From positions 90,438,810-90,502,809 of the forward strand of contig NC_079489.1 in the NCBI RefSeq assembly GCF_020520425.1: 64,000 bases of DNA, written 5' to 3'. The stretch comes from Spinacia oleracea. Taxonomy: Eukaryota > Streptophyta > Magnoliopsida > Caryophyllales > Amaranthaceae. The stretch's first letter is position 1, and every line of letters begins with the position of its first letter. The notes beneath the pieces are model-generated. The model searched no databases, was not told where the DNA came from, and worked only from the letters and a program-made list of their open reading frames with translations. Position numbers and translations under genes: made by a program. This document shows positions 1 through 64,000 of this stretch, in pieces.

Positions 1-198
1 CATACAAGGAGGAAAGAAAAAAAAAGATAGAGGAGAGGAACTTAACTTCTTGTTACTTATAAGTGTATATAGTTCGAGATGTTCTCGACTTCGTAATACG
101 TCATGCCCACTCTGTCTCGGGGGTATCGACATAATGGTGACGAATGCTAGAGTACCTGTTGGGTTAGAAAAACTAGGAAGAAAAAATTATTCGAGTGT

Positions 199-3100
199 TT
201 AGAAATGGTACAGTTTTAGGTGTGTCGCATTCCAACTTCTTGGGATGGGTGTGTCGTCTTTGTCAACCAACTCGTATGCGCCATGTCCTGTTCGTCTCAT
301 GATCTGGTAGGGACCTTCCCACGTCGGGCCCAACTTGCCGTGTCGAGGATCCTTTTTGTTTGGGAAGACCTTGCACAGAACCCAATCTCCCTGCCGGAAT
401 ATCCGAACCCTCACATTCTTGTTGTAGCTGTTCGCGACGGCTTGTTGGTAGGAGGCCATCCTGACCAGTGCCGCTTCCCTAAATTCGTCAACAGTATTGA
501 TGTCGTAAGCCAAGACTGAGTCGTTCATTCCTGGTGCCATGAAACTGCTTCTTGCTGTGGGGAGTTCGACTTCAGGAGGGATACTGCCTCGCAACCGAAG
601 ACTAAAGAGAAAGGAGTGTGGTTGGTCGCCGTTTTTGGCGTCGTCCTGTCGGCCCAAAGGATCATAGGTAACTCGTCTGCCCATCTTCCTTTGGCGTCAT
701 CGAGGCGCTTTTTGAGGTTGTTGATGATGATTTTGTTACTTGACTCGGCTTGGCCATTTGCTTGAGGATATCTTGGTGTTGAGGTGTGCAAGGTGATGTT
801 ATACCTACTGTAGAATTCTTTGGTTTTGTTGTTAATGAACTGAGAACCATTGTCGCAGACGATCTCGGAAGGGATACCGAACCGACTAAGGATATTTCGT
901 TTGACGAACGAAATGACTTCAGTATCTCGAACTCGCTTGAAAGCTTCTGCTTCGATCCATTTGGAGAAGTAATCGGTCATTGCCAACACGAAGACGCGTT
1001 GTCCTGACGCTTGTGGTAAGGGACCTACTATGTCCATCCCCCATTTCGTGAAGGGACAAGGGGACAAGATAGGATGGAGTACTTCACAAGGTTGATGAGA
1101 GATGGATGCAAATCGCTGGCAGGAGTCGCACTTCTTAGCAAAGGTGATTGCGTCTTTCTTCATGGCGGGCCAGAAATATCCCATGGTAAGGGTTTTGTGG
1201 GCTAAGCTTCTTCCTCCAGCGTGGTTTCCACACTCTCCATCATGTATATTGCGCAATGTCGACTCAATCTTGTCATGATCAAGGCATCTCAGGTACGGTC
1301 CTGCAACCGACTTTCTGAACAATACTCCATTGATTAGGATAAATCTGGAGGCTTTCATGCGGAAGGCTTTTTCGTGGGTGACTCCAGGTGGGGTAGTGTT
1401 GTGTTTAAGCCAGTGTATGTAGGGGTCGCGCCATGAGGGCATTTGAGTAGGTTGAGACTGTTCGGTGATGGGTAGGTTATATTTGGTGATGGCTGGATAC
1501 ATTAAGTGGACTACGGGGATGGAGGTGAGTTTAGGTTTGATGTTTGAGCCAAGATTGGCTAAGGCGTCAGCCTGGGTGTTTTGGTCTCTTGGTATTTGTT
1601 GTAAGGTGCATGAATCGAACTTGTTCACGAGCCATTTTGCTATTTCCAAGTAGGCCTGCATCTTTGAATCCTTCGCTGCATACGAACCGTTAATCTGGCT
1701 GATAATTAATAAAGAATCACAATGTACCTCAAGTCGGCGGATATTCATGTCGAGTGCTAATGACAACCCCAGGATCAAAGCTTCGTACTCTGCTTCGTTG
1801 TTGGTAGCTTTGAACTCGCAACAGACGGATTGTACTATGGTGTCCCCTTGTGGCGACTTTAGCACGATGCCGAGGCCTGTCCCCCGTATGTTGGAGTAGC
1901 CGTCAGTATGTAGGGTCCATGTTGACGAGGATCCATTGTTGGTCAGTGTGTTGACTTCGTGATCGACTTCGTGTTGGAGGCTCGGGCTGAAGTCAGCCAC
2001 AAAATCAGCCAGAGCTTGCGACTTGATGGTTGTGCGAGGTTCGTACCGGATGTCGTAACAACCTAATTGTATAGCCCATTTGGACATCCTGCCAGACAAC
2101 TCGGGTTTCCTCATGATTGACTTCATGGGATAGTTAGTTCTAACAGTGATAGGATGACATTCGAAATAAGGACGCAATTTAACATAAGCAACGACTAAAG
2201 CAAGGACAAGTTTTTCGAGATGAGAGTACCTTGTCTCGGCGCTAAGTAAACACTTACTGACGTAATAAACAGGTAGCTGCTTTCCGTCTTCTTCCCGTAC
2301 TAACACTGCACTGATGGTCGACTTTGTAACTGCGAGGTATACTTGTAGTACTTCATTATTTTTTGGTTTGGACAGTAATGGGGGGTTTGACAGGTATTGC
2401 TTGAGTTGATGCAATGGGGCTTCGTGTCGGTCAGTCCAGCTGAACCTCTCATTCTTCCTAAGGATGTCGTAGAACAATTTGCACTTGTCGGACGACCTGG
2501 AGATGAAGCGGTTGAGGGCAGCCAATCTGCCTGCTAATTTTTGTACGTCCTTCTGGTTTCGAGGTGATTGTAAGTTGATGATTGCGCGGATCTGATCAGG
2601 ACTAGCTTCGATGCCTCTTTGAGTAACCATGTAACCTAAGAATTTTCCGGAAGAGACTCCGAACGAACATTTGGTGGGGTTGAGTTTCATGATGTACTCT
2701 CGCAACACGTCGAAGGCTTGCTGAAGATGCGTGATGTGATCCGAGGCTTTCTTGGATTTCACGAGCATGTCGTCGATGTAGACTTCCATTGTGTCACCCA
2801 GCTGTTTTCTGAACATTTTGTTGACTAGGCGCTGATAGGTGGCGCCTGCGTTCCTTAATCCGAACGGCATGACCTTGTAACAATAAGTTCCCCGCTCCGT
2901 GATGAAGGCGGTTTTCTCTTGATCTTCTGGGTGCATCAAAATCTGGTTGTAGCCACTGAACGCGTCCATGAATGTGAGCATCTCGTGTCCCGCAGTAGCA
3001 TCAACCATGGCGTCGATGTGGGGCAAGGGAAAAGAATCTTTAGGGCATGCTTTGTTGATGTCGGTGAAATCTATGCACACTCGCCATTTCCCATTCTTCT

Positions 3101-3490
3101 TCCTGACTACGACGACATTGGCCAACCAGTCTGGATATTTCACCTCCCTGATCTTTCCTGTATCTAGTAGTTGCTGAACTTCATCGTTGATAATTTGGTT
3201 GCGTTCAGGAGCGAACTTCCGCCGCTTTTGTTTGACGGGCTTATGTCGGGGGTCGACACTGAGTTTGTGAGTGATGACGTCTGGGTTGATGCCTGGCATA
3301 TCTTCGTGTGACCATGCAAAGCAATCCGCGTTGGCTTTGAGAAATGTAACGAGCTCCGACCTAATGTCGTCGGGTACATCGCATCCAATAAAGACGACCT
3401 GTGCTGGTTTCGCAGGATCCAAGATGATCTCATCGAGTTGTTCAGATTTAGGCTCTTCGTAGCTTTCTGGTTTGGAATTGGACTGTAATT
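199..3490 (-). pseudogene. gypsy D pol: reverse transcriptase, RNase H, integrase (broken)
   Basis: A 965-codon open stretch (3422 to 525) holds RT, RNase H and integrase. RT has the WRVCIDFTDINKACPKD and FMDAFSGYNQI blocks and catalytic YIDD near 2770. A second, plant-type RNase H follows (TDGYSN, NNEAEYEAL). Integrase has an H-H-C-C zinc region (HDGECGNHAGG, CDSC) and a core with MDIVGPLP, CDNGSQF and QANGQAE, so the D-D-E triad is visible. A frameshift near 580-600 moves the integrase C-terminus, including its GPYQI block, into the frame 684-199. In-frame stops upstream near 3493 and 3630 separate RT from protease. RT copies element RNA and integrase inserts the cDNA. This copy cannot make a full polyprotein. 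Confidence 0.9.
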
Positions 3491-3632
3491 GCTATAATGA
3501 GGATTTATTTGTGGTCGATGGCTTAAGGGCTGCCTTGTAGCACTCTTTGGATTCTTGCTGATCTCCTTTGATTTTTTGAACCCCCCATCGAGTCGGGAAC
3601 TTGATGGTTTGGTGATATGTCGAAGGGATGGC

Positions 3633-4451
3633 CTACATGTCGTGGATCCAGGGCCTGCCCAAAATAATGTTGTAAGATGAAGGGCAATCAATAACACAAA
3701 ACTTTACCTGTTGGTTGATCCCTTGTGCGTAAACGGGTAGGGTAGCTTCTCCGAAGGTGGTTTTTGCTTCGCCACTGAACCCTATTAGCACGGTGGATTT
3801 TTTGACGACATATGTGTCTGGGTTGAGCCCCATCTCCTTGAGGGCGTCGAGCATCATCACGTTAGTTGAGCTTCCATTGTCGACAAGGACTCGTTTGATC
3901 ATGCAGTTTCCAACAGGAATAGATATCACCAAGCCGTCATGATGTTTGTCCGAGATGTCCCCAACATCAGATTCATCAAAAGATATAGGGGTTAGGTATT
4001 TGGCGGCTACAGCTCGGACTGGTCTATCTATCTCGTTTTCTCGGGCGTGTCTCTTCGCTGCAGAATAAGTTAGACCACAAATGTCAGAACCTCCAGCAAT
4101 GAAATTCACAGTTTTAGTATGAGGGGGGGGTGGAGGAGGTCGAGATGGAGAGTTAGAGTTGTCTTTGTTGACAACGCCACGAGCTTTATCTGACATGACG
4201 TCCTTGAGGTAACCATTTTTCAGCAGGTAGGCTACTTCTCTCCTCAACGCGACGCAGTCGTTGGTTGTGTGACCGATGTCGGCATGGAAATCACACCATT
4301 TAGAGGTATCCTTCTTCGACTCGGGTTTTCTAGACTTCGGCGGCCATTGCACTGCTTTCCCCATCTTCGAGAGGTGGTTCATCAGACCTGTTAAGAGGAG
4401 TGTATGGAGAATAGTTTCGAGAAGAGTCGGGGCGCATTTGGGCATTGGCAT
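3633..4451 (-). pseudogene. gypsy D gag zinc knuckle and aspartic protease
   Basis: A 272-codon open stretch in the same frame as the RT stretch. The motif CDFHADIGHTTNDC (C-x2-H-x4-H-x4-C) is the modified zinc knuckle seen in plant Tat-type gags. A proline-rich linker follows. The protease has the sequence VLVDNGSSTNVMML, where D-N-G replaces the usual D-T-G around the catalytic aspartate, and ends with IILGRPWIHDM. A TAG directly after HDM (3630-3632) ends the frame. The aspartate is present, but without joined gag and pol the product would have no substrate from this copy. Confidence 0.82.
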
Positions 4452-5114
4452 TGGGAAACGCTGCTTGCGGCGCCTGGCTGGCTAAAGGGACCGTCATCAA
4501 CTGGGGAGGTGCCCTGGCACCGAAGTGACCAGGTTGACAACAGGTTGGACGACTTGCTGAGAGAAGAGTTGATCCCATGGCATTTGAATCGCTGGCGTTG
4601 GTCCTTGCGCCGGAAGCGTAATAGGCAGGGGCATTGACATGGTCACCATTGGGGGAGGCAACGGACGAGACACCGGAGCGGAGGCGGGGGCCGTCACCAT
4701 GGTGGATGTCGTCATGCCGACCTGAGGTGGGGTTACCCGGGCAGCCGTCGAGGTGACAACTGTTGCCGATGTACCTGCAGAAGATGGTTGAGTTGGAGGC
4801 GGGGGAAGCCAACTCGGGTTAGAACGGGGTTGATTCGGTAATGGGTCGAATTCGCGGATCTGCTGGAGAACAGGACCCCCAGGTTCGCCAAAGGGTACAT
4901 GGAGGGGGTGATCTGGAGCGGCGTCAAGATCCAAGCGGCGGTTTAACCCAGAGGTGTCTCGTCGGTACTTGAACCTGGATCCGGTGGCGATGGAGGCCGT
5001 GGACCTAACTTGAGAGTGCAACGCTTCGTTCTCCTTTTGGAGGACGTTGATGCGCTGCTCCATGGCTTCGAAGCGATGAGTGATATCATCGGATGAGCTA
5101 GCATTTCCAGCCAT
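4330..5114 (-). pseudogene. gypsy D gag N-terminal region, core apparently missing
   Basis: The likely start is the ATG at 5114 (MAGNASSSDD), 52 bases inside the primer-binding site. A short coiled-coil-like stretch (HRFEAMEQRINVLQKENEAL) is followed by a long Pro/Ser/Thr/Ala-rich region. The open frame stops near 4497, and sensible sequence continues in a second frame (4812-4330) before returning to the first frame at the zinc knuckle. I cannot find the usual retrotransposon gag core of aromatic/basic helices with W and F landmarks, although element E in this window has it. An internal deletion is likely. The region is recognised by position and composition more than by homology. Confidence 0.6.
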
Positions 5115-5165
5115 GGTGATTGGAATGGTATTATCGAGCTGCTTTTGATTGTCAGCCCCACGGTG

Positions 5166-5172
5166 GGCGCCA
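5166..5172 (-). other. gypsy D primer-binding site
   Basis: On the minus strand TGGCGCC begins three bases after the 5' LTR end, followed by CACCGTGGGG. This is the tRNA primer site where minus-strand cDNA synthesis starts. The TGGCGCC start is typical of plant Tat/Athila-type gypsy elements. I do not assign the tRNA species. Confidence 0.75.
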
Positions 5173-5175
5173 AAT

Positions 5176-5568
5176 TGTTTTGGGCAAATTCGACTTAGAG
5201 GCGAGCTTGCCTTGATGAGGGTGCTAACAATCGATCGAGCTAGATAATTGAAAATGGTGAGAGCAAGTTGTAATAGCATAAGATAATCGTAGGTTTATTG
5301 GTTGGAAATCATGAATGTAAAATAGACAAGACTAAGCCATTTTATAAGCATTTACAACAAGAATGTAACGTTTATGGAATAATTGCTCATAATTAGATAA
5401 TAAGTACGTAATGAAGGCCGGCTTCATCAAGGGTTTGTAACGTCCGTTTTGAACCCAGCAGTTGGGAATACCGTTCGAATAACGCCACCTTACGCCTTGT
5501 TGGCAGCCACGTAAGCAATGCTTGCCACGTATGCCCATGTCACCAAGAGGGTATTTTTCCCCCTAACA
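5176..5568 (-). repeat. gypsy D 5' LTR
   Basis: A 393-bp LTR read on the minus strand as TGTTAGGGGG...CAAAACA, with TG/CA ends. One edge abuts the primer-binding site and the other abuts copia A sequence at 5569. A TATAAAA box lies on the minus strand near 5338-5347, a likely promoter for element RNA. The partner LTR and second target duplication are beyond the left edge. The 5 bases beside it are GATAC (5569-5573). Confidence 0.8.
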
Positions 5569-6078
5569 GATACTTACTTGAGAAGATTAGTATCGGACAC
5601 ACCAATTAAACTTTGCTGTAAGAGATGAAAATTTGTCATAAGTAAATTTCATTACATTATTAGACATTAATCCTCAATACCTGAGTGATTTGAATTTACT
5701 TGTTTGAGAACTAGTTACTTTGACGTTGTCAAGAGTCGCACCGTAAAAGGAGACTATAACAGAAACGCTCAGGCAATCACCTATCAAACGAAGTCTAACC
5801 TAAAGATCACAAGATTGGGATTGTCCTCCCATAAATCGGGATGAGATGCTAAAAGTTGTACAAGGCCACTCGGAGAGCTAGAAACTGAAAAATGCATGGT
5901 CGTGCTCAGATGAATCATAGGCTATGATTATCTGTTTATTTGATCAGTTGAACTCTGAAACCGAGAAATACCTCTGGACATAATAAGGATAACTACTCTA
6001 ACCTTATGTTCATGAGCAGGCATCAAGCGACAAAGGAATTAGGAAATGCACACTTGTCCCTAAGGACAAGTGGGAGAC
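5569..6078 (+). mobile_element. copia A, 3' non-coding end of internal region
   Basis: About 510 bp that match, as reverse complement, the interval between pol and the 3' LTR of copia B (8854 to about 9365). It ends in a purine-rich stretch, AAGTGGGAGAC, just before the LTR at 6079, in the position of a polypurine tract. This fixes copia A as a plus-strand element whose body was cut by gypsy D. The rest of A lies beyond D, outside the window. No coding sequence here. Confidence 0.8.
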
Positions 6079-7467
6079 TGAAGGAAATAATGCCCTTGGT
6101 CCAAGTATGCATTTAATGCTAAGTCTAAAAAATGCGGTTCAGTATTAATTAACAAGTTAATAATTCAGTGAGAAAGTGAACTGGATGCCTAGCTAGAGGC
6201 CGCATCAGTTCAAGTGGAATTAATAATATTAATCCACAACTAACTATTGACTGAACCCGTAGGGTCACACAAATAGTACGTGAACGGATCAAGCATTTGA
6301 GTGAATATATTATTCATTAAGTACTCCATTTATGATCATTCGGAAACGACCGATCTCGGTTCCAGTGGGAGATGAAATCGTCAAAAGGATATAAAGAATA
6401 CTCCGGAAATGATGATATTGCCGGAAACAGAAATATGGTTCATGACGGAAATATAAATATTATCCAAGTCGTAGATGTTGCCGGAAACGGAAACATTGTT
6501 CGCATTGGAAAATATTATCGGAAATAGAAATATTGTCGGAATCGGAAATATTGCCGGTAACGGAAATATTGTAGGAAAAGGAAATTATTTCCGGAATCGG
6601 AAATATTAACGGAAACGTAAATATTTGTTCAAAACGGAAATGGATTTCGGAATCGGAAAACGAATCGGAAGCTCGACGAGCGACAAGCCGGCAAGCGAGT
6701 CGGCCCATCGCTCGATAAGAAAAGGCCGGGCGCATAGCACCGGGCACGAAGCCCAACGCCAGCGCCCAGCCAATGGGCCAGCAGCACAGTGGGCCGCGCC
6801 AAGCGAGCAAGGCCGTAGCAGCACAGTGGGTCGCGCCAAGCAAGGAAGGAAGTAGTAGCACACTAGGCCGCGCCAAGCAAGCAAGGCAGCAGCGATGCAA
6901 GCCCGCGAAGGCAAGGCTGCAGCGCGCTGGATCTCTGGCCAGCTGCGGCTGCGGTTGGGCCTAGGCAGGCACGCGCGCACTAACGTGGCCCATTGTAGCT
7001 GCGTTAGTTGCTTCGTCTTGGGCTCCAAGAAAAGTCCGATTACTTAGTTTCCAAGTAACGTTGGGATTAAGTATTCCTAGTCCTGCTAGAATTGGTTTGA
7101 TTAAGAGTTTAATTAATATTTCAATTCTAATTGAATAAGAATTTCAATCCTAGTAGGGTTGGTAATTCTTTTCCTAGTAAGATTCCAATTCCTTATTTCC
7201 TACCCTATAAATATGAGGCTAGGCCCTCATAATTATATACACATCACACATTGAAAATCATATTATTTACTTACATTGTGTTCAAGGGAGAACATAATAT
7301 AGCCTAACCCGAATACATAAAACCTTAAGTAAAACCCTAGTTGGTTGAACCTAGGCGGATCCGAACGTGCTGCGGACTTTCTACGGAGGGGCAACGTTTG
7401 GGGCTCTAAAGACTTATTCTTGTTCGGTTCGGGAGCAGCTAGGGAAGGCACGCATCACATTGTATGT
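6079..7467 (+). repeat. copia A 3' LTR, first part
   Basis: Starts TGAAGGAAATAATGCCC and runs to the insertion point of copia B. The last five bases, TATGT (7463-7467), are the left target duplication of B. It carries the family's imperfect TTTCCGGAA minisatellite (about 6400-6660), a GC-rich block (6660-6960) and a TATAAATA box near 7205. Together with 27885-27984 it makes an LTR of about 1489 bp, longer than those of B and C. The open frames in the GC-rich block on both strands are by-products of composition. Confidence 0.85.
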
Positions 7468-8853
7468 TGTTAGGTTATCATACATATAAACGAATATAAA
7501 TCATGCGGAAATAACCATAAATGCCAGGATTCCAAATTAATTGCCACATAACAATTAGCATAATTTAGATGCATACACTTTGTAGCGTGCCCTCCCTTGC
7601 TGCGCCCGAACCGAACAAGAACAAGTCTTTAGGACTCCAAGTTTCGTCCCTCCGTAGAAAGTCCACAGCACGTCCGGATCCGCCTTAAGATTGACCAACT
7701 AGAATCGCCCTTAAGGTACTAAAATATTCGGCTAATATGGGCTAGTGTTTGGCTGAATTTTTGCTCAAATTCTTAGCTTTGAATACTTGAAATCCGTTGT
7801 AAATTATGAGCCCTTAACTCATATTTATAGGCCATGGAATAAGTAATCGAATCCTACTAGGATACAAATTAATTAAATTAGAATCCTAGAAGAACTCTAA
7901 ATTAATTAATCTATCTTTTAGGATTAGGAAATTCAATCAACAAATGAATCCTATACGCTTTAGGTTTCATAAGTGAACACAAACACACACGCACGCACAG
8001 CAGCCCACGAGGGGCGCCATGCGCGCGCGCGCAGCCCACGAGCAGTCGCAGCTTACTTCCACGAAGCCCACACGCTGCCGCAGCCTTGGGCGCGCGCTGG
8101 GCCTGCCTTGCGGTGGGCTTGGCGCGGCCTTGGGCTGGTGCGTTGTGGTGCGCGTTTCTCTTGCTGGACGTGGGCCTGGCTTCGTGTTGGACCTTCTTCT
8201 AGCAAGCTCGTCCGATGCTAATTCGTACGACGCGCTTCCGATTAATTTCCCGATTCCGGAATTCATTTCCGATACGAACAATATTTAACATTTCCGATTC
8301 CGGAATTAATTTCCGTCTCGAACAAATATTTAATATTTCCGATTCCGATAATATTTCCGATTCTGACAATATTTCCGTTTCCGACAATATTTCCGATTCC
8401 GGCAATATTTCCATTTCCGATAATATTTTCCGATACGTACCATGTTTCCGTTTCCGGCAACATCTACGACTTGGATAATATTTATATTTCCGATACGATC
8501 CATATTTCCGTTTCCGGCAATATCATCGTTTCCAGAGTATTCATTTACTTGCCTTTGACGATCTCAGCTCCCACTGAAACCAATATCCGTCGATTCCGAA
8601 TATGTATTAGATAGAGTAGTCAATGCCATTAAATACTTGATCCGTTTACGTACTATTTGTGTGACCCTACGGGTTCAGTCAAGAGTAAGCTGTGGATTAA
8701 TATCATTAAATCCACTTGAACTGAAGCGGCCTCTAGCTACGCATTCAGTTCACTTGATCTCACTGAATTATTAACTTGCATAATTAATACTGAACCGCAT
8801 TTATTAGACTTATCATTAAATGCATACTTGGACCAAGGGCATTATTTCCTTCA
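7468..8853 (-). repeat. copia B 3' LTR
   Basis: Plus-strand reading TGTTAGGTTATCATAC...CATTATTTCCTTCA, 1386 bp. The same family as the LTRs of A and C. Landmarks: a GC-rich block (7980-8210), then repeats of the AATATTTCCGATTCCGGC type (8230-8530), then the conserved CTACGGGTTCAGTCAAGAG region. TSD base neighbours are TATGT. Confidence 0.9.
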
Positions 8854-9712
8854 GTCTCCCACTTGTCCTTAGGGACAAGTGTGCATTTCCTAATTCCTTT
8901 GTCACTCGATGCATGCTCTTGAACATCAGGTAAGAGTTGTCATCCTTATTATGTCCAGAGGTGTTTCTCAGTTTCAGAGTTCAACTGATCAAATAAACAG
9001 ATAATCATAGCCTATGATTCATCTGAGCACGGCCATGCATTTAACAGTTTCTAGCTCTCCGAGTGGCCTTGTACAACTTTCAGCATCTCATCCCGATTTA
9101 TGGGAGGACAATCCCAATCTTGCGATCTTGAGAATAGACTTCGTTTGATAGGTGATTACCTGAGCATTGCCTTTATAGCCTCCTTTTACGGTGCGACGGT
9201 TGACAACGTCAAAGTAAGCAGTTCTCAAACAAGTAATCTCAAATCACTCAGGTATTGAGGATTAGTGTCTAATAATTTTAATGAAATTTACTTATGATAG
9301 ATTTTAATCTCTTACAGTAAACTTTCGTAGGTCTGTCCGATACTAGTCTTCCCAAAGTAAGTATCTACGCAAATGATTGCGACATTGCCATGTCCACATT
9401 GTTCAAGAAACAGAACTACTAGTCATCTTGCATTTAGTCGTCTAACGTTTTCTATGCGTCCATTTTTATAGAAAACTCCGACCAGGGACCATTTTCAACT
9501 TTTGACATTCAAGTTCACTTGATAGACATTTCTTAGTCACAGGACTGGTCCTGACAGTCTATCTTGAATATATAGTCAAATTGAAGGGACTCATCATTTA
9601 ATAAACCACAGATTAAATGGAAAAATGAATTCTATTCATTTATGTGAATGATTAACCAATAATGTTTTACAAAGTATTAAACTCTAAAACTTTAAAACAT
9701 TAAATAAGGACA
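8854..9712 (-). other. copia B 3' non-coding region
   Basis: About 860 bp between the end of the pol relic and the 3' LTR. It begins, in minus-strand sense, after the RNase H end and finishes with the polypurine-like GACAAGTGGGAGAC at the LTR. The matching interval in copia C (16152-17015) is very similar. No coding sequence seen. Confidence 0.7.
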
Positions 9713-12617
9713 TCAAAGCCATTCTGCAACAAGCTTGATTCCCATAGCTGCAATGTGCGAGTTGTGCTTCGCCTGCGGCAGAGGATTAGTCAATGGATCT
9801 GAGATGTTGTCATCAGTTCCAATCTTGCTTATCTCGACTTCTTTTCTTTCAACGAAATCTCGTAGAAGGTGAAATCTACGAAGTACATGCTTGACTCTCT
9901 AGTGGTGTCTAGGCTCCTTTGCCTGTGCAATAGCTCCATTATTATCACAATACAGAGCTATTGGTCCTTTAATGGAGGGGACTACACCAAGTTCACCTAT
10001 GAACTTCCTTAGCCATATAGCTTCCTTTGCTGCTTCATGTGCAGCAATGTACTCCGCTTCAGTTGTAGAATCCGCAATGGTGCTTTGCTTAGCACTTTTC
10101 CAGCTTACTGCACCTCCGTTGAGGCAGAAGACAAACCCAGACGGTGATCTGAAAACATCTTTGTTGGTTTAGAAACTTACGTCCGTATAGCCTTTAACAA
10201 TTAATTCATCATCTCCACCATAGACCAGGAAATCATCTTTGTGCCTTTTCAGGTACTTCAGAATGTTCTTGGCAGCAGTCCAATGTACCTCTCTTGGGTC
10301 TGACTGGTATCTTCTCGTAGCACTGAGTGCATACGCAACATCCGTGCATGTACATATCATAGCATACATTATTGAACCAATCAATGATGCATATGGAATC
10401 CCACTCATTCGTCTACGCTCATCCAATGTTTTTGGGCACTGAGTCTTGCTTAGAGTCATTCCATGAAACATGGGTAGGTAGCCTCGCTTGGAAGCAGCCA
10501 TATTGAACCTTTCAAGCACCTTATTGATATAAGTGCTTTAACTAAATCCAATCATCCTTTTAGACCTATCTCTGTAGATCTTGATTCCTAGTATGTACTG
10601 TGCTTCTCCTAGATCCTTCATCGAAAAACATTTCCCAAGCCAAATCTTGACAGAGTTCAACATAGGAATGTCATTTCCGATAAGTAATATGTCGTCGACA
10701 TAAGATACTAGAAAAGCAATTTTGCTCCCACTAACCATCTTGTATACACAAGATTCGTCTGCGTTCTTGAAGAAACTGAAGTCACTGACTGCTTCATCAA
10801 AACGTATATTCCAGCTCCTTGATGCTTGCTTCAATCCGTAGATTGATTTCTTAAGCTTGCATACCTTTTTAGCATTCTTTGGATCCTCAAAACCCTCAGG
10901 CTGTGTCATAAACACAGTTTCAGATTGCATGGCTTCTTGCCATTGCTTGGAGCTAGGGCTCGTCATAGCTTGTTTGTAAGTCGCAGGTTCATCACTTTCA
11001 ACTAATAGAACGTCATAGCTCTCGTTCGTCAAAATACCTAAGTACCTTTCCGGTTGAGATCTATATCTCTGCGATCTACGCGGGGTTACATTTCTAGATG
11101 GTCCTTGATTCTCACCAGATACTTCTAAAGATCTCTGAGTTTCATTCTGAATGTCATCTTGAGCATTCTCTAGAGTTTGTTGTTCGACTCGAATTTCTTC
11201 GAGGTCTACTTTTCTCCCACTTGTCATTTTGGAAATGTGATCTCTTTCCAAAAAGATACCATCTCGAGCAACAAACACCTTGTTCTCAGATATATTGTAG
11301 AAGTAATACTCCTTTGTTTCCTTTGGATAGCCCACAAGGATACATTTTTCAGATTTTGGATGAAGTTTGTCTGAAATTAATCGTTTGACGTATACTTCAC
11401 ATCCCCAAATCTTAAGAAAAGACACTTTTGGAGGCTTTCCAAACCATAACTCATATGGAGTCTTTTCAACAGCTTTAGACGGAGCTCTATTTATAGTGAG
11501 TGCTGCTGTATTTAGTGCATGTCCCCAAAATTCTATTGGAAGTTCGGCCTGACCCATCATTGATCTAACCATGTCTAGAAAGGTTCTATTCCTCCGTTCC
11601 GACACACCATTCCGTTGTGGTGTTCCAGCAGGAGTCAATTCTGATAGAATTTTACATTCTTTCAGATGGTCATCAAATTCATAGCTCAGATATTCACCAC
11701 CTCTGTCAGACCGCAGTGCTTTAATCTTCTTGCCTAATTGATTCTCTACTTCACCTGAAATTCCTTGAATTTTTCAAAGGATTCAGACTTATGCTTCATT
11801 AGGTAGACATAACCATATCTACTGAAGTCATTAGTGAAAGTGATAAAGTAGATGAAACCACCTCTAACATCTGTATGGATTAAATCCAATAGTTCAGTTG
11901 CTCTTTCTCCAACTTTAGAGAAAGGTTGCTTTGTCATTTTGCCAAGTAAACATGATTCGCACTTACCATAATCCTCTAAGTCAAATGGTTCTAGAATTCC
12001 TTCCTTTTGAAGTCTTTCTATGCGTTTCAAGTTAATATGGCCTAATCGACAATGCCACAGATAGGTGAGATCTGAATCATCCTTTTTGGTATTTATGTTA
12101 TAAACTTGTTTGTCGTGATCTAATAAATAAAGTCCATTGACTAATCTAGCAGATCCATAAAACATCTCTTTAAAATAAAAAGAACAACTATTGTCTTTTA
12201 TTAAAAAGGAAAATCCCTTAGTATCTAAGCAAGAAATAGAAATGATGTTTTTAGTAAGACTTGGAACATGGAAACAGTCTTTCAGTTCCAAAACTAGCCA
12301 GAGGGCAACGACAAATAATAAGTTCCTACAGCTAATGCAGCAATCCTTGCTCCATTTCCCACTCGTAGGTCGACTTCACCCTTGCTTAACCTTCTACTTC
12401 TTCTTAGTCCCTGTGAATTGGAACATAAGTGTGAACCACAACCTGTATCTAATACCCAAGAAGTTGAATTAGCAAGTATACAGTCTATAACGAAAATACC
12501 TGAAGATGGAACGACTGTTTCGTTCTTCTGATCTTCCTTAAGCTTCAAGCAATCTCTCTTCCAATGCCCCTTCTTCTTGCAATAGAAGCATTTAGATTCA
12601 GAAGTGGGTTGGCTCAC
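9713..12617 (-). pseudogene. copia B pol relic: protease, integrase, RT, RNase H
   Basis: Nearly collinear with the intact pol of copia C. Visible pieces are the zinc knuckle CFYCKKKGHWKRDC (about 12565-12606), protease DTGCGSHLCS, pre-integrase HCRLGHINLKR, integrase HTDV and NGVSERRNRT, RT YVDDILLIGND and parts of RNase H. Two deletions against C are clear: 24 bp in integrase (C has CGPMSTNA where B runs HTDV-RGG, near 11865), and about 300 bp in RT near 10915, where EAMQSE runs straight into TVFMTQPEG. The second removes the KARLVAKG and QMDVKTAFLNG blocks. Open pieces lie in several frames, so the gene is dead. Confidence 0.9.
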
Positions 12618-12656
12618 CTTCTTCTTTTCAGATTTGGTGCCGCCTGGCTGCTTAGT

Positions 12657-13343
12657 CTAGCTGGCCTTGTTGCCACCTTTCTTAGCATTCCTCTTCTTAC
12701 CAGATTTCTTGAACTTGCCCCCACGCACCATAAGCACATCTTGCTTATCACTTTTGAGCGTCTTTTCAGCGATCTTCAGCATACCGTGAAGCTTAGTGAG
12801 CGTTTTGTCCAGACTATTCATATTGTAGTTCAGCTTGAACTGATCATACCCGCTATGAAGAGAATGGAGGATGGTGTCTACAGCCATTTTCTAAGAGAAT
12901 TGCTGATCCAGCCGACTCATATTCTCAATGAGTCTAATTATTTTGAGAACATGTGGACTTACGGGCTCGCCTTTCTTAAGCTTGGTCTCAAGAATTTGCC
13001 TATGAGTCTCGAATCTTTCGTCTCGAGCCAAATCTTGGAACATGTTCTTTAACTCACTGATGGTCATGAAAGCATCTGAGTTGAAGAACGTTTTCTGTAG
13101 ATCTGCACTCATGGTTGCAAGAATTAGACATTTCACATCCTTGTTGGCATCAATCCAACGATTGAGGGCTGCCTGAGTGACCCCGTTGCCAGCGGCTTCG
13201 GGCATCGCCTCTTCCAGGACATACTCCTTTTCTTCCTGCATAAGAACTATTTGCAAGTTCCTTTGCCAGTCAAGGAAGTTTTTCCCGTTCAACTTCTCCT
13301 TTTCGAGAATTGATCGGATGTTGAATGAATTGTTGTTTTCCAT
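12657..13343 (-). pseudogene. copia B gag relic, divergent from copia C gag
   Basis: Starts at the ATG at 13343 (MENNNSFNIRSILEKEKL) and carries the copia gag pattern NFLDWQRNLQIVL with a downstream ILHSLHSGYDQFKLNY block. A stop near 12890 splits it, and a lysine-rich stretch precedes the zinc knuckle of the pol relic. Gag forms the virus-like particle. Flanking leader and pol are close to copia C, yet this gag resembles C's only in scattered positions (MxNNN start, LxSLHSGxxxFK), which suggests a different ancestry for this segment. Confidence 0.82.
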
Positions 13344-14768
13344 AGTTAAACCTACAATTGAAAAAGAATAAACAAATAAATAATCATTCACAGTTTCTCT
13401 TAATAAATTTAAATTCTAGCAAACATGCATAATTTATCATTTATTAAGCATTTTATTCAAGTTATGTGTTCCGGCAGGTGTGAATAAAATGATTCCAAGA
13501 TCCTTAAATCATTGAAGAATTAAGCACATTATGTATTTTGACTCAATTCTAAAATATTTTAGGTAAGCAAAAGCCTTAATCTAATAGTCTATAAACTACT
13601 CTTGGTTGATAGGTACGTCTAAGAACTTATTAGGTAAACCTATCGATTTTGCCACGATATAAAAGGACTCCTTACTTATATCGTTGAGTTTCACCAAAAC
13701 TAACATGTACTCACAATTATTTGTGTACCTTACCCCTTTAGAATCAATAAGTAACACCTCGCTATGGCGAAAAACTATTATTAAGATTGATGTAAAGGTT
13801 ATCCAAGTAAGTGTTATTTTGGCATGGCACCTTTTAACTCGATTTTTAAGTTTGGAACTTAAGGCTCTTACTATGTTGGTTAGGTTTTAAGTGAACTAAA
13901 ATCCTTAATCATGCAACATAATCAAGCCATAATCTCATGCATAATTAAGACATATTTAAAGCAATAAATAACTTTAAAACATGTATAAGATATAAATGTT
14001 ATCTAGTATGGCCCGACTTCATCTTAAAGCTTCAAATTCAAAGTCCGTCTTGAAAATGGATTGAAAACTCCGTCTTGAATTTCACCATGGGAGGCGCCAT
14101 TTTCTTCAAATAGGATCAGCTATAATTAAACTAATTACAACTATTTGATGGTACGCAGACCATATTTAAAAGCAATAAAATTTGGTACTTTAGACCAATA
14201 TTACATTCAAATTAATGGTACGCAGACCATATTTTCTATCTTATTTGGGCCATACTAGTCACTTTTCAATAACCTGCAAAACAGTACATATACAATATAT
14301 ACCATTCACTCATTCATTATCATGAATGGTCCACGTAGCTGGTTAGTAGAACATGTTATGCATCACATGAATATTTGCAGCAATTAATCAAGGGCACCAA
14401 TTAATCAAGGGCACCAATAATCTACCAATTATTCAGTCCTTATTAATTCTAATCAAGTTGTTTAACCTTAAAGGAATGTAGACCTAATCAAGAGTTTATG
14501 ACTAAAATGCTCCCACTTAAACCAATACATTCACATGCTTTACTAATTTAAACATAAAAATGTATTTCCTAGTCTAACCGGAAACATACAAATTTAATTC
14601 AAATTTAAAGCTCATATAAATTTATAATTGAATCCATTTAATTTATTTTCAGTTGAATTAAAATGAATTTAAATTAATTCAAGGTTTTAATTTTAGTAAA
14701 ATAATTAGTATAAATAAAATTTATAATAATTAGATTATTCAAAATTAAATTCTGAGAAAACAATTTAA
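13344..14768 (-). other. copia B leader, proximal part
   Basis: AT-rich untranslated leader between gag and the point where copia C inserted. It matches C's own leader (21003 to about 22350) closely, including CAGGTGTGAATAAAATG near 13475. Positions 14764-14768 (TTTAA) are the left target duplication of C. A TTCTTTTTCAATTGTAG stretch on the minus strand just before the gag ATG looks like a 3' splice site, so a spliced leader is possible. Confidence 0.6.
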
Positions 14769-16151
14769 TGTTAGGTTATGATACATATGACACTACATAG
14801 ATCATGCGGAAACAACCATTAACCCAGGACAACATATTATTTACACATAATCATATAGCATAATTTAGATGCATACTCTTTGTTGCGTGCCCTCCCTAGC
14901 TGCGCCCGAACCGAACAAGAACAAGTCTTTTAGGACTCCAAGTGTCGTCCCTCCGTAGATAGTCCACAGCACGTCCGGATCCGCCTTAAGATTGACCAAC
15001 TAGAATCGCCCTTAAGGTACTAGAAAATTTCGGCACTTTTGAGCAAGATGTGTTTTAATTTTCTCTCAAAAAACTCACTTTTGAATACTTTGAAACTTGT
15101 GTATAAATTATGACCCCTAGGCCTTTATTTATAGAGTTATGGAAAAGGAATCGTAATCCTAGTAGGATACGAATTAATTGGAATTAGAATCCTACATGAA
15201 TTCTATTTAATTAATTTATCCAATTAGGAATAGAAATTTAATCATACACTGACTCTTGTAGATTCAGGAATCACGTATGAGCACAAACTCACACACACAC
15301 GGCAGCCACAAGGGCTGCCCATGCGCGTGCGAGCAGCAGCCCGCGCAGCACGGCCCACGCATCCGTGGCCCTTGGCGCGCGCTGGGCCTGCCTTGCGGTA
15401 GGCCTGGGCGCTGCCTTGGCTGGGCTTGTGGCGCGCATGCTTGCTGGGCGATGGCCCCGGCTTCGTGCTGGGCCTTCGTCCGGCAAGCCTCGTCCGATGC
15501 TAATTCGTACGATACGCTTCCGATTAAATTTCCATTTCCGGAATCTATTTCCGATACGAACAATATTTAATATTTCCGATTCCGGAATTAATTTCCGTTT
15601 CGAACAAATATTTAATATTTCCGTTTCCGGAATTATTTTCCGATTCCGGCAATATTTCCGATTCTGACAATATTTCCGTTTCCGGCAATATTTCCGATTC
15701 TGGTAATATTTCCATTTCCAATAATATTTTCCGATACGTACCATGTTTCCGTTTCCGGCAACATCTACGACTTGGATAATATTCATATTTCCGATACGAT
15801 CCATATTTCCGTTTCCGGCAATATCATCGTTTCCGGAGTATTCATTTCTTGCCTGTGACGATCTTAGCTCCCACTGAAACCAAGATCCGTCGGTTCCGAA
15901 TATTCATAGATGGAGTATTTAATGCCATTAAATACTTGATCCGTTTACGTGCTATTTGTGTGACCCTACGGGTTCAGTCAAGAGTAAGCTGTGGATTAAT
16001 ATCATTAATTCCACTTGAACTGAAGCGGCCTCTAGCTAGGCATTCAGCTCACTTGATCTCACTGAATTATTAACTTGTTAATTAATACTGAACCGCATTT
16101 ATTAGACTTAACATAGAATGCATACTTGGACCAAGGGCATTATTTCCTTCA
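14769..16151 (-). repeat. copia C 3' LTR
   Basis: Plus-strand reading TGTTAGGTTATGATACAT...CATTATTTCCTTCA. It contains a TATTTATAGAG stretch near 15125, a GC-rich block (15290-15500) and a TTTCCG-type minisatellite (15525-15840). The apparent open frames inside it come from these repeats and recur at the same offset in the other LTR. Confidence 0.95.
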
Positions 16152-17015
16152 GTCTCCCACTTGTCCTTAGGGACAAGTGTGCATTTCCTAATTCCTTTGT
16201 CGCTCGATGCTTGCTCTTGAACATAAGGTAAGAGTTGTCATCCTTATTATGTCCAGAGGTGTTCCTCGGTTTCAGAGTTCAACTGATCAAATAAACAGAT
16301 AATCATAGCCTATGATTCATCCGAGCACGGCCATGCATTTCACAGTTTCTAGCTCTCCGAGTGGCCTTGTACAACTTTTAAGCATCTCATCCCGATTTAT
16401 GGGAGGACAATCCCAATCTTGCGATCTTGAGATTAGACTTCGTTTGATAGGTGATTACCTGAGCGTTGCCTTTATAGCCTCCTTTTACGGTGCGACGGTT
16501 GGTCAACGTCAAAGCAACCAGTTCTCAAACAAGTAATCTCAAATCACTCAGGTATTGAGGATTTAGTGTCTAATAATTTAATGAAATTTACTTATGACAG
16601 ACTTTCATCTCTTACAGTAAAGTTTCATAGGTCTTGTCCGATACTAGTCTTCCCAAAGTAAGTATCTATGCAAATGATTATGACATTGCCATGTCCACAT
16701 AGTTCAAGAAACAGAACTACTAGTCATCTTGCACTCTAATCGTCTAACGTTTTCTATGCGTCCAATTTTATAGAAAACTCCAATTAGGGACCATTTTCAA
16801 CCTTTGACATTCAAGTTCACTTGATAGACATTTCTTAGTCACAGGACTGGTCCTGACAGTCTATCTTGAATATATCGTCAAATTGAAGGGACTCATCATT
16901 TAATAAACCACAAATTAAATGGAAAAATGAATTTCTTTCATTTGTTGTGAATGATTAACCAATAATGTTTTACAAAGATTTAAACTCAAAAACTTTAAAA
17001 CATTAAACAGAGACA
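16152..17015 (-). other. copia C 3' non-coding region
   Basis: 864 bp between the gag-pol stop and the 3' LTR. On the minus strand it ends in GACAAGTGGGAGAC immediately before the LTR's TGAAGG, the expected place of the polypurine tract that primes plus-strand cDNA. No open frame of interest. Confidence 0.7.
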
Positions 17016-20000
17016 TCAAAGCCATTCTCCAATATGCTTGATTCCCATAGCTGCAGTGTGCGAGTTGTGCTTCGCTTGCGGCAGAGGTTTAGTTAATGGA
17101 TCTGATATGTTGTCATCAGTTCCAATTTTGCTTATCTCGACTTCTTTTCTTTCAACGAACTCTCGTAGAAGGTGAAATCTACGAAGTACATGCTTGACTC
17201 TCTGGTGGTGTCTAGGCTCTTTTGCCTGTGCAATAGCTCCGTTATTATCACAATACAGGGCTATTGGTCCTTTAATGGAGGGGACTACACCAAGTTCTCC
17301 TATGAACTTCCTTAGCCATATAGCTTCCTTTGCTGCTTCATGTGCAGCAATGTACTCCGCTTCAGTTGTAGAATCCGCAATGGTGCTTTGCTTAGCACTT
17401 TTCCAGCTTACTGCTCCTCCGTTGAGGCAGAAGACAAACCCAGACTGTGATCTGAAATCATCTTTGTCGGTTTGGAAACTTGCGTCCGTATAGCCTTTAA
17501 CAATTAATTCATCATCTCCACCATAGACCAGGAAGTCATCTTTGTGCCTTTTCAGGTACTTCAGAATGTTCTTGGCAGCAGTCCAATGCGCCTCTCCTGG
17601 GTCTGACTGGTATCTGCTCGTAGCACTGAGTGCGTACGCAACATCCGGGCGTGTACATATCATAGCATACATTATTGAACCAATCAATGATGCATATGGA
17701 ATCCCACTCATTCGTCTACGCTCATCAAGTGTTTTTGGGCACTGAGTCTTGCTTAGAGTCATTCCATGAGACATGGGTAGGTAGCCTCGCTTGGAGTCCG
17801 CCATCTTGAACCTATCAAGCACCTTATTGATATAAGTGCTTTGACTAAGTCCAATCATCCTTTTAGATCTATCTCTGTAAATCTTGATGCCCAATATGTA
17901 CTGTGCTTCTCCTAGATCCTTCATCGAAAAACATTTCCCAAGCCAAATCTTGACAGAGTTCAACATAGGAATGTCATTTCCGATAAGCAGTATGTCGTCG
18001 ACATATAATACTAGGAAAGCAATTTTGCTCCCACTGACCTTCTTGTATACACAAGATTCGTCTGCGTTCTTGATGAAACCAAAGTCACTGACTGCTTCAT
18101 CAAAACGTATATTCCAGCTCCTGGATGCCTGCTTCAATCCGTAGATTGACTTCTTTAGCTTGCATACCTTTTTAGCATTCTTTGGATCCTCAAAACCTTC
18201 AGGCTGTGTCATAAACACAGTTTCTGTTAAAACGCCGTTTAAGAAAGCAGTTTTGACATCCATCTGCCATATTTCGTAATCGTAATATGCAGCGATTGCT
18301 AACATTATTCGAATAGACTTTAGCATTGCAACTGGTGAAAAGGTTTCATCGTAATCCACACCGTGGACTTGCCTGTAACCTTTTGCAACCAATCTAGCTT
18401 TGAAAACTTCAAGTTTCCCATCCTTGTCCTTTTTCAGTTTGAAAACCCATTTGCTTCCAATGGCTTGGTAGCCATCTGGCAAATCGACCAAATCCCATAC
18501 TTGGTTTTCAGACATGGAGTCTAATTCAGATTGCATGGCTTCTTGCCACTGCTTGGAGCTAGGGCTCGTCATAGCTTGCTTGTAAGTCGCAGGTTCATCA
18601 CTTTCAAGTAATAGAACGTCATAGCTCTCGTTCGTCAAAATACCTAAGTACCTTTCCGGTTGAGATCTATATCTTTGCGATCTACGCGGGGTAACATTTC
18701 TAGATTGACCATGATTCTCACCAGATTCTTCTAAAGATCTCTGAGTTTCATCCTGAATGTCATCTTGAGCATTCTCTAGAGTTTGTTGTTCGACTCGAAT
18801 TTCTTCGAGGTCTACTTTTCTCCCACTTGTCATTTTGGAAATGTGATCCTTCTCCAAAAAGACACCATCTCGAGCAACAAACACTTTGTTCTCAGATGTA
18901 TTGTAGAAGTAATACCCCTTTGTTTCCTTTGGATAGCCCACAAGGATACATTTGTCAGATTTTGGATGAAGTTTGTCTGAAATTAATCGTTTGACGTATA
19001 CTTCACATCCCCAAATCTTAAGAAAAGACACATTTGGAGGTTTTCCAAACCATAATTCGTATGGAGTCTTTTCGACAGCTTTAGACGGAGCTCTATTTAT
19101 AGTGAGTGCAGCTGTATTTAGTGCATGTCCCCAAAATTCTAATGGAAGTTCGGCCTGACCCATCATTGACCTGACCATGTCTAGCAAGGTTCTGTTCCTC
19201 CGTTCTGACACACCGTTCCATTGTGGTGTTCCAGGAGGAGTCAATTCTGATAGAATTCCACATTCTTTCAGATGGTCATCAAATTCATAGCTCAGATATT
19301 CACCGCCTCTATCAGACCGCAGTGCCTTAATCTTCTTGCCTAATTGATTCTCTACTTCACTCTGAAATTTCTTGAATTTGTCAAAGGATTCAGACTTATG
19401 CTTCATTAGGTAGACATAACCATACCTACTGAAGTCATCAGTGAAAGTGATAAAGTAGCTGAAACCACCTCTAGCATTTGTACTCATTGGTCCACATACA
19501 TCTGTATGGATTAAACCCAATAGTTCATTTGCTCTTTCTCCGACTTTAGAGAAAGGTTGCTTTGTCATTTTGCCAAGTAAACATGATTCGCATTTACCAT
19601 AATCCTCTAAGTCAAATGGTTCTAGAATTCCTTCCCTTTGAAGTCTTTCTAAGCGTTTCAAGTTTATATGGCCTAATCGACAATGCCACAGATAGGTGAG
19701 ATCTGAATCATCCTTTTTGGCCTTTTTGGTATTTATGTTATATACTTGTTTGTCGTGATCTAATAAATAAAGTCCATTGACTAATCTAGCAGATCCATAA
19801 AACATCTCTTTAAAATAAAACGAACAACTATTGTCTTTTATTATAAAGGAAAATCCCTTAGCATCTAAGCAAGAAACTGAAATGATGTTTTTAGTAAGAC
19901 TTGGAACATGGAAACATTCTTCCAGTTCCAAAACTAGCCCGGAGAGCAACGACAAATAGTAAGTTCCTACGGCTAATGCAGCAATCCGTGCTCCATTTCC

Positions 20001-21002
20001 CACTCGTAGGTCGACTTCTCCCTTGCTTAACTTTCTACTTCTTCTTAGTCCCTGTGGATTGGAACATAAGTGTGAGCCACAACCTGTATCTAATACCCAA
20101 GAAGTTGAATTAGCAAGTATACAGTCTATAACGAAAATACCTGAAGATGGAACGACTGTTCCGTTCTTCTGATCTTCCTTTAGCTTTGGACATTCTCTTT
20201 TGTAATGGCCTATTCCATCACAATAAAGACAGCTTGATGTGGACTTGTCCTGCTTTGATTTAGCATTGCCCTTGGACTTTCCACCTTTCTTGAATGGTCT
20301 CTTTCTAGCCTTGAGTAAATCTTTGGCTTCACAGTCCAGTACTATTTCAGCCTTTCTGACAAGGTGAATAAATTCTGCAACTGTTTCTTCTCTTGGTTCA
20401 CTTAGGTATTGTTGCTTGAAGCGACCAAACCCACTGTGTAGTGAATTGAGCAAGACAGAGACTGCCATCCTTTCGCTTATTGGTGTTCCTAGTAGACTTA
20501 GGCGATCAAAATATGAACACATAAGATCCACATGGAACCTCAGTGGGACGCCTACCCTCTGTTTAGTGCGAAGGAGCTGAACATGTGTTTCTTGGACCTC
20601 CATCCTATAACACCTGTTGGGAGAACTAACCTTTAGCCCAGACATTGATTCAATCAACTCATGGACGTTCAGGTCCCTGTCCTCCGTACTTCCACGACAG
20701 ATATCCCTCAGATTCTTGATGAGCGTAAAAGGTTCATAAGCTACAAACCTTCTAGCCCAATCATCAGGGATATTGTTCAGCATGAGACTCATAACCTTTT
20801 TGAGATCCGCATCCCAGGCGTAAAATCTCTCAGGGGTCATGTCTCTGGCATAGTAGCTTGGCATGGGATGTGATAGTACATACTCAAGTCCATTGAGTTT
20901 GACTATTTCAACTAGCTTAGCTTCCCATTCAAGAAAATTTGTCAGGTTCAGCTTGACCATAAGCTCAGAACCCATGATGATGTTTTGATTGTTGTTTGCC
21001 AT
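17016..21002 (-). CDS. copia C gag-pol polyprotein (intact)
   Basis: One open frame of 1328 codons from the ATG at 21002 (MANNNQN). An in-frame ATG at 21044 exists, but the later one follows a splice-acceptor-like TTGTAG and matches copia B's start. Order of domains, approximate residues: gag 1-250; zinc knuckle CLYCDGIGHYKREC near 256; protease DTGCGSHLC near 300; pre-integrase HCRLGHINLKR near 430; integrase triad in HTDVCGP, RSDRGGEY and NGVSERRNRT (about 500, 565, 598); RT with KARLVAKGYRQ, QMDVKTAFLNG and YVDDILLIGND (about 1000); RNase H with [16 protein letters not shown] and YCDNNGAI (1170-1255). All catalytic acids I looked for are present. The polyprotein would form the particle, copy the RNA and integrate the cDNA. 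Confidence 0.96.
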   Translation of the reverse strand: MANNNQNIIMGSELMVKLNLTNFLEWEAKLVEIVKLNGLEYVLSHPMPSYYARDMTPERFYAWDADLKKVMSLMLNNIPDDWARRFVAYEPFTLIKNLRDICRGSTEDRDLNVHELIESMSGLKVSSPNRCYRMEVQETHVQLLRTKQRVGVPLRFHVDLMCSYFDRLSLLGTPISERMAVSVLLNSLHSGFGRFKQQYLSEPREETVAEFIHLVRKAEIVLDCEAKDLLKARKRPFKKGGKSKGNAKSKQDKSTSSCLYCDGIGHYKRECPKLKEDQKNGTVVPSSGIFVIDCILANSTSWVLDTGCGSHLCSNPQGLRRSRKLSKGEVDLRVGNGARIAALAVGTYYLSLLSGLVLELEECFHVPSLTKNIISVSCLDAKGFSFIIKDNSCSFYFKEMFYGSARLVNGLYLLDHDKQVYNINTKKAKKDDSDLTYLWHCRLGHINLKRLERLQREGILEPFDLEDYGKCESCLLGKMTKQPFSKVGERANELLGLIHTDVCGPMSTNARGGFSYFITFTDDFSRYGYVYLMKHKSESFDKFKKFQSEVENQLGKKIKALRSDRGGEYLSYEFDDHLKECGILSELTPPGTPQWNGVSERRNRTLLDMVRSMMGQAELPLEFWGHALNTAALTINRAPSKAVEKTPYELWFGKPPNVSFLKIWGCEVYVKRLISDKLHPKSDKCILVGYPKETKGYYFYNTSENKVFVARDGVFLEKDHISKMTSGRKVDLEEIRVEQQTLENAQDDIQDETQRSLEESGENHGQSRNVTPRRSQRYRSQPERYLGILTNESYDVLLLESDEPATYKQAMTSPSSKQWQEAMQSELDSMSENQVWDLVDLPDGYQAIGSKWVFKLKKDKDGKLEVFKARLVAKGYRQVHGVDYDETFSPVAMLKSIRIMLAIAAYYDYEIWQMDVKTAFLNGVLTETVFMTQPEGFEDPKNAKKVCKLKKSIYGLKQASRSWNIRFDEAVSDFGFIKNADESCVYKKVSGSKIAFLVLYVDDILLIGNDIPMLNSVKIWLGKCFSMKDLGEAQYILGIKIYRDRSKRMIGLSQSTYINKVLDRFKMADSKRGYLPMSHGMTLSKTQCPKTLDERRRMSGIPYASLIGSIMYAMICTRPDVAYALSATSRYQSDPGEAHWTAAKNILKYLKRHKDDFLVYGGDDELIVKGYTDASFQTDKDDFRSQSGFVFCLNGGAVSWKSAKQSTIADSTTEAEYIAAHEAAKEAIWLRKFIGELGVVPSIKGPIALYCDNNGAIAQAKEPRHHQRVKHVLRRFHLLREFVERKEVEISKIGTDDNISDPLTKPLPQAKHNSHTAAMGIKHIGEWL

Positions 21003-23813
21003 ATTAAAACTACAATTGAAAAGAATAAACAAATAAATAACCATTCACAGTTTCTCTTAATAAACTTAAATTCTAGCATACATGCATAATTCAATGTTTA
21101 TTAAGCATTTTATTCAAGTTATGTGTTCCGGCAGGTGTGAATAAAATGATTCCAAGATCCTAAAATCATTGAAGAACTAAGCACAGTTTGTCGACTTAAT
21201 CCTAGAACATTTTAGGTAAGCAAAAGCCTTTTGCTAATAGTCTAGAAACTATTCTTGGTTGATAGGTACGTCTAAGAACTTATTAGGTAAACCTATCGAA
21301 TTTGCCACGACATAAAAGGACTCCTTACTTATATCGTTGAGTTTCACCAAAACTAACATGTACTCACAATTATTTGTGTACCTTGCCCCTTTAGGACCAA
21401 TAAGTAACACCTCGCTGAGCGAAAACTATTACTAGATTGATGTAAAGGATATCCAAGCAAGTGTATATTTTGGCATGGCACCTTTTAACTCAATTTTTAA
21501 GTTTGGAACTTAAGGCTCTTACTATGTTGGTTAGATTTTAAGTGAACTAAAATCCTTAATCATGCAACATAATCAAGCTTATGATCTCATGCATTTTAAG
21601 ACATATTTAAAACAATAAATAACTTAAAACATGCATAAGATATTTGTGATCTAGTATGGCCCGACTTCATCTTGAAGCTTTGACTTCAAAGTCCGTCTTG
21701 AAAATCTCCGTGGGAGCCACCATTTTCTTCAAATAGGATAAGCTATAACTAATTACAACTATTTGATGGTTCGCAGACCATATTTGAATTGAAAAATAAC
21801 TTTGGTACTTTAGACCAATTACATTCAAATTAATGGTACGCAGACCATATTTTCTATCCTATTTGGGCCATACTAGTCACTTCATAACCTGCAAAACAGT
21901 ACATATACAATATATACCATTCACCCATTCATTATCATGAATGGCCCACATAGCTGGTTAGTAAAACACATTATGCATCACGTAAACATTTGCAGCAATT
22001 AATCAAGGGCACCAATAATCTACCAATTATTCAGTCCTTATTAATTCTAATCGAGTTGTTTTAACCTTAAGGATTTGTAGACCTAATCAAGAGTTTATGA
22101 CTAAAAAGCGCTCCCACTCAAACCAATAAATTCATATGCTTTACTAATTTTAAACATAAAATTGTATTTCTAGTCTAACCGGAAACATACAAATTTAATT
22201 AAAATTCAAAGCTCATATAAATTTATAATTGAATCCAAAAAGTTTAATTTAATTTCAGTCGCATTTAAATTAATTCATGATTTTAATTTTAGTAAAATAA
22301 TTAGAATAAATAACATTTATTATAATTATAATATTCAAAATTAAAATCCAAGAAATTAATTCAAATTATTAATTTTAAAATTAATTAAAATTACGTGAAC
22401 TGAAATTTTCAATTTAAACATTCAAAACGATCTAATCGTAACGCAAACACCCTATGCGTTGCACGCCCATGGGCCGCACGCACACAGCCATTGCTGGCCA
22501 TGTGCGCGCAGCTCATGCGCTCGTCGCATAGCTGCTGCTGTCCTATCGCAAGCCTCCGCACAGCGCCCCATCGCACGCGAGCTATCGCTCGCAGTGCGCG
22601 CGCGCGAGATCGCTCGCTGGGCGCGCTGGCTCGCTCGCTGTGCGCGCGAGCCATCGCTCGCTGGGGCGCGACATCGCTCGCTGGGCGAGCGACATCGCGC
22701 GCTGCGCGCGCGAGCCATCGCTCGCTGGGGCGCGACATCGCTCGCTGGGCGAGCGACATCGCGCGCTGCGCGCGCGAGCAGTGCTGGGCGCAGCGCTCGT
22801 GGCACGCGAGCTTGCGCTCGCTGCGCGCGAGGCAGCGCGCGTTGTGGCGCAGCTCGCTTGCTGCCCACACGCGACTGCCTTGGCTCGCCCTTCGCCCATG
22901 CCCATTCGTTCATTGCTCGTGGCACACGACACAAGGCAGGGCTGCTGCCTTGTGCTCGTGCACTACGCCCTTGCTCATTGCATTCGTGCCGCACGGGCGA
23001 CGAGCTCCCTTGCTCGTCGTCGCATGCCCGCATTATACAACACCCCTTAAGGGTAACACGAAGCGTCCATTGCTTCGTGCGTGCAAGTTATTTGAACGAA
23101 TCGCATAAAAATTTAAAATTTATATTTAAAATTAATGACAAATTAATAAATATTATTAATTTCACAATTTTAGGGCGAAAAAATCGAAAATTTATTATCC
23201 AATTGATTTCCGATTGATATGGATTCAAGTCTAGGTCATAAAAATTTAAAATTTATCGTAAATTTACAATTTTTATGGTGGTTTTTAATCATAGGTTTCT
23301 AATTAAATTACAATTAATTATGAAAATCAAATTAATTCTAAATTATTCTAATTTTCAACAAATTAATCATAATTACAAATTAGATTGCATAATTAACAAG
23401 ACTAGGCATTCAAACTTGTTAAACATATGCAGTAGGTCAATCAAAAATTCAAGATTTATCAACAGGAATCGCAAATATTTAATTTAACATCTTAAATTTA
23501 CTAAATTTTGCATTCGAAAAACTAAAACCTTCGAAAAGTCATAGTTAGGCTTCGAATTTGAGAATTCTGGGTTCGGCAGAAAAATACTATTTTTGTCAAA
23601 ATTTTAGAATGCCTTTTACATGCGGAATTGACACAAAAATCACTCAATTCGGATGAGTAATGAAGAAACTGCCGAAAAAACTGCGTACATATAATTAAAT
23701 AAACGCAATTTGCAATTAATTAACAATTACGAAAATTAATCACCCCTTTTAATTCTTGCAAATTTGTAATATTTAACCATGTTCATGCAATTTAGATTAT
23801 GAAAATAATAAGG
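21003..23813 (-). other. copia C 5' leader
   Basis: About 2.8 kb between primer-binding site and gag, unusually long for a copia element. Mostly AT-rich, with a sharply bounded GC-rich tract (22440-23040) in its middle. Its two ends resemble the leader of copia B. Several overlapping open frames in the GC-rich tract (22409-23217, both strands) are Arg/Ala/Ser-rich and look like composition artefacts, so I do not call a gene. Confidence 0.65.
22580..22860. repeat. GC-rich tandem repeat in copia C leader
   Basis: A block built from CATCGCTCGCTGGG and GCGAGCGACATCGCGCGCTG variants. A 64-bp unit is repeated almost perfectly (CGAGCCATCG at 22647 and 22711). The motif GCTCGCTGGGCGAGC is itself palindromic, so the RNA would fold strongly. 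The corresponding tract in copia B (about 25300-25650) is GC-rich but lacks this tandem array. Confidence 0.85.
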
Positions 23814-23827
23814 GGCTCGTGATACCA
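23814..23827 (-). other. copia C primer-binding site
   Basis: The minus strand reads TGGTATCACGAGCC one base after the 5' LTR. The first eight bases match the initiator-methionine tRNA 3' end used by most plant copia elements (TGGTATCAGAGC), but a C is inserted after TGGTATCA. Copia B has the same form. Confidence 0.75.
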
Positions 23828-23828
23828 C

Positions 23829-25211
23829 TGTTAGGTTATGATACATATGACACTACATAGATCATGCGGAAACAACCATTAACCCAGGACAACATATTAT
23901 TTACACATAATCATATAGCATAATTTAGATGCATACTCTTTGTTGCGTGCCCTCCCTAGCTGCGCCCGAACCGAACAAGAACAAGTCTTTTAGGACTCCA
24001 AGTGTCGTCCCTCCGTAGATAGTCCACAGCACGTCCGGATCCGCCTTAAGATTGACCAACTAGAATCGCCCTTAAGGTACTAGAAAATTTCGGCACTTTT
24101 GAGCAAGATGTGTTTTAATTTTCTCTCAAAAAACTCACTTTTGAATACTTTGAAACTTGTGTATAAATTATGACCCCTAGGCCTTTATTTATAGAGTTAT
24201 GGAAAAGGAATCGTAATCCTAGTAGGATACGAATTAATTGGAATTAGAATCCTACATGAATTCTATTTAATTAATTTATCCAATTAGGAATAGAAATTTA
24301 ATCATACACTGACTCTTGTAGATTCAGGAATCACGTATGAGCACAAACTCACACACACACGGCAGCCACAAGGGCTGCCCATGCGCGTGCGAGCAGCAGC
24401 CCGCGCAGCACGGCCCACGCATCCGTGGCCCTTGGCGCGCGCTGGGCCTGCCTTGCGGTAGGCCTGGGCGCTGCCTTGGCTGGGCTTGTGGCGCGCATGC
24501 TTGCTGGGCGATGGCCCCGGCTTCGTGCTGGGCCTTCGTCCGGCAAGCCTCGTCCGATGCTAATTCGTACGATACGCTTCCGATTAAATTTCCATTTCCG
24601 GAATCTATTTCCGATACGAACAATATTTAATATTTCCGATTCCGGAATTAATTTCCGTTTCGAACAAATATTTAATATTTCCGTTTCCGGAATTATTTTC
24701 CGATTCCGGCAATATTTCCGATTCTGACAATATTTCCGTTTCCGGCAATATTTCCGATTCTGGTAATATTTCCATTTCCAATAATATTTTCCGATACGTA
24801 CCATGTTTCCGTTTCCGGCAACATCTACGACTTGGATAATATTCATATTTCCGATACGATCCATATTTCCGTTTCCGGCAATATCATCGTTTCCGGAGTA
24901 TTCATTTCTTGCCTGTGACGATCTTAGCTCCCACTGAAACCAAGATCCGTCGGTTCCGAATATTCATAGATGGAGTATTTAATGCCATTAAATACTTGAT
25001 CCGTTTACGTGCTATTTGTGTGACCCTACGGGTTCAGTCAAGAGTAAGCTGTGGATTAATATCATTAATTCCACTTGAACTGAAGCGGCCTCTAGCTAGG
25101 CATTCAGCTCACTTGATCTCACTGAATTATTAACTTGTTAATTAATACTGAACCGCATTTATTAGACTTAACATAGAATGCATACTTGGACCAAGGGCAT
25201 TATTTCCTTCA
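23829..25211 (-). repeat. copia C 5' LTR
   Basis: Identical in length to the LTR at 14769 and, by line-by-line reading at a constant offset of 9060, identical in sequence. It holds the promoter in minus-strand sense. The right target duplication TTTAA follows at 25212-25216. Confidence 0.95.
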
Positions 25212-25216
25212 TTTAA

Positions 25217-26460
25217 ATTACGAATTTTAAAATTAAATAAAAAACTTTTCCGAACTGAAATTTAAAATTAAAATTAAAACGCATCAATCGTAACAAGACG
25301 AGGCACTTGGGCTTGCGCCCAAGCCCCATCGAGTGCACGAGGCAGCATCGCCCCTTGAGTGATCGTACAGCACCACGCAAGCAGGCCACACGCAACGCAG
25401 CAAGCCCAGGCCACGCTACGCGCAGCCCGCTCACTCGTCGCGTCTTCTTACTTCGTTGGGCGCGACAGTGCGCGCTGTGGTGCAGCTCGCTTGCTGCCCA
25501 CACGTGTCTGCTCGCCTGGCTTACGCCTGTGCCCATCGCCCTCGCCCTTGCCCCTTCGCCCACGCTGCACACAGCACTCGACACAAGGGCAGCATGTTGT
25601 CTTGTGCTCGTGTGCCATGGCCCTTGCTCGTTGCATTGTACCGCATGGGCGGCGAGCTCCTTTGCTCGTCGTCGCATGCCCGCATTATACAACACCCCTT
25701 AAGGGTAACACGTAGCGTCCATTGCTTTGTGCGTGCAAGTTTTATGAGCAAATTGCATAAAAATTAAAACTTTTATTTTAAAATCAATGACAAATTAATA
25801 AATCATATTAATTTCATAATTTTAGGGCGAAAAATCGAAAATTTATTAATCAATTAATTTCCGATTATCATGGATTCAAATCTAGGTCATAAAAATTTAA
25901 AATTTATCATAAATTAACAATTTTCATGGTAGTTTTTAATCATGGATACCTAATTAAATCGTTAATTAATTATGAAAACCAAATCAAATTCTAAATTATT
26001 CGAATTTCAACAAATTAATTACAATTACAAATTAGGTTGTATAATTAACAAGCTTAGGCATTCAAATTTGTTAAACATATACAATAGGTCAATCAAAAAT
26101 TCAAGATTTAACAACAAGAATCGCAAATATTCAATTTAAAATCTTACTATTACAAACTTTTGCGTTCGAAAAACTAAAACGTCCGAAAAGTCATAGTTAG
26201 CTTCGAATTTGGGAATTCCGGGTTCGGCCGAAAAACAGTATTTTTGTCAAAATTTTAGAATGCCTTTTACATGCGGAATTGACACAAAAATCACTCGATT
26301 TCGTTGAGTAACGGAGAAACTGCCGAAAACCTGCGTACATATAATTAAATAAACGCAATTTGCAATTAATTAACAATTACGAAAATTAATCACCCCTTTT
26401 AATTCTTTGCAAATTTGTAAAATTTAACCATGTTAAGCAATTATTATGGAATTAATTAGA
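25217..26460 (-). other. copia B leader, distal part
   Basis: Continuation of B's leader on the other side of copia C. A GC-rich tract (25300-25650) aligns by position with the GC-rich tract of C. The AT-rich remainder (25690-26440) is closely similar to 23030-23800. No gene is called; the Ala/Cys/Arg-rich open frames here are composition artefacts. Confidence 0.65.
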
Positions 26461-26474
26461 GGCTCGTGATACCA
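26461..26474 (-). other. copia B primer-binding site
   Basis: Minus-strand TGGTATCACGAGCC, one base from the 5' LTR start at 26476. Identical to the site in copia C, including the extra C relative to the usual initiator-tRNA complement. Confidence 0.75.
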
Positions 26475-26475
26475 C

Positions 26476-27879
26476 TGTTAGGTTATGATACATATAAACA
26501 AATATAAATCATGCGGAAATAACCATAAATGCCAGGAATCCAAATTAATTGCCACATAACAATTAGCATAATTTAGATGCATACACTTTGTAGCGTGCCC
26601 TCCCTTGTTGCGCCCGAACCGAACAAGAACAAGTCTTTAGGACTCCAAGTGTCGTCTCTCCGTAGAAATTCCACAGCACGTCCGGATCCGCCTTAAGATT
26701 GACTACCTAGAATTTCCCTTAAGATACTAAAATATTCGGCTAATATGGGCTAGTGTTTGGCTGAATTTTTGCTCAAATTATTAACTTTGAATACTTGAAA
26801 CCCCTTGTAAATTATGAGCCCTTAACTCATATTTATAGGTCATGGAATAAGTAATCGAATCCTACTAGGATACGAATTAATTAAATTAGAATCCTAGCAG
26901 AACTCTAAATTAATTAATCTATCTTTTAGGATTAGGAAATTCAATCAACAAATGAATCCGGTACGCTTTAGGTTTCGTAAGTGAACACAAACACACACGC
27001 ACGCACAGCAGCCCACGAGGGGCGCCATGCGCGCGCGCGCAGCCCACGAGCAGTCGCAGCTTACTTCCACGAAGCCCACACGCTGCCGCAGCCTTGGGCG
27101 CGCGCTGGGCCTGCCTTGCGGTGGGCTTGGCGCGGCCTTGGGCAGGTGCGTTGTGGTGCGCGTTTCTCTTGCTGGACGTGGGCATGGCTTCGTGCTGGGC
27201 CTTTGTCAAGCAAGCTCGTCCGATGCTAATTCGTACGACGCGCTTCCGATTAATTTCCCCATTCCGGAATTCATTTCCGATACGAACAATATTTAACATT
27301 TCCGATTCCAGAATTAATTTCCGTCTCGAATAAATATTTAATATTTCCGTTTCCGGAATTATTTTCCTATTCCGATAATATTTCCGATTCTGACAATATT
27401 TCCGTTTCCGGCAATATTTCCGATTCAGGCAATATTTCCATTTACGATAATATTTCCGATACGTACCATGTTTCCGTTTCCGGCAACATCCACGACTTGG
27501 ATAATATTTATATTTCCGATACGATCCATATTTCCGTTTCCGGCAATATCATCGTTTCCGGAGTATTCATTTACTTGCCTTTGACGATCTCAGCTCCCAC
27601 TGAAACCAAGATCCGTCGAATCCGAATATATATTAGATAGAGTATTCAATGCCATTAAATACTTGATCCGTTTACGTACTATTTGTGTGACCCTACGGGT
27701 TCAGTCAAGAGTAAGCTGTGGATTAATATCATTAAATCCACTTGAACTGGAGCGGCCTTTAGCTAGGCATTCAGTTCACTTGATCTCGCTAAATTATTAA
27801 CTTGCATAATTAATACTGAACCGCATTTATTAGACTTATCATTAAATTCATACTTGGACCAAGGGCATTATTTCCTTCA
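26476..27879 (-). repeat. copia B 5' LTR
   Basis: Plus-strand TGTTAGGTTATGATACAT...CATTATTTCCTTCA, 1404 bp, with the same internal landmarks as the partner LTR at 7468-8853. The right target duplication TATGT follows at 27880-27884. Compared with the partner it has an extra TTTCCG repeat unit and scattered base changes. Confidence 0.9.
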
Positions 27880-27884
27880 TATGT

Positions 27885-27984
27885 AACCTAAATTATGCTA
27901 ATTGACTATGTGGCAATTAATTTTGATTCTAGCTTTATGGTTTTTTCGCATGAATTATATTATTTTATTATGCATAACCTAACA
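27885..27984 (+). repeat. copia A 3' LTR, last part
   Basis: The 100 bp after B's target duplication resume the LTR exactly where 7467 stopped: AACCTAAATTATGCTAATTG...CATAACCTAACA. This matches the reverse complement of the first ~100 bp of the LTRs at 7468 and 26476. The LTR ends at AACA (27984). The following five bases, ATTAA, should be copia A's target duplication; the other copy is outside the window. Confidence 0.85.
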
Positions 27985-28424
27985 ATTAAATCTTTTACAA
28001 TAAAAAATCGGACGTTCAAGTTCCTGCTCTGGTGTCGTCCACCCACTCGAAGTGGCAGGTAAATAATGCCCTGGGGATGGATTATGCTTCCTCCAAACCC
28101 GATGATAGGATAATGAATTTTTTTAATCGTCTTAGGGTCATGCGCAAGATGGTTATGACATGTTAAACTAATAATGTCGGACGAACTTCCAGTTTCCACT
28201 AGGATGCGCCTTACTTTTAGGTTTGCCACTTTCAATTCTATCACCAAGGGATTGTCATGCGGCGTTACAATCTTTCCCCGGTCGGCCTCGCAAATCTCTA
28301 CTTTTGGAAAATGGTCCATAGGTGCCTTTCCAGATAACATAACCTGCCCCAGCCGGCTTGCATAATCTTTTTTCCCTCTCCTGGTCGGGCCGCCATCGGC
28401 TAGACCACCAGAAATAACTGCCAC
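27985..28424 (-). pseudogene. gypsy E aspartic protease, truncated by copia A
   Basis: A gypsy protease-like region with VRRILVETGSSSDIISL, where Glu replaces the catalytic Asp of the usual D-T-G or D-N-G. It continues through PIIGFGG and PLRVGG to NLNVRFFIVKDL, where homology stops at the copia A LTR end. The usual end of this domain (YNIILGRPW, seen in element D) is therefore missing. Confidence 0.75.
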
Positions 28425-28449
28425 ACACTCTGGATCAATGTCGTTGCCG

Positions 28450-30082
28450 TCACGACGTTGAGGGTGACTTGCTCTTCTTGTAGAATTTCTTTCCAGATCC
28501 TCCGTCGTTTCTACTTAGGTAGGCTTTTAGAAAACCTTTGGCGGCTAGCCCATCAAGCGCTCTACGCAAGCTCTTGCGATCCTTTGTGTCGTGACCCACA
28601 TCGCAGTGGAATTTGCAATAGAGGATACTGTTGTGGGTCTCAACCGGTGACTTCATAGGAAATGGACGGTCGATCTCATGCTTGTTACTTATGTCCGACA
28701 ATATTGTATAAAGGTCAGTGTTATACTAAAATTTCTCCTTATCATAGGGTCGTCCCCTCTTCTGCCCTGGTGACAAGTTGGGACGATACCCTTTGCCTTC
28801 AATGGCCCAGGTCCCATTTGGACGAGCACTCTTTTTGTCAGATTTCTCTTTGCGATGATGGTTATCAGAAGTTTATGTTCCCTTCAACTCCTTTGGGGCA
28901 GAACAGATTTCCGGGGCATGGATGAAGAGCTCAGCTTCGTCCAGCGCGTCAGCCATGGTCCTCACACTCTTTTTGACCAAACAAACTTGAAAGAACCCTT
29001 CTTGAGGCTCGAAAAAATTATCAAAAGCCACTCCATCCGGCAGATCCGGTATCTGTCCTGATTCTAGGTTAAAACGTCGCACAAAGCTGCGAAGGGACTT
29101 ATCCTTGCCCTGCTGGATGCATCCTAGATGCATACTCGTCTTCTTTTCTTCCTTATAGGACATGAACCTTTTCGAAAACATTATTTCTAACTCAGCGAAA
29201 GTGTTAATGGTACCGACTGACAACTTTTCAAACCATTTCGAGGCCACCCCTTTCAGAGTAGCGGGGAAATACTTACACCAGGTTGCTTCAGTGGTTCCTT
29301 GGACATACATGTGATGACGGTACGCAAGAAGATTCACATCAAGATCCGAGGTACCGTCATAAACATCAATAGCCGGTGGCTTGACCTTAGGTTCTTTTGG
29401 AGCATTCATAATATCAGCACAGAAGGGAGTAGTGTAATCTAGTATCAAACCAGCTACCCCTTGCTGAATGTGGAAGATAGTATCTTGCCTTCTTGGTTGA
29501 GACGGCCTACGTTGTCCACTATCCACCTGGCTCATGGTGGTTCTTGCCGGCCGTCGAGAAAGTGAGGCCAATGGTGCATCATCCATGAAGGGGGTTGAAC
29601 CTGTATCTGAGAGTTTTGTCTCTCGGGGACGGTCAGACTGGGCTGTCTGTGCCCTCCTGGACGGTCCAGGATCAGGACGAGAAGGTACCAAAATGCGGTG
29701 CGGGGTCATAGGTAAATTCGAAATCCTTGTCCATTGTCTCGCTCATCATTAAGAGGTTGGTCCTATCGCCAGACATTTGACCTGGTGATTCCATTTGAAA
29801 TGTCGTTCCCGTCCCGTAAGACTGAGAACGGATGGTTCGTATTTCTTCCTGGAGGGTGTCCATTTGAGCCTTGAATCCAGCCAACATATCCTTGAGTTGT
29901 CCAGCTGACACCGGCAAGTCTGCGTTTTCTTCCATTACAGTGTCGACATCTTCCCTTAATTCGGCATCTTCATCTTCAATTATTACCGGCTCTGAGCGTT
30001 GCTGCTCAATCAGAGGACTGGGACGAGCGCCTTGTCCTACGGAATGCGTGTTTCTCGTCTCTCCCTCAGAGAGGAAATTCAT
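28450..30082 (-). pseudogene. gypsy E gag (frameshifted)
   Basis: Start ATG at 30082 (MNFLSEGETRN), about 100 bases after the primer-binding site. The N-terminal part (30082-29672) is acidic with a coiled-coil-like AQMDTLQEEIRTI. The core follows in another frame (29709-28873) with KPPAIDVYDGTSDLDVNLLA, WCKYFPATLKGVASKWFEKL and LRSFVRRFNLE, the expected plant gag pattern. A third piece (28701-28450) has a zinc knuckle CKFHCDVGHDTKDR in which the final Cys is replaced by Arg. At least two frameshifts and the lost Cys make it non-functional. Confidence 0.8.
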
Positions 30083-30177
30083 CAGTCATTGCGGCTTTAT
30101 CTGTCTCGTCATGATTAGCGTTCGGCGAGCTAGCAGAGTGTTGGACGTATACCATGATTCCTTACCTCCCCACAGTC

Positions 30178-30184
30178 GGCGCCA
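30178..30184 (-). other. gypsy E primer-binding site
   Basis: Minus-strand TGGCGCC two bases inside the 5' LTR, followed by GACTGTGGGG. The same class of site as in gypsy D but with a different continuation. Confidence 0.7.
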
Positions 30185-30186
30185 AA

Positions 30187-30705
30187 TGTTGTGGGAGTTT
30201 TTCCTTATGTTGCTGACGAGGAGGTATGCGGTCCAGGTAGAGCTCAATCCACGTCACGTCAGGCCGAACTACCTGCAAAACAAGAATATTCCCGTAGGAA
30301 TATTCCCTCCAATGCTTAAGTAAGATTGGGGGTTTTTGGAAGAATAAGACAATATTAAATTAAGAGAGAGAGAGAGAGTTGATGTAATCAATGATGAGGT
30401 ATTTTCTGTGTTGAAACTTGTGCCCCCCTTTCTTGGGAAATGGGGGTATTTATACTTGGTGTCTTTATGGGGATTAATCCTAAATATGTGGGTCTTAATT
30501 GGCTAATTAATGAGGAGAGGACAAGTGTCTCTATCAGCATATTCCTCTTTTGGGCCATGGTCCAAAGGAATTTATTGGGCATATTGCTTAATATTTGTCC
30601 CGTGAAGAAGGGAAAGTGAACCAAGTGGCTTGCTGACATGCATATGTAGTGTCACGTGGCACTTACGGATTGGTCCACGTAGACCGGATAGTTTTACCCA
30701 CAACA
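30187..30705 (-). repeat. gypsy E 5' LTR
   Basis: A 519-bp LTR with strong terminal inverted repeats TGTTGTGGG and CCCACAACA. On the minus strand a TATAAATA box lies near 30448-30455. A (GA)n run (30363-30377) marks its transcribed half. The bases outside are CCTAC (30706-30710), the candidate target duplication. Confidence 0.82.
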
Positions 30706-31434
30706 CCTACTGAAAAAACACTTTTCGATTCAGGGGTGGTACTAGCTACAACATCTAATTGAGAAAGGGGATCAATTCAACGGGGGAAGCTTCACCTTTA
30801 GTTTCAAACACACTGATCATGACGATTACCTTGCTCATAGCATAAAGGTATATATTCCACTTAGGGCTTATTATGTTCACCTTTTTTATTACGGAGAAGA
30901 ACAACATCATTAATAATTAATCAGACGTACGACATCTACAAAAATAACATAAATATGTAAACCACGGATTTAGGGGGGAAAAACATAATTGTTACATTCA
31001 AAACAATTACTATTCTGCCTCCAAAATCATAACTCGTACTCCACGTCTAACTTGACACGAGCATTGATTTTCAGTGTATTGTTTTTGCATCTTTCCAAAT
31101 ACAGCATTCACAATCTGCACATGATTTGTTCTGATCGGCGAGGTGATGTAAACCCTAAACCGGCTACAAGAATCCAAATTACCTTCCCAATTATTGAAAC
31201 CATAAAATAATCTTATCCATGGATAGAGAATCAAGAACCTAGTAAAAGTTAAGAAAAATCCGAAAAATACAGGAACCACATACACCCAGAAATAGGGAAT
31301 AAAAATAGAAAAAAAACTAAAAAAGAGGAAAATTTGGGAACCACATACCCCCAGAAAATAGTGAACAAAAATAGCAAAAAAAATCGAAAAACAAAAACAG
31401 AACGAAGGCTGCAAAAGTAGTCTAATTTCTTTTG
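30706..31434. other. Intergenic DNA with an unidentified open frame
   Basis: First clearly non-retrotransposon DNA. A minus-strand open stretch (31414-31010) ends with plausible coding sequence (NNWEGNLDSCSRF, VYITSPIRTNHVQIV, QVRRGVRVMILEAE and a stop), but its upstream half is Phe-rich low complexity. It could be a decayed last exon. I do not recognise a family and do not call a gene. The last 9 bases (31426-31434) are a target duplication of the next element. Confidence 0.4.
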
Positions 31435-32675
31435 TGGAGCGCTAAACCCCGCCCTATTAATACTCACCCGTCCTATTAAATGTCACCATTACCCCTCCTT
31501 ATATTTACCCCTTCATGTTTTACCTTTTACCTTACTTTTACTCACCATCTTACCTTCAACCTTACCACCCACCTTCAACTTTCCAACATTCCTCCGGCCA
31601 AAACTCCGGCAGACATCCGACAGACCCCCGGCGGACCTCCGGCGACCCAAAAGCTATTTTTTTTTTGTCCAGTAAAACTTACAGAGGCTTCTTCAGTTTG
31701 AGCTTCCACCATGGTAGAGACTTCTGCAGTTTAAACTCGTACCATGGTAGGAGCTCAAACTGCAGAAGTCTCCACCATCTTGGTGGAGACTTCTTCGTTT
31801 TAAGCTTCCACCATAGTAGAAGCTTAAACAATAGAAGTCTCCACCATGGTCCGAACTTAAAACAAAAAAGTCTAATTAATTTATTTCCGGAATAACTATT
31901 TCAATTCAACACTTAATTACCAAAACTATTTCGTATTTAATATCACTAATTAAATAAAAAAAATAGAATTACATTTTTTTTAGCATGGAGACTTCTACGT
32001 TTTAAGCTTCCACCATGGTGTAGACTTCTTCGTTTAAAGCTTCCACCATGGTAGAAGCTCAAACAACATAAGTCTTCACCATGGTGCGAGCTCAAAACAA
32101 AAAAGTCTAACTAATATTTTTCGGAATAATTATTTCAAATTCAACAATAATTAAAATCGAATTAATATGCAGACTTCTTCATTTTAAGCTTCCACCATGG
32201 TAGAGACTTCTGCAGTTTGAGCTCCTACCATGGTACGAGCTTAAACTGCAGAAGTCTCTACCGTGATGGAAGCTTAAAATGAAGAAGCCTCTGTAAGTTT
32301 TAACGGACAAAAAAAAAAAATTATCTTTTGGGATGACGTGGATATTCCCCGGGATGACTCGTACATGTAAGAATTTTGATGCATTTTTTTGCCGAAAATT
32401 TGCATCGTCGGAAAAAGTGCTTGCCGGAGTGGTGGAAGCCGCCGGATTTCTGTCGCCGGAATTTTGGCCGGAGGTCCAGCCAGAGTGGTGGCTGTCGGAA
32501 TATTGGAAGGTTGAAGGTGGGTTGTAAGATTGAAGGTGAGTTGTAAGGTTGAAGGTAATATGGTGAGTAAAAGTAAGGTAAAAGGTAAAAATAAAAAGTG
32601 GTAAATATTAGGAGGGATAGTTAGGACATTTAATAGGGCGGATGAGTAATAGTGGAGCGAGGTTTAGTAAGCCCC
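31435..32675. repeat. Mutator-like fold-back MITE with internal hairpins
   Basis: A 1241-bp non-coding element whose two halves are inverted copies. Left sequence (CTATTAAATGTC, GTAAAACTTACAGAGGCTTC) reappears in reverse complement near the right end (GAAGCCTCTGTAAG, GACATTTAATAG). It is flanked by TTTCTTTTG (31426-31434) and TTTCTTTTC (32676-32684), 8 of 9 bases equal, the 9-bp duplication typical of Mutator-like elements. Inside are repeated units AGACTTCT...AGCTTCCACCATGGTAG...AGAAGTCT, each able to form a hairpin. No transposase. Confidence 0.75.
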
Positions 32676-32684
32676 TTTCTTTTC

Positions 32685-33927
32685 CAAGAATACTAAAATA
32701 GTAAAATCTTAGGAGAGGAGGTTGAATGGAGAGGTCACCATATTTCTAATTTTTTTAATAAAGCTAAGAAAAATAAGAGTTTTCTATTCCATTCATAACT
32801 AAAATAATTCAATTAAATTTAAATAAAATAAGTTTAAAAAATAAGTGAAAATGATGATTCACATTGAATTATTAATTATTAGGATAAAAATTAAGCAGTT
32901 AGCAAGTGCATGTGCGTGGGAAGTTTGTGTTGATTAGATGTGGATGAGATAAAGCTGTTAGACCAGGTACGGAATGACCTTGGTAAGCACACAACACCCA
33001 AAACCTAACCAACAAATAAATATATATATATATTTTGAAACAATTGGTGCAACAAAAAGTGACAAGATAACCAATAAATGAAGATGTTGGTAATGTTGTC
33101 GTAAAATAATAATCCATTCGTCCCAAAAATATTTTTCCCATTTGTAATTTTACGCGTTTATTAAGAAAAAAGAAACTTATAAGATTAATTAATCCATTTG
33201 TTCTTGATTATTAGTTTTATTTGAAATTTTGTCACTATTTACCATTGAAGAGGGTCTTCTCATATATTCCCAATACGTATTTCAAAATATATTCACGTGT
33301 GATCTTGTTTTTTTCATCTCAATGTGTAGTTTAACGTACAATATTAAATTTTTATATTATTTTAAGGTACGTATTTGGAGATATTTATGTTTAATATATT
33401 GAGTTGAAATGGACTAAAAAGTCATAAGGGGACTAATGTTTAAGAACAGAGAGAGTATAATTGTTGTGTTTTATGGGGAATTGTTGCTTTTTTGTTCCAT
33501 TTTCACAGGAAATTAAAATAATGGTAAGGGTTTGTGATCCAATAGAATTTAAGTTTTAAAAGTGATATTCATTAATCCATCCCAACTTAAATCAACCAAT
33601 GAGATTACAAAGTCTTTACTGACAAACCAATATAATTACAAGGTTTAATTACAAGGAGTAGATTAAAAATGAAAGAAAAGTAGTGGAAATATCATTTTTG
33701 GAAAAGAAAGGAAAACCATGTAGTAACGGAGCAAGTATCGCAAAATACAAAAAAGGGCACGAAAGTGAGGCGAGAACCACAAGTTTTCATTGATGTTTGT
33801 GCATATTTATTTATATAAAGGCCAAAAAACGGAGCATTACACTGGAAAATTGGGTAGGCGATCGATGTCGTAGAACTTAATTACAAACTCTAAGGGCGCA
33901 TAAAATAATAATAATAATAAAGTGGAC
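32685..33927 (+). other. Upstream region of the bHLH gene
   Basis: AT-rich DNA without genes. A TATATAAAG box at about 33812 lies some 115 bp before the bHLH start codon and may be its promoter. An imperfect inverted repeat (33191-33455; CCATTTGTTCTT against AAGAACAGAGAG) may be a degenerate MITE. A (TA)n run lies at 33017-33032. Confidence 0.5.
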
Positions 33928-36900
33928 ATGAACGAGGATGAATACATGGATATAGGTGCGACGACGCTGATCGTCTCTCCAGAAGGGAATGGTGTAAGCA
34001 GTCGGATTCAAAAGTCGTCGTCTTATTACAGTTTGATGTGCTTACCAGAAATGGCATTACAGCCTAGTATCTCTTCTGAAGTCGACTTATTAGATGATAT
34101 TGCCGAACCTCAATCTCAACCTCAACCTCAACCTCAACCTACACCACAACAACCCCTTGGAAAAGAAAAGCCGTCTCATGATGTTGAACAAGAAGAAGAT
34201 GCTCAAAGTGGAGTAGATCTCTTACATTCACGCCAAGTACGTTAGTTTATGGAGTATATATATACTACTATTTCTCCGTTTCATAATAATGTATAGGTCG
34301 TCGTAAATATAAAATTAATATACAAGTATACATATTAATTTGTTGATTTTTTTTGTTTGTGATTAGGATGCTGTCATGATGAACCGTTGTTGCGCGGATG
34401 ACCGAGGTAGTAATCTGTTCAAACGTAGCCGAACAGCTCAAGTTCATAACATATCTGAGAGGGTACGTACTTTGACTTTTTTTTAACTTTATTCTCATAC
34501 GGGTGCTGGTGCTTCATATTGACTTTTTAATCTAGGAGAATGATTTTATTCACTTTTTAATGCAAGAATTCATTTATGTATTATGTCAAAATAGAACATT
34601 TTTATGATATTTGTTTTATTATACGGCGAAAAATCCACATCCATAATAAATCTAAATGAGGGAAGAGGATTGAATTTGTGATATATTGCATACAGTGGCA
34701 GATCCAGGATTATGAGTCAGGGGTGGCATAAAAGTAATAAGAATTGTTATTACTATCTCCGTTTCGTAAAGATCTTTACGGTTACTATTTGCACAATATT
34801 AAGACAAAAGTATAAAATTTTGTTAAATGAAATAGGGATAATGTGTAAAAAAGTGGATGAGTATAAGAAAAAAATGAATAAAATAAGTGAAATTGAGTGG
34901 AAATTTGTAAATATTATGGGGTAAGAAGGATAAGGTAATAAATTTTCATTTCCCAAAAATAGAATAAAGCAAAGTGTAAAATACATTATGAAATTGCCTA
35001 AAACGGAAAGTGTAAAGATCATTTTGAAACAGATGTAGTATATATACTTCCTCTGTTAGTTTCACAATAGATGCATCGTTTCTCATTTGTGCACTATTCA
35101 TCAATCAACTTTGACAATCATTTTGTCACTGTTGTGTAAGAAAAACATAGTTAAGTGAGATGTTGTTAAATTCGTATCAATGCAACGATTTCAAATATCA
35201 ACTTTTTATAATTTTTACTTATACGCATTTAGAGATTGTGCAAATAGAAATTATGCATGTTTTGCGGAACGGATAAAGTATTAAGGACTCACCACCAAAT
35301 GACTCGTATCAGTAATTGTGTATCTTTTAATATATAGTTATAATAGTGATAGGCTAAAAATGACGACAACAAAAAAAAAAAAAAAAAAAAAAAATTTAAA
35401 ATCTGTAGTTGTTAATAGCACAGCACCTGCGACTTTAAGGAAGTCAGGACACACTTTTGTAAGTTTCCACTGCGACATGGTTTTATTTTGCAGGTTTACT
35501 AAATAAACTAAATTTCAGTTTTCTATAAGTATTAAGGCCCGTTTAGTTTACCTTATTTTCCTTTATATGATCTGATCTGATTTGATCTGAACTTATTTTT
35601 CTTGATCTGACCTGAACTTATTTTTTCAAATATAATCTTATCTGCTTTTCATAATTAAGATTTAAATAACAAAAACTTCAACTATTAATATTAAATAATT
35701 TACATGTAAAATGAATTTTATTCAAATTTATAATATTGTTATAATTCCAAATTAGTTACTTAACTTTCGTTACCCCGTATTATTTAACTATTTCATATAT
35801 TAGATAGATTTGGATATAGCCTGGATAACCTGATTCTAATTTGACATGATTTGGACATACCGGTTTTAATATGGACATAATGGTTATGACTTGTACATTA
35901 TTTGGACACACCGCTTCTAATTATGACGTATGTGTTCTGATCTGGACATGATCTATACAAATCGGTTCTGATCTGGACATGATCTGTACGGATTAGTTCT
36001 AATCTGGACATGAGTTGTACAGATTAATTTTGATCGGATATGATCTGCACATATCGGTTCTGATATGGACATGATGGTTCTGATCTTTACATGATCTGCA
36101 TATACCGATAATACCAGTTCATATATGAACATATCGATTCTGATCTGGACATGATCTGCACATACCGGTTCTAATCATGACATAATAGTTCTGATCTGGA
36201 CATGAGATGTACAGATCGGTTCTAACCTGGACATGATTTGTACATATCGGTCCAAGGCAGATAACCCTAGTCCAGAACAACAGACCCGACTGCTAACCGG
36301 GCAACGAGATTCCCGTGCTGAGGCATTGCAGTAAGGGGCTTGACCAATTCAAAAAATTATTCTAACAATTATACACCACTCATAAATAAGAATTTGTGTT
36401 ACCTTTTTTTTATCAAATAGTTATACTATGTAATTAAAAAGTTATACTCTTATAGTCAAATAGTAATGGTTTATGCTTAGTGTTTTTTTTTATTTTTATA
36501 TGAGTAGTTATGTGAGCGATTTTCTTCAATATTGCTTAAAAAACGTCAAATTCCCAAAATACGCCACTTTCTAACTTAATTCCAACCATACCGTCCACGT
36601 CAGCAATAAAATCGGTTTTTTTTTTTAACAAAGCGGCACTAAACCGCTATCTCAGGTAGCGGTTTACATATCTTAGGTAGCGGTTTACTTGTTTACTTAT
36701 GTAAACCGCTATCTAATATAGCGGTTTATGTAAACCGATATCTCATATAGCGGTTTAGATATTCCCTAAATAAAAACTTACAGTGAGTTTCCAAAACAAA
36801 AACTTACAGTGCCCCCATTATGTTTTAAAGCAAATCGTCATCTGAGATAGCCGTTCTGTTTTAAAGCAAACCGCTATCTCAGATAGCGTTTTATACCATT

Positions 36901-39900
36901 GAACCGCCATCTGGGATGGCAGTTTTCTTTAAAACAAAACCGCCATTTGAGATGTCGGTTCAACGTTGAACCGAAAAAAAAAGTTATTTCTCTTTCTCCC
37001 TTGCTGACGTAGACAGTATGGTGAAAAGTAACTTAGAAAGTAACGTATGTTGGGAATTATTGAATATTTATGCAATATTGAAGGAAATCTCTCTAATTAT
37101 GTTGAATTAGTTATCTTTTCTTTTCTAATAAAAAATGTGTTAATATAACGTAGTTGGTTGAATTTTCGTAACTTCGGGTTTATAGTTGTGATTTTTGTGT
37201 TAACTAGTTGTTAGACCGTGCGCTAGCGCGCACGATCCCCAAGGTATATATTTTTTTTGAATTTTTTTCGTAAAATGACATTTACAAATTTATGGCGAAC
37301 GTTGGGAAAACAAAGTTAAAGCTCGATTTACTCGGAATTTATAATATGAGATTATAAATACGTTTACGAGAGGTGTCATCGATATTTTAACATTCCACAT
37401 GCAACATTAAGTTCTCCAAAATTGTTATTGTAGCATTCCACATGGAACATTAACAACGTGCTTAGGTCGAAAATGGAAGGGGACGCATCTTAGAGAAAAG
37501 CAAAGAAAAAAGAAGGTGAAAACAGACATTACACTATTGATAAGAAAAAGACAAAAAAATAAAGAAGGAAATTAAGGGTATATAGGTAATTGCACTATTG
37601 GGTGAATAGTGTTGGAAATTCTCATTGGGAAACACAAAGGGAAAAAAGTGAGTGAAAATAAAAGAGTCCCACATGGAAAAAACTCTTCATATTCTCCTTG
37701 TTTATTAATTGGGGAATGAGTGTAACTCTTGTTTAAGAAAGCGTGAGAGTGGTATGGGTGGACACATCACACACGCGCGCGCGCGCCGGGCCAGGCTCGG
37801 GCCTCGGGCTCTTGGGAATGTGGTTCGCGGGCGTGGGGTGGGTTTTGTGGGTCAACCCTATTCTTTTTGGTAACTGGACCGTTTTGGTTAAGTCATTGTT
37901 ACGGGAATCTGTATTGATTACGTAACCGTTGGATTAATTACGTCCGTTACTACATTCAATGTTTCTGACCGTTTTTGGCTGTTGCAATATTCATTCCCTC
38001 AGCCGTTTTTGTCTGTTGAGTTGCTCTCCTTCTGATTACTTAAATCAGAGTTTTAGTTTCCTTCAAACACTGAAAATCATTCACACAAATACGAAAACAC
38101 ATTCTTTCTCTCACAAAAAATTGCTCTCGGTTTTGGGCATACGTTCTGACTCCATCCGGCTTTGTGAGTGCACACAACGTCGGAGTTGCGCTAATCCTGG
38201 AGGGCGACCGCATTATGTTCTACTGCACCGGGAGGTAGCGCGGAATCGTCTTTTAGGACAGTGGGTGTCCACGACGCAACAATTGTTCTTCGTTCAGTTC
38301 ACCGAATCAGATAAGTTTGTTCTAATTTTTGGTTTAGTCGCAACAAATAGTAATAGAAGTTCAAGTCTTTATGAGTGTTAGGATATAGTTATATACATAT
38401 CATACTTAAAATTTTGTTATTAATAGTTAAGTGATACGAACGGTCTGATCAGACAAAACTCACTGTATTTAATGCGAATGTTCTTAAATAATTTGGGTGA
38501 TGCTTGATCAGAGACGAAGAGATAAGATCAAAGGGAAGATGACAGCACTTCAAGAACTGATTCCCCATTGTAGAAAGGTATTGTATTTAAGTTGTTTTAT
38601 TACTCCGTACTTTTGAGTTTTGACAATGAGAAAGAAAGATCTTATTACTCTTACTTCACTGATATTGCTGCCAAATTACCACAGAAGGACAGAGCTTCCA
38701 TCCTGGAAGATGCTGTAAACTATGTGAAAGCTTTACAACTTCAACTAGAGGCAAGTATCACATTTCTTCTCTTACCAATTCATCTTTACTTTATCATCTT
38801 TACATTGCCTAAACGTCTAGTTTATGATTGGATTTTCAACTAGTCTTTTTAGATTAAATGATTTGGAATTCAACTGAACAAATTTAAATTTAATCATTTG
38901 TAAAATCATATTTATGTCCCAAAGCATATTAAGACGTTGTGACTATTGGACCCGGTAAACGGGTAGTTTGGAATTTTGGATCGAGTTTCAAATTGGGTCC
39001 ATTTTGATCGTGTCATTTTAACATTGGGTCAGGTTCGTGTATAGGTTGGGTCAATTCATGTTCCTGGTATAATTCGATTTTTTGATGATCAGATCGGGTT
39101 TGAGTCAGGACTTAGGGTTAACAGTGGATCGGGTCAATATTGGTTCAGTTTATATCAGATCGATTTTTTCGGTTTAAGTCGAGTTTTTCTGGTTAGATCG
39201 GATTTTTTCAAGTTTCAAGTTTTGATCAGGTGATTTCACTTTAAATTTGGTTGCAATTCATGAAAATACTCAATTCAATTATTATTAATATTATTTTCAT
39301 GTAACCATATTTCTTATAAAATAATTAAGAGATAAGCATATGTAGTTCGGAGTTTACTGTTTTATTAGCTAGTATGAGAATGTAAATGACAAGGTCTTAC
39401 ACTTTCACATTGTTAAAAGTGATAATTTAGGCGATTCTAGTCTTTTTTCTACTAATGTATGATCGAGAAGACGAGACATGAAACACGGACAAATATAATA
39501 ATACTCTTAAGTTTTAGTGATTAATAAAACCTTATCACGATTTAGTATAGTAACTACTACATTATTTGAAACCAAACGTTCATACTCGGTATTACTCCCT
39601 CCGTCCCGGAATATTTGAAACGCTTTCCTTATCGGGCCGTCCCGGATTACTTGAAACGCTTCTAAAAATGGAAACTTTACATAATATTTTATTATTTTCT
39701 GACCTTACCTAAGGCCCACCAACAACCCTACTACCCCAAATAAACATTAAAAAATTCATTACCCTCCACCACATCCCACTATCTATACTAAAAATATACC
39801 CACTACTAACTACCTTTCAATTAAATAAGAAGTCAATTATAATGAATTAAACTCCGTGCCAGTCAAACGGTTTCAAGTATTCCGGGACGGAGAGAATACT

Positions 39901-40757
39901 TAATAGACAATATGTGGTTATAAATAAAATTTATAATGATAAAAATAAAAATAAAAAAATAAATAAAGTTTAAAAAAAAATTGTGTTATTTAGTTTGAAC
40001 TACTAATAGATTTGATTTTTTTTTTGGGTTCGGATTGGTATCAGGTGTTTGGTTCCGATCAGTTTCGGGTTAATTCAAATTTTAGAGTTATTTTCAGTTC
40101 GAGTTACTTCGGTTTTGTGCGAAGATCGGTTCGGGTTACTTCCGTATGGGTCGATTCGAGTACGAGTCATTTCGGGTTAAATCAATTATAGGTCGGTTTG
40201 GTTTCGGTTCGGGTCAAAATTTGGATTTTGATTTTTGGGTTGATTTCGGGTGGGTCAAATGGGTGTGAATCGAATTGGTTTTTCGGGTGGGGTCAGTTTT
40301 GTGAGGTGTATTTGCGAGTATTATGACAATGTGAAAACTAGTTATGAGATTAGAATGTGTGTTTTGTTTTCTGTAGTGCTTTGAGTAGTTGGTTGTTGAT
40401 TAGGCAGCCTTTAATAATCAGATGATGGTAAAGACACGAGAAAGCGAACACCTAGCACGACTTATGAATGGTGTTGCAATGCAATATTCTGGTTTGCCGC
40501 CCATAAGACCATGTATAGGAACGGGTGTTGGAATGGCATATGGATGTGCAAGGTGTTCGACTCCAAGTGGGAGATGGATTCATCTTTCTCCAGCTTCAGC
40601 TTCAGCTTCAGGTGTACACCCTTTTTCACCCTCACTGCTTCCAGTTTTTCCTTTCCCTGCAATGTCCCCAACAGCAGTTCGGCCTGCCAACGTAAACTGT
40701 ACTGGTGAAGCAGAATCCTGCACTCCGGTGCTGGGGCAGCCTGGCAAAGGTTGTTGA
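33928..40757 (+). CDS. PIF-like bHLH transcription factor, five coding exons
   Basis: Exons 33928-34236, 34367-34462, 38512-38577, 38685-38750 and 40422-40757 join in phase 0 to 290 codons plus stop. The start is ATG 33928; an upstream GTG is not used. The bHLH runs across exons 2-4: basic region VHNISERRRRDK with the H-E-R E-box contacts, then KMTALQELIPHCRK and KDRASILEDAVNYVKALQLQLE. The break after SER and two 66-bp exons match phytochrome-interacting-factor genes. A DNA-binding nuclear regulator is expected. The N-terminal exon is acidic with (QP)n repeats and lacks the ELxWxxGQ phytochrome-binding motif, as in small PIF relatives. Intron 4 begins with GC. The last exon start could also be 40404. 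It may be expressed, but the 4-kb intron 2 is full of transposons. Confidence 0.8.
34753..35038. repeat. Stowaway-like MITE in bHLH intron 2
   Basis: A 286-bp element with inverted ends CTATCTCCGTTTCGTAAAGA and, reversed, CTACATCTGTTTCAAAATGA, both followed by GATCTTTAC or TCTTTACG. A TA dinucleotide lies at each side (34751-34752, 35039-35040), the target duplication of Tc1/mariner-type MITEs. Confidence 0.75.
35047..35278. repeat. Second Stowaway-like MITE in bHLH intron 2
   Basis: A 232-bp element with weaker inverted ends (CTTCCTCTGTTAG and, reversed, CTTTATCCGTTCC; GATGCAT/ATGCAT inside) and TA on both sides. Only six bases separate its TA from the previous element. Confidence 0.55.
35820..36250 (+). 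repeat. Degenerate GATCTGGACATGATCTG repeat
   Basis: About 430 bp made of imperfect tandem copies of GTTCTGATCTGGACATGATC with CACATACCG or TACAGATCG in between. The spacing is irregular. It lies in bHLH intron 2. A poly(A) run of 24 (35371-35394) lies upstream without sign of a retrogene. Confidence 0.65.
36514..37093. repeat. Mutator-like MITE in bHLH intron 2
   Basis: A 580-bp element with inverted ends of about 90 bp (GAGCGATTTTCTTCAATATT and, reversed, GAGAGATTTCCTTCAATATT, extending to CCACGTCAGCAA and CTACGTCAGCAA). Flanks are TAGTTATGT (36505-36513) and TAATTATGT (37094-37102), 8 of 9 equal, fitting the 9-bp Mutator duplication. The interior is an array of AAACCGCTATCT and its inverse AGATAGCGGTTT. 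Confidence 0.75.
37204..38383 (-). mobile_element. Small non-autonomous Helitron, split by a solo LTR
   Basis: The minus strand has a Helitron-type 3' end: hairpin GTGCGCGCTAGCGCAC, then GGTCTAACAACTAG and T (plus-strand 37204-37235). The 5' end is less sure. A minus-strand TCCTAACACTC preceded by A (38383 downward) would give about 440 bp without the solo LTR. No coding content. It lies in bHLH intron 2. Confidence 0.5.
37610..38345 (+). repeat. Solo LTR in bHLH intron 2
   Basis: A 736-bp segment starting TGTTGGAAATTCTC and ending GTCGCAACA, with TG/CA ends and a perfect 5-bp target duplication AATAG (37605-37609 and 38346-38350). No internal region remains, so it probably arose by recombination between two LTRs. 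It belongs to a different family from the copia nest. The open frames inside it (37743-37925, 37959-38381) are not genes. Confidence 0.85.
39595..39896. repeat. Stowaway-type MITE in bHLH intron 4
   Basis: A 302-bp element with ends CTCCCTCCGTCCCGGAATA and, reversed, TTCTCTCCGTCCCGGAATA, flanked by TA (39593-39594 and 39897-39898). The inner repeats TTGAAACGCTT and its inverse also pair. The surrounding intron is rich in imperfect GGGTCGGGTT-like sequence (38940-39240 and 40020-40310). Confidence 0.85.
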
Positions 40758-41128
40758 GTACAACTCTAGCTACTAGGCTGCTGTGCCAAGCTCATGCTTT
40801 CAATAATGGTTTTGAAAGATTTCATGTTTTCTTGTAATATACTTCAAAGTTCAAAACATGGTACAATGTCTTAGCTTCTTTTTCCTTTTACTTTCCGTTT
40901 GAACAATAATAAATAAACATGGTACAATCTAGGAACTAACTTCAACAATTAGACGCCAAGCTAGTAAACATAAACTAAGGTATCAGACAGAGAAATTTAC
41001 AGAGGCGAAGCAGAGCTTTTATTCAATCATCAACATAAGGAAGTTGTGTATCAGTAAAAAAAAACAACAGACAGAAATTTAACTTATGGATTGTAATAGT
41101 CCAATAATGTAGTAATGGATCATATGAT

Positions 41129-42134
41129 TTACTTGTATTTCCTCTCCTTAACTGGTCCTCTTGGAATTTTACTAAGAAATTTGGTGTCCAACTTTTTGTA
41201 CAATCTCTTCATATCTCCTTTCCCTTGGGTGGCAATGTAGCTTACCTCTCTTTCGTACCGTTCATAGAGAACCGGAATCAGGATCAGACCGAGAAACACT
41301 GTAAGAAATGAAGAACCGAATATTAGTTATGATCAAATATTAGTGTAGAATATGATTTCCTAGTTCATTCATGCTTACCAACGTACAACACATTGAGTGC
41401 ACTGGAGTAGCTTCCAAAGATGGATAATAGCCAAATAATCGCTAGGGCCTGAAAAGAACAGAAGAGAGGAAAGAGCATTAGTTAAAGGTCTGGTGAGTAG
41501 TGATAACTCCTTAATTGTGAAGCTGGCAAGTATTGCATACCACAAAGAAGCGTACGAAGTCTTCTCCGCATGAAATCCTATAAAACTTTATCAACACCTT
41601 ATTGATTCTTGTTAATACATGTTTGGCTGTTGATTCTGATACTTGAATGTCATATATGGTTGGAGGTCTCCTGCAGTTAAGTTTAAATACATGTGTCATT
41701 TCTGATGTCTGTTTTAGTATAAAGAGTTATAGATAGAAAGATTAAGGGGCGGAGGAGGGAGCTACCATCTAAAGAAACTAGCTCCTTGAATCCAGATGAG
41801 AAGGATAAGCATGAACGTCATGAGCATGTAACATACAACAGTAATGAAATGGAGCTCAACCACTTCAAATAGAAACCATATCATTGAGAATCCAGCTAAT
41901 ATTGATGCTGATAAAGTCTTGTTCCTCCACAACAAAATATCAGCAACTGCCAAAATAACAATTAATTAAGGAGGTAATAATTCAAAATTTAAAAATTAAA
42001 GTGTGTAGGAAATGAATTAATAAATTACCTCTACGACCACCTAACATAGAATGCAATGGCCTGTTGCGGCCAAACATTTTCGACATAGTAGACGGGCCAG
42101 GAGCTTGATCGTCAGAGTCTGAATAGATAGGCAT
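41129..42134 (-). CDS. Reticulon-like protein (RTNLB type), five exons
   Basis: Minus-strand exons 42029-42134, 41766-41946, 41541-41670, 41379-41448 and 41129-41298 join exactly to 218 codons plus stop, with GT-AG introns. The start MPIYSDSDDQ precedes a plant reticulon domain: LHSMLGGRRVADILLWRNK, a first long hydrophobic hairpin (about 47-95), a loop with RPPTIYDIQVSES, a second hydrophobic region (about 137-175) and a C-terminal YERYEREV and PRGPVKERKYK tail. Reticulons shape tubular endoplasmic reticulum with wedge-like hairpins. The short N-terminus resembles the RTNLB9-type branch. It is convergent with the bHLH gene, 371 bp apart. I see no defect. Confidence 0.92.
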
Positions 42135-42232
42135 TGGCTAACAATATATTGCTCTTTAGAGAGATGGATTACGGTTAATTAATTGTATGAGATGGATGAA
42201 GTTATTGGTGCATTACTGTACCGTGTGTAGGT

Positions 42233-42241
42233 GTTTATATA
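42233..42241 (-). promoter_or_regulatory. TATA box of the reticulon gene
   Basis: Minus-strand TATATAAAC about 100 bp upstream of the reticulon ATG, a normal distance for a plant TATA box plus 5' leader. The interval 42242-42716 up to the Helitron holds no gene. Confidence 0.6.
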
Positions 42242-43207
42242 TGGGATGAATGATGTTCAAAGTGTTCTAAACTTGGTATTAAAGAAACGTATTATTACAA
42301 AACAAAATTAAGGAAGGAAGGAATGGCTTTGCCATGGTTTGGAAGGTTGCTTATTTGCTTCACATGCATATGCCTTGTCTACCATGCACCACCTCCTCTG
42401 TTATGCCTAATTTATTAAGGATTTATGTGTTTTAATTATTGGAAAAAACCCATTTATCACTTTGCAAATCCTTCTTATAAATTAATTCTTTATTTATAAA
42501 ATTATTAAATGAAATATCGCGCAAAAATCCTTTTAATAGTAAAAATGTAAATCCTACTGCAGATTATACAAACCAAGGGAATGATGCTTGATGTATTGAA
42601 GTTGAACACACGCTTTCAATATTCCAGCTACACTTATATCACATGCGCCTTCTCTGTTACCAAAATAATACTGGTGCTGATTTGGCAATTTCATCTTAAT
42701 ATATTATCCGAAATAATCTAATATATATATATAAAGGGGAGTTTTTTCAAGAGTTTTCGGTGCGCCACGTAGGATTTCCACGTCATCAAGTGTAATTAGA
42801 TTGTTAATTAATTAAATAAATAATCTAACAGTCTTATTAAATAAATAATCTAAGAGTTTCGTAGATTGAAACTAAAAGAAACTAAAAGGATCTAAATCTA
42901 AGAGTCCCACTTTTCTCCTCCCTAAAGCAGAGTAATCGAATTAAAAATCCAAAGACATCACAAATTTTATCTTAGGATCTAAACTAAATAAACATAGAGT
43001 TCAAGGTACCATATACTACGGATAGATAAACGTACCATATACTACGGATAGATAAACGATATTTTATAATTTTATAATTTTATTTACATTAGAATTCTAT
43101 TTGCATTAAACTATCAACATTAGTTATAAATACATGACTTTGTATGTTCAACCCGTATCTAACTATCAACATAATAATTTCCAAAAAAATTCTCAACTTT
43201 TGTGATC

Positions 43208-46194
43208 ATGGCTGGGTAAGTTTTACAAATACAAATGCTTTCCTTTTGTATTGATCCGTGTGTTATTTTATATTTGTATGGTGAAAATATGAAGTACGTA
43301 GCACTATTTAGTTTACTATTCTATCTACTCGACTATTGTTGATGATTTAAGTACTCCGTATGTTTATTTTTCAGAAATATTTCGTTGATTCGAGCAATTA
43401 ATTCAAGCAGAAACGATTGGAAAATAAAAGTCCGTGTTTCAAGGCTCTTTGATGTGCTAAATTTCCGTAAACAAAATAGTGTGATTAGTCTGGATATGGT
43501 CTTAATTGACGAAGAGGTATGTAATTCATCTTACTATGTAATTGTGGCGTCATATATTTTTTTCCCTTTTTTTTAACTTTCAATAATAATTTTAAAAAAA
43601 TTAACCCGTGCATCGCACGGGCTTTAAATCAAGGGAAAATTTGTGCAACAATTCCGTCAAAGATTGGCGGAAGGCAAAGTCTACACAATAAGACATTTTT
43701 CTGTCATCCCTAATAAGGATTTATATCGTGTTGTCCATGACAACAAGATAATGGTACAATTTTTTCATAATACAATTGTTAGAGCTGTTGCAGATGATGA
43801 TAACATCCCATTGTATAGATTTGATTTTATACAATTACATTTTTTGGAACAATTCCGTAGTAATGCAGTACTCCCTGGTATATATTTCTCCCTTTTATAC
43901 GAAGTATATTTTTATTTATTCCAACTCATGCACATGAAATTATAATTGACTCACCCCTATTATTTACCTTTTCTTATAAGATGTGGTTGGTCTGGTTGTG
44001 AACGAAGTCGGAGACTCAATCGAAATAGAAGACAAGTGGTACATACAATTTTAGTTTTTTTTAATAGCAATAATAATAAAAATAATATGCTTAATTGAAT
44101 TATCAAATATGTTCAGGGGACAACGCATCCAAATCAAGTTTTGGAACGATTGCTTTGTTGAGTACTCAAAACAAAAAGACTTACTTAGTGACTCTACTAA
44201 GCCTTTTTTTATAGTCGTTACTTCTACCATGGTTAAAGAATTTAATGGTAAGTATTATACTAATAATATTAAACATTACAATAGCTCTTACCATTGCTTG
44301 ATAACTTTCTCCTTTACTTTTATGGTATAGGTAAACTTAATCTATGTACTTCTTCGTCAACTAAAATCTATATAAATCTTGAAGTCTCTGAAGTTGTTGA
44401 GTTGAAAGGTATATTAAGGTATGCAAATAGTATTATTTTGGATGTATAAAAATTTGCTTTCAAATCAAATAATATTGACCCATGTCCTTCGTCGTTGTTG
44501 CAGTGAAAAGTTAGAGAATACTACTATTGGGAAGCTTGACATACAACATACCACCATGAACGCAGAAGACATTGCTTCTAAGACAATTGATATTTCAACT
44601 CTTATGAATCATGTTCAGAAAACCGTTGAAAAGGTAGTTTAACATGTCATATTTATTGTTAATTATAGTAATGTAAAAGAAGCTTAAAACGAATCTTTAA
44701 ATAATTAAAGACACTTGATAAAGGCATGAATAATTTAAATCATGTTGTGATTGTACGTCGTGCGTTGATATGTTTTGTTCCTAGACTTCCTACTGCTTTG
44801 TATTCCATACGGAGTAACAAGATTAAAATTTATGTTTGTAATTAATTAAGGAAAAGCGAACCATATATATTTATATATTTATCATTTCTATTTTTAAATT
44901 AGCAAGTCTATTATAATTAGCTTTATGTATATATTTTTTATATTAACTAAATCTTAATTATTAATTTTTGGGCATTTACAGGACTTAATCTTCTATTGCA
45001 AGGCTAAAGTGACTAAAGTTTTCGGTGAAAATAGCTGGTACTATATCTCATGTCCAGGGTGTAAAAGACGCATAACACCAAGAAAAACAGACTTCTGGTG
45101 CATACCTTGTGAGAAAAAAACTGAAAGGCCAATTCCAAGGTTCGTATCATTTTAAATTCAATGTTCTCAACAAGTAACTATCGTATGCTCCTTTTTTATA
45201 AACATTTATATTTTTCTTAGGTACCGTTTGGAGTTTGGTGTTCTTGATCATAGTGGATCTACAATATTTGTGATTTTTGATGAAGAAGCTAAGAAACTCA
45301 TTGGACAAGATGCAAGTACTCTTTTTGAGGCAAATATTTATGAAAAGGTTTTTCAATAGCTGCTTTTTTGTTTTCATCTTAACAATGTCTTTGAAATGCT
45401 TTTATAACTTGGCACTAATTAATCTTTGCAGGCTACTAGCAACAACGATGATAGCGACAACGATGATGAAGTACAAATTCCGAAAATCATTGAAAATAAT
45501 ATAGGGAGAGAATTGTTATTCAAAGTTAAAATCACTGCTTATAACCGTAAGATAAAAAGACAAACTTTTACTGTGATGAAAATTATCGATCCAACTTTCA
45601 TCGAGGTAATTATTAAATGTTCATGAGTTTGTAAAAATTTAAGTTTTACAAATAAATAATTTTTTTAAAAATACATGTACCTTTTTTTTTTTTTTTCAAA
45701 CATTAATGTGATTTTATCTCCTAAAATCACTATTTATTTGAAGGGCAATGATAAGGAAACAAAGGACAAGGAAATGGAAGACAACCTTAAGGATGGTAGT
45801 GATTCTAAGGAGGATACCAATGATTCGTCCAATGATACATCAAAAAAGTCAAAGGTATATAATATGCACAAAAATTTTCTTACTTATTAATAAATACTTA
45901 TAAATATATTCATCCTTTTACTCCTTCATCCTTAAATTAAGAATCAATGTATTAATCTTTTGGTTTTACCCTTTGTATATATGCAACAAAGGACGAGAAA
46001 GTTGTAGACAACAAAAAACGTCCTCATGATGGTAGTGATACTAAGGAAGATAACAATGATTCGCCCAACGACACAATAAAAAAGGCCAAGGTAAACCATA
46101 TTAGCAAACATTCGTCCATTTTTATTAATAGTTATTTAAATTAAAAATCAATGTACTCATCTATATGTTCAACCATTTATATATGCAGGCTTAA
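43208..46194 (+). CDS. Helitron RPA70-like single-strand DNA-binding protein
   Basis: Thirteen exons by splice signals: 43208-43215, 43375-43516, 43634-43877, 43981-44038, 44117-44247, 44331-44418, 44504-44633, 44982-45139, 45221-45347, 45432-45605, 45744-45854, 45992-46090 and 46189-46194, giving 491 codons. The N-terminal OB fold reads LIRAINSSRNDWKIKVRVSR and GKVYTIRHFSV. A second OB fold includes RIQIKFWND and LCTSSSTKIYINL. A third has a zinc site, CPGCKRR with WCIPC (residues 291-310). An acidic/basic tail ends in KKAK. Plant Helitrons carry such RPA copies, probably to coat single-stranded intermediates. About nine residues expected after LIDEE seem absent at the exon 2/3 junction. The donor of exon 6 is the least certain splice. 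Confidence 0.8.
43605..43621 (+). repeat. Internal copy of the Helitron 3' hairpin
   Basis: CCCGTGCATCGCACGGG in intron 2 of the RPA gene, base-for-base equal to the hairpin at the element's 3' end (59720-59736). The sequence after it (CTTTAAATCAAG) resembles the true end (CTTCAATACTAG) but lacks the CTAG. Confidence 0.85.
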
Positions 46195-47894
46195 CTTCAT
46201 GACAAGGGGTTCTCTCAAAAATAATAATAAGGAAGCATGCTCATGGATCCGAAGATTTTGATTTTTATTATCTTTTAGTTACAATTATCACTTTCAATAA
46301 TAGTAGACAGTTGTGTTGATCAAGTATTTTATGATTTAGATTTTCCTTATCTTTTAGTTACAATTATCACTATTTTCATTATCTTTTAAAGGATTTTATG
46401 ATTTTTAATCCAATTTATCTTTTAGTTAAAGTTCCTTTTAGTAATCTATAACATTGCACATACTTATGATTAATGGAGTTATATGTGCTTTATCATATCT
46501 CAATTAATTATGAAATTGAAATCTTCATGTGATAGGCCGGACTTTGAGTCAAATAAGTTTAATTTATTTGAATCTATCAGTCTAATATAAGAAAGAAAAA
46601 AAAGATAATAAAAGTATAGGATTAAATAAATGAGTAGACCCGTGAAATCGTATTTGATTAGAAATTACTATTTACGTATAACTATTAAATTGATTATAAT
46701 TATGTTTAACTATTTAATTGATTAGAAATTACGTATAACTATTTAATTGATTATAATTTATTGAACATAACTATTTGATCATAATATTTAACTATAAAGT
46801 GTAATTATTTAGTAAAAAATTGATTCTCCGTATAAAAGACACCGTTACATACATATATTATATAAATGATGTGATGTGTTGGACCATACCCGAAAACAGC
46901 ATTTCATGCAAAAACAAATACTGTGATAAAGATCGCAAATCAAAGCTAAAACGGTACTTCAAAGTGAATTTAATAAGAACAACAATCATGTTCCATGCCA
47001 CCTAAAACTTTGACTCTGAATCTCTTATTATAGATCAAAGAAATGTGCATGTGCAGTCAGCACACAGCTCATGTACCAAACGTTAATCTATATCTAATTA
47101 TTTTTTAAAGGTAATTATCTTAATCTAATTATTAGGACTAACCTTATAACATGGCGAATATATATAACATACTCCGTATGTAGGTAGATCTTTAGATAAT
47201 AAACAAAAAGTTTGTAAATTCGTATATAGTATCTATCAGCATAATTAATTTTAGTCTTAGAATTGGAAAGTGATTAGGAGTCTAATAGAATTTTAATATA
47301 CTAATACTTTTTGAAGGAGTTTATAATTAACATAGCATTATTATTATCTTTAAAACATTCCATACGAAAAAAATGTTCCAACGAAATTGGTTCATAATCT
47401 ATCTCTCCATGTTTTATACTATAATGATAAGATAAATGTTTTAAAAGATGATAATTAAAATCTAATATAAAGTCTAATAAAAACAAAAGATTATAAGAGT
47501 ATAGGATTAAATAAACAAGTAGACCCGTGAAATCGTTTAACATTATAAAATATAAGTATTTGAATTACTACGTATAAGATAAATTTTTTTAAAGATGATA
47601 ATTAACATAGAATTATACTCTATATATATTACCCATAATGATAAGAAAAAAAGATGATAATTAACGTAGAATTATTATTATCTTTAAAACACTATTGGAT
47701 TACAATTCTAATACCAATATATTAGTCCTAGAGTTTAAGTTGGTTTTGGATTTCCATACATTAGCAGTAGCATTAGATTATGATATTACGTATCTAAGTC
47801 AACTAGAAGTATTGGAATCAGCATGTACTATATATATCTTTTATCATAAGCATATTAGTCTTGACATACCAACGTAAAAAAACATAAAAAAACT
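46195..47894 (+). other. Spacer between the two Helitron genes
   Basis: AT-rich, no gene seen. A ~45-bp segment containing TAGACCCGTGAAATCGT occurs twice in direct orientation (about 46611-46655 and 47497-47541). AAGATGATAATTAAC is repeated around 47590 and 47650. The promoter of the Rep/helicase gene should lie at its right end. Confidence 0.5.
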
Positions 47895-47960
47895 ATGAAT
47901 GAGGATTCAAGTGAAAAGGCTTTGCAAAGAGAAAGAAGACAAAGAAGACGGGTGTATAAT
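47895..47960 (+). pseudogene. Rep/helicase first exon, cut by the LINE
   Basis: ATG at 47895 opens MNEDSSEKALQRERRQRRR, closely related to the 27-residue repeat of the next exon. The right border is approximate. The LINE follows, and beyond its poly(A) the exon seems to resume for about 20 bases (51057-51077) up to CCAG/GTACTCG, the same donor context as the next exon (ends 51436). The insertion therefore lies inside coding sequence and removes the normal start of the protein. Confidence 0.6.
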
Positions 47961-47983
47961 GCGGGCATGCCCATAGGGTTAAG

Positions 47984-50900
47984 GTGAGGCAGAAAAGAAA
48001 TCAACTCCTTTCTTTAAAAAACCATGAAGGAATTTGGAAGGAAGGGCAACAGCAGGTGCAGTCGTTGGTGGTAGATTCGTTGAAAAAGGTCTTTAAATTT
48101 GATATCGATCCTCATCAAAACATCGATGTAGATTATGTATTAAGGGAAATGGACCTTCCTCAACTTTCTGATGAAAATGTTAACATGCTTAGCCGACCTT
48201 TCACGGACGATGAGATTAAATTGAGCATGTTTTCAATGGCTAGTGCTAAATCTCCGGGCCCAGACGGGTACTCAGTTGCCTTCTTCAAAGAACATTGGTC
48301 AACTGTGGGTTCGTCGGTTTGTAAGGCAGTTTTGAGCTTTCTTTCTACGGGATATCTTCTAAAAGAATGGAATCATTCTCTCTTGGTCATGATCCCAAAG
48401 CGGGATGTGCCAGAGGAAGTTGGTCACTTAAGGCCAATTAGTCTCTGCAATTCTATCTACAAATGTGCTTCGAAGTGTATTGCTCAAAGGTTGAAGCAGG
48501 TGCTGCCGTCCATTATTCATCCGTCTCAACATGCTTTCATTTCTGGTAGATACATGACTGACAACATTCTGTTGAGCCATGAACTGATCGACAAAGTTAA
48601 CAAAAGATCGACGGGCAAAGGGTATTTGGGAGCTATCAAGATTGACATGAGCAAAGCCTATGATAGAGTCCACTGGGATTTTCTCATTAGGGTTCTTAGA
48701 GCTTATGGATTTCCAGCTCATTGGTTACAACTTATTTTTCAATGCATCTCAACAGTCTCGTATAAGGTCCTCATCAATGGTGAAACGACAGAGCAATTTC
48801 GGCCAAAATGTGGAATCAGACAAGGAGATCCTTTATCCCCATATCTTTTCCTTTTCTGTATGGATATTCTTTCTAGAATGCTGCAATTAGGAACAGAGTT
48901 ACGTCAGTTTCAGGGGATCTCTATAGAAAGGAGGAGTCCAAAGATTTCTCATTTGTTTTTTGCGGATGATGCTCTTCTCTTTTTCCAAAGCTTCAGAAAC
49001 GGGGTGCACTAATATCAAAGCTATCATCTCGAGGTTCTGTGAGATTTCAGGGCAACAAATCAATCTAGCTAAATCACATTTCAAGGTTAGCCCGAACACA
49101 CCTGATTCTGATCGGCAATCTATTCGTAATATTCTCAACATGCCTCAGGTGGACACCCTTGGTATGCACCTTGGAGTTCCGATAGATTTACAGGGAAAGA
49201 AGCAAACCCATTTCCAATTCCTGCTCGATAAGATTGCAGGGAAAATCAATGCTTGGAATGCTATCAACCTATCGCAAGCGCAAAAGTTGATTCTCATCAA
49301 CACGGTCTTGATTGCCACTACATCTCATGTTCTTAGCTGTATGGAAATTCCGCTGGAAATATGCTCAAAAATTGACTCCCTAGTCACTCGGTTTTTCTGG
49401 GCAAGGAAGGAGAATAACGGGATGCATTGGGTTAAGAGGGATTCAGTGCAACTTCCTAAAGGAATGGGGGGGTTAGGAATAAGAAACATGGCAAATTTGA
49501 ATAGAGCTCTCCTCATGAAACAGGCCTGGCGACTACTGAATAACCCTCAACTGGTCCTCTCAAAAATTTGTGACAACAAATTACCCTTTGCGCTTCTCAA
49601 CGGAAATCCTACTACAATTTTAGGGAGGGGCCTTTCATGGGGGATGAGAGGACTGGCCAGAGCCGGTAACCTCATTTTAGATGGGTGTGATTGGAAGATT
49701 GGCAGTGGTGACAAAGTCTTCGCAGGAAAAGCCAGATGGGTACACGGCAGGATTCCAGAATTCAAGTCCCACATTACTCAACAGCAGGCAGAAGAGTGGA
49801 AGGTTAAGGACTTTATACTGCCCTTTGGAGCAACTTGGAATCATCACAAGATAAATTCCTGTTTCAGATTCTATGATGCTCAGAGTATTGTTTCTTTGGA
49901 GCTACCGGAGGAGGAAAATCAAGATTTCCTTTATTGGAGGCATCACAAGTCAGGGAAACTAACAGTCAAAACAGCATATGCTATGCTCTCCTCCAACGAG
50001 GTTCCCTCAAATCAGAGAACTCGGATACCAGATGTGTTTAAACTCTTGTGGTCCCTTAAGATTCTTCCTAAATGGAAGCTCTTCATGTGGAAAATTTTCA
50101 GAGGGGGTCTGGCTACGAAGGTAGGTCTTAATAGGAGAGGTATACATGTTTCTCTGCTTTGTGACTTCTGCAAATACAGGGATGAAGATACCCAACACAT
50201 TTTTAGGTTTTGTGACATAGCAAAGGAAACTTGGAGGGGTGGGAACTTAGGTATCCACTCAGAAATCAATGGGGATCTTCCTTTTTTGGATTGGCTCCTC
50301 TATTATATCCGGCAGTTTATCGGCCAGGATGGTAGGGAAAGTGAAAGGTGTACGTACTTCATAGGGACGTTGTGGGGTTTATGGGTATCCAGGAACAACC
50401 ATGTCTTTAGAGGAAGTGCGTGGAATAGGGTAACGGTGAAGGCGGTCATTTCCGAAGCTTGTAGTCAACAAGGTTTGTTGCAAAGTAGTGTTTCAACAAA
50501 CATGCGTCAGCTGCATCCTCCAGATGGAGATCCTTTGTACCCCCCTGGGTTCTTTCATGCAACTCTAGCAAAAGAGGGGCAAGGGGGAGATCAGAGGGTT
50601 CTCTTAATCGATGGTGGATGGAACAAGAACACGATGAGAGCAGGAATGGGGTGGTACCTTGAAACGATCAACGATCTAGAAGTAATAGGGGGTGCGACCT
50701 TTGGGGTGGCTAGTTCATCTCTGCACGCAGAAGCTCTGGCTTGTCTTCTTGGCTTGAGATGGGCTGCTCACTCTGCTATCGACTCCGTAGCTGTTTTTAC
50801 TGACTCTCATAATCTGGTTGCTATGTTACAGGATAAGTCACAGGTGGATATTCAGATTAGTTGGACTATCAAGGAAATCCAGCGGATTGGAAGAGTGTTC

Positions 50901-51023
50901 AAATGGTGCACAATTCACAAAGTGGACCGGCAGAGGATACAACAGGCACATCTGCTAGCTACCAAATCAGCTGCTACCCTTTTAAGTTTTTCTAATGGTT
51001 TGTAACCTTCTTTACGCATATGT

Positions 51024-51056
<33 letters not shown>
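47984..51056 (+). mobile_element. L1-type LINE, 5'-truncated, with poly(A)
   Basis: A non-LTR retrotransposon in the Helitron's sense direction. An open stretch (47984-49012) and a second (48960-51005) together hold ORF2 from just before RT to the end. A frameshift near 48990-49005, at a GGGG run, separates them. RT blocks: SPGPDGYSVAFFKEHW, LRPISLCNSIYKC, IKIDMSKAYDRVHW, GIRQGDPLSPYLF and catalytic FADDALLFF. Then a zinc-type region (CDFCKYRDEDTQHIFRFC) and an RNase H domain (IDGGWNK, SLHAEALA, TDSHNLV). The endonuclease domain is absent. A 32-A tail (51025-51056) follows. I could not find a target duplication, and the left edge is uncertain (47950-47990). Confidence 0.88.
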
Positions 51057-51057
<1 letters not shown>

Positions 51058-51160
51058 GACATGAACCAATTCCAGGTACTCGACCGTACAACTCGAATTT
51101 TAATGTTTTTAGCTATGCGATTTGATTTTACATAATTTGCATGTTCTTTTTGTGCGGCAG

Positions 51161-51436
51161 AAATAACAAGGGAAGTGCACTCCAGTGAAAAGGGTTTACA
51201 AAGAGAACGAAGAAAAAGAAGACGGATAATAATCAATGAAGAAATAATAAGGGAAGTGCACTCCAGTGAAAAGGATTTACAAAGAGAACGAAGAAAAAGA
51301 AGACGGACAATAATCAATGAAGAAATAATAAGGGAAGTGCACTCCAGTGAAAAGGATTTACAAAGAGAACGAAGAAAAAGAAGACGGATAATAATCAATG
51401 AAAAAAGACAACGGAGACGAATTGAATCAATTTCAG
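51161..51436 (+). pseudogene. Rep/helicase exon 2 with three 27-residue repeats
   Basis: An exon bounded by GCAG before 51161 and GTACTC after 51436. An 81-bp unit is present three times (starts 51175, 51256, 51337), encoding copies of SSEKDLQRERRKRRR-IINEEIIREVH. A fourth copy lies in exon 1. Very basic and helical repeats of this sort occur at the start of many plant Helitron proteins and recall STPR-type DNA-binding repeats; that comparison is from memory. The frame joins the next exon as ESIS-GTETDNKYKDLG. Confidence 0.75.
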
Positions 51437-51817
51437 GTACTCGATTGTAAACTCAACTAGAATTTTGTTTAACTGGATCAATAATATATACTTAGCCTTG
51501 CAGAAATTCCCATATAGTTTCATACATGTTTAGAAAATTAGGATTATTTGCCTAAATAGTGCTTTAAACGCAATGCAACTAAGCCATGGAAAGCACAACA
51601 ACAGAAGTTTATAATGAGGTCAAACAAATATTGCCTGTTTAAAATCCTGAAGTGTCTGAGTATTTAGAAGGAATTTCCATTATTCGCTGTGACCAGTTGA
51701 CATCACCACCATGCGTAAAATCATATCAGTGGCAGTCAGAATGAAGCCAAATTGAATTTCAAAAAGAAAAAAGAGAAGAGCTATAAGTGGATAATTCAAG
51801 ATAATGTAGTGACTTAC

Positions 51818-51882
51818 TCTATCACAACATAAACACTGTCATCATCTTCATTATACTCCTCGATTGCAATAGCTGTTGTCAT
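51818..51882 (-). pseudogene. Exon-like fragment, possible Helitron capture
   Basis: On the minus strand TTTTTGCAG is followed by 65 open bases (MTTAIAIEEYNEDDDSVYVV) and GTAAGT: an acidic exon-sized piece with perfect splice sites at both ends, opposite to the Rep/helicase gene. Helitrons often carry such captured exons. I do not recognise the parent gene. Confidence 0.45.
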
Positions 51883-52587
51883 CTGCAAAAACAGGACAAG
51901 TATTCATGAGACCAAGTACACCACTTTACAAGGCCTTAATTAGTATTATTCTCAAAAGAACAAATTTTATAGTACCAAATAAAGGTAACTTAAACAATCA
52001 TGATTGAATTGTAGAAATTAACAATAGTGGAGTATTCGTGCAATCGCTACAAAGTGAGAAATAATGATGACAGAACCCTTCTCTCTGCTTTTACACAATT
52101 TTCTTCAGTCTAATTCCATGTAACAAGAAATTTATGAAGTGTGCTGCCTTATTTCAGTTGAGCATAGCCATGAGGTCACTCTGTAGAAATTCCCATATAG
52201 TTTTCATTTAAAAATTGTGCAAACTAAGCCATGGTAAGCACAACACCAGAAGTTTGTAATGAGCTCAAACAAATATTGCCTGTTTAAATTCCTGTATCTG
52301 AATAAATATTCACTTTCCGTCCCAAGCCATGAGACAGTAAAATTACCTGATACGACCCTCATGGTCAAGGACAAATTGTGTCCGCTTCAAATGACTGTGG
52401 GGGAGAATCAAAATTCCTTGAGGGTTTCTTTAGATAATATCATTACTGTGAAGCCACAAGCCCAAAGGGTTGCTGTAAACTCCATAACCCTCCCCATACC
52501 GTTTTTCTTTCTTTAACAAGTAGCTTAGCAAAACACAGTACTAATTGCTCCCATCCCTAACCATCTCACTTTCCAGCTTTTTTTTGG

Positions 52588-52779
52588 TCATCTGTCTGTC
52601 TCTAAACAAGTGTTAGAAAGATTCTTGGTCTCGGCCCAAATCACATATCCTCCTTCCATGACATCTATATTTTTTCCCGAAGAGTCTTCTTTGTAGGCGT
52701 AGCTCTGTTTTGGAGGTTTCCAGTCTTCCGAAACCGTATTCCTGCTAATTGCAATGTCTTTCCTGCTTGCAAGAGCCAA
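52588..52779 (-). pseudogene. Open fragment, possible captured coding piece
   Basis: A 63-codon minus-strand open stretch, MALASRKDIAISRNTVSEDW then KPPKQSYAYKEDSSGKNID and GGYVIWAETKN, with a protein-like composition and no low complexity. It lies in the same intron and orientation as the fragment at 51818. No family recognised, and it could be chance. Confidence 0.3.
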
Positions 52780-53245
52780 TAACCTAATTTAACTGTAAAA
52801 TCTCCATTCTTTGCGAGTCCCCGTTTTAAGCTGCTGTGTATCCTCACTGCTGTGTAAAATCATATTTGTGTTCCATGTATTTGATGCCGAAATTAATCTG
52901 CTACCAAATAGGTCTCTTCTGAAATGAAGGTTGATTATTCTCTTTGAAAGAAATTCTTCTATATTTTTTGTGTATTGTTGTGTTCCCTTCTGTTGCACTT
53001 TTGACTACACTTCTAGATATCCCACTTTAAGATAGCTGAAAAATAGATAACATAAACATGTTAATAAGCTACAAAACACAAAATTAATTTCAAAGAACTT
53101 AAGTCATTAAATCATATATAGCTGCCGGAGTCAGACAAATTTAACAGCCACCATCCAATCGCTTCAATAGCTTCAAATTCTTTTTCGTGTATATTTTCAT
53201 GACTTTGCACTTATAATTTATATGCATGAGTTGATTAATGTGCAG

Positions 53246-55826
53246 GAACAGAAACTGATAACAAGTACAAGGATTTAGGCCCACCAGAGTATGAATGTCC
53301 ATATTGCAGTGCACTAATGTGGTATGAAGAGAGGGTCAAAACAGCAAGCAAGAAAAACAGGACAGTCTTCAACATGTGTTGTCGAGAGGGTAAAGTAAAA
53401 CTGCCAAAACTTAAAGAACCACCAGAGCCTTTGGCGAAGCTGCTGGATTACATTGGGGGCAGAGCTGCCGCAATATTTAGACAGCTTATTCGCATGTACA
53501 ATGCATGTTTTGCATTTACTTCAATGGGGGCCAAGCTTGATGCTTCTGTAAACTCAACTCCCGGCCCATATGTTTTCAGAGTTAGTGGACAGAACCATCA
53601 CCTAATAGGATCACTTCTCCCAGTTGATGACAATCAGCCAGCATTTGCTCAGCTATATGTATATGACAGTGCTAATGAAATTAGCATGAGAGAAAGAGCT
53701 ATCTGCAAGCATGAAAAGAGCCCGGAATTGGATTCAGACTTAGTTTCCGAATTGAAAACAATGCTTGACAAAGTTAACCCCCTAGCCCGAACCTTTCGTA
53801 AGGCACAAGAGAGAATACAACAGTCAACGAAAACCACATGGTCCATCAGGCTGCTAGGTACAAGAGACAAAAAAAACAAGGCATATAACGCACCAACATC
53901 ATCAGAGGTAGCCGCCCTCATAGTAGGAGATATTGGCCACAACACTTATGGAAGAGATGTAATAATTGAACACAAATCGGAGGGATTACAAAGAATCAGT
54001 GAGCTTCACCCAAGCTTCATGGCTCTACAGTACCCATTGCTTTTCCCATATGGTGAAGATAGCTACCATCTTGGGATAGTTTACAGCAACGAAAAAGGGT
54101 CAGGAAGAGCCAAAAGGGAATGTGTCACGATGAGGGAGTATTACGCATATAGGTTGCAGACAAGAAAAACTGAAGCACAAACTCTAATCCGAGGAGGGCG
54201 ATTACTACAGCAATTTATAGTCGACTGCTACTGTGCAATTGAAGAAGAAAGGTTGTCTTTTATTCGTCACAACCAACCACAACTTAGGTGTGAAATTTAC
54301 AACAACCTAAGAGATGCAATGGTAAATGGAGACACAACCGGGGCTGCAGTTGGAAAAAGAATAGTTCTGCCAGCATCATTCACAGGAGGTCCAAGATACA
54401 TGTACCAAAACTATCAAGACGCTATGGCAATTTGTAGATGGTACGGAAGCCCGCATCTGTTCATAACATTCACTGCAAACCCAAAATGGCCAGAAGTAGA
54501 ATCTATGTTAAGTAATATAGAAGGACAAAAGCCGGAAGATCGCCCCGATATCATGGCAAGAGTGTTTAAGCTCAAGCTAAAACAATTGATGAAGGTTCTT
54601 AAAGAAGACCATTACTTCGGAGTTGACGTGGCAGGTAAAAACAACTATCACTTTTGGCAGTTAGACAAATTAACAACTATCACTTTTGGCAGTTAGATAT
54701 ATTAATTCAAAGTTAAAGTAGTTAAAAATAATTAACATCTATAACCTTTTATGCAATGCAGATGTTGCCACCGTGGAGTTCCAAAAGAGAGGTTTACCTC
54801 ATGCACATATACTTCTATGGCTAGAAGGAAAAGGATTACAGCTCACGCCGGAATACATTGACAGTATCATACATGCAGAAATTCCAGACAAAGAAAGTAA
54901 TCCTGGATTGTACGCTGCTGTATCACGCTATATGGTTCATGGACCATGCGGTAGTGCCAATCCAAAATGCCCATGCATGATCGATAAGAAGTGCAGCAAG
55001 AATTTTCCAAAGAATTTCAATCAAGAGACAACTATTGATAGCAACGGTCATCCAAAATACAGAAGAAGGGAAGACGGAAGGTACCAACACATGTATTTTC
55101 ATGGCAATTCTGTTTATTCAACCAATTAATTCAAGCATTGTTATATTCTTAATATAAATAATAAATAATTACTTTTGCACCAGGATCATTAAAAAAGGCG
55201 ATCATCTTATGGACAATAGGTCAATAGTACCATACAATCCAGGCCTACTTATGATGTTTGACGCTCATATCAATGTGGAATGGTGCAACACAGCACGGGC
55301 AATCAAATACCTTTTTAAGTACATTTGCAAGGGACCAGATAGGACAACCATGATCATAACTGATGACCAAGCTGATGAAATAAAATCGTACCTTGATTGT
55401 AGATACATCTCAGCATGTGAGGCCGCATGGAGAATTTTTGAGTTTGAAATTCAGGAAAGAAGTCCTGCAGTCATACGCCTGCCTGTACACCTGGAAGGAG
55501 AACAAGCAGTTGTGATAAGAGACAGCGACAATTTAAGCATGGTAGTTAACAAATCAGATGTAAATGAAACAATGCTCACAGAATGGATGAAAACAAATGC
55601 AATTGACGAGAATGCAAGGACCTTAACATATGCAGAATTTCCTACAAAATATGTGTGGACAGACATTGAACAGGTAGATGAACTAGGGAATAAAAAGAAG
55701 AAAAAGTCATGGGCAGCCCGAGAACAACGCAAGGCCATAGGGAGAATCGCATATGTTCACCCTACATCAGGGGAGAGGTACTACCTTCGCCTGCTTCTCA
55801 ACATTGTCAGGGGCTCTTTAAGCTTT
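53246..55826 (+). pseudogene. Helitron Rep part: zinc region, Helitron N-domain, HUH nuclease
   Basis: Exons 53246-54634 and 54762-55080, and the first part of the exon starting at 55184. A zinc-like CPYC and MCC pair opens it (DLGPPEYECPYCSALMWYEE). The Helitron-like N domain follows (MREYYAYRLQTR, GRLLQQFIVDCY, FTGGPRYMYQNYQDAM, LFITFTANPKWPE). The rolling-circle nuclease has its metal-binding HAH in FQKRGLPHAHILLWLEG (54800-54808) and the two tyrosines in KYLFKYICKG (near 55308 and 55320). These residues cut and rejoin DNA at the Helitron ends. All are intact. An in-frame TAG at 55827-55829 ends the chain before the helicase. Confidence 0.88.
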
Positions 55827-55829
55827 TAG

Positions 55830-57904
55830 CAAATTAGGACTGTTGTTGGACATTTGCACCCTATGTACAAGGAAGCATGCTATGTTTTAGGCCTACTAAA
55901 CAACGACAAAGAGTGGCGCGACGCACTACAAGAAGCAAGTCAGTGGGCGATGCCATACCAACTAAGGGAACTTTTTGTCACACTACTTTTATTCTGCGAA
56001 GTAACTGATGTAAAGACACTATGGGAATGCAGCTTCAAGGACCTCTCAGAAGACATAGAGCGGAAGAAAAGGAGATTATTTAAACATCCAGAGCTCATAC
56101 TTTCAGAAGATCAGATAAGGACATACACGCTATTGGAAATAGATAGGATCCTGGTGAAATTTGGAAAGTCCTTAGCAGATTTCAAAGAGATGCCACAACC
56201 TGATTTGACGGGAGTGGAGTCCATGGATAACAGGCTTATAGCAGAAGAAAGGCTCTATGACATCAAACAACTACAAGAAGATTGGTCAACAAGAATCAGA
56301 AGCTTGAACAAAGAGCAATTAGATGTTTATGATAGAGTAGTACAAGCTGTTGAAAAGGATACTGGGGAGATCTTTTTCCTGTATGGTCACGGAGGAACCG
56401 GGAAGACATTTTTGTACTGCACCATCTCAGCAAGGCTCAGGGCAGATCGGAAGATAGTTTTAAATGTTGCGTCATCGGGTAAGAGAAGGCAATAATTTAA
56501 TATTCATCATTAATTTCCTGAAGTTAAACCTAAGAAAAAGGATAAACACAACTAACACAATATATTTCCACATCTTGGAATGTCATGTCAGGTATTGCTG
56601 CACTGCTTTTGCCCGGAGGAAGGACAGCTCACAGCCGGTTTGAAATACCGATAGACCTACTAGAGAATTCAACATGTAACATCAAGCGCAAAACACAGTT
56701 AGCAGAACTCCTCCAACATACATCATTGATTATATGGGACGAAGCACCCATGGACCACAGATTCACATTTGAAGCCCTTGATCGCACTATGAGAGATATA
56801 GTAGGATATAAGAAACCAGAGGCAGGAACTAAGTTATTTGGAGGAAAGGTTGTATTACTCGGAGGGGACTTTCGCCAAGTACTACCAATAGTGCCAAAAG
56901 GAGGCAGGCAAGATATCGTCCAAGCGTCTATAAACAGGTCCCACATATGGAATTCTTGCAACGTGTTTGTTCTTAAACAGAGTATGAGGGTACAAGAAGG
57001 GGAGGCCGAGACAGAGAACTACAAAAAGAATAAGAGGTTCAATGAGTGGCTACTAGAAATGGGTGATGGAAGGCTTGAAGTACGATCGGAGGACCATGAA
57101 GCTGAAGGCACGTGGATTGAAATACCGGATGAGTATATAGGTGACGTAGATATATCTGATCTACACGGGATTGTGGATACCATTTACCCAAATTTTGAGC
57201 AGAAAAGATGTCAAGAGCAATATTTAAGGGAGAGGGCAATACTCACTCCTTTAAATGATACCGCAGACACCATAAACGAGTACATGATGGGTCTCTTACC
57301 CATGGAAGAAAAGACATACAAGAGCTGTGATGAAGTATGCTTATCTTCGACTGATGGCGAGCAACAGTTCACTGCATATCCCACTGAATATCTAAACAGT
57401 TTAAAGTTATCAGGCTTACCACACCACGAGCTGAAGCTGAAAGTAGGAATGCCGGTCATGCTTCTCAGGAATATCAACCCACCACAGGGGCTGTGTAACG
57501 GAACTCGCCTAATTATAACCCACCTCGGAAAGTTTGTAATCGAAGGAAGGATCATAACAGGATCGAAACAAGGTAACAAATATCTAATACCCAGAATTGT
57601 CATGACATCGACGGACACCAAAATACCATTCATCTTGAAAAGAAGACAGTACCCTTTAAAGCCTTGCTATGCCATGACTATAAACAAAAGCCAAGGTCAG
57701 TCTCTCTCACATGTAGGAGTTTACCTGCCAAAACCCGTTTTCAGCCATGGACAACTCTATGTGGCGGCATCAAGAACAACTTCCCCGGAGGGCCTTAAGT
57801 TCTTCATTGATGATTCCTTCCAAAAGTACAAAAGGCACACAAAGAACATCGTCTACAAGGAAGTATTTACAAACTTGCCAAGCATGTTTAAGGAAAACAA
57901 TTGA
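55830..57904 (+). pseudogene. Helitron PIF1-type helicase part
   Basis: It follows the TAG in the same frame (QIRTVVGHLHPMYKEACYVL) through 56478, then an exon 56592-57904. The junction reads [20 protein letters not shown]. Walker A is GHGGTGKT (56385-56408). Further motifs are IIWDEAPM (Walker B), [11 protein letters not shown], the late [20 protein letters not shown] and GQLYVAASR. This is a 5'-3' PIF1-like helicase that would unwind DNA during rolling-circle transfer. Only the upstream TAG and the LINE spoil the gene; this half has no break. An AATAAA lies near 57992. Confidence 0.88.
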
Positions 57905-58751
57905 TGGATTCTTTTACTTGGATGTTATTAGATGTTTTACTCTCTTTTTAAACAAGTAGTAAAAAGTAGTTGCTTAAAAACTCTGTAGTTATTAATAATA
58001 AATTATGATTGAGATCAGTTACCAACGACCTACATTAAATCGAAAGAAAATAGCAAAACATATTTCATCAAAAAAACACTCAGACAAACAAACAAATCAA
58101 CAAAGACAAACAAAGAACTAATCTAAGGATTTAATATAGAATCTGTGAAAGAAAGAAATCTCATCTAATATTGAGCCCAAACAAAATTTATTATCTTCTA
58201 CACTAACCAGTAAATCTAACTCAGAAATCTCAATGTAATACATAGAAATTGGATGAAATTGCAAAAATTAGTGCAGCAATAGTGATAATTCCAAGAAATT
58301 GCTTATCAAAATGAAAATGAAGATAATTGATACGAAAAAGAAAGAGAGATTACCCGGAATATTGAGTAGAGGACGAAGAAGATAGTTGGGATTGATATGC
58401 AGGCGGATCCATGGCGTCGCCGACGATCTTGTGGTTGTTTTCCGATCTGATGAATACAAGTTCCAAATTCTTTTAATTTACCCAAAGTAAGCTAATTCTA
58501 ATGAATGAGGGTGTCGGTGACAAAATTAGGGAGGAAGAATTAAATTGGATGTGATGACCCGTCATCATCACGTTTTTTCCCCTTTTGGACATAGGAAATT
58601 ACCACTAATTATTACATTAATTGAGTATTTGGGTCTTGGGGTATTAGATGGCCATCATGTTATGACAAGTTCCACTTTACCACTTATTACTACATTAATA
58701 GTTGGAAAGCAAAATAAAAAGGCCAGGTCAATGGGTCAAAGAAAATAATTA
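57905..58751 (+). other. Helitron 3' part with an exon-like fragment
   Basis: Non-coding on the plus strand. On the minus strand ATG at 58412 opens MDPPAYQSQLSSSSSTQYSG and ends at a GTAATC donor (exon 58354-58412), with a plausible GC-richer 5' leader above it. This looks like the first exon of a captured gene. Nothing further downstream could be assigned. Confidence 0.4.
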
Positions 58752-59108
58752 CTCCCTCCATCTTTTTTTTGTTTTTTACGTTTGGTGTTTTTCACGCGTT
58801 TTAACGAATAATTAATTTGCATTGAAATCCCTTAAATTTTTTTATTTAAACAAGATAAATTACGTTTTTATTTATAATGTTTTCACTTTTATCAAAATTT
58901 TGATATTGGGAAATGAGAAAAATTTAATGTCTCAATTGAAAAGTGTGAGAGATTAAATGACCCAATGAATTTGATTGGTTAAATAATGATTGGACACAAA
59001 TTTTGATAGAATACTAAGTTATTTATGTGATAATATAAAAGGAAATGTAAAGAACATTTTGAAATATCCAAAAAGGAAAACGTGAAAAACAAAAAGAGAC
59101 GGAGGGAG
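58752..59108. repeat. Stowaway-like MITE in the Helitron
   Basis: A 357-bp element with ends CTCCCTCCATCTTTTTTTTG and, reversed, CTCCCTCCGTCTCTTTTTG, inner TTTTTACGTTTGG/AAAACGTGAAAAA, and TA on both sides (58750-58751, 59109-59110). It inserted after the Helitron arrived or travelled with it. Confidence 0.8.
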
Positions 59109-59719
59109 TAGTAATTTTAATACATTTATTATAGATATACTCAAAATTATTGCAAAAAATATTAATTGATGAAATACAATAATATTAGAAAAATATAATA
59201 ATAGAAAATCACAAATCAGTTATGCCGATAACTAAGAACAAAACACAAATAGTTTGCTTATAATGCAACATGCATGCGGAGCAATGGTGGGAGAGTAATT
59301 TATAATCTTTTTTGAAGGGAATTTAATTCCATCAACTAATGGATTATGATTCCACAACTTATATCGTATATAGTGGTAAATGATACAATCTCTAAAAATG
59401 CACTAAATAGAATATGAGGCGAAAAAATAAGGACAGTGTGAGTCTATACTTATACAAATTATATGTAATTATTGTGTTGAGATCACATGCATGACTAACT
59501 TGAGTTTTACCATTATCGAACTAATCATTTTATAACTCGATTTTTCTATCAGCGACTTATGCATAAACATTTTAAATATTGAGATACTATTTTAACTTTC
59601 TATATGTACTTTTTATTAAAAACCCATGCATACTATTTTAACTTTCTATTACATCTACAGTTATCTATCTGTATACGATGATATAATAAGATAATTAAAT
59701 ATGTATTTTTCTTTACAAA

Positions 59720-59748
59720 CCCGTGCATCGCACGGGCTTCAATACTAG
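59720..59748 (+). other. Helitron 3' terminus (hairpin and CTAG)
   Basis: CCCGTGCATCGCACGGG forms a hairpin with 7-base arms. The element ends 12 bases later in CTAG, followed by host T. This structure is the termination signal for Helitron strand transfer. Confidence 0.85.
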
Positions 59749-60177
59749 TTTTTACTTATTAATAGTATCTTAATAAATAAATCTCCATAAATTAAATCTC
59801 TGAGAAATTGAACTCCGTTTAAACTAATACGAAGTACATACTACTCCGTAATATAATTGTGATAATACATACAAGAAGTCTTTCACGATGAAACATCATC
59901 ATTACTTGATTAGGTAGGACATCATTAGTTTCGGGCCATTAACGGTCCGACATCAAACAGTCTTTCACATCGAATCATCAGCGTCATTAACGATCCACCT
60001 ATAAACAATTGAGCAGTAATGCATCACTTGAACCAAATCAATTTACGACCTATATATCATATATCTATATTATATATCTAATATTACATATCACTAAAGA
60101 ACTCTATCCAATTTCCCCTTGAACCATGGTTAAACAATAATACCGTGTCAATTTCCAAAGCTAAGCCAAAGCAGCAC
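59749..60177. other. Spacer between Helitron end and DUF1218 exon
   Basis: 429 bp without a gene. It should contain the 3' untranslated region of the DUF1218 gene on the minus strand. Confidence 0.5.
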
Positions 60178-60481
60178 TTAGGGCTTGCTGACATCACCAG
60201 TCTGATGATGAGGCTGGTGTGTCCTATCTGAAGCTGCCATACCAATACCTTCATTTTGATGCCTCTGCCAACCACCAGTGTCAGCCTTGGAGTGGATCCA
60301 GTAATAGACTACTGACCCAATCATTGACATCAATGTCAGTGCAGCTGCAGCAGCAAAAACCCCCTTGCGCAGTGTGGCGCATGATAAATGTTCTCCACCA
60401 AAGATTCCTCGGTACTTTGTGTGATATGCATTTCTTATTGAACCTGCTACCAAGCATGTTTCTGCCGCCAGGAAGGTCACC
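60178..60481 (-). CDS. DUF1218 membrane protein, last exon
   Basis: A minus-strand exon from an AG acceptor (GCAATGCAG before GGTGACC) to TAA at 60178. It encodes VTFLAAETCLVAGSIRNAYH, then TKYRGIF, LSCATLRKGVFAAAAALTLM, SMIGSVVYYWIHSKA and a hydrophilic tail with GGWQRHQNEGIGM. This is the C-terminal half of plant DUF1218 proteins: parts of two membrane spans with the RNAYHTKY and SC-RKGVFAA signatures between them. Some family members affect secondary cell walls, but the role of this one is unknown. The upstream exons were not found in the remaining 3.5 kb. They lie beyond the window, or the exon is an orphan. Confidence 0.75.
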
Positions 60482-62955
60482 CTGCATTGCAGTTCGGAGA
60501 TACTTGAGAGGCATCTCGGAATTAACGGAAATAAACCTACTATACAAATAAAAAGATGCAGGCCTTGACAATCTGCATTGTCAATAATAGGGTGTAATTT
60601 TAAAGATAAGATCATTTCTTTCTACAGAAGGCACACAAATGCGAGGTTTTTTGAGACTATAACAGGTATATTCCTTAAATCCTATACTAAGGGCTAAATG
60701 ATAATTTCAGGTAATAAATTGAGTTTAGCCCACCAAAAATAATTATTTACCTTTGACTTGTGAGTAACAAACTATGTTGTTTGGTACCAAATAAAAATAC
60801 AACAACGTTGACTTGTGAGCACCAAACTATGTTCTTAGAACCAAATGACAAAATGCAATCACCCTGCTTTTACCAAACTATGTTGTTTGGCACCAAATAA
60901 AAATGCAACAATTGTAGAAAACACAGCAAAATATTATTTTAATGTTAGTTAGGTTTTAAGGACTATACCTGCTACAGTCTAAGACTTCCTCCACAAATGC
61001 ATGAAAATATCAATGATATTCCTATTTTTAATTTAATTTAATTTTGTTTATAGAGTATTCAAATTTTTAAGTTTTATTATAAGGGCAGTGATGTAGACAG
61101 GATTCCACCCACATCTTAGGTAGCACCTCCGAAGACTGAACTAACTACGTACTAGGACTACTACCAACTTACACATCCTGATATACACATTTCAATGCTG
61201 CCCTTGAAGAATATGAAGGGCTGCCTACAAATCCATAAACAAAGAACTAAATCCCAGCAGCAAGTATGAAGGAGGCCCAGTAATTGAAACCCAAAAAGAG
61301 TGCAGCAAGTCAGAGGCCAGCGCCAGTTGAAGAAAGCAGAGAAAATCCAAACAGAAGAGGAACAGATACATGCATGAATCAAGGAAACACTCGCCACAAC
61401 GCCGGTCATGGAGGAGTAACCTCCATCAAACAATAAATAACCGTAATAATTATCATCAAAAAGGACAATCAATCAACATTACAAATTACTTTAGTTCTAG
61501 CATTTTCTTCCTAATTATTAGCACTTAGCATAGCTCTAGGCTTAGAAGTCTAGAAGTAGCATAACCAAGTTTTAATTGCACCTTTATGTATTGAAGTGTT
61601 ACCACATCAGTGCCAGTGTGTTTTCCAAGCATAGAACAATGGAAGTAATCCCTCGTGATTATATGGTTGTTCCGTTTGAATTGTACTTATTGATGAAATA
61701 CTTTTACCACCGATTGTTATGGCAAATGATTCTTCCAAGGAAAATTGGAAATCAACTTTGAGAAATGATTATTTCCTTGAAAGAAGTGAAATTCTTTCTT
61801 GGAATAATCACCTTCCGATTGTTGTTAAACTAAAGTGTTCTCATTTCACGCTTTCTTTAACTGCTGGTTCATTTAGTAATTTATCATAAATTACGCGTAC
61901 ATAAGTGAGGAAGGCCTACCATATATTAAGGGCATCCCCCTAAGGCACCTTGATCGCCCTACAAGATAAGGTGCTAGGTGCTTGTTTGCTATTATCATCT
62001 ACTCATCCACAATGAAATTCGTATTTTAACACAGAATCCAGCTCAAGTGCTCAAGCCCCTAACATTTGGAGCACAATCCAAACAAGGAGTATGACGTAGT
62101 CCAAGTTTCTGTTTGAAAACAAAATCTGAGGATCAGACTGCCCCTATCCAGCCAATGCATCCTAACCTAACCAGCCCACCCAAAAAGGAAGGAGACTGTA
62201 AATAAATGCTGCTAGAAAAACCAGTAGCGTTCTAACCAGCATTCATATACTATGAAATAGTTAATGTAAAACATGGTGTAGACCAGCTTTCTTAATCACA
62301 CTACCATCAAAGAGTTATTGGGCAACATAATCTGCTTCTGAGGGCTACACCTGCTTCAGATGTATCATCCATGAACGCTACTATGTGATGTTCAAATGAC
62401 TGAGTCCTCAATCCAAATAGTTTCAGCTCAGATATATGAAATTATGTGCGAACAATTATGTATCGGAGATTATCTAACATCTGAACAGAGTAATTCAAAG
62501 ATATTGAAAAATTCATTTATTCTACGGTTTATCATCAATTGCCTTAAGAGTATTCAATTTAAATGTCACCAATCTATTCAGAAAACAAATCTCTCAACAC
62601 TTCATTCACACAATTATACAAACCAAGCATGCCATAATAGACTCATAGGATGCAAATTTAGAGAACCGGATGATTGTAGGGTGCGCACTTTTGAAAGTCC
62701 TTTGCAAGCAACCTTTCTAATTTCTGCAACGATATGGCTCCGTAAATATAACTAGTGGTCTGGTCCAGTTCACCCACGAGCCATTCCATTAATCAGGGGT
62801 CAGGATTGAACCTCATGCCAAGCAAGCCAGCACCGACCTGGCCTGGTTCAGCATTTTTATCATGCTGGACTCGGGAACAGTCAACTATACTGGATTTTAA
62901 TACTTTGATGCCAAATTTGTGTCTTTTTTCACATTGTCATCTTAATTTCAGATTT
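60482..62955. other. Gene-free interval right of the DUF1218 exon
   Basis: Probably intron of the DUF1218 gene if that gene continues to the right. A short imperfect repeat (about 60765-60910) reuses CCAAACTATGTTGTTTGG and ACCAAATAAAAATGCAACAA. A minus-strand open stretch at 61472-61161 (Cys/Trp/Leu-rich) has no recognisable motif and no splice context, so no gene is called. Confidence 0.5.
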
Positions 62956-62972
62956 TCCATGACGGAGACTTG

Positions 62973-63091
62973 TAACAACAACAACAACAACACAACAACA
63001 ACAAAAACAACAACAACAACAACAACAACAACCAAGCCTTAGTCCCAAAATGACTGGGGTCGCCTAACATGAGCCGTCATAAGGAACCGTC
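62973..63091 (-). mobile_element. 119-bp retroposon tail with 17-bp target duplication
   Basis: On the minus strand it reads GGCGACCCCAGTCATTTTGG, GACTAAGGCTTGG and a (TTG)n tail. It is bounded by perfect copies of TCCATGACGGAGACTTG (62956-62972 and 63092-63108). The long duplication and the 3' simple-repeat tail mark insertion by target-primed reverse transcription. From memory, the AAGGCTT-(TTG)n end is typical of RTE-type LINEs and SINEs using them; only the last part of the element is present. Confidence 0.8.
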
Positions 63092-63409
63092 TCCATGACG
63101 GAGACTTGCCAGGATTAAAAATAAAAGGCTTCAGATATATCCATCATGGACAATCTAAAATTACGACAAAAAGCTACGTAAAATCCAGTTTCATTTCACG
63201 TAGCGTAGCAAATAAAATCTCAGGAATTCCAATCTTCAGAACCTACTTCATCTCGAATACACCCTAGATTGAAAGAGATAGAAAGAGGAGGTGGTAGGCC
63301 AGTAGCCATTTCCTATAGAGATCGAATCTAAAAGGTAGTTATGATTCATGGAGCAACTTTACAAGATTTCTGCAATTTTCAAATTTAAAAACAATATTTG
63401 CAAGATTTA

Positions 63410-63499
63410 CAATGTCCAAGTGTGAAACATATATCCAAGTATTTTCACTGACGCAAAAATAACGTAATACTTGGATATATGTTTCACACTTGGACATTG
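63410..63499. repeat. Perfect inverted repeat, 34-bp arms
   Basis: CAATGTCCAAGTGTGAAACA... (63410-63443) is the exact reverse complement of 63466-63499, with a 22-base loop between. The RNA or single strand would form a long perfect hairpin. No transposon ends or target duplication were seen beside it. Confidence 0.9.
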
Positions 63500-64000
63500 G
63501 AAAAATAACGCCAGAGAGATTATATCCAAAGGTAGTGAATAGTGCACCTAATAGTTCTGCCGCCAGGTTAACAGATATGAATGGTCAAGACACTTTAATA
63601 GTTGCATGTCTAAATATGATGATTCACCCGGAACACCCCTGAGTCCTTAAACTAGCAGTTTGCACAATCACAGCAGTTAAATTCTCTTTCATGAAATCTG
63701 AAGACAAATACATAACTCCAACATCAACTGCCTCCAAATTTATTTAAATTCAATCACATTTCCAACCCAAAACCCAAAAGTAATTCCAGATACCGACTTC
63801 ACGGCTATATGGTTAGTGCTAAAGTGGATTCAGACCAAGCAAAGGTATACTCAAGAAGGGAATGAGTAAAGGCATACAAAGTCTGATCAAGGAAAATATT
63901 TATATCCATCAAATGGTAACGCTTGATCAATATTTATATCCATTAATTTCAAAACTACGAGCATACAACAAGAAAACATTACACTGCCTCTTATCCATTA
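63500..64000. other. No feature seen
   Basis: AT-rich non-coding DNA; I see no gene, repeat family or regulatory element that can be supported. Confidence 0.5.

Follow-up and report, generated by a model that had tools for sequence, protein, structure and literature searches.

Divergent gag cassettes on a common Ty1/copia backbone in the spinach genome, with gag exchange probably by template switching

Two nested Ty1/copia elements of spinach (Spinacia oleracea), termed B and C, raise the question of how close relatives came to share leader and pol and to differ in gag. The original prediction, made from the letters alone, had proposed that the gag module was replaced between the two sisters by recombination, for instance by switching between co-packaged RNAs. 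The window, i.e., the whole analysed stretch of 64,000 nucleotides, derives from an 894-Mb assembly with six large contigs, and copies of both elements from the same genome were compared.

B and C are both located on the minus strand, as are all their features given below, with C inserted inside the leader of B. The LTRs of B (3′ LTR, 7468–8853; 5′ LTR, 26476–27879) are 95.2 % identical with 47 mismatches, and the target-site duplication TATGT lies beyond both of them. Those of C (3′ LTR, 14769–16151; 5′ LTR, 23829–25211) are 100 % identical across 1383 nt, and its strandless target-site duplication TTTAA (14764–14768 and 25212–25216) is situated within the B leader. The primer-binding site of C, TGGTATCACGAGCC (23814–23827, taken from the sequence), is presumably of the initiator-tRNA-Met type. 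The gag-adjacent part of the B leader (13344–14768) has its counterpart at 21003–22364 of C (87 % identity over 1453 columns) and the remainder (25217–26475) follows past the nested element, while the C leader spans 21003–23828. Gag, protease region, integrase and reverse transcriptase of C form a single open frame (17016–21002), the pol part of which (17016–20186) is in frame with gag and harbours the Pfam domains Pol_BBD, gag_pre-integrs, rve, SH3 and RVT_2. B is older and damaged, with two stop codons in gag and a disrupted pol frame (8854–12545; 91–93 % identical to C by blastn). The Pfam order in C is Retrotran_gag_2, zf-CCHC (both below the cut-off), Pol_BBD, gag_pre-integrs, rve and RVT_2, and the gag pieces of B yielded zf-CCHC and a sub-threshold Retrotran_gag_2. 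LTR pairs, target-site duplications and the order gag-protease-integrase-reverse transcriptase (domains read in C) are those of Ty1/copia elements. Angela is reported to represent most Copia in Spinacia (PMC7840529); assignment of B and C to this REXdb lineage is only a lead.

Immediately before the gag ATG, B (13352–13370) and C (21010–21028) contain a pyrimidine-rich stretch that ends in CAATTGTAG; this stretch resembles a 3′ splice site, and splicing of the long leader is therefore conceivable. The C leader also holds a GC-rich tandem array (22572–22838; units of 21 and 64 nt) with several open frames on both strands, one of which (22399–23217, plus strand, 272 aa) had no Pfam match. The B–C leader alignment is interrupted across this array (22364–22818).

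Further mobile elements were detected in the window. An inverted fragment of a third copy (5568–6659), 88 % identical to B 8291–9366 and C 15573–16667, spans the end of the internal part and the start of the LTR. A Ty3/gypsy-like pol ORF of 988 aa (RVT_1, RNase H, integrase) is located at 525–3491 on the minus strand, and an ORF with Pfam Retrotrans_gag (PF03732; 28876–29742, minus strand) represents a retrotransposon fragment just outside B. LINE-like ORFs (47960–51002; RVT_1, zf-RVT, RNase-H-like) are followed by an 81-nt tandem array (51159–51406), the unit of which is 64 % identical to 47885–47970, and Helitron-like ORFs with Helitron_like_N and a PIF1-type helicase extend across several frames at 53239–57901.

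The 60-nt sliding identity between B and C was mostly 0.81–1.00 in leader and pol and dropped to about 0.4–0.6 between B 13342/C 21001 and B ~12570/C ~20210. Likewise, blastn aligned B 13329–14768 (87 %) and 10919–12569 (93 %) to C, with no alignment between them. Leader and pol thus share 85–93 % identity as against 34 % protein identity for the part of gag that starts at codon 6 and stops where the zinc knuckle ends. Smoothly graded identity across the gags of B and C was looked for by sliding window and was not seen, the steep drop being confined to gag. Aligned to young copies with a B-type gag, C displays a block exact to the base: codons 1–5 (B 13329–13343, C 20988–21002), directly upstream of the exchanged cassette, are common, C 20987–20187 (B 13328–12546) differs, and the sequences are common again from AAGCT. 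The type B cassette therefore occupies 12546–13328 and the type C cassette, delimited by sliding identity and copy alignments, 20187–20987, both running from codon 6 through the zinc knuckle.

Hence, the predicted sharing of leader and pol but not gag, and the abrupt change of similarity at both gag ends, are borne out by the sliding-identity and breakpoint analyses. The range proposed for the replacement (12294–13343) contains the exchanged block, but also about 250 nt (12294–12545) of conserved protease region, and the block starts at codon 6 instead of the ATG. The two gags, described as matching at scattered residues only, are indeed strongly diverged; they are nevertheless homologues with 34 % identity and not unrelated. 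An open B-type gag (copy L034) matched Retrotran_gag_2 at 2.5e-11 together with a zinc knuckle in Pfam, and the C gag matched the same family at only 0.00099, i.e., under the Pfam cut-off. A single-sequence AlphaFold model of the C gag (mean pLDDT 38) was not used. The sharp edges had been taken as a sign of recombination; since DNA homology is absent within the cassette, they would be sharp whatever the original exchange and represent the end of homology, not necessarily the original crossover points.

Both gag types are multicopy. The C gag protein retrieved at least 145 matches from its own genome, all 100 % identical and distributed over contigs C1 to C4. The first 150 residues of the B gag retrieved at least 150 (93–95 % identical apart from B itself), and those listed were found on all six large contigs (C1 to C6) and three small ones. 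With a 286-residue protease/integrase query from C, 136 of the matches listed were at 99 % or more, the commonest full frames having 1342/1360 aa and 1353/1335/1347 aa. Forty copies, drawn via the C gag (10), the B gag (10) and the protease/integrase query (20), were typed as 14 with C-type and 26 with B-type gag. These copies are a non-random sample, having been picked from the best matches to the gag of either element or to the pol of C, in part according to ORF length; the young ones were selected for likeness to the pol of C or the gag of B, irrespective of leader. Young-copy comparisons were performed without B, L027, L028, L019, L020, L021, L023 and L024. L011 (leader broken off) was excluded from the leader alignment, and both L011 and L018 (without leader anchor) from the leader tree, the ATG-proximal sites, the leader linkage decay and the flanking-SNP test.

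Among 20 typed copies, the gag-proximal 1.36 kb of leader was 98.3–99.5 % identical to that of C in the 16 with B-type gag and 98.8–99.1 % in the four with C-type gag. Two copies with B-type gag were 99.5–99.6 % identical to C in a reverse transcriptase piece and 98.9–99.1 % in LTR pieces, the best aligned piece per pair being used (734 columns for L034). Comparison of 15 C-gag with 19 young B-gag copies placed all near-fixed differences between codon 6 and the zinc knuckle end; no near-fixed site (opposite states in at least 80 %) was found outside gag, neither in the leader (14 C-gag rows) nor in ~950 pol columns. Near-identical LTR and pol are accordingly combined with a divergent gag bounded at the gag ORF, as is characteristic of a gag mosaic.

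The flanks are nearly in linkage equilibrium with gag type. The flanks of 32 copies (13 with C-type and 19 with B-type gag) offered 33 gap-free SNPs, and at 27 of these both alleles were seen with both gag types; at 18 of the 27, each of the four pairings of allele and gag type was represented by two copies or more. For the 21 copies that were sampled through pol, or are C itself, all four pairings were found at 18 of the 33. Mean r2 between gag type and flanking SNPs was 0.049 as compared to 0.032 ± 0.015 for random labels, which reached the observed value in 65 of 500 trials. Sites with all four pairings are found as far as 81 nt upstream of the ATG (no pairing in fewer than two copies) and 102 nt into pol (a single copy representing one of the pairings), and both states of a slippage-prone T-run 8 nt before the ATG were seen with both gags. 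Within the leader, mean r2 of SNP pairs was 0.378, 0.155, 0.241, 0.144 and 0.105 in five distance classes from <50 nt to >800 nt, a weak and uneven decay matched in strength by 44 of 1000 position permutations. Gag type had to switch 9 times on the leader tree (shuffled mean 11.3; as low in 34–38 of 500) and 5 times on the pol tree (shuffled mean 12.5–12.6; as low in 0 of 500). The 3′ side thus retains more association with gag in the tree test, as the label is clustered on the pol tree.

Own-genome gag searches returned near-identical copies among the matches listed, and distant homologues of the C gag were therefore obtained via a protease-motif pattern that excluded the common codon. This pattern occurred at 18 places, 13 belonging to the family of B and C (family 1) and five to a second family. 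The older family-1 copies comprise six with C-type gag (L049, L057, L060, L061, L062, L063; L061 retaining only the final 114 nt of gag) and seven with B-type gag (L052, L053, L054, L056, L058, L064, L065). The C-type gags of L049, L060, L062 and L063 showed 82–95 % nucleotide identity, and the leaders of L049, L062 and L063 are closer to that of B (93.0, 90.0 and 95.3 %) than to that of C (88.0, 87.8 and 92.0 %). Leader and pol have aged in parallel, whichever gag is present. For gag, dN/dS was 0.14–0.27 in eight older B-type pairs and 0.23–0.27 in three of five older C-type pairs (L049, L057, L062), the damaged C-type copies L063 and L060 giving 0.43 and 0.50; on account of the low values, both gag types appear to be selectively maintained. 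Gag dS in the older copies exceeds pol dS 1.1–2.1 times in B type and 1.1–5.2 times in C type (e.g., 0.17 vs 0.08 in L064, 0.32 vs 0.14 in L049). This excess is only partly explained and fits, without proving it, a pol homogenised by exchange. In comparisons of L064, L027, L058, L065 and the window's B with L034, silent divergence of gag was 1.5–2.1 times that of the adjacent pol.

The same pattern, one pol with many gags, recurs in the second family, where B-like, D and E gags are found on near-identical pol. In four of its five hits, pol is 76–79 % identical to C at the nucleotide level and 90–92 % among themselves; in the damaged fifth, L050, identity to C is 68 %. A protease query from L051 gave at least 150 matches, eight of which were fetched and comprised five with gag D and three with gag E. 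The D and E gags are 44–46 % identical (intact rows), whereas the protease windows are 96–100 % identical between types; protease identity among these eight is partly selected, since they were chosen by protease match, but gag is not. Similarity between D and E climbs from ~55 % via 77–84 % to 96 % close to where the zinc knuckle begins; the knuckle is common to both in this pair and travels with gag in family 1. L066 carries a B-like gag (B2) 70–72 % identical to B-type gags; a B2 search listed 142 matches, and all six that were checked had a family-2 protease, 90–97 % identical to L067 and L068. The leaders of L059 (gag E) and L066 are 96.4 % identical over 500 nt, stopping ~70 nt before the L066 ATG, and those of L055 (gag D) and L066 83 % up to the gag start. 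As the divergence between B and B2 parallels that of pol (dS 1.12 for gag, 1.00 for pol), a B-type gag was probably present in the common ancestor of the two families. In the gag tree, built without the frame-shifted L074 and without the first 30 residues of L051, the C, D/F and E gags lie across a 100/100 branch from the B types; they are 35–46 % identical mutually, except for D/F with 53–54 %. Constraining the family-1 gags to one clade was rejected (AU p 5.6e-6), and on the weakly resolved protease tree the six gag types need 8 changes as compared to a minimum of 5. Sliding identity, separate trees and breakpoints thus support the predicted recombinational exchange of the gag module. What had been pictured as one replacement between two sisters is instead a recurrent reassortment of old gag lineages, given that older copies also bear both gag types.

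B and C are accordingly regarded with considerable confidence as members of one Ty1/copia family that has LTR, leader and pol in common and receives two old gag alleles as whole cassettes by recombination, probably through template switching. Two genomic RNAs with different gags would be co-packaged, the packaging signal probably residing in the leader common to both. Reverse transcriptase would then switch template in the homologous leader and again in the homologous start of the protease, reassorting gag as an intact cassette. As DNA homology is absent inside gag, crossovers there are unlikely and gag would move whole, while repeated exchange would erode linkage close to its edges. We infer template switching as the likeliest route of exchange from established retroelement biology and the work on ONSEN (PMC5668417); it would imply that RNAs with either gag are packaged together.

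The alternative with most standing, albeit an unlikely one, is that ectopic gene conversion or crossing-over between integrated copies carries the cassette, independently of reverse transcription. Many copies with homologous flanks are available for it and the same mosaics would be expected, but the mosaics appear to be fresh insertions: the LTRs of C are identical and flanked by a target-site duplication, LTR differences in the pieces compared amount to only 2/1344 (L034) and 1/1008 (L048), and conversion would need to strike copies that later spread. Far less probable is a single recent replacement, in which one B-type element took up a foreign gag and then spread. The protein identity of all 145 C-type gags among the matches listed does indicate a recent burst; a single capture, however, implies one founder haplotype for all C-gag copies, contrary to the flanking SNP combinations, 27 of 33 of which would then require repeated mutation. 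The older C-type copies L049, L060, L062 and L063, three of them (all but L060) with leaders nearer to B's, speak against it as well, and it was rejected. One scan of viral_contigs for a donor of the C gag outside the family produced 25 pattern matches with no relative among them. That no exchange occurred and gag merely evolves far faster than pol by positive selection is next to negligible in probability and was likewise rejected. Gag is less conserved in general, and its dS is higher in older copies; yet between C and L034 the silent sites of gag are saturated at a pol dS of 0.010 (299 codons), the change is abrupt to the base, and the B gag is closer to a family-2 gag (70 %) than to the C gag (34 %). 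An assembly or alignment artefact, conceivable for repeats prone to misassembly, is equally implausible and was discarded, because each gag type is present at no fewer than 145 places across several contigs, many with open frames of 1342–1360 aa.

Template switching between elements of one family, the reading preferred here, has relatives in known systems, and gag-precise mosaics as such are already known from yeast Ty1 (PMC7055915). The Ty1/Ty1′ mosaics (Czaja et al. 2020, PMC7055915) are likewise Ty1/copia elements with gag replaced and LTR and pol near-identical, with disagreeing gag and pol trees and with breakpoints coinciding with gag. Their gags, however, differ by 93 residues (dS 0.252), and the canonical gag is reported to stem from horizontal transfer (PMC7055915); in spinach, the gags on one backbone share 30–46 % identity, their types number at least five across two families of a single plant genome, and they are near linkage equilibrium with the flanks. 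Arabidopsis ONSEN, also from a plant, undergoes retrovirus-like pairwise recombination in transposition bursts, but among members of one family, and the abstract is silent on divergent capsid genes (PMC5668417). Distantly related Athila elements of Arabidopsis swap segments of gag, pol and env and give rise to lineages; they are Ty3/gypsy elements with few events, some breakpoints inside gag and no free reassortment in the portion of the report consulted (PMC2410132). Recombinant centromeric retrotransposons of grasses formed prolific subfamilies, with template switching proposed, but represent another element type with exchanged segments not centred on gag, as far as the accessible text goes (PMC4079200). 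Discrepancies between domain trees of plant Ty1/copia elements suggest ancient recombination between copia lineages (PMC6317226), at a deep lineage level as opposed to alleles within a family. Among the PMC articles listed, no plant element was found that combines one pol with several gags in free exchange; most subscription journals lie outside this body of work, and Athila (PMC2410132) comes nearest. As far as could be seen, what is new is that the mosaics occur in a plant, diverge so deeply, comprise so many gag types, recur in two families and lie near linkage equilibrium.

In Arabidopsis, the gag-only mRNA of EVD is reported to be the source of its siRNAs (PMC8892269). Yeast has a gag-derived factor that restricts canonical Ty1, a restriction reportedly not exerted by strains with only the Ty1′ gag (PMC7055915). 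By analogy, gag-directed siRNA or gag-derived restriction could, either kind, favour a rare capsid. It is tentatively suggested, as a minority possibility, that the capsid is a multi-allelic serotype locus, at which negative frequency-dependent selection would keep ancient gag alleles in a freely recombining population, a rare capsid escaping the gag-directed siRNA or Gag-based interference built up against the common one. The comparisons themselves depict a retrotransposon family as a recombining population whose capsid gene is the sole part to retain deep alleles. They also caution that naming plant copia families after pol or LTR can conceal several capsid types. Whether control through gag, by the host or by the element itself, favours capsid replacement, as gag-based copy-number control of Ty1 in yeast may, thereby becomes a question testable in genome data.
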